The position numbers and the translations under genes were made by a program. Positions 1 to 35,787 of a DNA stretch of 35,787 bases are shown here, in pieces. The notes under the pieces were generated by a model. It made no database searches. It had not been told where the DNA came from and saw only the letters and a list, made by a program, of their open reading frames with translations. Positions within the stretch are counted from its first letter, which is position 1. Every line of letters begins with the position of its first letter. The stretch is taken from positions 1-35,787 of the IMG/VR virus record IMGVR_UViG_3300008113_000588. The stretch is one strand, 5' to 3'. Source of the stretch: a virus.

Positions 1-102
1 ATACAGATACACAGTCATGTGATGGGCATTGCATTGATCAAAAAAGACGGCAAGAAAAGCCTCACTAGAACCACATTCTGGAATGACTATGAGTCACAGT
101 AA
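1..102 (+). CDS. C-terminal end of an unidentified protein (5' cut by window edge)
   Basis: Frame 1 is open from the first base to a TAA at 100-102 and gives about 33 residues ending in T-F-W-N-D-Y-E-S-Q. The stretch is basic in its middle (K-K-D-G-K-K) and has no stop before the end, so it is probably the tail of a gene that starts outside the window. It overlaps the start of the next plus-strand gene by about 20 bases, the tight packing seen through the rest of this plus-strand cluster. No function can be assigned from so short a piece. It could be a chance open frame, but the overlap arrangement favours a real gene. Confidence 0.5.
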   Translation: MQIHSHVMGIALIKKDGKKSLTRTTFWNDYESQ

Positions 103-718
103 TTTTGTAATTTCACATCGTCCGCATCTTTTTACACCTATACAGCACAACATACTGCCCGAATCCGTTGAGTATTTTGATGGCACAGGATATCCATCTT
201 TCTCCAAACTGGTCAACAGTTGTGTGGCTGCTGCCGATACAGAAACTGTGATCATCATGTCAGACAAAGTCATGCCCCGGGCAGCTGATGTGCAACACCT
301 GCTTAAGCTGCTGGATCAAGGCTATGCATTTGTGGCCCTGTATAGGCTGGCGTTTTTTGGTTTTAAGAAGCAGTTGTTGCGTGAGATAGGCATGTTTGAC
401 GAACGCTATGTGGGCGGCGGATATGAAGATGATGACTTTTACATCAGACTCAAAGAAGCCAACCTCGCCAGTTACATCACTGAAGAAGTTGAGTATGCCA
501 AAAGCAAATCCACCTGGAACTATGGACTGGCACAAGGACACTTTTACCAAAAGTGGGGCGGAGATGCCAAACACAGCGGTGTTGCTGCTCGCCAGACTCA
601 GGAAGAAACATACAACTATTATCTAGGGCCCAATGTACCAGTTAAATACTTGCCCTGGTCGCACAGTGTGATCACTGCTGGCAGGGCCAAAAGATATCAG
701 GACATCACTATCAAATGA
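83..718 (+). CDS. Glycosyltransferase, GT2/GT7-C-like
   Basis: A 211-residue protein resembling the C-terminal half of family 2 type glycosyltransferases. Around residues 90-130 it has the pattern F-G-F-K-K followed by I-G-M-F-D-E-R-Y and then G-G-G-Y-E-D-D-D-F, the acidic motif typical of the galactosyltransferase C-terminal (Glyco_transf_7C) domain that recognises the sugar acceptor. It probably moves a sugar onto a host or phage surface glycan in the cytoplasm. Two in-frame ATGs, at 83 and 89, are possible starts. Neither has a strong ribosome site, and the second is preceded by GGAATG. The stop overlaps the next gene as ATGA, suggesting translational coupling. The N-terminal nucleotide-binding part is short, so donor specificity cannot be inferred. 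Confidence 0.75.
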   Translation: MTMSHSNFVISHRPHLFTPIQHNILPESVEYFDGTGYPSFSKLVNSCVAAADTETVIIMSDKVMPRAADVQHLLKLLDQGYAFVALYRLAFFGFKKQLLREIGMFDERYVGGGYEDDDFYIRLKEANLASYITEEVEYAKSKSTWNYGLAQGHFYQKWGGDAKHSGVAARQTQEETYNYYLGPNVPVKYLPWSHSVITAGRAKRYQDITIK

Positions 719-1272
719 GTTGCGAAATTATAAATCACTTGCGGGGAATTGAAGCCTGCTCTTACCTAGAGTTGGGCATACGAGACAACAAAAACTTTGA
801 AAAAATAAATTGTAAACAATTGTTTTCTGTGGACATAAACGGTCGTGCCATGTTTACAGGCACCACTGATGACTACTTTGCACAGCTGACTGATCAAGAG
901 TTTGACATTATTTTTATTGACGCCAATCACGACGCAGAGTATGTGGTACGAGACTTTAACAATTCGGTTCAACGATGCAGTCAATGGGTGTTGATTCATG
1001 ACATGATTCCACCTTCGGTCAAATACACTGCCAGTAAATTTTGCAGCGATTCGTTTCGTGTGTTGCATCATTTGCTGAGCCAGACCAAGTTTGAAATTTA
1101 TCCAATGAATGAAAACTACGGCCTGACCCTGATCAAGATGCCAGCTGAGCCCATTGTGTTGAGCAACAGCAGCATCAACCTGTCGTTTGATCAGTTTCAA
1201 GAGTTTATTGCGACACAACGTCTTTACACAAGAGACGAAATAATTCAGTTACTAAGGAATCAAAATGTTTGA
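715..1272 (+). CDS. Class I SAM-dependent methyltransferase-like protein
   Basis: A 185-residue protein with a compact Rossmann-type methyltransferase pattern. Y-L-E-L-G-I-R near residue 18 is motif I, F-S-V-D-I-N near residue 38 holds the acidic ribose-binding residue, and F-D-I-I-F-I-D-A-N-H-D near residue 65 resembles motif IV of the Methyltransf_24 group. W-V-L-I-H-D-M follows. The family is often found in glycan clusters, where it methylates sugars, and the surrounding genes point the same way. The start overlaps the previous stop (ATGA at 715-718) and the end overlaps the next start by eight bases, so it sits inside a coupled operon. Substrate is unknown. The motif I glycines are reduced compared with canonical enzymes. 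Confidence 0.72.
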   Translation: MSCEIINHLRGIEACSYLELGIRDNKNFEKINCKQLFSVDINGRAMFTGTTDDYFAQLTDQEFDIIFIDANHDAEYVVRDFNNSVQRCSQWVLIHDMIPPSVKYTASKFCSDSFRVLHHLLSQTKFEIYPMNENYGLTLIKMPAEPIVLSNSSINLSFDQFQEFIATQRLYTRDEIIQLLRNQNV

Positions 1273-2245
1273 TGGTTCGAGAATTTTTGTAAGCGGAGCA
1301 ACAGGCTCATGGGGACAGACGTTGATCACTATGTTACTGGACCGACACAATGTAGAAGAAATAGTTTGTTTTTCTAGAGGTGAACTACAACAAGTGTTGA
1401 TGAAGCGAAAGTTTAACAATCCTCGACTTAAATTTGTCATTGGTGACATCAGAGACTACGATGCGGTTAAACAAGCCACACGCGGTGTTGATTATATTTT
1501 TCACCTTGCTGCACTCAAACATGTTCCTGTATGTGAAGAAAACGTTCAAGAAACAATAAAAACAAACATCAACGGCACAACCAACATTGTAAATGCTGCG
1601 ATCGAAAATCGAGTAAAAAAAGTTATCGATGTAAGTTCAGACAAAGCAGTTGAGCCTATCAACTTGTACGGCATGACCAAAGCAGTAGGTGAAAAAATCA
1701 TTGTGCAGGCCAATGATCTAAGTGATTACACCAAATTTGTTTGCATCAGAGGCGGCAACGTCATGGGTTCGAGCGGTTCGGTTATCCCTTTCTTTATTGA
1801 ACAGATTAAAAACGGCGGTCCAATAACTATCACGGATGTCAAAATGACTCGATTCTTTTTGACCTTGGAAGAAGCCATTGAGTTGTTGTTCAAGGCCAGC
1901 ATTGACAGCATCGGCGGAGAAACATTTGTTATGAATATGCCTGCATGTTACATCAAAGATCTAGCCGAAGTGTTGATGGAAGAATACGGCACAGTCGAAG
2001 TTAAAGAGACCGGCATGCGTCCCGGAGAAAAGCTAGATGAAATGTTGATCTCGCATCATGAATCTCAACTGTCGTTCTGCTATGATGAAAACTATTTCTT
2101 GACACTACCAGCAGGATACAATCAAACCTTGGCCACTCGATACCAGAGCCATGCAGCGTTTCCTTATGCAGAGTTTTCGTCTGTGACCAAGATAATGAAC
2201 AAAACACAAATTAAACAAATGCTCAAGAAAGGCAAATTTATATGA
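1265..2245 (+). CDS. UDP-sugar 4,6-dehydratase, CapE/FnlA/PseB-like
   Basis: A 326-residue short-chain dehydrogenase/reductase of the Polysacc_synt_2 type. The NAD(P)-binding glycine motif G-A-T-G-S-W-G is at residues 11-17, G-D-I-R-D-Y follows near residue 60, then L-A-A-L-K-H-V-P and the catalytic Y-x-x-x-K in N-L-Y-G-M-T-K-A near residue 140. The S-S-D-K-A-V-x-P-x-N-L-Y-G block is a hallmark of CapE/FnlA and PseB enzymes, which dehydrate UDP-GlcNAc in the synthesis of deoxy-amino sugars such as L-FucNAc. The next gene encodes an RmlD/FnlB-like reductase, matching the FnlA-FnlB order of the UDP-L-FucNAc pathway. An FnlC-type epimerase is not seen here. The stop codon overlaps the next start (ATGA at 2242-2245). 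Confidence 0.88.
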   Translation: MFDGSRIFVSGATGSWGQTLITMLLDRHNVEEIVCFSRGELQQVLMKRKFNNPRLKFVIGDIRDYDAVKQATRGVDYIFHLAALKHVPVCEENVQETIKTNINGTTNIVNAAIENRVKKVIDVSSDKAVEPINLYGMTKAVGEKIIVQANDLSDYTKFVCIRGGNVMGSSGSVIPFFIEQIKNGGPITITDVKMTRFFLTLEEAIELLFKASIDSIGGETFVMNMPACYIKDLAEVLMEEYGTVEVKETGMRPGEKLDEMLISHHESQLSFCYDENYFLTLPAGYNQTLATRYQSHAAFPYAEFSSVTKIMNKTQIKQMLKKGKFI

Positions 2246-2981
2246 ACATTGTGGTCTTGGGTGCACACGGCATGGCCGGGCATGTGATTTCAAAATATCT
2301 GATCAAATGTTTGATCAACTGCAACTGGATCGCGTTGATTATGTGATCAACTGTGTGGGACTGTTGGTCAAGGACAGCATTGATCGTCCAGATCGTGCAG
2401 CATGTCTCAACAGTTGGCTACCACACTATCTAGAACATCGTTTGACCACTGCTGCTACCAAACTGGTGCATTTGTCTACAGACTGTGTGTTTGACGGTGC
2501 CCAAGGCAATTATACAGAAACAGACCCTCACTCTGAGGCCAACAGCTATGGCCGGTCCAAGAGTCTAGGCGAAGTCAACAATGCCAAAGACATTACTTTT
2601 CGCATGAGCATCATTGGTCCTGAACTCAAGGCCACTGGCACCGGCCTGTTCAATTGGTTTGTGAATCGTTCTGGTGCTGAAGTCAGTGGCTGGGAAAATG
2701 CCTGGTGGAACGGCGTTACCACTCTGCAGTTGGCCAAGTGTATTGATCGGTACATGCAAAATCCTGTGATCACAGGAGTGTATCATGTGGTGAACAACAA
2801 CGTCAAGATAAACAAGTATGAGTTGCTGTGTAAAATAAATGAAATTTACAACGTGGGCAAGACTGTGATTAGAACCACAGGACCCAAGCCAGTGGATAAA
2901 ATCTTAGTTGACACTAGACAACAGTTTGATTTTGGCATTCCTGACTACACGGTTCAACTGACCGAACTTAGAGATTTTTAA
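2242..2981 (+). pseudogene. RmlD/FnlB-like sugar-nucleotide reductase with deleted, frameshifted N-terminus
   Basis: The coupled ATG at 2242 starts M-N-I-V-V-L-G-A-H-G-M-A-G-H-V, a normal first strand and glycine motif of the RmlD/CapF family. That frame stops at TGA 2344-2346 after 34 codons. The rest of the protein runs in another frame from about 2307 to 2981: D-Y-V-I-N-C-V-G, L-S-T-D-C-V-F-D-G, and the catalytic Y-G-R-S-K near the middle, about 225 residues. In intact relatives roughly 35-50 residues separate the two parts, but here they nearly touch. I infer a deletion of about a hundred bases that also shifted the frame, at the inverted repeat 2300-2317. A shortened protein starting at ATG 2307 would lack the cofactor-binding loop. 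An assembly error is the main alternative. Confidence 0.7.
2300..2317. repeat. Inverted repeat at the break point of the reductase gene
   Basis: TGATCAAA (2300-2307) and TTTGATCA (2310-2317) are perfect inverted copies separated by two bases. They lie exactly where the N-terminal frame of the reductase gene should pass into its missing middle. Short repeats of this kind are common deletion end points in phage genomes. TGATCA words also occur nearby, for example around 2345, which offers further homology for slippage. Confidence 0.75.
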
Positions 2982-3762
2982 AATTGTAAGAATACCCAGA
3001 CTGGTATTGATCCGCTGGTCCAATATACCGAGCGATTGATTTGACAGCATGGCCGGATGACCATTCTTGATTGGTAAATTGACTCCAGGCCAAATGTTCA
3101 TGCCAGGCTGTCCTGTGGTCGGGCTCAGTAGGATCCTGCCAGGTGTCCAATGTTGATGTGCCCGCTGCCCATGTGGGGCAAGGGAACAAGCTTATTACTT
3201 TCTTACCATACCAAAACGCTTCAGCAGTTATAGCACTGGACTGAGACACCACGAGATCCGCCCAGTCCAAGTCATCCCATAGAGTATTCCAACGTTGGGT
3301 TGGTTTTCCTGACTTGATTCGTATCCTGACTTTGGCACCAGGAAATTTATCCAACATTGATTCGGCCCAGGCATCAGTTTCGGGAGTCCATATAGTGCTG
3401 GTCATTTTGCTGGGTGCTATCAGCACTCGCTTGACAGTTGTTACTTTCCATGAATGTCTAGGCAATCCCAACAAATGCCATCGAGAATATGGAACTGGCA
3501 ATAGTCGAGTATTTGCAAACCCATTCACACTGTATCTCCACCACACTCGATGTTTATAAAGATGATTGCCCAGGTATCCTCGATGTATAAAGATTGTGGG
3601 CAACTGGTGGTTCAATCGATGTCTAACTTCGGGTCTTAAAATATCACCGCCCATGATCATGGGTTCATGATCCTCTACTTCAGCCAGATCTTTTACTACT
3701 GAGAGATCTCTTGTGCATATGATATTTCCGTCAAAATCTGACTCCAATATCTTAAAACGCAT
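2968..3762 (-). CDS. KpsS-like (capsule/Kdo transferase type) glycosyltransferase, copy 3
   Basis: Last gene of the minus-strand glycan operon, 264 residues. The C-terminal half carries A-D-L-V-V-S-Q-S-S-A-I-T-A-E-A, followed by G-K-K-V-I-S, the nucleotide-sugar binding pattern of capsule polysaccharide (KpsS/KpsC, Kdo-transferase-like) proteins. It ends with a W-x-x-x-L-A-W-x-Q-F pattern shared with the two upstream paralogues. The start is ATG 3762, which overlaps the upstream stop (TAATG); an earlier ATG at 3789 lies well inside the upstream gene and is less likely. The N-terminal half is diverged and may set acceptor specificity. Its 3' end overlaps the convergent plus-strand reductase gene by 14 bases and no terminator is visible between them. 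Confidence 0.6.
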   Translation of the reverse strand: MRFKILESDFDGNIICTRDLSVVKDLAEVEDHEPMIMGGDILRPEVRHRLNHQLPTIFIHRGYLGNHLYKHRVWWRYSVNGFANTRLLPVPYSRWHLLGLPRHSWKVTTVKRVLIAPSKMTSTIWTPETDAWAESMLDKFPGAKVRIRIKSGKPTQRWNTLWDDLDWADLVVSQSSAITAEAFWYGKKVISLFPCPTWAAGTSTLDTWQDPTEPDHRTAWHEHLAWSQFTNQEWSSGHAVKSIARYIGPADQYQSGYSYNFKNL

Positions 3763-4658
3763 TATATAAACTTCTTCATGTGCTGCCAAGCTAAGCCATT
3801 TGCAATTTCATCTTGATTCCAGTGACACATGGCCAAGCGTTCAACCCAGGCCTGACGTTCTGGGTATCTGGGGTTTTCTATCATTGATAGATCCGTGTTG
3901 GTCACTGGATATGCCTGGCTGGTTGTGGGTACAGGATCAGTTATGAATGCGGGCACACCTTCAATAGCCGCTGCTACTGCAGGAGTTGAGTTGTAGTTGA
4001 CCACTGCCCAGGCATTTTGTAAATCATCAACCAGAGTTTCACTGGTGCTAAGTTGCCATCTTGACAGGTACTGCCGAGCTGATTTGTCCCCAGGGTGAGG
4101 GCGTATCACTATGGGTCGATCTGTGTACTGTTTGATTTTGTGTACAGTGTGTTCTAACCAGGTGACCACATCATGACCTTGCATGCTCCAGCCACCATTG
4201 CGTTGTGTGCAAATCAAGATGTGATTACCTGTGGTACGCCAATCTTTGAGTACAATGCCAGTGTGCTGACTGATCTGTTGCCAGCGAGCAGGGTCTGGTT
4301 GATCCCAAAAATACACACCAGTTGTCGGAAACACCCCATCAAAACTATAACGACTGTAGGAGTTTTTGCCTTGATAGTTAAACAGATTGCTGTCAACTAC
4401 CAGTAATCTTTTTTTACAACGGCGTTGATGGTCAATCACTTGTTGACGGACTTGTAGGTGTGGGGCTGACTTGCCGTGCACATGTTGCCAGCCTTGTATA
4501 AATGCCACATCACTGTTGATTAAATCAGCACCTGAGTGCAGTATTCCGCGATCTCCAGCAGCGTTAACACCCTGAATGAACCTGGTCAGCAGATCTGTTT
4601 TATGTTGATTTTTTGGGCCAGGGGGACAACCAGCTAGATACGCCACTGCTGTTGTCAT
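3762..4658 (-). CDS. KpsS-like glycosyltransferase, copy 2
   Basis: A 298-residue protein with R-P-I-V-I-R-P-H-P-G-D near residue 190 and A-V-V-N-Y-N-S-T-P-A-V-A-A-A-I-E-G-V-P-A-F near residue 225. Both are typical of capsule polysaccharide/Kdo-transferase-like GT-B enzymes: the first borders the donor site, and the second is the signature loop with the small residues and conserved N-S. The phrase I-K-Q-Y-T-D-R-P is also present in the paralogue at 5557-6351. Start at 4658 is chosen because its ATG overlaps the upstream stop as ATGA; a longer version from 4673 would overlap more. It probably adds a sugar to a surface polysaccharide precursor in the host cytoplasm. Confidence 0.68.
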   Translation of the reverse strand: MTTAVAYLAGCPPGPKNQHKTDLLTRFIQGVNAAGDRGILHSGADLINSDVAFIQGWQHVHGKSAPHLQVRQQVIDHQRRCKKRLLVVDSNLFNYQGKNSYSRYSFDGVFPTTGVYFWDQPDPARWQQISQHTGIVLKDWRTTGNHILICTQRNGGWSMQGHDVVTWLEHTVHKIKQYTDRPIVIRPHPGDKSARQYLSRWQLSTSETLVDDLQNAWAVVNYNSTPAVAAAIEGVPAFITDPVPTTSQAYPVTNTDLSMIENPRYPERQAWVERLAMCHWNQDEIANGLAWQHMKKFI

Positions 4659-5560
4659 TTGACTCGTTTCCAAAAAGCATGATTTGCATCAGCACACTCA
4701 TCCAACGCATGAGGATAAATCTGTGTTTGATCCAACACATCTTTCCAGTTTTGTTCTGCAGGCATCTGAACCGGTGCATGCTTCATGTGATGAAACTTTG
4801 AAGACCAGGCACCGACCACAATTACTCGACGTCGTAGCAAGGTGGCCCAGTAGGCACCATGATAACTGTTGGTCAACACTGTCTCTGCTGAGCCCAGCAG
4901 TTCTATAGTTTGTTCTATGTTGGCTCCTGAGTTGACAAATCTAGGAATAGGTTCTGTTCCAAAAGAACGATCCTTGATCAGTTGTTTCTTGTGTTCAAAC
5001 CAAATGACTGGATTTTTAATTTTGTAGTTTTTGCGCAGTGCAGGATGCAAGCAGCTGGCACATGGTACCCAGCTGTGGCTGTGAGTGGCCCAGTCTCTAA
5101 GGCCCACGGCAGAGTATTGATTCAATTCTTCAGGGTATTCAGGAACCGCCGCTGTGCTACCGTTGTGCCCGATGCCCCAGGCATACTTTGAAGATGCATA
5201 TTTGACCACATTGGTCAATGATTCTTCAATCAGTTCAGAATATTTGTTTTTGAAATTTCTGTGTGTGCCCCAGTTGTGTTCGCTGATCAGCTTCCACCGC
5301 ACTTCACTCAACTGTTTCAACTGCATTTCATCTGGGCTCAACAAGTAGTTGGCAACAACATTGCCCATAAAGTCATTGCCTATCAATCCTCCGCCACCGA
5401 CCACTAGTGGCACATCGCCGGGATAATCTTCTTGCCAGGGATGTGCAACATCAATGGTTTGATATTGATCAGGTGACAAAAAGTATTGCAGAGGATCGGC
5501 TGCAATATCTCCCACGTTGTTGGGATCTTTTCTGTGTGCTAATACGTATTTTATACTCAT
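4655..5560 (-). CDS. Polysaccharide pyruvyl transferase family protein (WcaK/CsaB-like)
   Basis: A 301-residue protein with the features of the PS_pyruv_trans family: N-N-V-G-D near the N-terminus, V-V-G-G-G-G-L-I-G near residue 55 (the glycine-rich loop) and L-T-N-S-Y-H-G-A-Y-W-A near residue 240, which matches the family's conserved S-x-R/Y-H-x loop. Members transfer pyruvyl ketals from phosphoenolpyruvate to sugars of capsules, exopolysaccharides or cell-wall polymers; some relatives act as other glycan enzymes. I set the start at ATG 5560 (M-S-I-K-Y-V-L), which overlaps the previous stop as ATGA. The longer reading from 5641 adds a basic, cysteine-bearing stretch that is the shadow of the upstream gene. 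It lies between two KpsS-like paralogues in the same operon. Confidence 0.8.
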   Translation of the reverse strand: MSIKYVLAHRKDPNNVGDIAADPLQYFLSPDQYQTIDVAHPWQEDYPGDVPLVVGGGGLIGNDFMGNVVANYLLSPDEMQLKQLSEVRWKLISEHNWGTHRNFKNKYSELIEESLTNVVKYASSKYAWGIGHNGSTAAVPEYPEELNQYSAVGLRDWATHSHSWVPCASCLHPALRKNYKIKNPVIWFEHKKQLIKDRSFGTEPIPRFVNSGANIEQTIELLGSAETVLTNSYHGAYWATLLRRRVIVVGAWSSKFHHMKHAPVQMPAEQNWKDVLDQTQIYPHALDECADANHAFWKRVK

Positions 5561-6351
5561 TGGATGTTTAGTATTTCTATGGCTCTGCCGTGACGCATTT
5601 CGTCCACATGCGCCTGCCCGTAAGCCAAATGACAGCCCCATGCATATAATTTATCCCGATCAGGATAGTAAGGTGTATCTATCTGTTTTAAATCTTGCAA
5701 GCCCACTGGACTTGCAGCGTTGGCAGGTGCTAGAGTGAATACTGGTATGCCGTGAAAAACGCTTTCTACTGCTGCCACACTGTTGTATGTCACTAGGGCA
5801 AATATGTCTTGATCCAGTGCAGACTGTAGTGTGTCGTTGGTAATACGATCGATACGTTTGGCTGCACGTTCTCGAACAACCACAGGACGATCTGTGTATT
5901 GTTTAATAGTGTCTACGGTCTGCTGCACCCATTCTTGTTTGTTTATCCCGTAAAATTTGCAAGGCTTTTCGTCGGGTGCAGCCACTAGAATTCGAATTCC
6001 AGACTTTTTCCAAGGCTTGAATTCTTTTTTAAATTTACGAAAGCGGTCGTCGGGTCTAGAGACAATTTCTCCGTGTTGTATATTGTTTTTTACAATGCGA
6101 TGCCACAGCTTCCATCCGTTGGGATTGCCTGCAGTTCGTTCGTTGCCAAAGTAGCCAGAATCAATGTAGTAAAAATCTCTATGATCCGTCCAGCAGCGTT
6201 TCATAATCTTGTGCTTAAGGATGCCCCTTAACACAATTGGATCGCTGGAATTTTCATACACAAAATCTTCTGTACTGACAGGCACAGTGTCACAGCCTTG
6301 GGCGAACATGTTGACATATTCGTCTTGACCATCTTTACTTAGGAAGATCAT
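5557..6351 (-). CDS. KpsS-like glycosyltransferase, copy 1
   Basis: A 264-residue capsule polysaccharide/Kdo-transferase-like protein. Its C-terminal half has I-K-Q-Y-T-D-R-P-V-V-V-R, then A-L-V-T-Y-N-S-V-A-A-V-E-S-V-F-H-G-I-P-V-F, the signature loop of this group, and ends in a W-G-C-H-L-A-Y-G-Q pattern shared with copies 2 and 3. The N-terminal part includes D-F-Y-Y-I-D-S-G-Y-F-G, also seen in related phage proteins. It starts at 6351, inside the end of the GT8-like gene (17-base overlap), and its stop forms ATGA with the next start. It is probably a cytoplasmic sugar transferase working with its neighbours on one glycan. Donor and acceptor cannot be read from sequence. Confidence 0.7.
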   Translation of the reverse strand: MIFLSKDGQDEYVNMFAQGCDTVPVSTEDFVYENSSDPIVLRGILKHKIMKRCWTDHRDFYYIDSGYFGNERTAGNPNGWKLWHRIVKNNIQHGEIVSRPDDRFRKFKKEFKPWKKSGIRILVAAPDEKPCKFYGINKQEWVQQTVDTIKQYTDRPVVVRERAAKRIDRITNDTLQSALDQDIFALVTYNSVAAVESVFHGIPVFTLAPANAASPVGLQDLKQIDTPYYPDRDKLYAWGCHLAYGQAHVDEMRHGRAIEILNIQ

Positions 6352-7018
6352 GCTGCTGGCAATATTCAGTCAAGATGCGTTCACGGTGCCATTCAGATCC
6401 TTGAGGGGTATCTGCAAACTCATGAAAGCAAGGTGTGCCCAGTGTGAAGTGCAACAGTTTGGCATCAGGGTTGGAACCGTACTCGTCGGGTAACCAATTC
6501 CATTCCGGAGGTAATTCGCCAATGCGGTCATCAGTGCACCAGGTGAATCGATGCAGTTCTGCTCCTGTTGCCTTCATCACATAGTCAGGGGTCAACTTAC
6601 GATTAGGATAACTGTTACAGTTCCAGAGGATCACACTTGACCAATTCTTGCGAGGATAATCTTCGTTCTTGCTGCCAAGATACTTTATGGGCATGCGAGT
6701 TTTATAATTGTGTTTGACCACTTGGACGTCTTTGTAGGAATCTCTTAACTCCCACAGCTGGGCAATGTCATCACGCACAATCATGTCGCCGTCGATAAAG
6801 ATTGCATGGCCTTGCCACTTCATCATGTAGGGCACCAGGAATCGAGTGTAGATAAAATGATTGCTGCCGTCTGTATGTGTTTCTGTGTAGTCTCGAAACA
6901 AGTTCAGTGCTACAGGAATAATCTGCACAGGTTGGCTGCTGTGTCTAATGATTGAATTCGCACACACATGGAATGCGATGGCTTCTCTTGGGTCGTAACC
7001 AATAAAAACTGGAATCAT
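6335..7018 (-). CDS. GT8-like glycosyltransferase
   Basis: A 227-residue GT-A type enzyme. It opens with M-I-P-V-F-I-G-Y-D-P-R-E, and near residue 72 carries A-I-F-I-D-G-D-M-I-V-R-D-D-I, the D-x-D metal and nucleotide-sugar binding motif followed by the usual D-I-x-x-L-W. A later L-L-H-F-T-L-G-T-P region supplies the conserved histidine expected near the C-terminus of family 8 and related enzymes. These transfer a hexose from a nucleotide sugar in a Mn-dependent reaction. The start overlaps the fusion gene upstream (ATGA at 7015-7018), so it is part of the same coupled operon. Relatives are common in aquatic T4-like phages. Confidence 0.82.
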   Translation of the reverse strand: MIPVFIGYDPREAIAFHVCANSIIRHSSQPVQIIPVALNLFRDYTETHTDGSNHFIYTRFLVPYMMKWQGHAIFIDGDMIVRDDIAQLWELRDSYKDVQVVKHNYKTRMPIKYLGSKNEDYPRKNWSSVILWNCNSYPNRKLTPDYVMKATGAELHRFTWCTDDRIGELPPEWNWLPDEYGSNPDAKLLHFTLGTPCFHEFADTPQGSEWHRERILTEYCQQHDLPK

Positions 7019-7773
7019 TTTCTTTCAATGTCCTCTTCTGCACACTGCTCGCCGTACTGTATTTCCACAATCTTGCATGGTTGATCAAATGGATTGGTCA
7101 GCTGATGCCACTCTCCTACTGCAATGCGGTACTCCTGATGCGGATGAAGATGGGTAGGAGGCAATACATATCCGCTGGCCAGTTGACTATTGACTATGCA
7201 CTCGCCTTGGCTCACAATCCAGTATTCCGCACGATGTTGGTGCCGTTGCATGCTGAGGCTCTGCCCCGGATCCACTGTGAGTTCTTTGACTTTCATTCCT
7301 GCCACTTCGTGCAGCACACGATAGTATCCCCACTGCCGTTCAGTTCTTGGAGCTTTCCATTCTTGAAGTATCCATGAGCTAGAGTTGCGTTTGTCTTCGC
7401 CGCCTACACCAAATGCAAAAGAGATTTGTGAGTCTTGCACTGTCATTTCAGGAATGTTGGCCTGTGTGCGATCGCCACCGTTGGCAAACACAATGTCAGC
7501 TGTGGGATATCTAGCGCGAACCACCCGTATGGCATCGCAACTAGATCCGTCATCGTCGTTGTAGGTCACGACTTCGTCAACCATGTTGAGATTGCCTACA
7601 AGAGCCAGGCGTTCCTGTAAAGGCATGAATGGCCGACCTTTTTTACGGGTCAGCCATGCATCTGAGTTGAGTCCAACTATGAGTCTGTCGCCTAGGGTGC
7701 GAGCTGCTTTGAAGTAGGCTAGGTGGCCCGAATGAACAGGATCATATCCCCCCGTGCAAAGTACGATTTTCAT
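7015..7773 (-). CDS. HldE/RfaE-type nucleotidyltransferase fused to mannose-6-P isomerase-type cupin
   Basis: A 252-residue two-domain protein. Residues 1-125 are a cytidylyltransferase-like domain with G-G-Y-D-P-V-H-S-G-H (the H-x-G-H nucleotide-binding motif), V-G-L-N-S-D and R-x-x-L-V, like the adenylyltransferase part of HldE, which makes ADP-heptose. From about residue 140 it turns into a cupin like the C-terminal domain of ManC/type II mannose-6-phosphate isomerase: P-R-T-E-R-Q-W-G-Y-Y, then L-S-M-Q-R-H-Q-H-R-A-E-Y-W-I-V with metal-binding histidines, and a final Q-Y-G-E-x-x-x-E-E-D-I-E-R-K. It may activate and isomerise a sugar for the downstream transferases. Its ATG overlaps the stop of the HNH endonuclease gene. 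Confidence 0.85.
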   Translation of the reverse strand: MKIVLCTGGYDPVHSGHLAYFKAARTLGDRLIVGLNSDAWLTRKKGRPFMPLQERLALVGNLNMVDEVVTYNDDDGSSCDAIRVVRARYPTADIVFANGGDRTQANIPEMTVQDSQISFAFGVGGEDKRNSSSWILQEWKAPRTERQWGYYRVLHEVAGMKVKELTVDPGQSLSMQRHQHRAEYWIVSQGECIVNSQLASGYVLPPTHLHPHQEYRIAVGEWHQLTNPFDQPCKIVEIQYGEQCAEEDIERK

Positions 7774-8459
7774 TTTTTAATAATCCTTCCTTCTATATAT
7801 CCTAGAGGAACCTTGTCGGGGAAAAATGTAGAGCAGGTTTTTGTTATAGGACAATGGTACCACTTTTTTCCGCGCTTACCATTGCCAGCAGCGTAGCGGC
7901 GAGAAGGATCTTGCATTTGCTCAAGCGTGTATTTTTTGCGCATTTCAATTTGAGCTGGATCTTGGAATTGTTTTTTGTTTGCTAGGCGAAGTTTTTCTTT
8001 TGTTTCATTAGAGTGATTCTTGCCTAACAGGGGAGGATCTTGTAAAGCCCTTTTCTCTCTCATTTTTGCTTTAATCTCGTCCGAATGTTTTCTTCCGTAG
8101 TACGGATTGTTTTCTCCAGTTTGGTACTTAGAGATACTATTTTTTGTGGCTGAGATTATAGCAGCGTATGTACGAGAACTAATTTTATAACGCTGTTGAT
8201 GCGTATTTTCTTGATTAACTAAACACCTGATAGCATAAGACATTTTCATCTTATCTCTGCCTGAGGTCATTTTAACCAACAAGCGATGACAAATAAAATG
8301 CTCCCTGGCAGTCAGGGCAACAATGTTTTCTTTTTTATTGCTGCCGCCGAGACTCTTTGGAATAATATGATGCCGTTCGACATATCCATTAAAGGGATTG
8401 TTTTTTCTATGCTCAATAATGGTATAATACCATCTTGAATATTTGTTGTTAATAAACAT
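7770..8459 (-). CDS. HNH homing endonuclease with NUMOD3 repeats
   Basis: A 229-residue free-standing homing endonuclease. Near residue 30 it has R-H-H-I-I-P-K-S-L-G-G followed by E-N-I-V-A-L-T-A-R-E-H-F-I-C-H, the HNH nuclease core with paired catalytic histidines and N. Around residue 100 is G-E-N-N-P-Y-Y-G-R-K-H-S, a NUMOD3 DNA-binding motif, with a second weaker copy (G-K-N-H-S-N-E-T-K). Start 8459 is supported by AGGAG eight bases upstream; a start further upstream would lack a site. The DNA is more AT-rich than its neighbours, fitting recent acquisition. Its stop forms ATGA with the next gene and a perfect late promoter lies just upstream, so it heads the glycan operon. Confidence 0.9.
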   Translation of the reverse strand: MFINNKYSRWYYTIIEHRKNNPFNGYVERHHIIPKSLGGSNKKENIVALTAREHFICHRLLVKMTSGRDKMKMSYAIRCLVNQENTHQQRYKISSRTYAAIISATKNSISKYQTGENNPYYGRKHSDEIKAKMREKRALQDPPLLGKNHSNETKEKLRLANKKQFQDPAQIEMRKKYTLEQMQDPSRRYAAGNGKRGKKWYHCPITKTCSTFFPDKVPLGYIEGRIIKK

Positions 8460-8476
8460 ACTTTCTCCTGTATGGT

Positions 8477-8484
8477 TATTTATA
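8477..8484 (-). promoter_or_regulatory. T4-type late promoter box TATAAATA
   Basis: The minus strand reads TATAAATA, the exact T4 late promoter consensus used by the gp55/gp33/gp45 late transcription machinery. A start about seven bases downstream would give a leader of roughly ten bases carrying AGGAG before the HNH gene at 8459. Because all genes from 8459 to 2968 overlap end to start, this box probably drives the whole glycan operon late in infection. Confidence 0.8.
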
Positions 8485-8513
8485 CAACCTAGCATCAAAT
8501 CCACCAGTAACAA

Positions 8514-8966
8514 TTACACTTGAATATCTTCCATACCGGCTGCACGTAGTCTTACAATGTGTCCAGCCATCCACTGCTTGGAGTCTAGACCTTTCATGAT
8601 GCCCAACCACTTGTTGCGTAGTAGCGCCACTTCGTTGATCAAGGTTTCAAAGTCAATAACTTCATCTTCGCCGTCCACATACTTTTCGGCATCACGGCTG
8701 GTTAGAGCACGAGCATATCCTTCCAGATATTTTTGGAAGTGGCGGCGGCGAATTTTACGCAGTTGAATGTTAAGATAATTCAACACAGCTTCAATTTCTT
8801 GTAGCTGGTTGAATCTCTGTTCGGTGATGCCGGGCAGTTCTTTGATACGATGCTCAACAATACCGCCAATCTTGCAGTCGCGACGTGCATCTGCTAACTC
8901 CTGCTCATAGTAAGAGATAAAGTCAGGCAGTTTGCCCAGATCAGCTACCACACGATTATACCACAT
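8514..8966 (-). CDS. Conserved helical protein downstream of uvsX, function unknown
   Basis: A 150-residue, mostly helical, charged protein. Visible blocks are Y-Y-E-Q-E-L-A-D-A, E-L-P-G-I-T-E-Q-R, Q-L-Q-E-I-E-x-x-L-x-Y-L-N-I-Q-L, a strongly basic R-K-I-R-R-R-H-F, and A-L-T-S-R-D-A-E-K-Y-V-D-G-E. I recognise this arrangement from aquatic T4-like phages, where it follows uvsX, but know no defined function. Its start overlaps the end of the small acidic gene by one base (TGATG), placing it in the gp32-uvsX transcription unit. The context suggests a role in recombination or replication, which is inference only. The basic helix and coiled-coil pattern would suit a protein or nucleic-acid binding adaptor. 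Confidence 0.75.
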   Translation of the reverse strand: MWYNRVVADLGKLPDFISYYEQELADARRDCKIGGIVEHRIKELPGITEQRFNQLQEIEAVLNYLNIQLRKIRRRHFQKYLEGYARALTSRDAEKYVDGEDEVIDFETLINEVALLRNKWLGIMKGLDSKQWMAGHIVRLRAAGMEDIQV

Positions 8967-9229
8967 CAGTTTTCCCAGCGTTCGTCTTCGTCAAGATCAA
9001 CGTCGTCGTCAACTTCTTCGTCTGCTTCTTCTTCTACATCTTTGTTGACGTAGGCGGCCAAGGCACGTTTGATATCCGCATCACCCTTGAAGGCTTCGCG
9101 AATTTCATCCGCATCGTAGTCGTTGTCAATCAAGACAGCGACCACAGTTTCTGCGGCTTCGTCACGGTCCACGGTGTTGACATAACGGCGTAGTTCTCCC
9201 CAGATTTCACTTGCTACAGTTGCACTCAT
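8966..9229 (-). CDS. Small acidic protein coupled to uvsX
   Basis: An 87-residue protein starting M-S-A-T-V-A-S-E-I-W-G. The start at 9229 is chosen because its ATG overlaps the UvsX stop codon as ATGA; the longer frame reaching 9304 only reads through uvsX. The first two thirds look helical, with R-D-E-A-A-E-T-V-V-A-V-L and a D-N-D-Y-D-A-D-E-I turn. The last 25 residues are nearly all Asp and Glu before a final R-W-E-N. Such acidic tails occur in recombination mediators and DNA-mimic proteins, so a partner role with UvsX is possible, but no family is recognised. Confidence 0.65.
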   Translation of the reverse strand: MSATVASEIWGELRRYVNTVDRDEAAETVVAVLIDNDYDADEIREAFKGDADIKRALAAYVNKDVEEEADEEVDDDVDLDEDERWEN

Positions 9230-10284
9230 TCGGCAGTCTCCTCTTCGGATGTAGTTACCTCTGTTTTCTGATTGGCAAAATCTTTCATGACCACATCCAA
9301 GCAAGCATCATCATTGCGTTCCCAGCCCTTGCGGAACTTCTTGATAATTTCACCATCGCTGGTGGTAAACACTAGACTGTTGCCTTCTTTCTTGAGCAGG
9401 CCTTTTTTCTCAATCAAGTCTGTCAAGCCCGAGTAAGGACTCATGCCTGTGGTGTAGGGAATTTTGACCTGCACACCTTCAAACGGCTTGGCGTAACGAG
9501 TTTTCATGACCTTGCAGCCAGCACGGATACCATTGACTTCGGACACCTTGTTGCCGTCCGCATCTTCTTTCAACTTCATCTTCTTCATGGCTACCACAAT
9601 ACTGCTGGCATAGATAAAGCCTTGACCGCCGGAGATCTTGTCATCGGGATCAAACATGTCCTGGCTAGCATAAGTGTGGTTGGTACATACCAGGCCCACG
9701 TTGTAGCTGCCAAACATGTTGACACAGTTACGAACCAGAGCAGTCAATGCCTTGGGCTTGCGGCCTAGGTCACCTTTCATCTCACCTGCTTCAAACTGGT
9801 TCACGTCTGTGGGAGTCAACAACATGCCCAAGCTGTCGATCACAAACAACACCTTGGGACGCTCGCCATCGGGCAAGGCCTTGTAGTCGCTCATGAATGT
9901 GCTGATGGTTTTGGCCACGTCATCAATCATGGCCATACTCAGTTTCAGCAGTTTGCTCTCACTTGTGTCCACACCCAAGGCTTTGAGCCAGTCTTCGTCC
10001 AGTGCGTTTTCTGAGTCAACCAACACCACAAAGATGCCTTGCTCTTGTGCATGTTTCACAATGTTGCCACTGCAGATGTAGCTTTTGCCTGCACCTGAGT
10101 CACCGGCAAACACAGTGACCTTGCCCAGGGGAATGCCACGGTTGAAGTCGCCTGAGATCAAGTAGTTGAGTGCATAGTTGCCTGTAGAGATCCAGTCTGT
10201 AGGATCGTTGAAGCCGATTGACAGGCCTTCAATGCTTTTGGTAATTTCCTTGCGGAACTTACTGATATCAAAAGGTTTTCCCAT
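9226..10284 (-). CDS. uvsX: UvsX-like RecA-family recombinase
   Basis: A 352-residue RecA/UvsX strand-exchange protein. The Walker A motif is G-D-S-G-A-G-K-S at residues 61-68, Walker B is V-L-F-V-I-D-S-L-G near residue 150, and C-T-N-H-T-Y follows as the motif near loop L1. A glycine-rich I-S-G-G-Q-G-F loop corresponds to the DNA-binding L2 region. It pairs homologous DNA for recombination-dependent replication and repair, working with gp32, encoded just upstream. The start at 10284 is supported by AAGGAAAA before ATG; the open frame upstream to 10332 runs through a hairpin and is not coding. The C-terminus is acidic, as in other recombinases. The stop overlaps the next gene. Confidence 0.95.
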   Translation of the reverse strand: MGKPFDISKFRKEITKSIEGLSIGFNDPTDWISTGNYALNYLISGDFNRGIPLGKVTVFAGDSGAGKSYICSGNIVKHAQEQGIFVVLVDSENALDEDWLKALGVDTSESKLLKLSMAMIDDVAKTISTFMSDYKALPDGERPKVLFVIDSLGMLLTPTDVNQFEAGEMKGDLGRKPKALTALVRNCVNMFGSYNVGLVCTNHTYASQDMFDPDDKISGGQGFIYASSIVVAMKKMKLKEDADGNKVSEVNGIRAGCKVMKTRYAKPFEGVQVKIPYTTGMSPYSGLTDLIEKKGLLKKEGNSLVFTTSDGEIIKKFRKGWERNDDACLDVVMKDFANQKTEVTTSEEETAE

Positions 10285-10306
10285 TTGTTTTCCTTGTATA
10301 GATAGA

Positions 10307-10333
10307 AATGCACACGGAGAGCCCGTGTGCATT
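10307..10333 (-). terminator. Strong stem-loop between gp32 and uvsX
   Basis: AATGCACACGG (10307-10317) and CCGTGTGCATT (10323-10333) pair perfectly over 11 bases around a five-base loop. On the minus strand the stem is followed by TTTCTAT, a weak U-rich stretch. It sits between the gp32 stop and the uvsX ribosome site, so it probably gives partial termination or an mRNA processing or stability point that sets a high gp32 to low UvsX ratio. Confidence 0.72.
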
Positions 10334-10345
10334 GATCAGCAATGA

Positions 10346-11353
10346 TTATTGCTTTTGACGACTACGAATCATGGCCAAGATGTCTTCGGCCTTTTGTGTG
10401 CCTGCTGGCTTGGCAACAGGTGCCGAAGCTGCAGGTGCGTCATCAGTATCAAATGGTGCATCTTCTGCTACCACTGCTGGACGTGCTGCCACAGGCGCTG
10501 GTGCTGCCTTGGGTGCAGGAGTATCCTCATCTGCGTCCACAGCAGGTGCGGCGCCAGCTGGAGCATTGACGCCAGCAGGACGGAAGTACTGACCCCAGCG
10601 TTCGGTGTCATAAGGTTGTCCATCCACTGACGCTTCGAACATTTCCTTCATCACACGCAGTTCAACTTCGCCGGGACGCTTGGGCAAGAATGTGCTCAAG
10701 TCAAACAGGCCATGTGCTTCCACAGCAGCCTGTTCAGTTTCGGTCAGAGCCGATTCCTTACGTGCCCACTTTGAAGTGTTGTAATCAGCATAGCCACCCT
10801 TGGAGGTCTTGGCAATACGGAAGTCCAAGCCACGCAGGTAGTCAGTTGGCAATTCTTCCAGCTCAGGATCCATCAAGGCGCCCTTGATCAGGGTAAACAA
10901 CTGTGGGCCAATGATGAACTTGCGGATTGGATTGTCCGGAGTCTTGTCGTCGCCAATGGGGTTCTCACGCACAAAGCCCTGCATGATGTAGCTGCGCTTT
11001 TTCCAGTACTTGCGACCCATGTCTTCCAGGCTCTTGTCTTTGAACCAGGTACGAACTTCGGCCAAGATTGGGCAAGCTTCGCCCCACATCTCAACGCAGG
11101 GCACTTGGACCATGACCTGTTTGGAGTCCATTTCACCTTTGACGCCGTTGAATGGCAGTCGGATCATGGCTCGTTCAGCCCAGAAGAATGTGTTTTTGGT
11201 GTTGCCATCTGGAAGGAAACGCAAGGAAGCACTTTGTCCTTCTTCCATATTCCAGTGGGGGTAAATTGATCGGTCTCCTCCGCCTTGGGAGTTGTTGGAA
11301 CCTTTGTTTTCGGCTGCTTGCAAGCGAGCGCGGATTTCTGCTAGTGATGCCAT
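10346..11353 (-). CDS. 32: Single-stranded DNA-binding protein, T4 gp32-like
   Basis: A 335-residue T4 gp32-type protein that coats single-stranded DNA at replication and recombination forks. The N-terminus is basic and helical (L-A-E-I-R-A-R-L), the core has Y-P-H-W-N-M-E-E-G and L-R-F-L-P-D-G, and the K-K-R-S-Y-I-M-Q-G-F-V strand and F-I-I-G-P-Q-L block are typical. A long Ala/Pro/Asp-rich linker leads to a final M-I-R-S-R. Only two cysteines are present, C86 and C94, so the Cys-rich zinc site of T4 gp32 (H64, C77, C87, C90) is incomplete. The start is preceded by AAAGGCAACACAAT, part of a repeated leader element. It precedes uvsX, as a recombination module. Confidence 0.93.
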   Translation of the reverse strand: MASLAEIRARLQAAENKGSNNSQGGGDRSIYPHWNMEEGQSASLRFLPDGNTKNTFFWAERAMIRLPFNGVKGEMDSKQVMVQVPCVEMWGEACPILAEVRTWFKDKSLEDMGRKYWKKRSYIMQGFVRENPIGDDKTPDNPIRKFIIGPQLFTLIKGALMDPELEELPTDYLRGLDFRIAKTSKGGYADYNTSKWARKESALTETEQAAVEAHGLFDLSTFLPKRPGEVELRVMKEMFEASVDGQPYDTERWGQYFRPAGVNAPAGAAPAVDADEDTPAPKAAPAPVAARPAVVAEDAPFDTDDAPAASAPVAKPAGTQKAEDILAMIRSRQKQ

Positions 11354-11493
11354 ATTGTGTTGCCTTTCTTGTGCGTTAATATGATTAAAAAAATTTAAGA
11401 TAGTCTTAAATGTTGCCTACAGGGTTATTTTAACACAGCCTGTCTGTGCTTGCTACCTTTACGGTAAAACAATCTTGCCTATTGTGTTGCCTT
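11353..11493 (-). repeat. 14-base direct repeat covering the gp32 start site
   Basis: AAGGCAACACAATA occurs on the minus strand at 11493-11480 and again at 11366-11353, where its last A is the first base of the gp32 ATG. The upstream copy has AGGC in place of the following TG and starts no gene. A shorter related word, GGCAACAT, lies between them. The repeat could be an operator for gp32 itself, a decoy ribosome site, or a duplication remnant. Confidence 0.8.
11387..11410 (-). terminator. AU-rich hairpin plus U7, attenuator-like
   Basis: On the minus strand TTTAAGA (11410-11404) pairs with TCTTAAA (11400-11394) around CTA and is followed at once by seven T residues (11393-11387). This is the form of an intrinsic terminator, but it lies only about 35 bases before the gp32 ATG, so it would act as an attenuator rather than an end-of-operon signal. 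The stem has few G-C pairs and may be weak. Confidence 0.5.
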
Positions 11494-11494
11494 G

Positions 11495-11515
11495 GGGGAG
11501 AATCAGATTCTCCCC
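11495..11515 (-). terminator. GC-rich hairpin downstream of the 1,321-residue gene
   Basis: GGGGAGAATC and GATTCTCCCC flank a single A, so about nine pairs form with a three-base loop. No U-run follows on the minus strand. The position, just after the stop at 11535 and the late box, suggests either a terminator or processing site for the large gene, or the first structured element of the gp32 leader. Confidence 0.6.
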
Positions 11516-11526
11516 TTGTTCGTGTT

Positions 11527-11534
11527 TATTTATG
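11527..11534 (-). promoter_or_regulatory. Late promoter box CATAAATA upstream of gp32
   Basis: The minus strand reads CATAAATA, one base off the T4 consensus and identical to the box at 15508-15515. It lies directly after the stop codon of the large modular gene and is oriented towards gp32, giving an inferred leader of about 165 bases. Confidence 0.6.
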
Positions 11535-14500
11535 TTATCGACCCAGGGCCAGACTTTTTAATCTAGCCAAATCTGCATCATGTTGTTGACTTTCCTGAAC
11601 CTGACTCTCATGCATGCCACATTCGGCTAGGCCATGTTCGGGACACATTTCGCCTTCCATGGTATGGTTGCAGCCACCAGATTCATTTGTTTGATATTCA
11701 TCTAGGTCGTCATCCTTGTCAAGAATGGGAGTTTGTTTATATCGTGATTGTTTGCCAGATGATTTGACCCCTGGCTCGCCAGGTGTGCCATCCTGATAAT
11801 TTGTTTTGGTATGTTTGATACCGTGCGCGGTTTTTGTAACGATGCCGCCTTTGTGAGTTTTGACAGCATCATCACTGTCAAGATCTTCTGCAAATTCAGC
11901 CAACAGGCTTTCGGCTAGATTTTTGGCTTTGGCGGGCGCTGCAGGTTGCTTTGTAACTGGTGCAGTATTTGGAGATTTGAATCCCATAGTAGTTTTGCCG
12001 TATGCAGTGGGGCCTGCAAAATTAGCAGCAGCTGGCTTTGCGTATTTTTCCATTCCTGGCATTTTCATTACGTTACCAGCGTTGAATGTAGGAGCTGGTA
12101 CTGTACCAGCAGCAGCAGGTTTTGCGACTGCAGCAGGTTGAGTTGCTGTCTGTGCCGCAGGTTGTGCTGCTGAGCTCGGCTGACCAGCAGTTGTGCTGGT
12201 TGCCATTGGCAAGGGTTTAGTGGCTGCAGGTTGAGTGGCTGCAGGTTGAGTGGCTGTGGTTGCTGGCGCTGCGCCAGCTGGCGAGGTTGACGGGGTAGGC
12301 ACTGGTTTGTCAACAGGAATATTTCTAGACATTGTGGGCTGAGCTCCTGGCTCGCCTGCAAATGGTATTTGCATGCTGGCAAACACTTGTTTGATAGTGG
12401 CTGCTGGAACTCCTGCATTCTGAATAACTTTGGCCACATCTAAGCTGTCAGTAGGGCTCTTGGCTTTTTTCCAGGCCTGCAATAGTTTGTCAGCAGTTAC
12501 TTTTGTGGTTAGATTAGTGCCTTTGGTCTTGACGTAATCTGCTGCTTTGCCGGCTGCACCTTTGATGGTGTCCATAATACCTTCATCAAGTTTGCGTTGG
12601 CGATCAACTATGTTTCCAATCACAAGATATATCTGTGATTCGGATAATTTTCTTGACTCGTTCATCCCACCTGCGCGGTTTGCAGCAACCATAGCAGCTT
12701 TTTGTGCTATACTCTCTATACTCTGTTGAGCTAATTTTCCGCCAGCTGCAGATCCGAATTGGTCAATAGCACCTTGAACTGTACCAGCTATAGTATTTAC
12801 AGAATTTGGATCAATACCTCCAGCAATCGCATCTTCTGCAGCTTTCAAGGCAATAGCTTCTACTTCTTGACGTAGTGCTTTTCCGGCTAATTTAGAAACA
12901 TCAGTAGCACTAGAAGCAGCACTAGAGGCAGCTTGTTGGGCAGCTTGATATGATGCACTGCCGACTGTGTCAGTTGGGCCAGCTGGATTCCACTGTCCCA
13001 CAACAGAGTCTGTTCCGTCAGGTACTTTTGATACCATAGAAAAATCGCCGTGCTGTGCTTGAATGTCTACGGTATCGCCTGGCATTTTTGGTGTACCGTC
13101 AGGATATTCTCCAAGATCTCCGCCAACACCGCCTTCAGGCTTGCCTTTAATAAGGTCGCCTAGTTTACTAGCACCGTAGGCCATGGCGCCTGTCTTGGCA
13201 CCTGAATAAGCAGCAGATGTAAATCGTTCGCCTTTTAGCAGATTGTCAGCCATTTTGAGCAAACCTAATGCAGCGGCCCCACCTATGCCAGCGCCGCTGA
13301 TACCAGCCACAGCAATTAATGCAGCATATATGGCACCTTGTGCCACAGGGTGTTTTTTGGCAAAATCTCTATACTTCTGTGCCCATTTATTAACTTCACC
13401 ATTGAATTGGGGATCTGCAGAACCTACACCAATTTTGCTGAGAACATCACTTACTTTCTGATCAAATCCTTGCACAGGACCTGAATTTTGCATTTTAGTT
13501 TTGAGACCTTCCCAGGCTTTGTTAACTGCTGATGCTGCATCCTTGCCCTTGCCAATCATGGTACGGTTGTCACCTGCGGCTGTGGCATTTTGTTGTACCT
13601 GTTGAAAAATCTGATTGATCTGATCAACTGTCAATTGTGCTTCGACTAGTTTATGTCCGGCACTTTCCCACAGCTTGTAGGTTCGGGATTCAGTCAGCAT
13701 GGTGGTATTTGTATTTTTCCAACCTTCGGCTAGGTCTTTTGCTTTGGCTTCTTTTTCTAAATCTTGTTGACGTTGTTGCACAGCTTTTTGATCTACACCC
13801 GGGTTTCTTGACAGGTCTTGTAGTGCTCGGCGTTTGGCCACTAGGTCTGCTTTGTCTCGAAGAGCTGTTTCTGTCACGCCTTGACCTAATTGTTTTAGAT
13901 CATTAGTATTGACATCTTGCGTGACACCCCCCATGCCTTTTTCAATTGTGATTCGAGCACGTTTACGATCTTTAGACAGGGCAACAACTTCCGCCTTTTG
14001 ACCAAGATACTTCACTATGTCGCCAACTTGGATCATTTTCATAATAGCACCGCCGACATCCACTTTAGTATCACCAGCAAAGCGACCCTGGTCTCCCCAA
14101 GGATCGTCGCCTTCTGTCACACCTTGCTCATCTAGTCCACGTTGTTTTCTTAGTTTGTGCAGACTACGGAATTGATTGCGTTTGTTGGGGCGCGGAAGAT
14201 CAGCCAGCGCACTTTCTTGAACAGGCTGTTGAGCAGCAGGATCAACTGCAGGTTCGGCAGCAGGATCAACTGCAGGTTCGGCAGTAGGCAGCTGGACACC
14301 CAGTTCAGCCAGGCGTGTTTGTATTTCAGAATCGTCCCAGACATTGGCCGATGCATCACGAGCAGCCAGTTCTTCCAGTCGATCAAACAACACATCATCG
14401 CCCACTAGGTCATACAGTTGTTGTGTGGCATTGGTAGCGTCGGGTCCCACGATCAGTTCACGACTCATGAGTTCCTGCAGCTTGTTTTGTTGTTCAGGAG

Positions 14501-15500
14501 TTTCAGGCAACTGCCAGGTGCCTTCGGTCAGGTGATCAGCCCAGGATTCAAATATGTCAGCTTCTTTCATTCGGTTTTCCTGTTGTAGTCGTGCCAGCAC
14601 AGGCAGTGCTGCTTCAATTCTAGAATCCAGAGTCTGTTCCACAAACATGGTCTTGATAGAGTCTACCAGTTCTTCTTGTAGTGTGGTTTCGGCAGGGTGC
14701 CAGGATTCAAAATAGGCTTGATAGCCACGTGTGTGAGCCATGCGTTTGAGATTCTCACGCAGGCTTTTGTAATATTGTTGTGCTTCAGTTACCAGTTCAG
14801 CAGTGACTCCTTCCAGCACACGACCGGCACTGGCTCGATTGAATCTACTCAAGGTGGCGATCTCGCTTACCATTTCTGTGATGTGACTGCCACGCACATC
14901 ATAGGGCCGGCCACCTTGGCGCACATGCTCCAGCATGGCTCGACCGCCAGCTAGGTTCTTGAACTGTAGACGATATCGTTCTGAATCAGCTGTTTCAATA
15001 AACAAACTCTCCACATAGCGGAAACGTGCATCCGTTTCGCCCAGCACACGATTGTGCTGAATAACTAATCTTGCCTCAGTGGGCTCACCAGAGTAGCTGA
15101 TCCGGCGTGTGCCATAGTAGCCTTCGAACAGGCCTTCTTTGATGGCTGCAAGACCCTGCATGGTATACTTGACTTGGTTGATGTTCTTGGGACTGTAGGT
15201 CCAACGACGCATGTTGGCAAACTTGTGCAGGTGCTGCACAAAGTCAAAGAATTCTGTTTTGTCATCGCCTTCCATGCTGCGACCCAGGTTGTCCCCGTAG
15301 AACACCTGCATTTCGTTGTCAGTGTCCAGGATGACGACCATGGTTCCGTAGTTTTTGCCGCTGCTGCTCACAAAGTCAAATGTAAAAATTTCAGCATTTT
15401 CAGCGTCTGTGGGACGACCCTCTTTGTCCAACAGTTCGGCTTGGAAATCACGACTGGCCAGCAGGTCGTTTAGTTGTGAGGAGATGTTTTCTTGTGCCAT
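11535..15500 (-). CDS. Giant modular protein, putative internal or structural virion protein
   Basis: A 1,321-residue protein of no known enzyme family. Residues 1-290 form a conserved region (F-T-F-D-F-V-S-S-S-G, F-Y-G-D-N-L-G) that I recognise from aquatic T4-like phages. Next come helical, acidic parts, an A-E-P-A-V-D-P-A tandem repeat, and a small beta domain (I-Q-V-G-D-I-V-K-Y-L-G) bounded by two Q-G-V-T-E linkers (residues about 459 and 540). A glycine/alanine-rich hydrophobic segment near residues 718-745 could cross a membrane. A Pro/Ala/Thr/Gln-rich stretch follows near 1060-1150. The end has C-N-H-T-M-E-G-E-M-C-P-E-H-G-L-A-E-C, a likely metal knot. Many L/V-x-E-S/A/G sites suit a prohead protease. 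It may be an ejected internal protein. A late box lies seven bases before ATG. Confidence 0.7.
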   Translation of the reverse strand: MAQENISSQLNDLLASRDFQAELLDKEGRPTDAENAEIFTFDFVSSSGKNYGTMVVILDTDNEMQVFYGDNLGRSMEGDDKTEFFDFVQHLHKFANMRRWTYSPKNINQVKYTMQGLAAIKEGLFEGYYGTRRISYSGEPTEARLVIQHNRVLGETDARFRYVESLFIETADSERYRLQFKNLAGGRAMLEHVRQGGRPYDVRGSHITEMVSEIATLSRFNRASAGRVLEGVTAELVTEAQQYYKSLRENLKRMAHTRGYQAYFESWHPAETTLQEELVDSIKTMFVEQTLDSRIEAALPVLARLQQENRMKEADIFESWADHLTEGTWQLPETPEQQNKLQELMSRELIVGPDATNATQQLYDLVGDDVLFDRLEELAARDASANVWDDSEIQTRLAELGVQLPTAEPAVDPAAEPAVDPAAQQPVQESALADLPRPNKRNQFRSLHKLRKQRGLDEQGVTEGDDPWGDQGRFAGDTKVDVGGAIMKMIQVGDIVKYLGQKAEVVALSKDRKRARITIEKGMGGVTQDVNTNDLKQLGQGVTETALRDKADLVAKRRALQDLSRNPGVDQKAVQQRQQDLEKEAKAKDLAEGWKNTNTTMLTESRTYKLWESAGHKLVEAQLTVDQINQIFQQVQQNATAAGDNRTMIGKGKDAASAVNKAWEGLKTKMQNSGPVQGFDQKVSDVLSKIGVGSADPQFNGEVNKWAQKYRDFAKKHPVAQGAIYAALIAVAGISGAGIGGAAALGLLKMADNLLKGERFTSAAYSGAKTGAMAYGASKLGDLIKGKPEGGVGGDLGEYPDGTPKMPGDTVDIQAQHGDFSMVSKVPDGTDSVVGQWNPAGPTDTVGSASYQAAQQAASSAASSATDVSKLAGKALRQEVEAIALKAAEDAIAGGIDPNSVNTIAGTVQGAIDQFGSAAGGKLAQQSIESIAQKAAMVAANRAGGMNESRKLSESQIYLVIGNIVDRQRKLDEGIMDTIKGAAGKAADYVKTKGTNLTTKVTADKLLQAWKKAKSPTDSLDVAKVIQNAGVPAATIKQVFASMQIPFAGEPGAQPTMSRNIPVDKPVPTPSTSPAGAAPATTATQPAATQPAATKPLPMATSTTAGQPSSAAQPAAQTATQPAAVAKPAAAGTVPAPTFNAGNVMKMPGMEKYAKPAAANFAGPTAYGKTTMGFKSPNTAPVTKQPAAPAKAKNLAESLLAEFAEDLDSDDAVKTHKGGIVTKTAHGIKHTKTNYQDGTPGEPGVKSSGKQSRYKQTPILDKDDDLDEYQTNESGGCNHTMEGEMCPEHGLAECGMHESQVQESQQHDADLARLKSLALGR
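12221..12257 (-). repeat. 15-base tandem repeat (A-T-Q-P-A coding)
   Basis: TGGCTGCAGGTTGAG is present at 12221-12235 and 12236-12250, followed by a partial copy. On the coding minus strand it encodes repeated A-T-Q-P-A units in the low-complexity linker of the large modular protein. Slippage at such units would change linker length in frame. Confidence 0.75.
13869..14126 (-). repeat. Direct repeats bounding an 81-codon cassette (Q-G-V-T-E linkers)
   Basis: TTCTGTCACACCTTG at 14112-14126 and TTCTGTCACGCCTTG at 13869-13883 match at 14 of 15 bases. On the coding strand both encode Q-G-V-T-E, and their spacing is 243 bases, exactly 81 codons. They enclose a self-contained beta-rich domain with I-Q-V-G-D-I-V-K-Y-L-G, which looks SH3-like. 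The arrangement mirrors the 67-codon cassette in the gene at 20697-22109. Confidence 0.75.
14236..14283 (-). repeat. 24-base perfect tandem repeat
   Basis: GCAGGATCAACTGCAGGTTC plus GGCA is repeated exactly at 14236-14259 and 14260-14283. It encodes two copies of an eight-residue A-E-P-A-V-D-P-A unit in a flexible linker of the large modular protein. Perfect identity suggests a recent duplication. Confidence 0.85.
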
Positions 15501-15507
15501 AGTCGAT

Positions 15508-15515
15508 TATTTATG
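15508..15515 (-). promoter_or_regulatory. Late promoter box CATAAATA directly before the giant gene
   Basis: The minus strand reads CATAAATA, then seven bases, then ATG of the 1,321-residue gene. No Shine-Dalgarno sequence fits in this space, and a normal late start point would fall almost on the ATG, so the transcript may be leaderless. The box lies between the gp17 stop (15528) and the gene start. Confidence 0.65.
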
Positions 15516-15527
15516 CGAGTCCAGGCT

Positions 15528-17111
15528 TCAGCCCATGACAGATATAAACGGGAAAGGTTCCACAATGGTGTCCCCGTGATCTTTAAGGTGTGCGTCCAGT
15601 TCAGAGTGATAGGTCTGCAGCATCATCAGCATGCGAACTGCCAGCAGGCTGCTCATCACAAGGTCGTCAGTTTCGCCGGGTTTGGCAGCATAACTGGTGC
15701 CGTGTGCCACAAAGTTCTTGAGTTCGCTGACCAGGGGTCTGCTGCGTATCTGCATGCGTCCCGACTCTACCAGAATCTTGAACTTGTTGCAGGCTGTGAT
15801 CTTGCTCTTGTGTGTGGTGTTGAATCCCTTGCGGAATCGTCGTCCCGAACTGCCTGTGACCGAGTTATCGCTGAGGAAATAGCCTGGTATGTTTTCTTCT
15901 CCGTATTCTGCAATGGAGATTAACGCTGCTTCGCCCAGAGTATTGTTTTCCACTGAGTAGTAGATGCTTTTGTCGTCCCGTGTGATTGCGTGTAGTTCTC
16001 GGATGATATCTACCAAGATGCGGATCTGTGTGGGTATGTCAGTTCGATTGTGACGCCATTCGGCCACTTGTTCAGTAGTGCCTGCTTCAAACACCTGTAT
16101 GGCAGCAGGATCGCTGCCGGTGCCTAAGCTGGGATCCAGAGCCACAATGTACATGGCATTGGGCTTGGGTTCAGAATACCATCGCACCTGACCTGTTTTG
16201 CGAATGGGTTCTATACCTTCCAGGTCCATCAGCCGGATAGGTGCAATTAGTGTTTCATCGTTGATCACAAACTCACAGTCGATCTCTCGACGGAATCGTT
16301 CTTCGCCCAGTTGCGCTAGTTGTTCAGACCCCCATCGATCTCCACGTTCAGGGTGTTCTCGCCAGTAACTGCGAAACGCTCGAAATCCATTGATGCCTAA
16401 TTCAGTTTGATTGCCGTGCTCATCTTCGGTCTTGTTGGCACCTTTCCACAAGAACGCAAACTGATCTTCGTCGCTGTTGGGAGTTGATGTAATAATAGCC
16501 TTACCACCTGTTGCAAGTGTGGGAGAGATTGAAGTCCAAAACTCTTTGGCAATAGTAGGTCTCACAAAAGCAAATTCGTCAGCGTACAGTAGCGAGATAC
16601 TCATACCCCGGCCAGTTGTTTCTGTTGTGGTTTGCGAAACAATACGTGATCCGTTTTCAAACTCTATGGATCCCTTGTTGTAACTGGTGCTGCCCGCACG
16701 TATGTGATTAGGGCACAGCTCGTATGCGTATCTGATACGCTGCATAATCTCCTGTGCACCTGTGTACTTGTGTGCAGCAATAAGAATTGTTGAATCTGGC
16801 ACAAACATGGCATACCACAGCAAATATCCCGCGGCACTGGTTGACTTGCCGGTCTGTCTTGGCATCAAGCTGATGCTGAATCGATAGTTGTGATAGGTGT
16901 GTATCAGACGCTTTTGATATTCAAACGGATGGTACAACATCTTGCCTCGTGTGGGGTGCTGTATGTAGAAAAAGTTATCCATGAAATACAGCGGACCAGT
17001 CACCGGGTCAGCACAGGCCGCAAACTCTCGCAGTTCCTGTTCTGTATATATTTCTTTACGGTGCGGGCTCTTGACCAGCGCTTGTTCCATTTGTGGTTTA
17101 GGTAAGATCAT
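15528..17111 (-). CDS. 17: Terminase large subunit, T4 gp17-like
   Basis: A 527-residue DNA packaging motor. The Walker A region is M-P-R-Q-T-G-K-S-T at about 83-91, Walker B with catalytic Glu is I-S-L-L-Y-A-D-E-F-A-F near 180, and the coupling motif T-S-T-P-N follows. The C-terminal RNase H-like nuclease shows I-V-A-L-D-P-S-L-G-T-G-S-D, Y-S-V-E-N-N and G-E-T-D-D-L-V-M-S, supplying the metal-binding acidic residues. It pumps DNA into the prohead and cuts concatemers. Start 17111 overlaps the SGNH gene by 14 bases and has no clear ribosome site; ATG 17090 is an alternative. The small subunit lies about 8.5 kb away instead of directly upstream, which is unusual. Confidence 0.95.
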   Translation of the reverse strand: MILPKPQMEQALVKSPHRKEIYTEQELREFAACADPVTGPLYFMDNFFYIQHPTRGKMLYHPFEYQKRLIHTYHNYRFSISLMPRQTGKSTSAAGYLLWYAMFVPDSTILIAAHKYTGAQEIMQRIRYAYELCPNHIRAGSTSYNKGSIEFENGSRIVSQTTTETTGRGMSISLLYADEFAFVRPTIAKEFWTSISPTLATGGKAIITSTPNSDEDQFAFLWKGANKTEDEHGNQTELGINGFRAFRSYWREHPERGDRWGSEQLAQLGEERFRREIDCEFVINDETLIAPIRLMDLEGIEPIRKTGQVRWYSEPKPNAMYIVALDPSLGTGSDPAAIQVFEAGTTEQVAEWRHNRTDIPTQIRILVDIIRELHAITRDDKSIYYSVENNTLGEAALISIAEYGEENIPGYFLSDNSVTGSSGRRFRKGFNTTHKSKITACNKFKILVESGRMQIRSRPLVSELKNFVAHGTSYAAKPGETDDLVMSSLLAVRMLMMLQTYHSELDAHLKDHGDTIVEPFPFISVMG

Positions 17112-17841
17112 TTAGTATTTTTTCTGTGGCTAGCCGGTGACCCAATGGCCCAGCATGCATATAGTCTCTAGCATACTCAACTTCTTCTCTGGATCGAGCA
17201 AAAAATTCAAAAGCACTATAAATTTGACAAGGAATTCGGTGTTTACTGCACAGCATCTCCAGTGCTAGTGTGTTCTTTAGATTATTTAACCTAGAATTTT
17301 CTTCATGGGTCATCCAGTTCTTTAAGTAAATATCTTCGGGATTGAACCATCTACTTTCGCTTTGTGGCATAAAAACTTCAAATTCTTTGTTATTAACTAA
17401 CATTTCGATCCGATCTTTAGGAGGAGTTGTCATTACACACAATTCCACGTTGAGTCGAGGTAAAAAATATTCGGCTAATCTGAAACAGGTATCGGCACTG
17501 TATCCTCCCCAACTGAGATTTACAACTGGAAGATTTAACGCTTTTCCTAATCTCCAGGGCCAAACGTCTGATTCAGGCAATCCTATACCTACAGAAAAAC
17601 TGCAACCCAGTGCCACCAAGCAAGGTTTTTTAAAATCAAACTCGTCCCCTCGATATCCTAAACTGTTAATTCTGTAGGTTATCGAATTAGAATTATCCCA
17701 GCCTTTGGCCTTTATATATTCTTGATATTCAAGACGTTGACAGTGCTTGTGATAGTTTTCTTCTGTATCAGTCGGAATCCAATTTAGTACTTGCCCAGCA
17801 TGTTGCTTTCCAAAATGAGAAGGAGTGTCATTGATATTCAT
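17098..17841 (-). CDS. SGNH/GDSL-type hydrolase
   Basis: A 247-residue SGNH hydrolase. Block I is V-A-L-G-C-S-F-S-V-G at about residues 76-85, with the nucleophile probably S81. Block II is the glycine in N-L-S-W-G-G-Y-S near 112, and the C-terminal Asp/His pair is in A-R-D-Y-M-H-A-G-P-L-G-H. Family members remove acetyl or acyl groups from sugars, lipids or peptidoglycan. In phages they are often linked to surface glycan trimming. It is relatively AT-rich and is placed directly before gp17, overlapping it by 14 bases, which breaks the usual terminase order and suggests insertion. The start is preceded by AGAAAG and by a late-like box at 17861-17867. Confidence 0.82.
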   Translation of the reverse strand: MNINDTPSHFGKQHAGQVLNWIPTDTEENYHKHCQRLEYQEYIKAKGWDNSNSITYRINSLGYRGDEFDFKKPCLVALGCSFSVGIGLPESDVWPWRLGKALNLPVVNLSWGGYSADTCFRLAEYFLPRLNVELCVMTTPPKDRIEMLVNNKEFEVFMPQSESRWFNPEDIYLKNWMTHEENSRLNNLKNTLALEMLCSKHRIPCQIYSAFEFFARSREEVEYARDYMHAGPLGHRLATEKILNDLT

Positions 17842-17860
17842 GTGATAAATCTTTCTGCAA

Positions 17861-17867
17861 TATTTAA
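17861..17867 (-). promoter_or_regulatory. Late-like promoter box TTAAATA
   Basis: The minus strand reads TTAAATA, 19 bases before the ATG of the SGNH gene, with AGAAAG between as a weak ribosome site. It lies in the 31-base gap after the oxygenase gene, where a new transcript would be needed for the hydrolase and gp17. It is the weakest match of the set, in an AT-rich gap. Confidence 0.45.
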
Positions 17868-17872
17868 TAATA

Positions 17873-18421
17873 TTAAGATGCAGGCACTAGCCAAACATAG
17901 CTAGTAAGTCTAAAAGTCCCAGCCGGCACTGGAGTTGGCATATCATGCCAGAGTAATTTTCTGTAGCCATTGCGATCAGCTTGATTGATCATGGCATAGC
18001 CCGAATTAGACACAGCCGGAACTTGATATCTAATTGCAGCAGGATCTTTGTACCAATAAAAACAAGTGGCTGGGCCGGTCCAGTTTAGATGCAGACTACC
18101 TGGCATTTCGCCATCAGTATGCATGCCGCAAACAAACCCAGGTTCGTCTAACCAAAATGCAGTGCCTGCATAAGGTGCCAGTTCAGTGTTTAATTGCTGT
18201 TGTATATATTCCCAGGAATCAGCAATTTCCTGGTGCCATCTACTGATCCAAAGAATTGCTGATTCAATAATTCGGCGTCGGGCCCAATTTTCCTGGCCTT
18301 CTTGTTTGATCCAAGGCAGAGAAAGCCAGTCGGTTGTTAATACCAATTGGGCCAACTCAGACGACACTGCGTCTGTGACTCGAAACAGGTTGTTTTGATC
18401 GTCAACTGGTGTTATTTGCAT
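17873..18421 (-). CDS. 2-oxoglutarate/Fe(II)-dependent oxygenase-like protein
   Basis: A 182-residue protein with the metal triad of 2OG-Fe(II) oxygenases: H101-T-D103 in G-M-H-T-D-G, then H159 in L-W-H-D-M, and R171 in G-T-F-R-L-T-S-Y as the likely 2-oxoglutarate-binding arginine. Spacing H-x-D to distal H (about 56) and H to R (12) fits the double-stranded beta-helix fold. Such phage enzymes hydroxylate proteins, sugars or nucleotides. The N-terminal 90 residues are rich in Trp and Gln and may form the substrate lid. Start 18421 overlaps the radical SAM gene end by ten bases, so the two are co-expressed and may act on one substrate. Confidence 0.78.
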   Translation of the reverse strand: MQITPVDDQNNLFRVTDAVSSELAQLVLTTDWLSLPWIKQEGQENWARRRIIESAILWISRWHQEIADSWEYIQQQLNTELAPYAGTAFWLDEPGFVCGMHTDGEMPGSLHLNWTGPATCFYWYKDPAAIRYQVPAVSNSGYAMINQADRNGYRKLLWHDMPTPVPAGTFRLTSYVWLVPAS

Positions 18422-19539
18422 AGTCTTTCCAGTTCAGGCCATAACATTGCAAAGCAACCCTGACTATTTTTATGATATGTGTGCTCAATTTTGTGCGTGT
18501 GCTGCTGGAATTTGTAGCCTAGGTCGTCTCCATTTTTTTGAGCATGCAGAACTGATTCAAAAAAATCTCTTTCGTTAGGCAAGCATATATTGCTATTGAG
18601 CAGGATCTTTATTTCGTTACGAGTGAGTGCAGCAACATCGGCGCCCAGTCTACAAGGGTCAAGATAGTCGGGCTGGTACAGGCTCTGCCAGTGAATGGTC
18701 AGGCCACGCAACCGAGCAAAAGCATGAAACTCCTGCAGTCTTGATGCATTATAGATGTTGTACACAGCATGTATACCTCCCCGGTGGCCTTGTGATTTCA
18801 TAAGTCCTTGTATGACGTCAAGATTATGTTCCAACAACTGCCAAGTGGCGCCATGCCGCACATATTCAAACCGTGACTCTATGTTGTCAAAGCTGATGCT
18901 CCAGCCTACTCGGCTGCGTTGTGCCAGTTTTTGAAATATCTGATTGCGTTCAAGTTCTACACTGAGATTGGTGATCAGGGTCACAATGCAGTCCCGGGGT
19001 ATCACATCCAACAAGCGAGCATTTTCGGGCAACAGCAAGGGCTCACCGCCTACTAGCGCAACTTCTTTAATGTATTCCTGATGTTGTTCCAGATAATCAC
19101 ACACTTGTTCGTAGTAAGGGCGAGTACCAGACTTGACGGGCACGCCTTTGAGTGCGGCCCATCGGGAACTACAAGCTTCGCCACAATAGTTACAACTGAG
19201 ATTGCAGGTGGTATTCCATCGCACATCAATCAACACAGGATGATGTTCTGTGTCCGACGCTGTTGCAGGATCAAATTCAGGGTTTAGATTGTTGTGCCAA
19301 TCTCGCTCACTACGTCCATAGCGTTCGGCCTGCACACAGTTATAGCAGTAGGTGGGTGCTTTGCCCAATCTAATGCTTTGCCGTATCTGTTGTAGTGCAG
19401 GGCTGTGCAAGATTTCTTCAATGGTGTGCTCATCAAGATTGCCCAGCATGTTGGGATCGCCAGCACAGCAAGTTTTGACATCACCACGAGGATTGATATG
19501 TAGGCCTCTCCAGGGAGCGGCACAAAAGAAATTGCCCAT
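18412..19539 (-). CDS. Radical SAM protein with N-terminal SPASM/twitch-like cluster
   Basis: A 375-residue radical SAM enzyme. The core C-x3-C-x2-C motif is C-N-L-S-C-N-Y-C at C112, C116 and C119, followed by L-V-G-G-E-P-L-L near 163, the GGE-type SAM contact. Before it, C6, C24-C25, C65 and C68 (C-A-A-P-W-R-G-L, V-K-T-C-C-A-G, Y-C-Y-N-C) form a SPASM/twitch-like auxiliary iron-sulfur site with the usual I-L-H-S-P-x-L helix between. This N-terminal placing is seen in other phage proteins of the type. Such enzymes modify peptides, or sometimes sugars, by radical chemistry. The substrate here is unknown. It begins inside an unusual hairpin and overlaps the oxygenase gene downstream. Confidence 0.88.
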   Translation of the reverse strand: MGNFFCAAPWRGLHINPRGDVKTCCAGDPNMLGNLDEHTIEEILHSPALQQIRQSIRLGKAPTYCYNCVQAERYGRSERDWHNNLNPEFDPATASDTEHHPVLIDVRWNTTCNLSCNYCGEACSSRWAALKGVPVKSGTRPYYEQVCDYLEQHQEYIKEVALVGGEPLLLPENARLLDVIPRDCIVTLITNLSVELERNQIFQKLAQRSRVGWSISFDNIESRFEYVRHGATWQLLEHNLDVIQGLMKSQGHRGGIHAVYNIYNASRLQEFHAFARLRGLTIHWQSLYQPDYLDPCRLGADVAALTRNEIKILLNSNICLPNERDFFESVLHAQKNGDDLGYKFQQHTHKIEHTYHKNSQGCFAMLWPELERLCK

Positions 19540-19561
19540 GTGTTTATTTACGCATGGGCAA
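19532..19561 (-). promoter_or_regulatory. Start-codon hairpin with late promoter box CGTAAATA in its loop
   Basis: TTGCCCATG (19532-19540) and CATGGGCAA (19553-19561) are perfect nine-base inverted repeats with 12 bases between. On the minus strand the loop reads CGTAAATAAACA, which contains a late box at 19545-19552, and the second arm holds the ATG of the radical SAM gene at 19539. The box lies five bases from ATG and no ribosome site fits. A read-through transcript would hide the ATG in the stem; a transcript started at the late box would not contain the first arm. Confidence 0.7.
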
Positions 19562-19580
19562 CGGAGTTTGGCAATTTAAA

Positions 19581-20027
19581 TCAGTTGCACCAACTGGTCT
19601 TGGCTTCGCCATAGTACTCACGAGCATGACCATTGGCAATCAAGCCGCGACGCACACTTTGGCCATTCACAACAATGTCGCCTATGACTCGGCCGCCAAA
19701 CTTGTCCCACTTGTATAAGATCACTTGGTGCTGAGCACTGCTGGCCACAAGAGTCTTGGTCCAGGCGCTGGCCTTTTCTGCAGCAGCAGCTTCGGCCGGG
19801 CAGGCTGCACGATGTCCTTTTTCAGGAGTATCCACACCGTAAATTCGCACAGCCAGTTCAGGCTTGAGTGGTGCGGGCAAGTAAGGTGCAGCAATCACAA
19901 TGGTATCACCGTCACTGACTCGAACAATCTTGGCAGTGTATTCTACGCCCGCAGGTTCTTTGGGTGCAGTTGTTTGTGCAAAGGCCAGAACAGGCACCAG
20001 TAACAGTGCTACAAATAGTTTTTTCAT
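19581..20027 (-). CDS. Secreted thermonuclease (SNase-like)
   Basis: A 148-residue staphylococcal-nuclease-like enzyme. Residues 1-17 (M-K-K-L-F-V-A-L-L-L-V-P-V-L-A-F-A) are a typical Sec signal peptide with an A-F-A cleavage site. The nuclease domain shows R-V-S-D-G-D-T-I-V-I, V-R-I-Y-G-V-D-T-P-E-K-G and K-F-G-G-R-V-I-G-D, giving the catalytic Arg-Asp-Glu-Arg set of the family, and ends with a Cys. It would degrade DNA or RNA in the periplasm, perhaps that of competing phages or host debris. Its ATG overlaps the previous stop (TAATG) and AAAGGATAC supplies a ribosome site. Most T4-like phages keep nucleases cytoplasmic, so export is notable. Confidence 0.88.
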   Translation of the reverse strand: MKKLFVALLLVPVLAFAQTTAPKEPAGVEYTAKIVRVSDGDTIVIAAPYLPAPLKPELAVRIYGVDTPEKGHRAACPAEAAAAEKASAWTKTLVASSAQHQVILYKWDKFGGRVIGDIVVNGQSVRRGLIANGHAREYYGEAKTSWCN

Positions 20028-20275
20028 TAGTATCCTTTGAACGCTTGTATGGGACTTTGTTTGTGGGTGCTGGGCACTTCTTCGGACTCCATGTCACCAG
20101 CATTCAAATCTTTATATTCAGCACCAGCCGCTCGGAACGCCTGTTTCAACATTTCGTGCTCAATTTCAGTGTAAGGATAGGCACCACGTTTTTTTCCTAT
20201 CCATGATTTTTCATCCATGTCCAACACATCGCCGGATCCGTCGGCCATAGAAACCGCCATCATCACACGATTCAA
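20027..20275 (-). CDS. Small conserved phage protein, function unknown
   Basis: An 82-residue protein with the strongly patterned centre L-D-M-D-E-K-S-W-I-G-K-K-R-G-A-Y-P-Y-T-E and the tail P-S-T-H-K-Q-S-P-I-Q-A-F-K-G-Y. I recognise this kind of sequence from aquatic T4-like phages but not a function. TTG at 20275 overlaps the upstream stop as TTGA and gives the full length; ATG at 20263 or 20260 would make it slightly shorter. It lies between two small structural-looking genes and the nuclease gene in a compact run of overlapping frames. Confidence 0.68.
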   Translation of the reverse strand: MNRVMMAVSMADGSGDVLDMDEKSWIGKKRGAYPYTEIEHEMLKQAFRAAGAEYKDLNAGDMESEEVPSTHKQSPIQAFKGY

Positions 20276-20511
20276 GGTATAGTCACTGTGGCACCTGTAA
20301 TTGTGACCTGATTGCCGGCACCCACATACACATCACGCATGTAGTTGGCTGGAATACTTGGCTGTGCTGAATACAAGTTGCCTGCTGGCACATCAGATCC
20401 CAGGGCCACTGCATACACCTGATAGGTCACTGCGGTGTTGCCTGTGGCAATACGCAGTTTGTCTGTGTAGACCACGGCGTTGGCCAGGCTGGTATAAACG
20501 TTGGCTGACAT
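20272..20511 (-). CDS. Small beta-rich protein, possible virion component
   Basis: A 79-residue protein rich in Thr, Val and Ala, with alternating beta pattern (V-Y-T-S-L-A-N-A-V-V-Y, T-Y-Q-V-Y-A-V-A) and ending V-T-I-T-G-A-T-V-T-I-P. It has no charged core and no signal peptide, and resembles short tail or decoration proteins in composition only. Its ATG overlaps the stop of the upstream 55-residue gene by one base (TAATG), and its own stop overlaps the next start, so it is translationally coupled on both sides. Confidence 0.6.
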   Translation of the reverse strand: MSANVYTSLANAVVYTDKLRIATGNTAVTYQVYAVALGSDVPAGNLYSAQPSIPANYMRDVYVGAGNQVTITGATVTIP

Positions 20512-20678
20512 TATTTGGTGTCCTGAGGTGGAATAGCAATCACTGGCTGGAACAACTGGCGAGTCTGATGCAGCACGCCGGGAATGTCAACAGGTTGTTG
20601 TTTGTAGCCCTGAGTGGCTGGACTGTGAGGATTAAGCACAGGGGGTGTTGTTAGTGTTTCGTTTACAGGTTTATACAT
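20511..20678 (-). CDS. Short proline-rich protein, function unknown
   Basis: A 55-residue frame starting M-Y-K-P-V-N-E-T-L and ending I-A-I-P-P-Q-D-T-K. AAAGGAAACACC before the ATG at 20678 is a good ribosome site, and the stop overlaps the next ATG (TAATG), both strong signs of a real gene. It is rich in Pro, Gln and Thr and is probably extended. No family is recognised. Proline-rich short proteins in this position may be head or tail attachment peptides, but this is a guess. Confidence 0.6.
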   Translation of the reverse strand: MYKPVNETLTTPPVLNPHSPATQGYKQQPVDIPGVLHQTRQLFQPVIAIPPQDTK

Positions 20679-20696
20679 GGTGTTTCCTTTGTGATA

Positions 20697-22109
20697 TTAC
20701 CAGGCGCGGCAACTCCAATAGCGGGCCTTGTGGCGTGGCCCTGGATTGTCGCAGTTGTGACGAGCACGGAAGTTTTTGCGGCGTCCCGGAATGCTCTTTT
20801 TAATCTTCATGCCCTTTTGTCCAAAATTGACTTTGACCACACGACCTTGCGGGTTCTTTACATAAACTTTGGATTTTTTAACATCTCCTGCCATGGGTTT
20901 ACCCAAGGGCACTTTGCGACCTTGGTATTCGGCTTCGTTCATGCCGTTGGCACCATACATGGATTCTAATTCTTGGCCTACCAGGGCTGCAGCGTCAACC
21001 ACTGTCATGCCCGAGAATGTGCCTTGCTCGGCCATGTCCACCACTGCGTCTTCCACTTCGCCCATGCCATAGTCGTCAAACCATGTGGGATTATGACGCT
21101 CAATGTGTCGCAACAGTTTGCTCACGCTGGCCATTGTGGCAGCTTCGTTTAACGAGCCTTCCGCCACACCTTGCTTCGTCAAGTGTCGGAGTTCTTGTAC
21201 TGCTTCTTCGAAACTGTCAAATCCCGACAGGTCTTTGCCCGAAGCATAGTGTTTCATGTAATACTGACCAACGCCGGGACTGGATTCGCGGTCGATGCCA
21301 ACTTCGCCCACTGGCTGCCCATTTTTTTTGAATATTTTCCTTTGTTGATCTGCGTGACCTTCCGCCACACCTTGGTCCAGGCTGTCCAAAATTTCTTGAA
21401 CCATGTTGACCCAACCGCTGACATCGCTGGTGCCAATTTCGTCTACATCGCCCACTAAGTCAGCAACATCATCTACGGCTTGCATCACACGCTCAGGGCC
21501 GTGCTGGGACAACATGCCTGGATGACGCATCATGATGCGGTGCAGAGTGGCACGGGCTACAGGACTGTCTTCATTTTTCTTGTCACTGTCTAACCAAGGG
21601 TATCTGGATTCAGTTGCTGGCTGTTCCATGACGCCACGCTCTTTTTTACTGGAGATGTAGTCAGATGCAGTGTCCACATAGTCAGTGGCTTTGTTGATCT
21701 TTTTCTGTGTCCACTCGGGCATGTTGTCATTGTTATCCAGCATACCAATCAGTTTACGAGCCGAACGAATCATGGTCATGAGTTCGTCTTTGGCCATGTC
21801 GCCTTCTTGATCATACTCGCCTGGATCCTGACCAACATCAGTCTCATCGCCGTACTCGTCAGCTGACTGACCGCAGCCGCAGCCCGAGCCACCACATTCC
21901 ATGCAGGTTTGTTCAAAACTATAACCATAACTTTCCAACAACTGCATCATGCGTTCGTCTGCAGCAATGACCACACCGTCGTCGCGGCTCTCAACCACAA
22001 CACTTTCGATCAAGCATTCTTCACGAATGTTGATGGCAAAATTGTCGCCCACCACAGGATTATCTGCGGCTTCTTCGGATTCTGACAAGTAGTCGCGAAA
22101 GTTCTTCAT
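20697..22109 (-). CDS. Modular acidic protein with capsid-targeting-like leader
   Basis: A 470-residue protein. The start at ATG 22109 (M-K-N-F-R-D-Y-L-S-E-S) follows the upstream stop by two bases with AAAGG ahead of it; this leader resembles T4 capsid-targeting sequences such as M-K-T-Y-Q-E-F-I-A-E. Modules in order are: a beta region with D-D-G-V-V-I-A-A-D-E, a cysteine knot C-M-E-C-G-G-S-G-C-G-C-G, a helical module (M-P-E-W-T-Q-K-K-I-N-K-A), and helices M-M-R-H-P-G-M-L. Then comes a 67-codon cassette bounded by Q-G-V-A-E-G twice, and a final conserved region V-K-N-P-Q-G-R-V-V-K-V-N-F-G with R-H-N-C-D and A-R-Y-W-S-C-R-A-W, similar to the DUF5872-like tail. I infer a packaged internal protein. 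Confidence 0.68.
   Translation of the reverse strand: MKNFRDYLSESEEAADNPVVGDNFAINIREECLIESVVVESRDDGVVIAADERMMQLLESYGYSFEQTCMECGGSGCGCGQSADEYGDETDVGQDPGEYDQEGDMAKDELMTMIRSARKLIGMLDNNDNMPEWTQKKINKATDYVDTASDYISSKKERGVMEQPATESRYPWLDSDKKNEDSPVARATLHRIMMRHPGMLSQHGPERVMQAVDDVADLVGDVDEIGTSDVSGWVNMVQEILDSLDQGVAEGHADQQRKIFKKNGQPVGEVGIDRESSPGVGQYYMKHYASGKDLSGFDSFEEAVQELRHLTKQGVAEGSLNEAATMASVSKLLRHIERHNPTWFDDYGMGEVEDAVVDMAEQGTFSGMTVVDAAALVGQELESMYGANGMNEAEYQGRKVPLGKPMAGDVKKSKVYVKNPQGRVVKVNFGQKGMKIKKSIPGRRKNFRARHNCDNPGPRHKARYWSCRAW
21157..21374 (-). repeat. 17-base perfect direct repeats bounding a 67-codon cassette (Q-G-V-A-E-G)
   Basis: CCTTCCGCCACACCTTG is present exactly at 21157-21173 and 21358-21374. 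On the coding strand each copy encodes Q-G-V-A-E-G, and the 201-base spacing is 67 codons, so gain or loss of the unit keeps the frame. The enclosed segment (F-K-K-N-G-Q-P-V-G-E-V-G-I-D, Y-Y-M-K-H-Y-A-S-G-K-D) looks like a complete small domain. Confidence 0.88.
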
Positions 22110-22111
22110 GA

Positions 22112-24931
22112 TTAGCCTTTGTATGTGTTCCAAAGATTCTGCAAATCAAAGATGCTTTCTTTTACAGCTTTTTCTTTTTTGTCATCCACAGCTTTTTTCA
22201 TTGGCTCTGATTTGTCGCCGTCTTTGTCCATGTCCAAGAAGTCAGGCTTGGTTTTTTTAACACCGGCCATTTCCATCATGCGGGCCAGATCATCTTGACC
22301 TGATCCTGAACTGATTAATGATTCAAAGTCGCTCAACAAATCTTTTGCATACGCATCCATGTTTCTGAATTCGCCACCGTCTTGAGTTCCGTAGGTGTCT
22401 ACCACTGCTTCCACTGCTGCTTCGGCATTGCCTTGTTTGAGATAAGCAATGGCTCGATCCACATCAGGGTCGCCATACACACGCATCTGAGTCATGTTGC
22501 GATCAAAGTCACCCACTAGGTCACGCACTTGATCTGCCATGTTGGAATCTGCGGCTTCGTCCAAATTGTCATCTTCATCGTCTTCTTTGTGCACTGTGCT
22601 CACAGCAGTGACTTGACCTGTGGATTGACCATCGCCGGCCACGTCTGTCTTGGGCTTGTTGATACCACCTGAATATTGGAAAGCATCGTTGCTGGTTTCT
22701 GTGTTGGTTGGCCAGTCAGGCTTGTTTTCATCCACCATGTCAGGTGCCTGACTGTAGGACTCGCCATGATTGTGGTCGCTGCCCAGGCCGGCCATTTTCA
22801 ACATCATGGCCAGTTTGTCTGCGTCATCGTCTGTGGCAGTGATTGTGAGGCTTTTGGTTGGGCCACCGTGGCTGTCGCTGTTCATGTTCATGCTGATGTT
22901 CATGCTTTCGTCTAGACGACTCATGCTTTCAGAAATCATGTTTTCTAGATCACGGTTCATGCTGTCATAGATGCCGCCACCAAAGTTAAAACCGCCGCTG
23001 CTCTTTTTGCCGCCCTCTGCTGGTGCAGTGGCCACGCTGCCGCTGGTGGTAGTTTCTTCAACTTTTTCTTCTTTGGCTTTTTTGGCTGGCTTTTTGTCAC
23101 TGTCTTTCGCCTTGACTTTTTCTGGCAGGCCCTTGTGCTTGGTGCTGGCAAACTTGTCAGCTTCTTTGGCACTGATACCTTTGGCTGCTTTGGCAACTTC
23201 TTTTGAAGCAGGCTTCTCGCCTTTCTTGGCAGCATGAACCATGCCCATGAAACGCTGTTGCTTCTTGCTCACAGCTTTTTCATTCATTTGCTCTTCGTCG
23301 TCCTGGTTGTATTTTATCTTTTCCAACACACCTTGCAAGGTATTGCCCAGGGAGTTGCTGCCTGCTTCAAATGCTCGGTCCATCAAATCTTGAATGAATT
23401 CCACATCTTCTATAGTGGTCCAGGTCTGTGGATCAGACTCTTCGCCCACCATCTTGTGTTTGGTCACGGCACCTTTGTGCTTGGGCAGGTTAACCTTGCC
23501 CACACCAAATGCTGACCAGTCAGGCTTCATGACTTGACCTGTTTCGCTGTCGGCATTTTTCTTGGGACGACCACGTCCACGCTGTGTCTGCACTTTGGGA
23601 GCTTCTTCGTCGTCCTTGCGACCATAGCCGCCAGGTTCACTAGTATGACGACGTCCGCCAGGAATTTCTTTGACTGCCTCCTCCATGTTTTGATCACTTT
23701 CGATCCAGGCCAGCACATCCTCATAGTCATAGCCCAGTTTTTCTGCTGCTGTTTGTTCAGCATCTTCAGGTTCAAGATTGGGATTCAGCATCATCAAGTG
23801 ACGTTTTTTACGTGCAACTTTATTCCAGTCAGCTTGAGTGAATTCGTCCGCTGCTTCTGCCATGCCACGCACAGGTTGCTTGCCTTTGCCCAGTGCAGCT
23901 TTCATGGCTTCGGCTGCTACATCGCCCAGCATCTCGTCAACTTCTTTTTTGGCGCCGGCAATCTTGTCGGCAAAAGTGATCTTGTCTTTGGGCTCAGCCA
24001 AGGCAGCGAATGATTTTTGCTTGGCACTCATGGGTGCTGCAGCCTCTTTCATGCCTACTACCTTGTCCAACATGGCAGCGGCATGAGCAAGACGATCAGT
24101 TAGATCATATTGGCTAATATGTTGAGCAATATTGCCACCTCTCATGGGAGCAATACCATCTTCTTTGCTGCCCACTTCTACGTTATCAATCAAGTCGAGG
24201 TATTTGCCAATTACAGCACGAGCCTTTTTAAATTCAGGCGAACGGTCGCTGCCGAATGTAGCATTTAACACATCTCTCAAGTTATCCACGGTTCTTCCGG
24301 GATTATTCATTTCTTGTTCAACAGCAGCCAATAGATCTGCAGGTCCTTCTTGGTCGTTTTCTTTTACAGGACGACGGCCACCAGTCTTGCGTTCTAGGTC
24401 ACGCAGCAAGTCTTCGTCGCCAGGTGCCACAAAGTCAGCTACCTTTTTCACGCCCTTGGCAATCTTGCCCATCACGCCTGGCTTCTTACCCACCTTGGCA
24501 AAGTCTGGGTTTAGCTCCATAGCGTCTTTAGTGTGATTGCCTTCTTCCATGCTCTCATCATACTTGTCAAACTTGTTGCGCACAGGGTCCAATGCCTTGC
24601 CTTCACGTCCAGCCTTGGCCAGGGCCTGCATGCCATCTTTGCCATATTTTTCAATGCCCTTGGCGGCACGACTCATGCCGGCTTCATCAACTTTTTTGCT
24701 CTTGATTGACAGGCCCTTGGTCAAGTCGCCGGCACTACCGCCAAATTTGTCCTGCATTTTGGATTTGTAATCAGGCTTTTGTTTAGCGGCCTGTTTCATA
24801 GGCTCTTTTTTGTTGCCGTCTCGGTCCAGGTCTAGGAAGTCTGGCTTGCTCTCATTCAGTTGCTTGTGGGTAGTTTCAGGCAATTCACGAATGCCGTTGA
24901 GTTTTTTGTTTAGATCGTAGAAAAATGACAT
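22112..24931 (-). CDS. Large low-complexity modular protein with EF-hand-like and AT-hook motifs
   Basis: A 939-residue, highly charged protein. It begins M-S-F-F-Y-D-L-N-K-K, and Q-L-N-E-S near residue 25 would suit prohead protease. Two related repeats, K-P-D-F-L-D-L-D-R-D-G-N (residues 29-40) and K-P-D-F-L-D-M-D-K-D-G-D (895-906), resemble a calcium-binding EF-hand or dockerin loop and frame the protein. Between them are a helical middle, an AT-hook-like R-G-R-G-R-P-K-K near 450, a DUF3008-like module (K-K-Q-Q-R-F-M-G-M-V, F-A-S-T-K-H-K-G-L-P) near 552-606, a Lys/Glu stretch, and a Met/Ser/Asp-rich part. The composition suggests a DNA-associated internal head or scaffold-like protein. AGAGGATAA precedes the ATG, and a two-base gap separates it from the next gene. 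Confidence 0.68.
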   Translation of the reverse strand: MSFFYDLNKKLNGIRELPETTHKQLNESKPDFLDLDRDGNKKEPMKQAAKQKPDYKSKMQDKFGGSAGDLTKGLSIKSKKVDEAGMSRAAKGIEKYGKDGMQALAKAGREGKALDPVRNKFDKYDESMEEGNHTKDAMELNPDFAKVGKKPGVMGKIAKGVKKVADFVAPGDEDLLRDLERKTGGRRPVKENDQEGPADLLAAVEQEMNNPGRTVDNLRDVLNATFGSDRSPEFKKARAVIGKYLDLIDNVEVGSKEDGIAPMRGGNIAQHISQYDLTDRLAHAAAMLDKVVGMKEAAAPMSAKQKSFAALAEPKDKITFADKIAGAKKEVDEMLGDVAAEAMKAALGKGKQPVRGMAEAADEFTQADWNKVARKKRHLMMLNPNLEPEDAEQTAAEKLGYDYEDVLAWIESDQNMEEAVKEIPGGRRHTSEPGGYGRKDDEEAPKVQTQRGRGRPKKNADSETGQVMKPDWSAFGVGKVNLPKHKGAVTKHKMVGEESDPQTWTTIEDVEFIQDLMDRAFEAGSNSLGNTLQGVLEKIKYNQDDEEQMNEKAVSKKQQRFMGMVHAAKKGEKPASKEVAKAAKGISAKEADKFASTKHKGLPEKVKAKDSDKKPAKKAKEEKVEETTTSGSVATAPAEGGKKSSGGFNFGGGIYDSMNRDLENMISESMSRLDESMNISMNMNSDSHGGPTKSLTITATDDDADKLAMMLKMAGLGSDHNHGESYSQAPDMVDENKPDWPTNTETSNDAFQYSGGINKPKTDVAGDGQSTGQVTAVSTVHKEDDEDDNLDEAADSNMADQVRDLVGDFDRNMTQMRVYGDPDVDRAIAYLKQGNAEAAVEAVVDTYGTQDGGEFRNMDAYAKDLLSDFESLISSGSGQDDLARMMEMAGVKKTKPDFLDMDKDGDKSEPMKKAVDDKKEKAVKESIFDLQNLWNTYKG

Positions 24932-24937
24932 AGTAAA

Positions 24938-25546
24938 TTATCCTCTTGGTTGGGCGCCAGTTGCTGGCCGGGGTGGACGCTTGATTGTGGCAAAAGGACT
25001 CTTGGTGCCCATTGGCAAATCATTTGTGGTTTTGGCTGGGGGTGTCTTGCCGCCTGCTATTGTGAAATCTGATCGATAGGCGTTTTTCAACACCACGTGA
25101 TCGTGAGGCTCAGCACTGTAATCTTTGATTAGAGCACGTTGCTCAGCATCGTCTGCTGGGTAGTCAGTATCGCTCAAGAGATCTCGATTCTGGTCCGCAA
25201 TCTTTTCTGCTTCTTGAGCCATGCTTTCTTCGTAGGGCACAGTGTTCATCACAATGCGATTTGGATCAAGTCCGCACAATTGTGCCAACTGTTTGACTTG
25301 TGGTTCTACAGCAGGGTATCGAAACTCCACATCAACCATGCTCATGCTTTGATTGGGGTATGCTGGAAAGTCAGTGTTGATCTTACGCACAGGAGTGGAT
25401 TTGACGTCAGACATTTTGACAATGTCGAACTGGGCCAGTTTAGACTTGAGGTCTCGAACAAAGCCTTCGGGAACGTCGCCCACCATCTTGATGCGATATC
25501 GATAAGTGCGTTCGCTTTCAGCAAGGTATTTTGCAAGTGTATTCAT
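24938..25546 (-). CDS. Conserved phage protein with capsid-targeting-like leader, function unknown
   Basis: A 202-residue protein starting M-N-T-L-A-K-Y-L-A-E-S-E. The leader resembles those at 20697-22109 and 35125-35403, with aromatic/aliphatic residues then x-E at about position 10. Next is an alpha/beta region (Y-R-Y-R-I-K-M-V-G-D, F-D-I-V-K-M-S-D-V-K, M-V-D-V-E-F-R-Y-P) that looks like a small ferredoxin-like fold, then a helix with C-G-L-D-P-N-R-I, and a Pro-rich basic tail. I recognise homologues only as uncharacterised phage proteins. An AATAAATA box and AATAGGATAC ribosome site precede the ATG. It lies directly downstream of the probable gp16. Confidence 0.68.
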   Translation of the reverse strand: MNTLAKYLAESERTYRYRIKMVGDVPEGFVRDLKSKLAQFDIVKMSDVKSTPVRKINTDFPAYPNQSMSMVDVEFRYPAVEPQVKQLAQLCGLDPNRIVMNTVPYEESMAQEAEKIADQNRDLLSDTDYPADDAEQRALIKDYSAEPHDHVVLKNAYRSDFTIAGGKTPPAKTTNDLPMGTKSPFATIKRPPRPATGAQPRG

Positions 25547-25563
25547 ATCAGTATCCTATTGTA

Positions 25564-25571
25564 TATTTATT
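25564..25571 (-). promoter_or_regulatory. Late promoter box AATAAATA
   Basis: The minus strand reads AATAAATA, overlapping the stop codon of the gp16-like gene (25567-25569). It is followed by TAGGA and the ATG at 25546, leaving room for a short leader with a normal ribosome site. It may start the transcript for the modular-protein block 25546-20697. Confidence 0.6.
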
Positions 25572-26091
25572 CTTTTGTTGCGTTTTGATCTTTACGACCC
25601 AACAAACGCTCCAATAAATCATTGCGACTCAGCACCACGCCTGTGGCTGTTTGTGTGGTTTCGTCATCTTCAGGAGCTTTCTTTTGATCAATCAACTGCT
25701 GCTGCTGGTCTAAGCGCATTTTTTTCATCTGTAGATCAATCATCTTGAGTTTTTTGTCCAGCTTGGCTGTTTTGGCTGTGATAGCATGGCCCAGCATGTT
25801 GCTGGCTACTGAGAATATTTCGCTGGCAAAACGGCTGTCTACCTGCATGCCTAGATTGGACAAATCTTGATAACTTTCTACAGCCATCCTCGCTAACTCA
25901 TCCATTTCTGAATCAGCCATATCGAGTCCTTTGACTGTTGGGAGTGCTGCTTCTATTTTGTCGATTGTGTCGTCTAAGGCAACTAGTGTTTCCCTATTAA
26001 CCGAAATTGAGGGAACTGATTCACTGACGTCGTTGGGTGTGATTGGTAATTCAAACAGTTCTTCTAATTGTTTGTTGGTAGATAAAGTCAT
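25567..26091 (-). CDS. 16: Probable terminase small subunit, gp16-like
   Basis: A 174-residue protein with a long central helical region: M-D-E-L-A-R-M-A-V-E-S-Y-Q-D-L, F-A-S-E-I-F-S-V-A-S-N-M-L-G-H-A-I, then K-L-D-K-K-L-K-M-I-D-L-Q-M-K-K-M-R. This matches the pattern of T4-like gp16 proteins, which form rings, recognise DNA for packaging and regulate gp17. The start is set at ATG 26091 because a CTAAATA box ends four bases upstream and the endonuclease gene stops at 26099; the longer frame from TTG 26127 would run through that box. In relatives gp16 is next to gp17, but here they are 8.5 kb apart. Assignment rests on helix pattern and context. Confidence 0.68.
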   Translation of the reverse strand: MTLSTNKQLEELFELPITPNDVSESVPSISVNRETLVALDDTIDKIEAALPTVKGLDMADSEMDELARMAVESYQDLSNLGMQVDSRFASEIFSVASNMLGHAITAKTAKLDKKLKMIDLQMKKMRLDQQQQLIDQKKAPEDDETTQTATGVVLSRNDLLERLLGRKDQNATKE

Positions 26092-26095
26092 ACCA

Positions 26096-26102
26096 TATTT
26101 AG
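26096..26102 (-). promoter_or_regulatory. Late promoter box CTAAATA directly before gp16
   Basis: CTAAATA on the minus strand shares its TAA with the stop codon of the GIY-YIG-like gene and lies four bases before the gp16 ATG. No ribosome site fits between, so the transcript is probably leaderless or nearly so. CTAAATA is the late-box form known from T4-like cyanophages. Confidence 0.65.
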
Positions 26103-26701
26103 TGGATAAGACGTTGGTAACTTTCAAAGTCTGCCCGATGCAGCAGTGAGTATTTGACTTTATCCCACGTGATGTTTAATTTTTTAGAAATTTGTAAATT
26201 GTTAAGCCCAGTGTCATAAAGCCTAATGATCTGCAGTGCTAATTCTAGATTCTTTTCTAGATAGGTAGTTAACGTTGATTGTCGTTTTTTATCGGTCCAG
26301 GATTGCCCTTTTCTCAAAGCTGCATTTTTAAGGCAGTTGGTCAGTCTGGACTGCACAGCTTTTTCAGTCCATACTTTTGATTCCTGATAGTGTTTAATTT
26401 TTTCTTTTGTTGATGTTGACATTTTACCTGAGCCGCCTTCCCCAGTTTCTGGTTTTAAATTAGCCCATGCATTGTCATCAACAACATTCCATAAGTTACT
26501 GTAATATTGCCCCCAATATTTTATTTCATCATTAGTTTGGCATTCTTTAAGAATTTCAGTGGTTACATCATTTCCGTGTTTTAATAGATGACGACACCAA
26601 TATACGCCTGATCCTTTGTACTTGTATGGATTTTGTATTGTTTTACCTAGGTATTTTAACCCAGTTCTGTTATGTGTTTTCACATAGAGATAAGTAGACA
26701 T
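26099..26701 (-). CDS. GIY-YIG-like homing endonuclease
   Basis: A 200-residue free-standing endonuclease of the Seg/GIY-YIG kind. The N-terminus has Y-L-Y-V-K-T-H-N-R-T-G-L-K-Y-L-G-K-T, a divergent GIY-YIG core (Y-L-Y and Y-L-G), then Y-K-G-S-G-V-Y-W near residue 30 and the conserved E-I-L-K-E. The C-terminal part has R-L-Y-D-T-G-L-N-N-L-Q-I-S-K-K-L-N-I, a helix-turn-helix for DNA targeting. The DNA is clearly more AT-rich than its neighbours. AAAAGGAG precedes the ATG at 26701. It sits exactly between gp4 and gp16, with late boxes on both sides sharing TAA stop codons. It should cut related genomes that lack it. Confidence 0.82.
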   Translation of the reverse strand: MSTYLYVKTHNRTGLKYLGKTIQNPYKYKGSGVYWCRHLLKHGNDVTTEILKECQTNDEIKYWGQYYSNLWNVVDDNAWANLKPETGEGGSGKMSTSTKEKIKHYQESKVWTEKAVQSRLTNCLKNAALRKGQSWTDKKRQSTLTTYLEKNLELALQIIRLYDTGLNNLQISKKLNITWDKVKYSLLHRADFESYQRLIH

Positions 26702-26761
26702 GCTGATTGCTCCTTTTAAGCATTAGAGTGGTTGGGAATTGCCGTTCCGCGAACCGCACCT

Positions 26762-27193
26762 TTATTTAGCACCGTTCTTAAATAAATCCTGCTCTGTAAT
26801 CACCCTAAACGTCATGCCATTGCGTTGTGCCCACTTGGTCGCTTGAGCCCACTTGGCGTAGTTGATTGCAACCACAGCACGGTCTCGTGAACTCATTTTG
26901 GATTCCACCACGCTTTGTTTTTTGGGCTTGATTTCGATCAGTTCAGCCCGCATGGTGTTGTTGCGAGTTCTGTAAGTGATCAAGAAGTCTGGCACATAGA
27001 TGGTTTGCTTACCAGTCAGTGGATGACGATAGGGTATCTGTATGCTTTCGCTGGCCCATTGCAGCACATGATCGTTTGAATCGCAGAACTTCATGAAACT
27101 GAATTCCCAGCCTGAACGATATCTTGGGGCACGGGTGCCCACATACTTGTCCTTGTTGATGACTTCGTATGTGCCTTGTGCCCACTTGCTCAT
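26762..27193 (-). CDS. 4: Head completion protein, T4 gp4-like
   Basis: A 143-residue protein of the T4 gp4 family, which finishes the packaged head so that a tail can join; the fold is related to restriction-type nucleases. Blocks seen are Y-R-S-G-W-E-F-S-F-M-K-F-C-D, V-L-Q-W-A-S-E, I-P-Y-x-H-P-L-T-G-K, Y-V-P-D-F-L-I-T-Y, and A-E-L-I-E-I-K-P-K-K-Q, with the P-D ... E-I-K pattern typical of PD-(D/E)xK active sites. Length matches T4 gp4 (about 150 residues). The start overlaps the upstream stop as ATGA, and its TAA stop forms part of a late promoter box. Confidence 0.9.
   Translation of the reverse strand: MSKWAQGTYEVINKDKYVGTRAPRYRSGWEFSFMKFCDSNDHVLQWASESIQIPYRHPLTGKQTIYVPDFLITYRTRNNTMRAELIEIKPKKQSVVESKMSSRDRAVVAINYAKWAQATKWAQRNGMTFRVITEQDLFKNGAK
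26763..26769 (-). promoter_or_regulatory. Late promoter box CTAAATA before the homing endonuclease
   Basis: CTAAATA on the minus strand overlaps the gp4 stop codon and precedes a 60-base gap with the AAAAGGAG ribosome site of the endonuclease gene. It has the same TAA-sharing form as the box at 26096-26102, which suggests the endonuclease was inserted at, and duplicated, the original gp4-gp16 junction. The rest of the gap holds a GTTCCGCGAAC mini-hairpin. Confidence 0.65.
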
Positions 27194-27549
27194 TGTACTA
27201 TCAACCTAGCAGCGTAACGGTTGCTTTGAATGGGCACTCCCACTCCCAGTAAAGTGGCTTTGTTGCGGATACTGTTGAGATAGTAGGCCAACTGCACATT
27301 CAAGTTTACACCGTTTGCACCCTGAAACTCTTGCAACAGGGTCAAGGCCGGAATGCCAGTTTCTTCTGCTACTTGAAACAGGCTAACAGTAAAGTTTCCT
27401 GCAGCATTAGCTGTGGTCATTTCCCGGCGGAAGTAGCTGTACACAATATCGTATTCTGCCGCAGGTACATTGACATCGTACTCGTAGAAACTGTCAAACA
27501 CTCGCACGGTCTGATCAATGTTGTAATTGGTGTTGTTGATGCTGCTCAT
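27190..27549 (-). CDS. Small conserved virion protein next to gp4
   Basis: A 119-residue protein starting M-S-S-I-N-N-T-N-Y-N-I-D-Q-T-V-R-V-F-D. Further blocks are Y-D-I-V-Y-S-Y-F-R, A-G-N-F-T-V-S-L-F, L-L-Q-E-F-Q-G and L-A-Y-Y-L-N-S-I-R-N-K-A-T-L-L-G-V. I recognise such a protein as a conserved structural gene of aquatic T4-like phages. In T4, gene 53 (baseplate wedge) lies beside gene 4, so a gp53-like role is possible but not shown by sequence. ATG 27549 follows the previous stop by six bases; a TTG at 27555 is the other choice. There is no good ribosome site, so it relies on coupling. Confidence 0.7.
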   Translation of the reverse strand: MSSINNTNYNIDQTVRVFDSFYEYDVNVPAAEYDIVYSYFRREMTTANAAGNFTVSLFQVAEETGIPALTLLQEFQGANGVNLNVQLAYYLNSIRNKATLLGVGVPIQSNRYAARLIVQ

Positions 27550-27555
27550 GATCAA

Positions 27556-28674
27556 TTAGTTAGTTGGAGGAGATTTTGGCGTGGGAAAGAATCTGCCAGC
27601 GTTGTTTTTGATGCCACTGGTGATGGCACTGACTCCCAGTGCTGCGCCTTCACTCTTGGCCAGCGATTTGAGATCCTTGCCTTTGAATGTGTTCTTGGCA
27701 GTGAGAGCTTTTTGTGCTGCACCTATTAGCCCAGCGACACCACCACTCTGTAGGTCTTGTAGAATACCGCCGCCGGCGTCTAAGAGTCCGCCTTGACCAA
27801 ACACATTACTGGTGCTGCCTGGGCGACTCAGTGAACTCACTGTGGTATCATACCTGGCTGGATCAGCAAAGCCTTGCACGTTGGTGTCTGGACGCTGAGT
27901 ACCTATTGCACCAGTGTAGTACTTGACTGTTTCGTAGTTGATGGTCATGGTGTTCTGCATGATGCCGCTACCTTCACTGTAGTTGTAGGTGTCGTGATTC
28001 CAGTTGGAGATCAAGGGATTGATCAACACATATTCAGCAAACTTGTGCTGATCTAGACCATATATTCTGATGTCTCTAAAAAATGGAGGCTTCCCGGTGT
28101 CGCCACCCACAGTACGAGTACTGGTACCATCACTGATGGATTCACCAATGTAGCCCCAGTCATTTACTTGTCGTTCATCATTGTAGATGTCGCGACCATT
28201 GTAGTTAAAATTTGTTTGTGAGTTTTCACTAGCACCAGCACTACCGTTGGTGTTGTTGGGAGAGAGATATTTTTGGCTAGGATCTTTGTAGTAATAACTG
28301 AAATAGTTGTACCACAAGTTGCGCACCACATCACCGCCATCGTCGTGAAAAGTCAGTGTCACTGGTTGATATTCAACGCCAGTTTGAACAATTCGTTTGC
28401 GATTGTATTGATTTAGAGTTTCTGTCTTGATGTTGAACTTGGGCAGGTCAACTGACTTGACCACATAGCTGAGACTAGAAACATCGCCTGCTGTGACAAA
28501 TTTGTTCAGGGATGGAATTGTGGTATTGAGAGTAAAACTCACGTGAAAAAGAAACTTGAACCTGGGTTTAAGTTCGTATTGATTGGTCGTAAAAGTTTTA
28601 CTTGCGTGAGTGTAATCACGCAAGTAATTTACATTAGTAAAACCTTTGAGAAAGTCTTGACCGAAGTTTGCCAT
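27556..28674 (-). CDS. Tail tube-like protein (gp19/gp54-like)
   Basis: A 372-residue protein that shares the tube fold pattern with gp19: F-K-F-L-F-H-V-S-F, then a loop and Y-V-V-K-S-V-D-L-P-K-F-N-I-K-T, V-T-L-T-F-H-D-D-G-G-D, W-Y-N-Y-F-S-Y-Y-Y, and I-N-P-L-I-S-N-W-N-H-D-T-Y. The tail adds about 100 residues of Gly/Ala-rich sequence. T4 gp54, which starts the tube on the baseplate, has a tube-like fold and similar length (about 320), so this may be its counterpart or a tube cap. It follows gp19 with a 19-base gap, and CAGGGT gives a ribosome site. Confidence 0.75.
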   Translation of the reverse strand: MANFGQDFLKGFTNVNYLRDYTHASKTFTTNQYELKPRFKFLFHVSFTLNTTIPSLNKFVTAGDVSSLSYVVKSVDLPKFNIKTETLNQYNRKRIVQTGVEYQPVTLTFHDDGGDVVRNLWYNYFSYYYKDPSQKYLSPNNTNGSAGASENSQTNFNYNGRDIYNDERQVNDWGYIGESISDGTSTRTVGGDTGKPPFFRDIRIYGLDQHKFAEYVLINPLISNWNHDTYNYSEGSGIMQNTMTINYETVKYYTGAIGTQRPDTNVQGFADPARYDTTVSSLSRPGSTSNVFGQGGLLDAGGGILQDLQSGGVAGLIGAAQKALTAKNTFKGKDLKSLAKSEGAALGVSAITSGIKNNAGRFFPTPKSPPTN

Positions 28675-28693
28675 TGGCTAGACCCTGTTAGCG

Positions 28694-29326
28694 TTAGCTA
28701 GCTTGGCCAGCACCTGTCACAACATCACCGAGAGTACGTCCAACTTCTGTACCAACGCCTGAGCCGCCTGGTGTTTGGTTAGCGTTGTCGTAAGCAATGG
28801 TCATTTCTACTGTGACTGCTTCGTTGGTGCCATAGTTAAGGTCGCCGTAGTTGGCGCCTTTGAGATAGCAGCCGTACAGTTCCCAGGTTTCAAGAACCAC
28901 AGGATCAAATGCGCCGTTGCCACCGTCGAGGATTTCAATCTTGGTCACAAACTTGTAGTCAATGCCTGAGCTGGCTGATGCCATTTCCAAAAAGTCCATT
29001 TGCTTCTGCAACTGTTCGCCTATCAATCGAGTGACTTCTCCGCCTGCATCGTCTTTGACTGAACAAGTGATATCTGTCCAAGAATGACGGCCTGCCAACT
29101 TCAAGGTTGAGTTGTAGACTGGCAGCGAAATTTCTTCAAATGTCAGGTTAGGGCGGGTCACGCTGACCACTTGTTTTGTGAGTTCAGTTGTGGGTTTTGA
29201 CACTCCAAGGTTTTCAAAGAAAACTCTGAAGCGAAATTTTAATTTGGGCATCAACAGGCCCTGGACGCCGCCTTCTGCAGCGCTTCCGACTGGGACTGTC
29301 ATTCTGTTTAGTGATGAAACTGCCAT
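28694..29326 (-). CDS. 19: Tail tube protein, T4 gp19-like
   Basis: A 210-residue tube subunit. The order of strands matches gp19: F-R-F-R-V-F-F-E-N-L-G, Q-V-V-S-V-T-R-P-N-L-T-F-E-E-I, Y-N-S-T-L-K-L-A-G-R-H-S-W, I-T-C-S-V-K-D-D, a helix with Q-L-Q-K-Q-M-D-F, then L-E-T-W-E-L-Y-G-C-Y-L-K and A-V-T-V-E-M-T-I-A-Y-D-N-A. It polymerises inside the sheath to form the channel for DNA. Length is slightly longer than T4 gp19 (163) but usual for aquatic relatives. AGGAG precedes the ATG, with a GGTAAATA late box and a strong hairpin between it and gp18. Confidence 0.92.
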   Translation of the reverse strand: MAVSSLNRMTVPVGSAAEGGVQGLLMPKLKFRFRVFFENLGVSKPTTELTKQVVSVTRPNLTFEEISLPVYNSTLKLAGRHSWTDITCSVKDDAGGEVTRLIGEQLQKQMDFLEMASASSGIDYKFVTKIEILDGGNGAFDPVVLETWELYGCYLKGANYGDLNYGTNEAVTVEMTIAYDNANQTPGGSGVGTEVGRTLGDVVTGAGQAS

Positions 29327-29347
29327 TTTGTATATCTCCTATATGTT

Positions 29348-29355
29348 TATTTACC
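29348..29355 (-). promoter_or_regulatory. Late promoter box GGTAAATA before gp19
   Basis: GGTAAATA on the minus strand lies 21 bases before the gp19 ATG, with TAGGAG between. It follows the gp18-gp19 hairpin, so gp19 can be made from its own late transcript as well as by read-through. Confidence 0.65.
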
Positions 29356-29361
29356 TGGATC

Positions 29362-29383
29362 GGTGGGGGTGTTTGCCCCCACC
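29362..29383 (-). terminator. GC hairpin between gp18 and gp19
   Basis: GGTGGGGG (29362-29369) and CCCCCACC (29376-29383) form a perfect eight-pair stem with a six-base loop, six bases after the gp18 stop. No U-run follows on the minus strand. It may stop part of the gp18 transcripts or protect their 3' ends, allowing different sheath and tube levels. Confidence 0.7.
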
Positions 29384-29389
29384 TGTTGA

Positions 29390-32300
29390 TTAGGCAGCAG
29401 CACCCGAAATTTCACCGGTGTTCTTGATACGCAAAGGAATATAGATAAATTCCACAGCCTTCACTGGTTCAATTGCCACGTCTACGTACAGCTCGTTACG
29501 ATCAATACGTGCTGGTGTGTTGTTGCTGGTGTCGCAAACAACCAGGAAGTCATAGATGGCACGTTTGGCCTGTAGATCCAACATCAGGCTGTTGACCACG
29601 TTGGTGATCTCGTTGCGAGTGATTTCATCGTTGGGTTCAAACAAGAACAACTTGCCAATTTCTTCCAGTCGTCCACGCAAGAACGCAACCAAGCGTGCCA
29701 CGTTGATACGATCCAGTGCAGTAGTTGTAGTAGTTGTGGTCTTGTTACCAAAGTTCACAATACCAATGCCCGGGATGAATGTGATTGGGTTGATGTTACG
29801 TTCGTACAGTACATCACGCACACTCTGGCTCACACCAATCTGCTGAAACTCACCTGTGACCGCATTAATATAACCAATTGCTGTGGCGTTGTCAATCACA
29901 CCGCGGCGTGTACCTGCTGGTGCCAGCCAAGGGAAACTTGCAGCATCACTGCGCAAGATTGTGCGTACCATCATGTGACTTGGAGGTTGTACAACCAAGT
30001 TTCCGCCTAGGTCAGTTGTTTGACAGCTGGGGTAGAATGCGCCAGCATAGTTACTGGTTGCGTCGTTGCCATCTTGTGTGGGCAAACCTAGTCCGTTGTT
30101 GTTGGTTGCCCATTCAACAAGACTGTTGCCATCGTTAGGCAATCGCATAGGTGTGTCAGCAACCACAAACAAGGTGTTGTTGCGCTCGTTGCTGAGTGCA
30201 ATCATGTTGGCGGTGAGTTCAGGATATGCAGGAGCAGCAATAATGTTGAACTGATTTTGTTCTTCACGTGCAGCAATGCTGGTGTCAATTGCCGACTTCA
30301 TGGCCTGCACAATCAACTGACGCTGTGCTTGACGTCCTGCCCACATGGCTCCGTCGGAACGATTGCCACTGGCTGTGAGCCAGGTATTGGTATTGATAGC
30401 AGCCCAAAAAGAACTGTTTGGGGGAGCGGTACCAGTTACTGCAGCAGTACACACGTAGATAACGCCGCTGAACACCACAAAGTCATTGACCGCATAGGCA
30501 GTTGAGTTTGAATAAACATCAACTGAATATGCTGTGTTTGTTGTTGTAAAGTAATTTGCCTGGAAACTCTTGACATTATAGCCCGAACGGCGTGTGTTGA
30601 ACAACAACATGCCTTGTGGATATAGATCAGGATTTGGAGCGTCAAGATCCAGGTAATTGCTGGTCAACAGGCTAGTAATGGTAGGAAACGCTCCAGTGAT
30701 AGGGTCTACAGTGCCCGGTGATGACCAACGTGCATCACCAAACAAGATACCATCGCTAGTAGTTTGGTCTGTGGTATCAATTTCTACCCATTGATTAACT
30801 CCGCTGACGCTTTCCCAACGATACAGTTTAGGATAATTTTCTAAATCGCTGGTGTCGATCCAAAGATCTCCAAGAGCCAGTGGTGATTCTGCTGTGTCGT
30901 TTTGTGTGACTGGTGCACTAGCAGCAATAATAGGGCCGCTGGCGTTGGTCAAGGTTAGGTCAAATCCACGCACATCATTGGTGACGTTTTGATAGCCCTG
31001 CCAGATTCCGTTGTCTTGGATCATGATGTCAGCGTCACTTACTGAGCTGTAGTACCAGAGGCGGCCAGTTGCTGGATTCTGATCTGGCTCAATTGCACTG
31101 GCATCGTATGTGAACAACGGTGAACCAACCCAGTTGCTTAACACCAATTGCGTAGGAGCAATCTGACGAACCTTAGGAGTGTTGGTGCTAAATCCTGCAG
31201 TGGTTATTGGAGTACCTATGGCTGTGGAAAGGGCAATTCGACCGCCTTGTGAATGTGTAAACACTATGTTGCCGGCAGAATTTACCCTAGCAGACACAAA
31301 GGGCACAGCAGCAGCGCTCACTGCTGCCACAAAGTCGCCGGCGGTACCAGTGCCTCCAATGGTAACTGTTGTGTTGGTACTAACACTTGTGCCAGCCTGA
31401 CCAGCCCTAATAACAAATGTGTTACCTGGAGTAAAAGGAGTTCCGGACGAAACCACAGTTGTACCGGTGACTTCGGTTGCTCCCAGCGCAAATCGTTCCA
31501 AGATTAAGAAAGAAAATGTATCAAGTGGGTCAGTCAAATATTCTGAAGCATTGTATTGAGCATAGGTTGAGCCTACAGGAATATTTCTTCCGCCGCCAGT
31601 GGGATCGAGTGCAAAAATTGCATCATTATCTCCTTGATATGATGGACAGTTTTGTTCAATAAATGTGTCTAGCGCAGTGTTGAATACATTGACACTGATG
31701 TCAAGACCGTTGTTGGCTGTGCTTAGATTTTGCCACACAGATCCTGTGGGGCGGCCTCCGTCGGTGTCTGTAGTTCTCCAACGTGGACTTTGAAAGCTGT
31801 AGCCTGGAAAATAATCAGGTGCCACATACTCTCTTGCAGTGATACCCAAAGCAGTCAACAATGCTGTGCCTGCATTTGGGCCTGCTTGGATGGAAACAAT
31901 ACCATTATTGCTGAGAGTACTGCCGTCATTGGTTGCAGTAGAATCAGCATAGATATACAACTTGCCCGAAACTGCAGCAGCAGTAACGCCTGTAATGGCA
32001 GTAGCGTTGATGACTGCAGCAAAGCCAGCCACAGTGTTGGTTGCGCCAACCGCAACCAAATTGCCGTTGATAAACATGTTGGCGCCCACAGTCAGCGACG
32101 TAGGTGCGTTGGCACTGACAATTGTGGGCCACGATGTTTTCCAGGCATTGCTACCCACTTGTACCCAGGTATTGGCATCGTTTTTGTAGTAGCCCAGGAT
32201 AAATTGGTCGATTGCTACCACAGCATAATTTCCAATACTACCAATTGTGTTCAGTGGAGTATTGTCAGCAATTGGATTAGATCCATCGCCGCCCACAACA

Positions 32301-32806
32301 TCAGCTGTGTTAGTAATTACCAATGGTACTCGGTTGGTGAATGTACCAGTGGCCTGGTTCCATTCAAAAATTCCCCATCTGGTGGCTGCAGTATTGACCC
32401 AGTAAGTTCCGTTGCTGGGATTGCCAGTTGGACGAATTAGGCTGGCTGTGAGATCAGTGAGGTTGATGTTGGCACGTTGGATATACGCACGGTTGGTCGC
32501 TCCTAGTGTTGAGTAAGCAGCCAGCAAGCCGTACTCGTTTAGTTCGTAACCGTTGATTGGGGTACCAGTTGTGGTGTTGTAGAAGAAAGGCACGCCAAAA
32601 GTAGCTGCCAAATCACGCTGACTGGTGATAAGATATGTTTTGTTGGCGTTAGCTGCTGTGGTACCTGCTGCCACTGTGATGCCATCAGCACTGACTTTGT
32701 TTTGTGCTGTGGCAACAATAAAGTAAGGGACTGTGTTGACTGCAGAAGAGATATATTGACTCTCGTCAATTACTACTACTTCTACGCCTGGTGATATTAA
32801 AGCCAT
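29390..32806 (-). CDS. 18: Tail sheath protein, T4 gp18-like, with large insertions
   Basis: A 1,138-residue contractile sheath subunit. The N-terminus M-A-L-I-S-P-G-V-E-V and the C-terminal 340 residues (P-P-S-H-M-M-V-R-T-I-L, N-I-N-P-I-T-F-I-P-G-I-G-I, L-R-G-R-L-E-E-I-G, F-L-V-V-C-D-T-S-N-N-T) are classic gp18. T4 gp18 has 659 residues, so about 450 extra lie in the middle. They include two related segments like the flagellin IN motif (G-N-L-V-A-V-G-A-T-N-T-V-A-G-F near 250-300, and a G-T-G-T-A-G-D-F-V-A-A-V unit near 470-520). There is also an A-Y-A-V-N-D-F-V-V-F-S-G-V-I-Y-V-C unit near 765-790, like carbohydrate-binding module 5/12, and several L-W/W-Y repeats. The insertions probably cover the tail surface. 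Confidence 0.93.
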   Translation of the reverse strand: MALISPGVEVVVIDESQYISSAVNTVPYFIVATAQNKVSADGITVAAGTTAANANKTYLITSQRDLAATFGVPFFYNTTTGTPINGYELNEYGLLAAYSTLGATNRAYIQRANINLTDLTASLIRPTGNPSNGTYWVNTAATRWGIFEWNQATGTFTNRVPLVITNTADVVGGDGSNPIADNTPLNTIGSIGNYAVVAIDQFILGYYKNDANTWVQVGSNAWKTSWPTIVSANAPTSLTVGANMFINGNLVAVGATNTVAGFAAVINATAITGVTAAAVSGKLYIYADSTATNDGSTLSNNGIVSIQAGPNAGTALLTALGITAREYVAPDYFPGYSFQSPRWRTTDTDGGRPTGSVWQNLSTANNGLDISVNVFNTALDTFIEQNCPSYQGDNDAIFALDPTGGGRNIPVGSTYAQYNASEYLTDPLDTFSFLILERFALGATEVTGTTVVSSGTPFTPGNTFVIRAGQAGTSVSTNTTVTIGGTGTAGDFVAAVSAAAVPFVSARVNSAGNIVFTHSQGGRIALSTAIGTPITTAGFSTNTPKVRQIAPTQLVLSNWVGSPLFTYDASAIEPDQNPATGRLWYYSSVSDADIMIQDNGIWQGYQNVTNDVRGFDLTLTNASGPIIAASAPVTQNDTAESPLALGDLWIDTSDLENYPKLYRWESVSGVNQWVEIDTTDQTTSDGILFGDARWSSPGTVDPITGAFPTITSLLTSNYLDLDAPNPDLYPQGMLLFNTRRSGYNVKSFQANYFTTTNTAYSVDVYSNSTAYAVNDFVVFSGVIYVCTAAVTGTAPPNSSFWAAINTNTWLTASGNRSDGAMWAGRQAQRQLIVQAMKSAIDTSIAAREEQNQFNIIAAPAYPELTANMIALSNERNNTLFVVADTPMRLPNDGNSLVEWATNNNGLGLPTQDGNDATSNYAGAFYPSCQTTDLGGNLVVQPPSHMMVRTILRSDAASFPWLAPAGTRRGVIDNATAIGYINAVTGEFQQIGVSQSVRDVLYERNINPITFIPGIGIVNFGNKTTTTTTTALDRINVARLVAFLRGRLEEIGKLFLFEPNDEITRNEITNVVNSLMLDLQAKRAIYDFLVVCDTSNNTPARIDRNELYVDVAIEPVKAVEFIYIPLRIKNTGEISGAAA

Positions 32807-32831
32807 AATGGATTCCTTTTCAAGTTGTAGA

Positions 32832-32839
32832 TATTTATA
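32832..32839 (-). promoter_or_regulatory. T4-type late promoter TATAAATA for gp18
   Basis: The minus strand reads TATAAATA, the exact consensus, about 26 bases before the gp18 ATG at 32806. AAAAGGAATCC supplies a ribosome site within the inferred leader. This is the best-organised late promoter in the window. Confidence 0.85.
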
Positions 32840-32887
32840 GGCTTTGGGTAAAAATGGTGTTCTACGGTGCCCTTTGCAAAGGTCCTG

Positions 32888-32895
32888 GGTAAATA
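32888..32895 (+). promoter_or_regulatory. Late promoter box GGTAAATA on the plus strand
   Basis: GGTAAATA is followed by TCTAT and the ATG at 32901 of the zinc-ribbon gene, only five bases away and without a ribosome site. It lies back to back with the gp18 promoter and matches the leaderless arrangement seen at 15508, 19545 and 26096. It also argues for the ATG at 32901 rather than the frame opening at 32844. Confidence 0.6.
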
Positions 32896-32900
32896 TCTAT

Positions 32901-33248
32901 ATGAAAAGACCCACTTGTCCTGTATGCCAGCAACGTCCTTGCGCAGTAAACTATCGCCGCGGCGAAATCACGCACTATCGCTCACGCTGTGAGAATTGCA
33001 TTAGAAAAAACAAAGGTTTGCCCAAGCGGGAATCCAGCTGGGCCACAGCAGGCTACAAGAAAAAGATGGTGTGTGACCGATGCGGGTTCCGTGCCAGGTA
33101 CTCAGCACAGACGCTGGTGTTCCACATGGACGGTCGTCTAGACAATGCTGAAACTCGCAACCTCAAATCAGTTTGTAGGAACTGCGAAGTTGAACTGGCC
33201 AAGAGTGATTTGCCCTGGAGGCGCGGCGACCTAGAAGCTGATGTTTAA
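32901..33248 (+). CDS. Zinc-ribbon/HNH-like protein, antiparallel to neighbours
   Basis: A 115-residue, basic, cysteine-rich protein starting M-K-R-P-T-C-P-V-C. The first C-P-V-C and C-E-N-C form one zinc ribbon (residues 6-35). A second unit has C-D-R-C, then F-H-M-D-G-x-L-D-N-A-E-T-R-N-L-K-S-V-C-R-N-C, which resembles the treble-clef HNH pattern (His, Asn, and two C-x2-C pairs). I recognise close relatives in aquatic T4-like phages, always unnamed. It may be a nuclease or a DNA-binding regulator. It is the only plus-strand gene right of 2981 and overlaps the convergent dNMP kinase gene by 18 bases at its end. Confidence 0.75.
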   Translation: MKRPTCPVCQQRPCAVNYRRGEITHYRSRCENCIRKNKGLPKRESSWATAGYKKKMVCDRCGFRARYSAQTLVFHMDGRLDNAETRNLKSVCRNCEVELAKSDLPWRRGDLEADV

Positions 33249-33761
33249 CATTTCTTGCTGAGTCAGCAAATGTTCTGCTAATTCACTGGTAGCTCGTTGC
33301 AGATCTTCTAGAGTGCCGTTGTTGTCAATCACATAATTGGCCATCCAGATTTCCAAGTTCATGCTGTCCCGTGGTTCCGGTGGTGCATGATCTGAACGAT
33401 CTACCCAGATGCAATAGTCAAATACACCAGTGTTCCGCATGGCATGGAATTCGCTCTTGTTACGCAGCCCGCAGTAGATGTCGTTTTCTGCAAAAATGTC
33501 ACGACCCAAACGAGCATGATCGTCCCGACAGTAGTCATGAATCATGTCGTACCATTCGCTGCGATGATTGTGACGGTCAGCATAACATTCTGCATAATCG
33601 GTGTAGCCGTACTTGAGTTTGAGTTCATCATAGATGAACTTACGAGCGCAAAACTCACTACTGCTTTGAAAGCGGAATCCATAACAGTCACGCAGGATTT
33701 CACACACAGTATCCTTGCCGTGGCGACCGTGGCCAACGATTAATAGTTTAGGTAAAGGCAT
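33231..33761 (-). CDS. Deoxynucleoside monophosphate kinase-like, T4 gp1-like
   Basis: A 176-residue P-loop kinase. G-H-G-R-H-G-K-D-T near residue 10 is the Walker A loop. It is followed by R-D-C-Y-G-F-R-F-Q-S-S-S-E-F and the acceptor-binding D-E-L-K-L-K-Y-G-Y. R-N-K-S-E-F then V-F-D-Y-C-I-W-V-D-R-S match the lid and core strand of T4 gene 1 type dNMP kinases, which phosphorylate dTMP, dGMP and hydroxymethyl-dCMP for DNA synthesis. The length is shorter than T4 gp1 (241). No consensus late box precedes it. The upstream gap 33762-33824 holds a 14-base palindrome. Confidence 0.82.
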   Translation of the reverse strand: MPLPKLLIVGHGRHGKDTVCEILRDCYGFRFQSSSEFCARKFIYDELKLKYGYTDYAECYADRHNHRSEWYDMIHDYCRDDHARLGRDIFAENDIYCGLRNKSEFHAMRNTGVFDYCIWVDRSDHAPPEPRDSMNLEIWMANYVIDNNGTLEDLQRATSELAEHLLTQQEMLNISF

Positions 33762-33790
33762 GTTATTAAATTTTAAATATAATTTCTATG

Positions 33791-33804
33791 TGGGTCATGA
33801 CCCA
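33791..33804. repeat. 14-base perfect palindrome TGGGTCATGACCCA
   Basis: TGGGTCA followed directly by TGACCCA lies in the short gap between the methyltransferase stop and the kinase start. It could be an operator for a dimeric repressor or the base of a short RNA hairpin ending the methyltransferase transcript. No U-run follows on the minus strand. Confidence 0.6.
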
Positions 33805-33824
33805 AGTATTCACCGCGTATTGTC

Positions 33825-34571
33825 TCAGCTTGGTTTAGATTTATTTTTGTATAATAATTTAATCTTCTCGCCGTAGATGCCGCAGTCAATTATATCATTT
33901 CTTGATTTTAAAAAAGTATCTATAGCAGAAATTACTTCTTCACAATCAGCATCGTGCATTAAAAACCAGGCTTGGCTATTTGCAATCTGAGACGATTGAA
34001 CAAGATCACTTAACACTATATCATATGAGTGATCGCCATCAATAAAAAAAACGTCGAATTTTAAATCTTTTATTTCGGCGATTGTTAGTAAATCCTCACT
34101 CGACTGGTTAATAAATGTAACACGGTTTTTTACAATTTCTTTTATCCCAGTTGGTACATTGTCATGTATATCAATGGAATACAAACTTCCTCGATTATTG
34201 TCCTGGCATGCACCGTATATAATTGCAGTGCTCCATCCATTAAATCTTCCTATTTCTAAAATGTTATCAGGACGTTTGCTTATCAAAATGCTGTAGAGAA
34301 ACAATACATCCTGGGTGTTCATCAAACAATTTTTGCTGCCGATTAAATTTTTAATATCATCAATGTAGTACAAAAAATTTGAAATATTTGGATCAATGTG
34401 GGCAGTATTGTTACGGAGGCGGTCATATCTATTTTTAAATAAATGTGTTTTAATTATTTCTAGTTGAATATGTAGCGGTAAATTTAAAATATCATCAATA
34501 TCGTCACAAATCGGCCAAGATTCATCTTTAATATTAGAATAGAAATTCTGCCACTCGTCTTTTAAATTCAT
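33825..34571 (-). CDS. SAM-dependent methyltransferase (Methyltransf_24 type)
   Basis: A 248-residue class I methyltransferase. Motif I is I-L-E-I-G-R-F-N-G-W-S near residue 104, then S-L-Y-S-I-D-I-H near 128 with the acidic ribose contact, and D-V-F-F-I-D-G-D-H-S-Y near 175, the motif IV signature of the Methyltransf_24 group, with W-F-L-M-H-D-A-D after it. The family methylates sugars or small molecules and often occurs in glycan clusters. The gene is strikingly AT-rich, with runs of A/T codons, unlike the kinase and exonuclease on either side, so recent transfer is likely. Its ATG overlaps the exonuclease stop (ATGA). Confidence 0.82.
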   Translation of the reverse strand: MNLKDEWQNFYSNIKDESWPICDDIDDILNLPLHIQLEIIKTHLFKNRYDRLRNNTAHIDPNISNFLYYIDDIKNLIGSKNCLMNTQDVLFLYSILISKRPDNILEIGRFNGWSTAIIYGACQDNNRGSLYSIDIHDNVPTGIKEIVKNRVTFINQSSEDLLTIAEIKDLKFDVFFIDGDHSYDIVLSDLVQSSQIANSQAWFLMHDADCEEVISAIDTFLKSRNDIIDCGIYGEKIKLLYKNKSKPS

Positions 34572-35092
34572 TTTAATTCCCGGACGTTAAGATGTTGCAG
34601 AGTACGCTGCAGCATGCCGATTTGCCTGCGGCAGTCTTCCAGGGCATGGTGACTGGTGGGCGGAATGGGCTGATCTGGCCACAAGCTGAACACTGTGCGA
34701 CTGTCTCGAACCATGTAGTATTTCCAGGGCAAGGGCTTGTGATAGCTCTTGTAGGCATGCTCTAGAATGTTCATGTCGTAAGTGGGACCTTGTGCCCAGA
34801 TACGGTTGGAGTGCCAAATCAGCCGGCCCAGTTCGTCTAGTGCTTGGTCTAATGGCACACGATCTTGCTCACCAAATGCTTCTTCTCTAGCATGATCAGG
34901 TTGCGTTGCCCACCACTCTATAGTGCCCTGATCAATGTCGCGGGTCTCCTGACTCTCTAGACTGATTCGGGCATAGTAACTTTGCTCGTAGTAACCTGTG
35001 CCAAAAGGGTCAAAACTCTGGGCAGCAATGGTTAAAATGCAAGTGTTGGGACCTGTTGCCAAGCCTTCGAGATCGATCATTAAGTCTGCCAT
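34568..35092 (-). CDS. DEDDh 3'-5' exonuclease (Rv2179c/DexA-like)
   Basis: A 174-residue exonuclease. D7 and E9 in M-I-D-L-E-G-L are the first catalytic pair, with W-A-Q-G-P-T-Y-D-M-N-I-L near 105 giving the second Asp, and S-H-H-A-L-E-D-C-R-R near 148 giving the His and final Asp of the DEDDh type. The family includes Rv2179c-like 3'-5' exoribonucleases, and T4 DexA has a similar core. It probably trims RNA or DNA during early or middle infection. The start lies six bases after an extended -10 box (TGCTATAAT) with no ribosome site, so the transcript may be leaderless. Confidence 0.85.
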   Translation of the reverse strand: MADLMIDLEGLATGPNTCILTIAAQSFDPFGTGYYEQSYYARISLESQETRDIDQGTIEWWATQPDHAREEAFGEQDRVPLDQALDELGRLIWHSNRIWAQGPTYDMNILEHAYKSYHKPLPWKYYMVRDSRTVFSLWPDQPIPPTSHHALEDCRRQIGMLQRTLQHLNVRELK

Positions 35093-35098
35093 AAGATT

Positions 35099-35107
35099 AT
35101 TATAGCA
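35099..35107 (-). promoter_or_regulatory. Extended -10 promoter TGCTATAAT
   Basis: TGCTATAAT on the minus strand is a perfect extended -10 element for the host main sigma factor, with a TAGACT-like -35 about 17 bases upstream. Its start point would fall at or next to the ATG of the exonuclease gene. Unlike the late boxes it should act early, suiting a host-RNA or DNA degrading enzyme. Confidence 0.5.
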
Positions 35108-35124
35108 GAATTACTGTGCCAAGT

Positions 35125-35403
35125 CTATCGATACTTGTTCAGTTTGGCGGCCAATTTAGCTGCTGGATTTAGACGCTTGGTGCGCTTGGCTTTGCGAGCT
35201 TGACGTACTTTGGTTTTGGCACGAGTCAGTTTCATAGCAGAAGACTTTTCCCGATCCAGGCTAGCTGAACATTGGTTAGGTTCTGCCACTATGCGTCCTT
35301 TCCTGGGCCCGGCCGCACAGCGCCATTTCATGCCGAGCTTGCCAGTCTTAGCATTGCGTTTGAACACTTTTTTGTTCTCAGTTACGAATTCACTAGCTCT
35401 CAT
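35125..35403 (-). CDS. Small basic protein with capsid-targeting-like leader
   Basis: A 92-residue protein. It starts M-R-A-S-E-F-V-T-E-N, a leader with aliphatic/aromatic residues and x-E at position 9, like T4 capsid-targeting sequences. The rest is strongly basic: M-K-W-R-C-A-A-G-P-R-K-G-R-I-V near residue 25, then N-Q-C, and a C-terminal R-Q-A-R-K-A-K-R-T-K-R-L-N-P-A. It probably binds nucleic acid and could be packaged in the head. I recognise relatives in aquatic phages without a named function. The ATG overlaps the upstream stop (TAATG). Its two cysteines might bind metal. Confidence 0.7.
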   Translation of the reverse strand: MRASEFVTENKKVFKRNAKTGKLGMKWRCAAGPRKGRIVAEPNQCSASLDREKSSAMKLTRAKTKVRQARKAKRTKRLNPAAKLAAKLNKYR

Positions 35404-35787
35404 TATCCAATCACCCAGGTCAGTGGCTGTGAGCCGTCAACATACATTTTGAGCTGTTCAATCAAAGCGTCCATCTGTGCTTGTCCTTCGGCTTTCATTG
35501 CTGAACCGTTGAGTGTTGATCCACCTCCAGGTCCAGCAATGGTTGAAAACTTTTCACGAGCTTCGCCGATTATCAGTTTGGTATTGGCCACCATGTAATC
35601 ACGGATCCACTGGCTGATTTGAAAGTCTTGTAGCAGTTGAATTTCTGGTTTGAGCTGCCAGGTCCACAGCAGTACATTTTCTCCCGAGTTTTTAGGATCA
35701 CGGATCAACTGCAGCTTCTTGGTCACTGGATTCCAGGTATAGTTCATGAAGCCGCCAAACATTCTTGCAGCCAGTTCCACGTACTGA
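35403..35787 (-). CDS. C-terminal part of a virion structural protein (5' cut by window edge)
   Basis: The frame is open to the window edge and gives about 127 residues ending at 35403. Blocks seen are F-M-N-Y-T-W-N-P-V-T-K-K-L, L-L-W-T-W-Q-L-K-P-E-I-Q-L-L, Q-W-I-R-D-Y-M-V-A-N-T-K-L-I-I-G-E-A-R-E-K-F, I-A-G-P-G-G-G-S-T-L-N-G, and a final P-L-T-W-V-I-G. I recognise this tail from a conserved structural gene of aquatic T4-like phages, but cannot name the T4 equivalent. A GTG at 35780 is in frame but need not be the start. The stop overlaps the next ATG. Confidence 0.7.
   Translation of the reverse strand, partial: QYVELAARMFGGFMNYTWNPVTKKLQLIRDPKNSGENVLLWTWQLKPEIQLLQDFQISQWIRDYMVANTKLIIGEAREKFSTIAGPGGGSTLNGSAMKAEGQAQMDALIEQLKMYVDGSQPLTWVIG

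Follow-up and report, generated by a model that had tools for sequence, protein, structure and literature searches.

Introduction

The closest described counterparts of the proteins studied here are the internal proteins IPI-III and Alt of phage T4, which bear a capsid targeting sequence (CTS) of about ten residues, MKTYQEFIAEA, and are cut by the prohead protease gp21. Suppressor genetics in T4 has assigned CTS residues 4 and 7 to capsid targeting and residues 8 and 10 to processing, and gp21 is known to cleave after L/I-X-E and the protease of phiKZ after S/A-X-E (reviewed in PMC9026906). The giant phages phiKZ and SPN3US likewise have many head-internal proteins, the ejection or inner-body proteins, which are cut at S/A-x-E by a gp21-like protease acting after x-x-E; there it is mostly N-terminal propeptides that are removed (PMC10052503), and module arrays are lacking. 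A further group is formed by the polyvalent proteins, in which many unlike domains share one polypeptide and packaging and injection are predicted; in the parts of that paper considered here, self-processing is by an MPTase domain, and neither prohead-protease linkers nor a DNA word is described (Iyer et al. 2017, PMC5512222). CTS packaging and multi-effector proteins are already known. A full-text literature search, confined to open-access papers and hence weak evidence, gave no earlier description of cut-site punctuation placed on a recombining DNA word.

We analysed a window of 35,787 nucleotides, comprising the whole of the stretch given as IMG/VR virus record IMGVR_UViG_3300008113_000588, together with its environmental and cultured relatives. 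Our main reading, to which we assign a probability of roughly 0.6, is that the window encodes head-packaged cargo polyproteins of giant T4-like phages of the PA5oct/Paride clade, which would be cut by an S77 protease and whose modules would be swapped at a short DNA word. The T4 internal proteins have in common with them a leader of about ten residues (MKTLQDYLTES or MKKFQEYLAES against MKTYQEFIAEA), the L/I-x-E rule, an S77 protease in related genomes and fast-changing cargo. T4 cargo yields one mature protein per gene, whereas here many modules per gene are joined by cut-site-like linkers, and the clade adds a second leader type, MRAxEF[IV]xE. With the polyvalent proteins there are domain types in common, namely GNAT, ParB, peptidases and peptidoglycan hydrolases, in the parts of the paper considered (PMC5512222).

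Genomic context of the window

The TerL of the window (15528-17111, minus strand) was 51% identical to the TerL of PA5oct, MIJ3 and Paride, and the gene order from tail sheath to UvsX was the same as in PA5oct, where gp282, gp281, TerL, gp279 and gp278 follow one another in parallel to the window. ESI-MS/MS flags are attached to gp282, gp281, gp279 and gp278 in the deposited PA5oct record. The ORF at 25567-26127 matched PA5oct gp283 (E 2e-26), and a head-closure protein (phrog_218) is encoded at 26762-27193 (minus). Genes resembling glycosyltransferases and a radical-SAM/SPASM-like protein (CNLSCNYC), at 3762-4673 and 18412-19539, adjoin the structural genes and are unusual neighbours in a T4-like late region. 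By eye, two ORFs resembled homing endonucleases, at 7770-8513 and 26099-26701 (minus), one HNH-type with ERHHIIPKSLGG and one GIY-YIG-type, placed amid sugar-metabolism genes and amid head genes.

Putative cargo proteins

Five minus-strand proteins of the window were followed. The initial annotation had treated them as one family; they do not form one homologous family, and the leader type and the linker are their only common features. Its suggestion of virion association fared better, as homologues of two of the five, the 202-aa and 1,321-aa proteins, are MS-flagged in PA5oct (gp282 and gp278), the only route by which virion presence is known. Pfam recognised no catalytic domain in the window's own proteins, no MPTase domain was among the Pfam matches seen, and the match to the proposed AT-hook scored 14.9 bits, which is below the Pfam cut-off of 17.4.

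The 470-aa cassette protein (20697-22109) consists of a leader and INIREE head, variable modules and a constant RYWSCRAW tail (phrog_7595). Its 13 orthologues span 150-757 aa with constant ends, a variable middle and 0 to 4 GVxE sites. The leader, MKNFRDYLSE/S (22077-22109, minus; slashes mark predicted cuts), has E10 as an invariant column of the orthologue alignment. Two QGVAEG words follow, at residues 246-251 (CAAGGTGTGGCGGAAGGT, 21357-21374, minus) and 313-318 (CAAGGTGTGGCGGAAGGC, 21156-21173, minus), which bound a HADQQRK module that recurs in other genes. The C-terminal tail domain (20700-20933, minus) is preceded by an invariant E392-A393, usually as [MVLI]xE/A. A search with this protein returned contigs sharing only residues ~246-337, that is, the stretch between the QGVAE sites and slightly past, which recurs in otherwise unlike proteins and at times in tandem. 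Its structural model (pLDDT 55.6) was too poor to judge linker exposure.

The 1,321-aa protein (11535-15500, minus) begins with a part homologous to the PA5oct virion protein gp278 (phrog_13484; E 5e-19) and continues with modules, among which lie a variant of the word, QGVTEG (residues 459-464, 14109-14126, minus), and a diverged one, QGVTET (residues 540-545, 13866-13883, minus). QGV[A/T]E, the site named in the initial annotation, thus occurs twice in the 470-aa protein (residues 246 and 313) and twice in this one (residues 459 and 540). The 939-aa protein (22112-24931, minus) is of low complexity with EF-hand-like ends, and its residues 553-606 resemble DUF3008 slightly under the Pfam cut-off. 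It holds the gene position of PA5oct gp281 with no detectable similarity to it, so the claim is limited to gene position.

The 202-aa protein (24938-25546, minus) is 28% identical to the PA5oct virion protein gp282 over residues 1-102. Its predicted structure (mean pLDDT 64.5) comprises a T4-CTS-like helix, a ferredoxin-like alpha/beta domain (residues 15-102) and a disordered tail; the best fold matches, ribosomal protein S6 and PII-like proteins, were weak, and therefore no function is claimed. The 92-aa basic protein (35125-35403, minus) has the leader MRASEFVTE/N (35377-35403), of a type common to dozens of otherwise different genes. Elsewhere, an 82-aa ORF (20027-20275, minus) lacks the leader part with which its relatives L085 and L086 start (MRAREF), and an unrelated 79-aa gene (20272-20511) abuts it; the leader was likely lost by truncation or replacement.

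N-terminal leaders

The three N-termini singled out by the initial annotation, MKNFRDYLSES (from 22109 down), MNTLAKYLAES (from 25546 down) and MRASEFVTEN (from 35403 down), are indeed encoded on the minus strand, and their proposed likeness to T4 is borne out by conserved columns that coincide with the T4 targeting and processing positions. The leader of the 202-aa protein, MNTLAKYLAE/S (25514-25546, minus), has a predicted cut after E10, and among 52 environmental homologues F4 was kept in 51 and Y7, L8, E10 and S11 in all 52, with positions 3, 5 and 6 variable. This is a leader of about ten residues with the targeting and processing residues at 4, 7, 8 and 10, and it agrees with the T4 CTS in both position and residue type. 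PA5oct gp282 starts MKSFRDYYDAS, keeping positions 4 and 7 and having Ala at 10 instead of Glu; in the T4 CTS, Asp at 10 stops processing with targeting unaffected. The homologue in Atu_ph07, AUZ94910 (L459, MF403008.1, about 85061-85154, minus), is annotated too short, and reading upstream gives MKTLQDYLTESKKCYTYH with the leader MKTLQDYLTES, very close to the T4 sequence. The upstream extension of the frame, to MKTLQDYLTESKKCYTYHVKF, restores the leader.

The second type, MRAxEF[IV]xE, heads dozens of different genes, the 92-aa protein being one example, and leader genes are dispersed across the genome G013. A rule-based leader was present in 49 of the 101 cassette proteins with a complete start, about half, and the same first rule matched 15% of other ORFs, so that chance hits are mixed in; a stricter test of P1 was used for this reason. 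Among ATG ORFs with Shine-Dalgarno-like upstream sequence and an N-terminus fitting M[RK]x(1-2)[DENQ][FILM][ILVF]x, P1 was Glu in 128 of 207 (62%), compared with a background of 7.8%, taken at position 9 across all such ORFs. As Glu is enriched and the leader codons vary, selection acts on the protein. A leader profile trained on environmental cassette proteins and applied to PA5oct scored at least 4 in 6 of 93 MS-detected virion proteins against 2 of 306 other ORFs (p=0.0026; negatives from our own ORF calls). The difference lies in the top scorers, and the median scores of MS-positive and MS-negative proteins did not differ. One example, gp333 (MKINDIITEG), is encoded next to the portal.

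Predicted cut-site density and the S77 protease

The many L/V-x-E-S/A/G sites noticed earlier in the 939- and 1,321-aa proteins proved to be a true excess. Against composition-preserving shuffles of 23 window proteins, [LIVM]xE[SAGN] occurred 20 times in the 1,321-aa protein (4.9 expected, p<0.001), 12 times in the 939-aa protein (4.0 expected, p<0.001) and 8 times in the 470-aa protein (2.4 expected, p=0.003), and the other 20 of the 23 had no significant excess. Six scaffold proteins of the clade that adjoin S77 and the major capsid protein (MCP), from related contigs and PA5oct, had 9-17 such sites against 2.3-3.2 expected. The suspected proteins resemble a gp22-type scaffold in their high L/I-x-E density and differ from it in gene place, lying between head closure and TerL and not beside S77 and the MCP, where the clade scaffold gene itself sits.

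As the window is a 36-kb fragment, for which no larger assembly exists, it holds no S77 gene. Genes for S77 (PF03420) were found in PA5oct, MIJ3, Atu_ph07 and 12 of the 14 contigs that carry the word and reach 250 kb or more; the two without a match, G001 and G011, are linear records that may be incomplete. The MCPs have ..LLESRW.ETKEALLEGL.. near their start. Candidate S77 cut-site peptides would be KQGVAEGS, MKKFQEYLAESERT and, from the scaffold, AINEAWE, all predicted.

A conserved DNA word at module junctions

The exact 18-mer CAAGGTGTGGCGGAAGGC was present in at least 120 viral contigs. Among the matches listed, each of the 154 copies lay in a long ORF (median 578 aa) and encoded QGVAEG there, and the distance between copies was divisible by three in 33 of 34 cases; of a replicate word ending in T, 114 of 116 copies encoded QGVAEG. 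At 43 QGVAEG sites chosen independently of the DNA search, Ala was encoded by GCG in 35 (81%, background 10%), Val by GTG in 39 (background 27%) and Gly by GGT in 40 (background 44%). DNA conservation around the word ends after ~18-20 nt, with differing flanks, and the modules between sites have a median length of 76 aa. PA5oct and MIJ3 lack the word. Bacterial genomes gave 26 matches, each single and mostly in GC-rich sequence, which look like chance. A chance word in the phages was rejected, the reversed pattern giving 0 matches in the same large contigs, and a mobile palindromic element was also set aside, given a conserved block of just ~18-20 nt, differing flanks and no hairpin obvious by eye. 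Two marine cyanophage proteins (L457:1811-3166 and L458:1757-3238) share some modules (DACYxKVKxxxxVWPSAYASG.LV.CRKxGA) and lack QGVAEG; one of the two genes lies directly downstream of gp16.

Shared DNA between cassette genes ends on the word roughly 100-fold more often than expected at random: of the internal ends of near-identical matches, 17.5% fell on the word in both genes against 0.15% for random positions, the match pairs behind this figure not being independent, and 193 of 520 word sites were the junction of one pair or more. L105 and L208, for instance, match at 99.3% identity for 1,789 nt and diverge exactly at the word. At the protein level, 20% of match ends lay within 3 aa of GVxE, compared with 6% at random. 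On this sequence evidence QGVAEG is a DNA-conserved word marking the junctions of shuffled modules, a feature absent from the initial annotation. The constant ends and variable middle of the 470-aa orthologues illustrate the result of the word acting as such a junction.

Tat signals and putative cargo domains

Tat signal peptides function at N-termini. Each of the ten Tat signals inside cassette proteins had, 4-9 residues before it, the end of an [LIVM]xE, which holds for 17.7% of positions in general (P=3e-8). Some are directly preceded by QGVAE and others by LGE, INE or LEE without the word; those following an [LIVM]xE with no GVAE word were in L139, L356 and L402. Enrichment was confined to Tat signals, as general hydrophobic segments after GVAE were no more frequent than elsewhere (8.5% vs 9.3%). 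This placement lends strong but indirect support to the predicted cleavage of linkers, indirect because a module acquired as an entire gene would likewise bring along a signal at its start. Three solo genes (L173:3861-4493, L187:6264-6890 and L356:10501-11127) combine a leader MRA[ST]E[FI][VI][TA]E with a Tat signal and a GH19 hydrolase, as in MRATEFVTE/MDRRGFLRG; possibly they encode capsid-delivered periplasmic muramidases, or else Tat-exported endolysins.

Other domains of leader-bearing or cassette proteins included GNAT (L422, L269, L189), dCMP deaminase (L348, L412), DUF6321/DUF6267 and, both under cut-off, an M78-like peptidase (L280) and ParB-like domains. In L361:4002-5993 the leader MKFKEFLLE/N is combined with two domains, one cytidylyltransferase-like (CTP transferase) and the other a Zeta-toxin kinase (E 2.6e-9). 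Among the relatives, unlike domains thus occur in one polypeptide, namely GNAT with ParB in L422, Zeta with CTP transferase in L361 and deaminase with ParB in L412 (ParB under cut-off). The injected repertoire of polyvalent proteins is of a similar sort in the parts of that paper considered (PMC5512222).

Proposed mechanism and rival explanations

In the mechanism that we propose, a leader of about ten residues (MKxFxxYLAE/S or MRAxEF[IV]xE/) would dock each protein to the prohead core, like the T4 CTS. Once the prohead is complete, an S77 (gp21-type) protease would cleave after the Glu of [LIVM]-x-E; it would remove the leader, separate the modules at their GVAE/G linkers and often detach the tail domain, so that each gene would yield several separate proteins. 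Ejected along with the DNA, the pieces may then act in the host, and some, in which the cut has uncovered a Tat or Sec-like signal, would continue to the periplasm. In evolution, the conserved DNA word may serve as the junction for the gain, loss and movement of modules between genes and phages, by whatever recombination process. A wider claim, for which we would give somewhat less than even odds, is that the 18-nt word is protein cut site and DNA recombination junction in one, and thereby the base of a cassette system with which giant phages put together, rearrange and deliver, from a single gene, capsid cargo of several effectors, including Tat-dependent effectors that reach the host periplasm.

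It might instead be that QGVAEG is a cassette junction and nothing else. Modules would then be joined in frame through the word into large multidomain virion proteins of the polyvalent type that work uncut, and the resemblance to a protease site would be a coincidence. The codon conservation of the word (GCG 35/43, GTG 39/43, GGT 40/43) and its junction role need no proteolysis, and polyvalent proteins with 2-15 domains are described in the parts of that paper considered (PMC5512222). We nevertheless find this unlikely. The linker obeys the [LIVM]-x-E rule, and its residues reappear as signals at the protein level both at the leader, where codons vary, and ahead of the tail domain. Cassette proteins have an excess of cut sites like that of the scaffolds, and an [LIVM]xE precedes Tat signals also where the GVAE word is missing (L139, L356, L402).

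That very excess, with a density of [LIVM]xE[SAGN] equal to that of the clade scaffolds, is what one would expect of head core or scaffold parts shredded in maturation, like T4 gp22, gp67 and gp68, and mostly expelled, their modules being spacers and not effectors. The homologues gp278 and gp282, however, remain in mature PA5oct virions, and the modules are shuffled, often enzyme-like and in some cases furnished with export signals, which makes such an origin improbable. Equally, MS gives virion association alone and not location, and the genes sit amid tail tube, head closure and TerL, so they could encode neck, tail or baseplate proteins whose leaders are ordinary amphipathic N-terminal helices. 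The Glu-specific enrichment at P1, the T4-like pattern and the dispersal of leader genes over the G013 genome speak against this assignment, which we regard as the least probable of all.

Implications for giant phages

Under our preferred reading of head-packaged, protease-cut cargo polyproteins in giant phages of lakes and seas, modules are separated by a likely cut site, and therefore one gene could deliver several effector proteins into the bacterium. Paride kills dormant cells (PMC10761892), and if the reading is true, PA5oct and Paride relatives would be open to direct tests. The injected effectors of giant phages are otherwise hard to recognise; the leader (M[KR]xx..[FY][LIV]xE/) and the QGVAEG word would then form a key to them that needs only sequence, and many 'hypothetical proteins' would become testable candidates. 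The same phages would moreover offer a clear example of a single DNA word that punctuates proteins and at the same time serves as the junction where modules are exchanged.

Follow-up and report, generated by a model that had tools for sequence, protein, structure and literature searches.

The 470-aa protein encoded by one gene of this window (the whole 35,787-nucleotide stretch of viral DNA that was analysed) is best read as a capsid-internal polyprotein made of exchangeable cassettes, in which a short repeated joint provides homology for recombination and is also a probable cleavage site. We regard this reading as likely, with a probability of roughly 0.7; cleavage, packaging, ejection and the recombination enzyme are all inferred. 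What has been shown is that the joint belongs to a dispersed family, that its frame and the cassette boundaries are real, that alleles with and without a cassette exist, that the joint is conserved at the DNA level, that an [LIVM]xE/A site is conserved (a slash marks the predicted cut here and below), and that a suitable protease co-occurs.

The repeated joint and its gene

The 17-mer CCTTCCGCCACACCTTG is present in exactly two copies in the window, at 21157-21173 and 21358-21374 (plus-strand coordinates), 201 bp apart, and both copies are in frame and read QGVAEG on the minus strand. The original prediction, made from sequence alone, that an exact pair 201 bases apart places QGVAEG at both ends of a 67-codon unit was therefore upheld. 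No other 17-mer is exactly repeated in the window except within short-period tandems. Positions 14110-14126 carry a third, diverged copy that differs at 2 bases, and at ≤3 mismatches the window has three matches, compared with a shuffle mean of 0.11; the repeat is real and not a product of chance. When 351 copies are compared, the conserved unit is really about 20 nt long (positions -2 to +17) and has sharp edges.

The gene runs, in order, through a capsid-targeting-like leader, N-terminal domains, a linker, a module that we call HADQQ, a second linker, a helical segment and a conserved C-terminal domain:

22109..20697, minus: modular gene, 470 aa, from the ORF and its translation; the ORF opens with TTG at 22133 and the likely start is the ATG at 22109
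22080..22109, minus: N-terminus resembling a capsid-targeting sequence, MKNFRDYLSE/S, from the sequence
21357..21374, minus: upstream joint, 17-mer coding QGVAE/G, predicted cut after the E codon at 21360-21362
21159..21359, minus: exchangeable HADQQ module (GHADQQ...LTKQGVAE), with a length of exactly 67 codons if cut after E
21156..21173, minus: downstream joint, second 17-mer coding QGVAE/G, predicted cut after the E codon at 21159-21161
21144..21155, minus: SLNE/A, a second motif-like site right after the downstream joint
20934..20942, minus: MNE/A site immediately preceding the conserved C-terminal domain
20697..20933, minus: conserved C-terminal domain (AEYQGRKV...ARYWSCRAW), which matches phrog_7595

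The SLNE with which the segment after the joint begins is also found at the start of other modules. The protein as a whole has no Pfam match; its C-terminal domain has at least 599 relatives in the viral collection. Orthologues of the gene are found in two viral contigs, L168 and L169, and in cultured Kyanoviridae phages. One of the latter, C48C1, encodes only 105 aa, consisting of a leader (N-terminus MKKFKQYIDE/G) and the C-terminal domain without inserts, and lacks the joint. At the site of the HADQQ module L168 has different modules and L169 has none. The original prediction would have been refuted had every homologue carried the domain at one and the same position with diverged linkers; this is not the case.

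Dispersal of the joint and its modules

The 17-mer is not confined to this gene. Its third, diverged copy belongs to another gene of the window, in which it bounds a second module:

15500..11535, minus: second gene, 1321 aa, partly like phrog_13484 'virion structural protein' (at the gene start)
14112..14126, minus: diverged joint QGVTE/G in the 1321-aa gene, the match with 2 mismatches
13869..14111, minus: second module, GDDPWG...QGVTE (81 aa), between QGVTE/G and QGVTE/T

This 81-aa module recurs in another contig, L414, between unrelated flanks. Beyond the window, the exact 17-mer is present in contigs of T4-like environmental phages, at least 120 of them, a lower bound because scans of the collection are capped; these contigs, from IMG/VR, derive from metagenomes and are for the most part fragments. 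The original prediction had proposed a search for the word elsewhere in related genomes, which thus found it in many related phage contigs; what it missed is that this is a phage-wide family and not one cassette. At 159 of 160 distinct testable exact copies the QGVAEG frame is the longest ORF, and at the sole exception (L118) that frame is open too, for 432 aa.

Sampling of 205 non-redundant ORFs gave 293 internal segments that fall into about 199 module families with a median length of 75 aa. Single ORFs carry up to nine joints, in arrays of up to ten segments, and the joint connects module families in many different orders. The HADQQ module of the window is itself present in 45 viral contigs; among 33 of its copies that were sampled, 30 distinct neighbours were counted on the left and 31 on the right. 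It has no match in cultured phages; when four linker ORFs were searched against cultured phages, three had no match and the fourth matched over part of its length.

No known family could be assigned to most modules. For the HADQQ module an AlphaFold model (mean pLDDT 80) predicts a small beta4-alpha domain with disordered linker residues; the module has no Pfam match above the cut-off, no PHROG match and no PDB fold at E <= 0.001, and in BFVD it matched one protein of an uncultured phage. Across 67 linker ORFs, Pfam matches are spread over GNAT, nucleotidyltransferase, deaminase, ParB-like nuclease, GP88, SutA-RBD (RNA-polymerase-binding) and TAT signals, a content that could suit head-delivered effectors or polyvalent proteins (PMC5512222). 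Several modules in L002, L097, L142 and L196 start with DRRGFLKGLG or SRRGFLKGAG, and the Pfam TAT model matches 2 of the 67 linker ORFs; twin-arginine signals directly after a joint, within phage ORFs, are odd. By eye only, modules in L150, L047 and L158 with a NYLYHAT.. stretch resemble proteins of the ADP-ribosyltransferase fold.

A mobile repeat of cellular origin was also considered and rejected: when 84,980 genomes of bacteria and archaea were searched for the 18-nt joint, 43 isolated, scattered matches turned up but never two at one locus, and these matches are most probably due to chance.

Exchange of modules at the joint

Among ORFs that share DNA of >=95% identity, 82% of internal homology ends fall on a joint, compared with 11% expected from coverage; these ends were taken from BLAST HSPs and are hence approximate. 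Nine pairs of loci, each comprising a filled and an empty allele, were inspected at their junctions. Four of these pairs have flanks that are 86-97% identical; in them whole codons are missing (106 in L116/L153, 98 in L012/L018, 89 in L224/L011 and 148 in L196/L204), and exactly one joint is left in the empty allele. Modules are therefore exchanged in frame, with their boundaries at the joint. The original prediction, that an in-frame module flanked by conserved linker codons can be exchanged, held, and the presence/absence alleles ending at the repeat that it had proposed to look for were found, with one linker kept; the excision that it described is only part of the process, gain or exchange being equally likely. 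At a separate locus (L001:3001-3420) two HADQQ modules follow each other in tandem, with joints that have an unusual GTCGCA in common, and this tandem is likely to be a recent duplication.

One alternative involves no mobility: the repeat would be the diverged remnant of an ordinary duplication inside one gene, tandem or segmental, or a product of chance. In its favor, the window has its two 17-mer copies inside one gene. Chance and local duplication were ruled out by the dispersal of the 17-mer in unrelated contexts together with the shuffle expectation; the word is spread over no fewer than 120 contigs, some loci are known in both a filled and an empty form, and chance predicts 0.11 matches even when 3 mismatches are allowed. 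Almost no room is left for this explanation.

Conservation of the joint as DNA

In the set of 351 copies, which was picked by similarity to the 17-mer itself, third codon positions of the joint are conserved as well as first and second positions. At loci selected via the module protein and not via the 17-mer, synonymous (third-position) mismatch is 0.14 in the joints vs 0.41 in a part of that module whose amino acids are identical; third-position mismatch in gp23 from seven carrier genomes is 0.36. Codon bias as the cause of linker conservation was rejected, because the five joint codons together have P = 0.003 under the codon usage of the ORF and GCG is a rare codon (6%). A synonymous word that codon usage makes about 11 times likelier was found in only 16 contigs, none of them clearly of the joint family. 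A direct test of rates on homologous pairs that span the linker had only 4 pairs available, because the neighbours of a module are so rarely conserved. These results show that the joint is conserved at the DNA level and not merely as protein; that its uniformity comes from homogenisation by recombination is an inference.

Conservation as DNA, with sharp edges, is also what would speak for a dedicated enzyme, a homing endonuclease or a site-specific recombinase, that targets the 17-20 nt word as part of an active mobile element. T4-like phages have many homing endonucleases, and the window has ORFs at 7770-8513 and 26099-26701 that we take, from their translations and without comparison to a library, to be HNH-like and GIY-YIG-like. 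Against this, the word lacks palindromic symmetry, some boundaries lie at further [VILM]xE sites from which it is missing, and no enzyme gene was found tied to the joints, although only the linker ORFs were scanned and their neighbours were not systematically covered. In that Pfam scan of the 67 linker ORFs themselves, and not of their neighbours, recombinase and transposase domains were absent. We consider a dedicated enzyme very unlikely.

A head-protease motif at segment boundaries

The prohead protease of T4, gp21, has its cleavage site after L/I-X-E, and T4 proteins are directed into the head by leaders of ten residues (PMC9026906). The protein sequence of the joint, V-A-E/G, matches the gp21-type head-protease motif [LIV]xE/, a fit that the original prediction missed. 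At the left joints of HADQQ modules, E is present in 35 of 35 distinct junctions, P3 is V, M or A in all of them, and P2 is variable.

The strongest test of a protease site is the boundary of the C-terminal domain, which is independent of the 17-mer. All 62 homologues examined have [LVIM]xE/A before this domain (L/I/V in 54/62), with fourteen different middle residues and otherwise unrelated upstream sequence. The site is MNE/A in the window and LTE/A in C48C1, and in L168 it is replaced by the joint, as QGVAE/A. V occupies P3 in 18/62 homologues, which shows that V is tolerated at this conserved site, not that it is cut. Furthermore, where homology breaks far from any 17-mer, 32% of the breaks are at [VILMF]xE vs 10% of random positions; no enrichment was seen when E in the motif was replaced by D, K or Q.

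Leaders and protease genes were surveyed as well. A short leader with [LIVF]xE begins 62% of linker ORFs vs 23% of other long ORFs, a control set that includes spurious ORFs. Both an S77 protease and gp23 are encoded in 7/10 long carrier records; no S77 protease was found in the other 3/10 tested, which are possibly fragments, and the window, itself a fragment, has no S77 protease gene. Two points speak against cleavage: gp21 of T4 favours L/I at P3 and the joint has V, and [LIV]xE is short and often arises by chance in these acidic proteins. There is no proteomic proof of cleavage or packaging, and that the joint is a probable cleavage site remains an inference.

It could instead be argued that the cassettes are shuffled but that the joint is merely a flexible linker, with no proteolysis, so that the products are whole multidomain structural or injected proteins in the manner of polyvalent proteins. 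The evidence for exchange does not require cleavage, the joint is predicted to be disordered, and polyvalent proteins are multidomain and can act uncut (PMC5512222). A flexible linker, however, leaves unexplained the invariant E with its hydrophobic P3 and free P2, the location of other boundaries at [VILMF]xE and not at xD, xK or xQ, and the capsid-targeting-like leaders. We consider this explanation unlikely.

A model for the cassette arrays

Under the preferred reading, that of a processed polyprotein of exchangeable cassettes, the leader would bring the modular protein into the prohead of a T4-like phage, where a gp21-type S77 prohead protease would cut V-A-E/G and similar [LIVM]xE/ sites between segments. 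The segments would then be freed inside the head as separate small proteins, some of them probably ejected into the host. The QGVAE joint encoded by the 17-mer would be the commonest and most uniform of these segment-boundary sites. General phage homologous recombination between identical joints would add, drop, duplicate or swap cassettes, which is possible because an identical DNA word is present in many genes and phages; the resulting arrays would all stay in frame and processable, given that the joint matches a cleavage site as well. We propose that cassettes with the consensus joint spread best and that this is why the word is uniform at synonymous sites.

A bolder version, which we would neither back nor dismiss, is that a protease-site word serves many T4-like phages as a common recombination joint and has been kept uniform among them, which gives them access to an open-ended, in-frame pool of head-delivered effectors that can be gained, lost or swapped in single steps. 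If this is true, phages diversify their head cargo through one sequence that is both a DNA recombination joint and a protein cut point, and every shuffled array remains functional and in frame. The joint would then be a simple DNA tag by which hundreds of uncharacterised phage proteins, probably delivered from the head, could be listed as candidate counter-defence or take-over factors, and the arrays would be a case from nature of phage heads that carry cleavable protein cargo.

Relation to known systems

A close parallel to such arrays is with the internal proteins of T4 (IPI-III and Alt, processed by gp21; PMC9026906), which share a short [LI]xE leader, variable cargo and a gp21-type motif at segment boundaries; the S77 protease is likewise present in most long carrier genomes. 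The T4 proteins, however, have a single cargo per gene, whereas here there are up to ten segments per ORF and the joint is identical as DNA. Polyvalent proteins (Iyer et al. 2017, PMC5512222) are multidomain and suspected of being packaged and delivered, and the present proteins may resemble them, since matches to GNAT, nucleotidyltransferase and ParB-like nuclease domains are scattered over the linker ORFs; polyvalent proteins use embedded proteases or act whole, whereas the modules here are mostly tiny and of no known family, and a shared DNA-conserved joint is not described in the relevant passages of that work.

Short conserved DNA joints also shuffle modules in T4-type phages in the case of T-even tail-fibre adhesins (Tetart et al. 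1998) and of mobile regulatory cassettes (Arbiol et al. 2010), both cited in PMC3797505. The former reportedly concerns one adhesin locus and the latter intergenic regulatory cassettes; the joint described here differs in being coding, in fitting a protease site and in being dispersed over many genes and phages. The ongoing shuffling of fragments among phages is likewise seen in a survey of domain mosaicism in phage proteins (PMC10684548), which emphasises tail fibres, endolysins and polymerases and does not mention linkers, direct repeats or prohead proteins. Outside phages, Rickettsia palindromic elements insert in frame into many unrelated proteins. They resemble the present case as a recurrent in-frame element in many unrelated proteins, but here the recurrent part is confined to the joint, which is non-palindromic, and the cargo is highly varied.

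Other features of the window

The window also encodes what we take, on our own reading, to be UvsX-like and gp32-like proteins, which bears on the general recombination proposed above. The 1321-aa ORF contains short-period tandem repeats at 14233-14284 (24 nt) and 12219-12251 (15 nt), which code for Ala/Pro-rich stretches. Adjoining the 470-aa gene is a 939-aa ORF (22112-24931, minus) that has a DUF3008-like stretch just below the cut-off, an AT-hook-like motif and matches to several unknown PHROGs, and that may be another multi-part head protein. Two small minus-strand ORFs, at 25546..24938 and 35403..35125, start with the capsid-targeting-like leaders MNTLAKYLAES and MRASEFVTEN.
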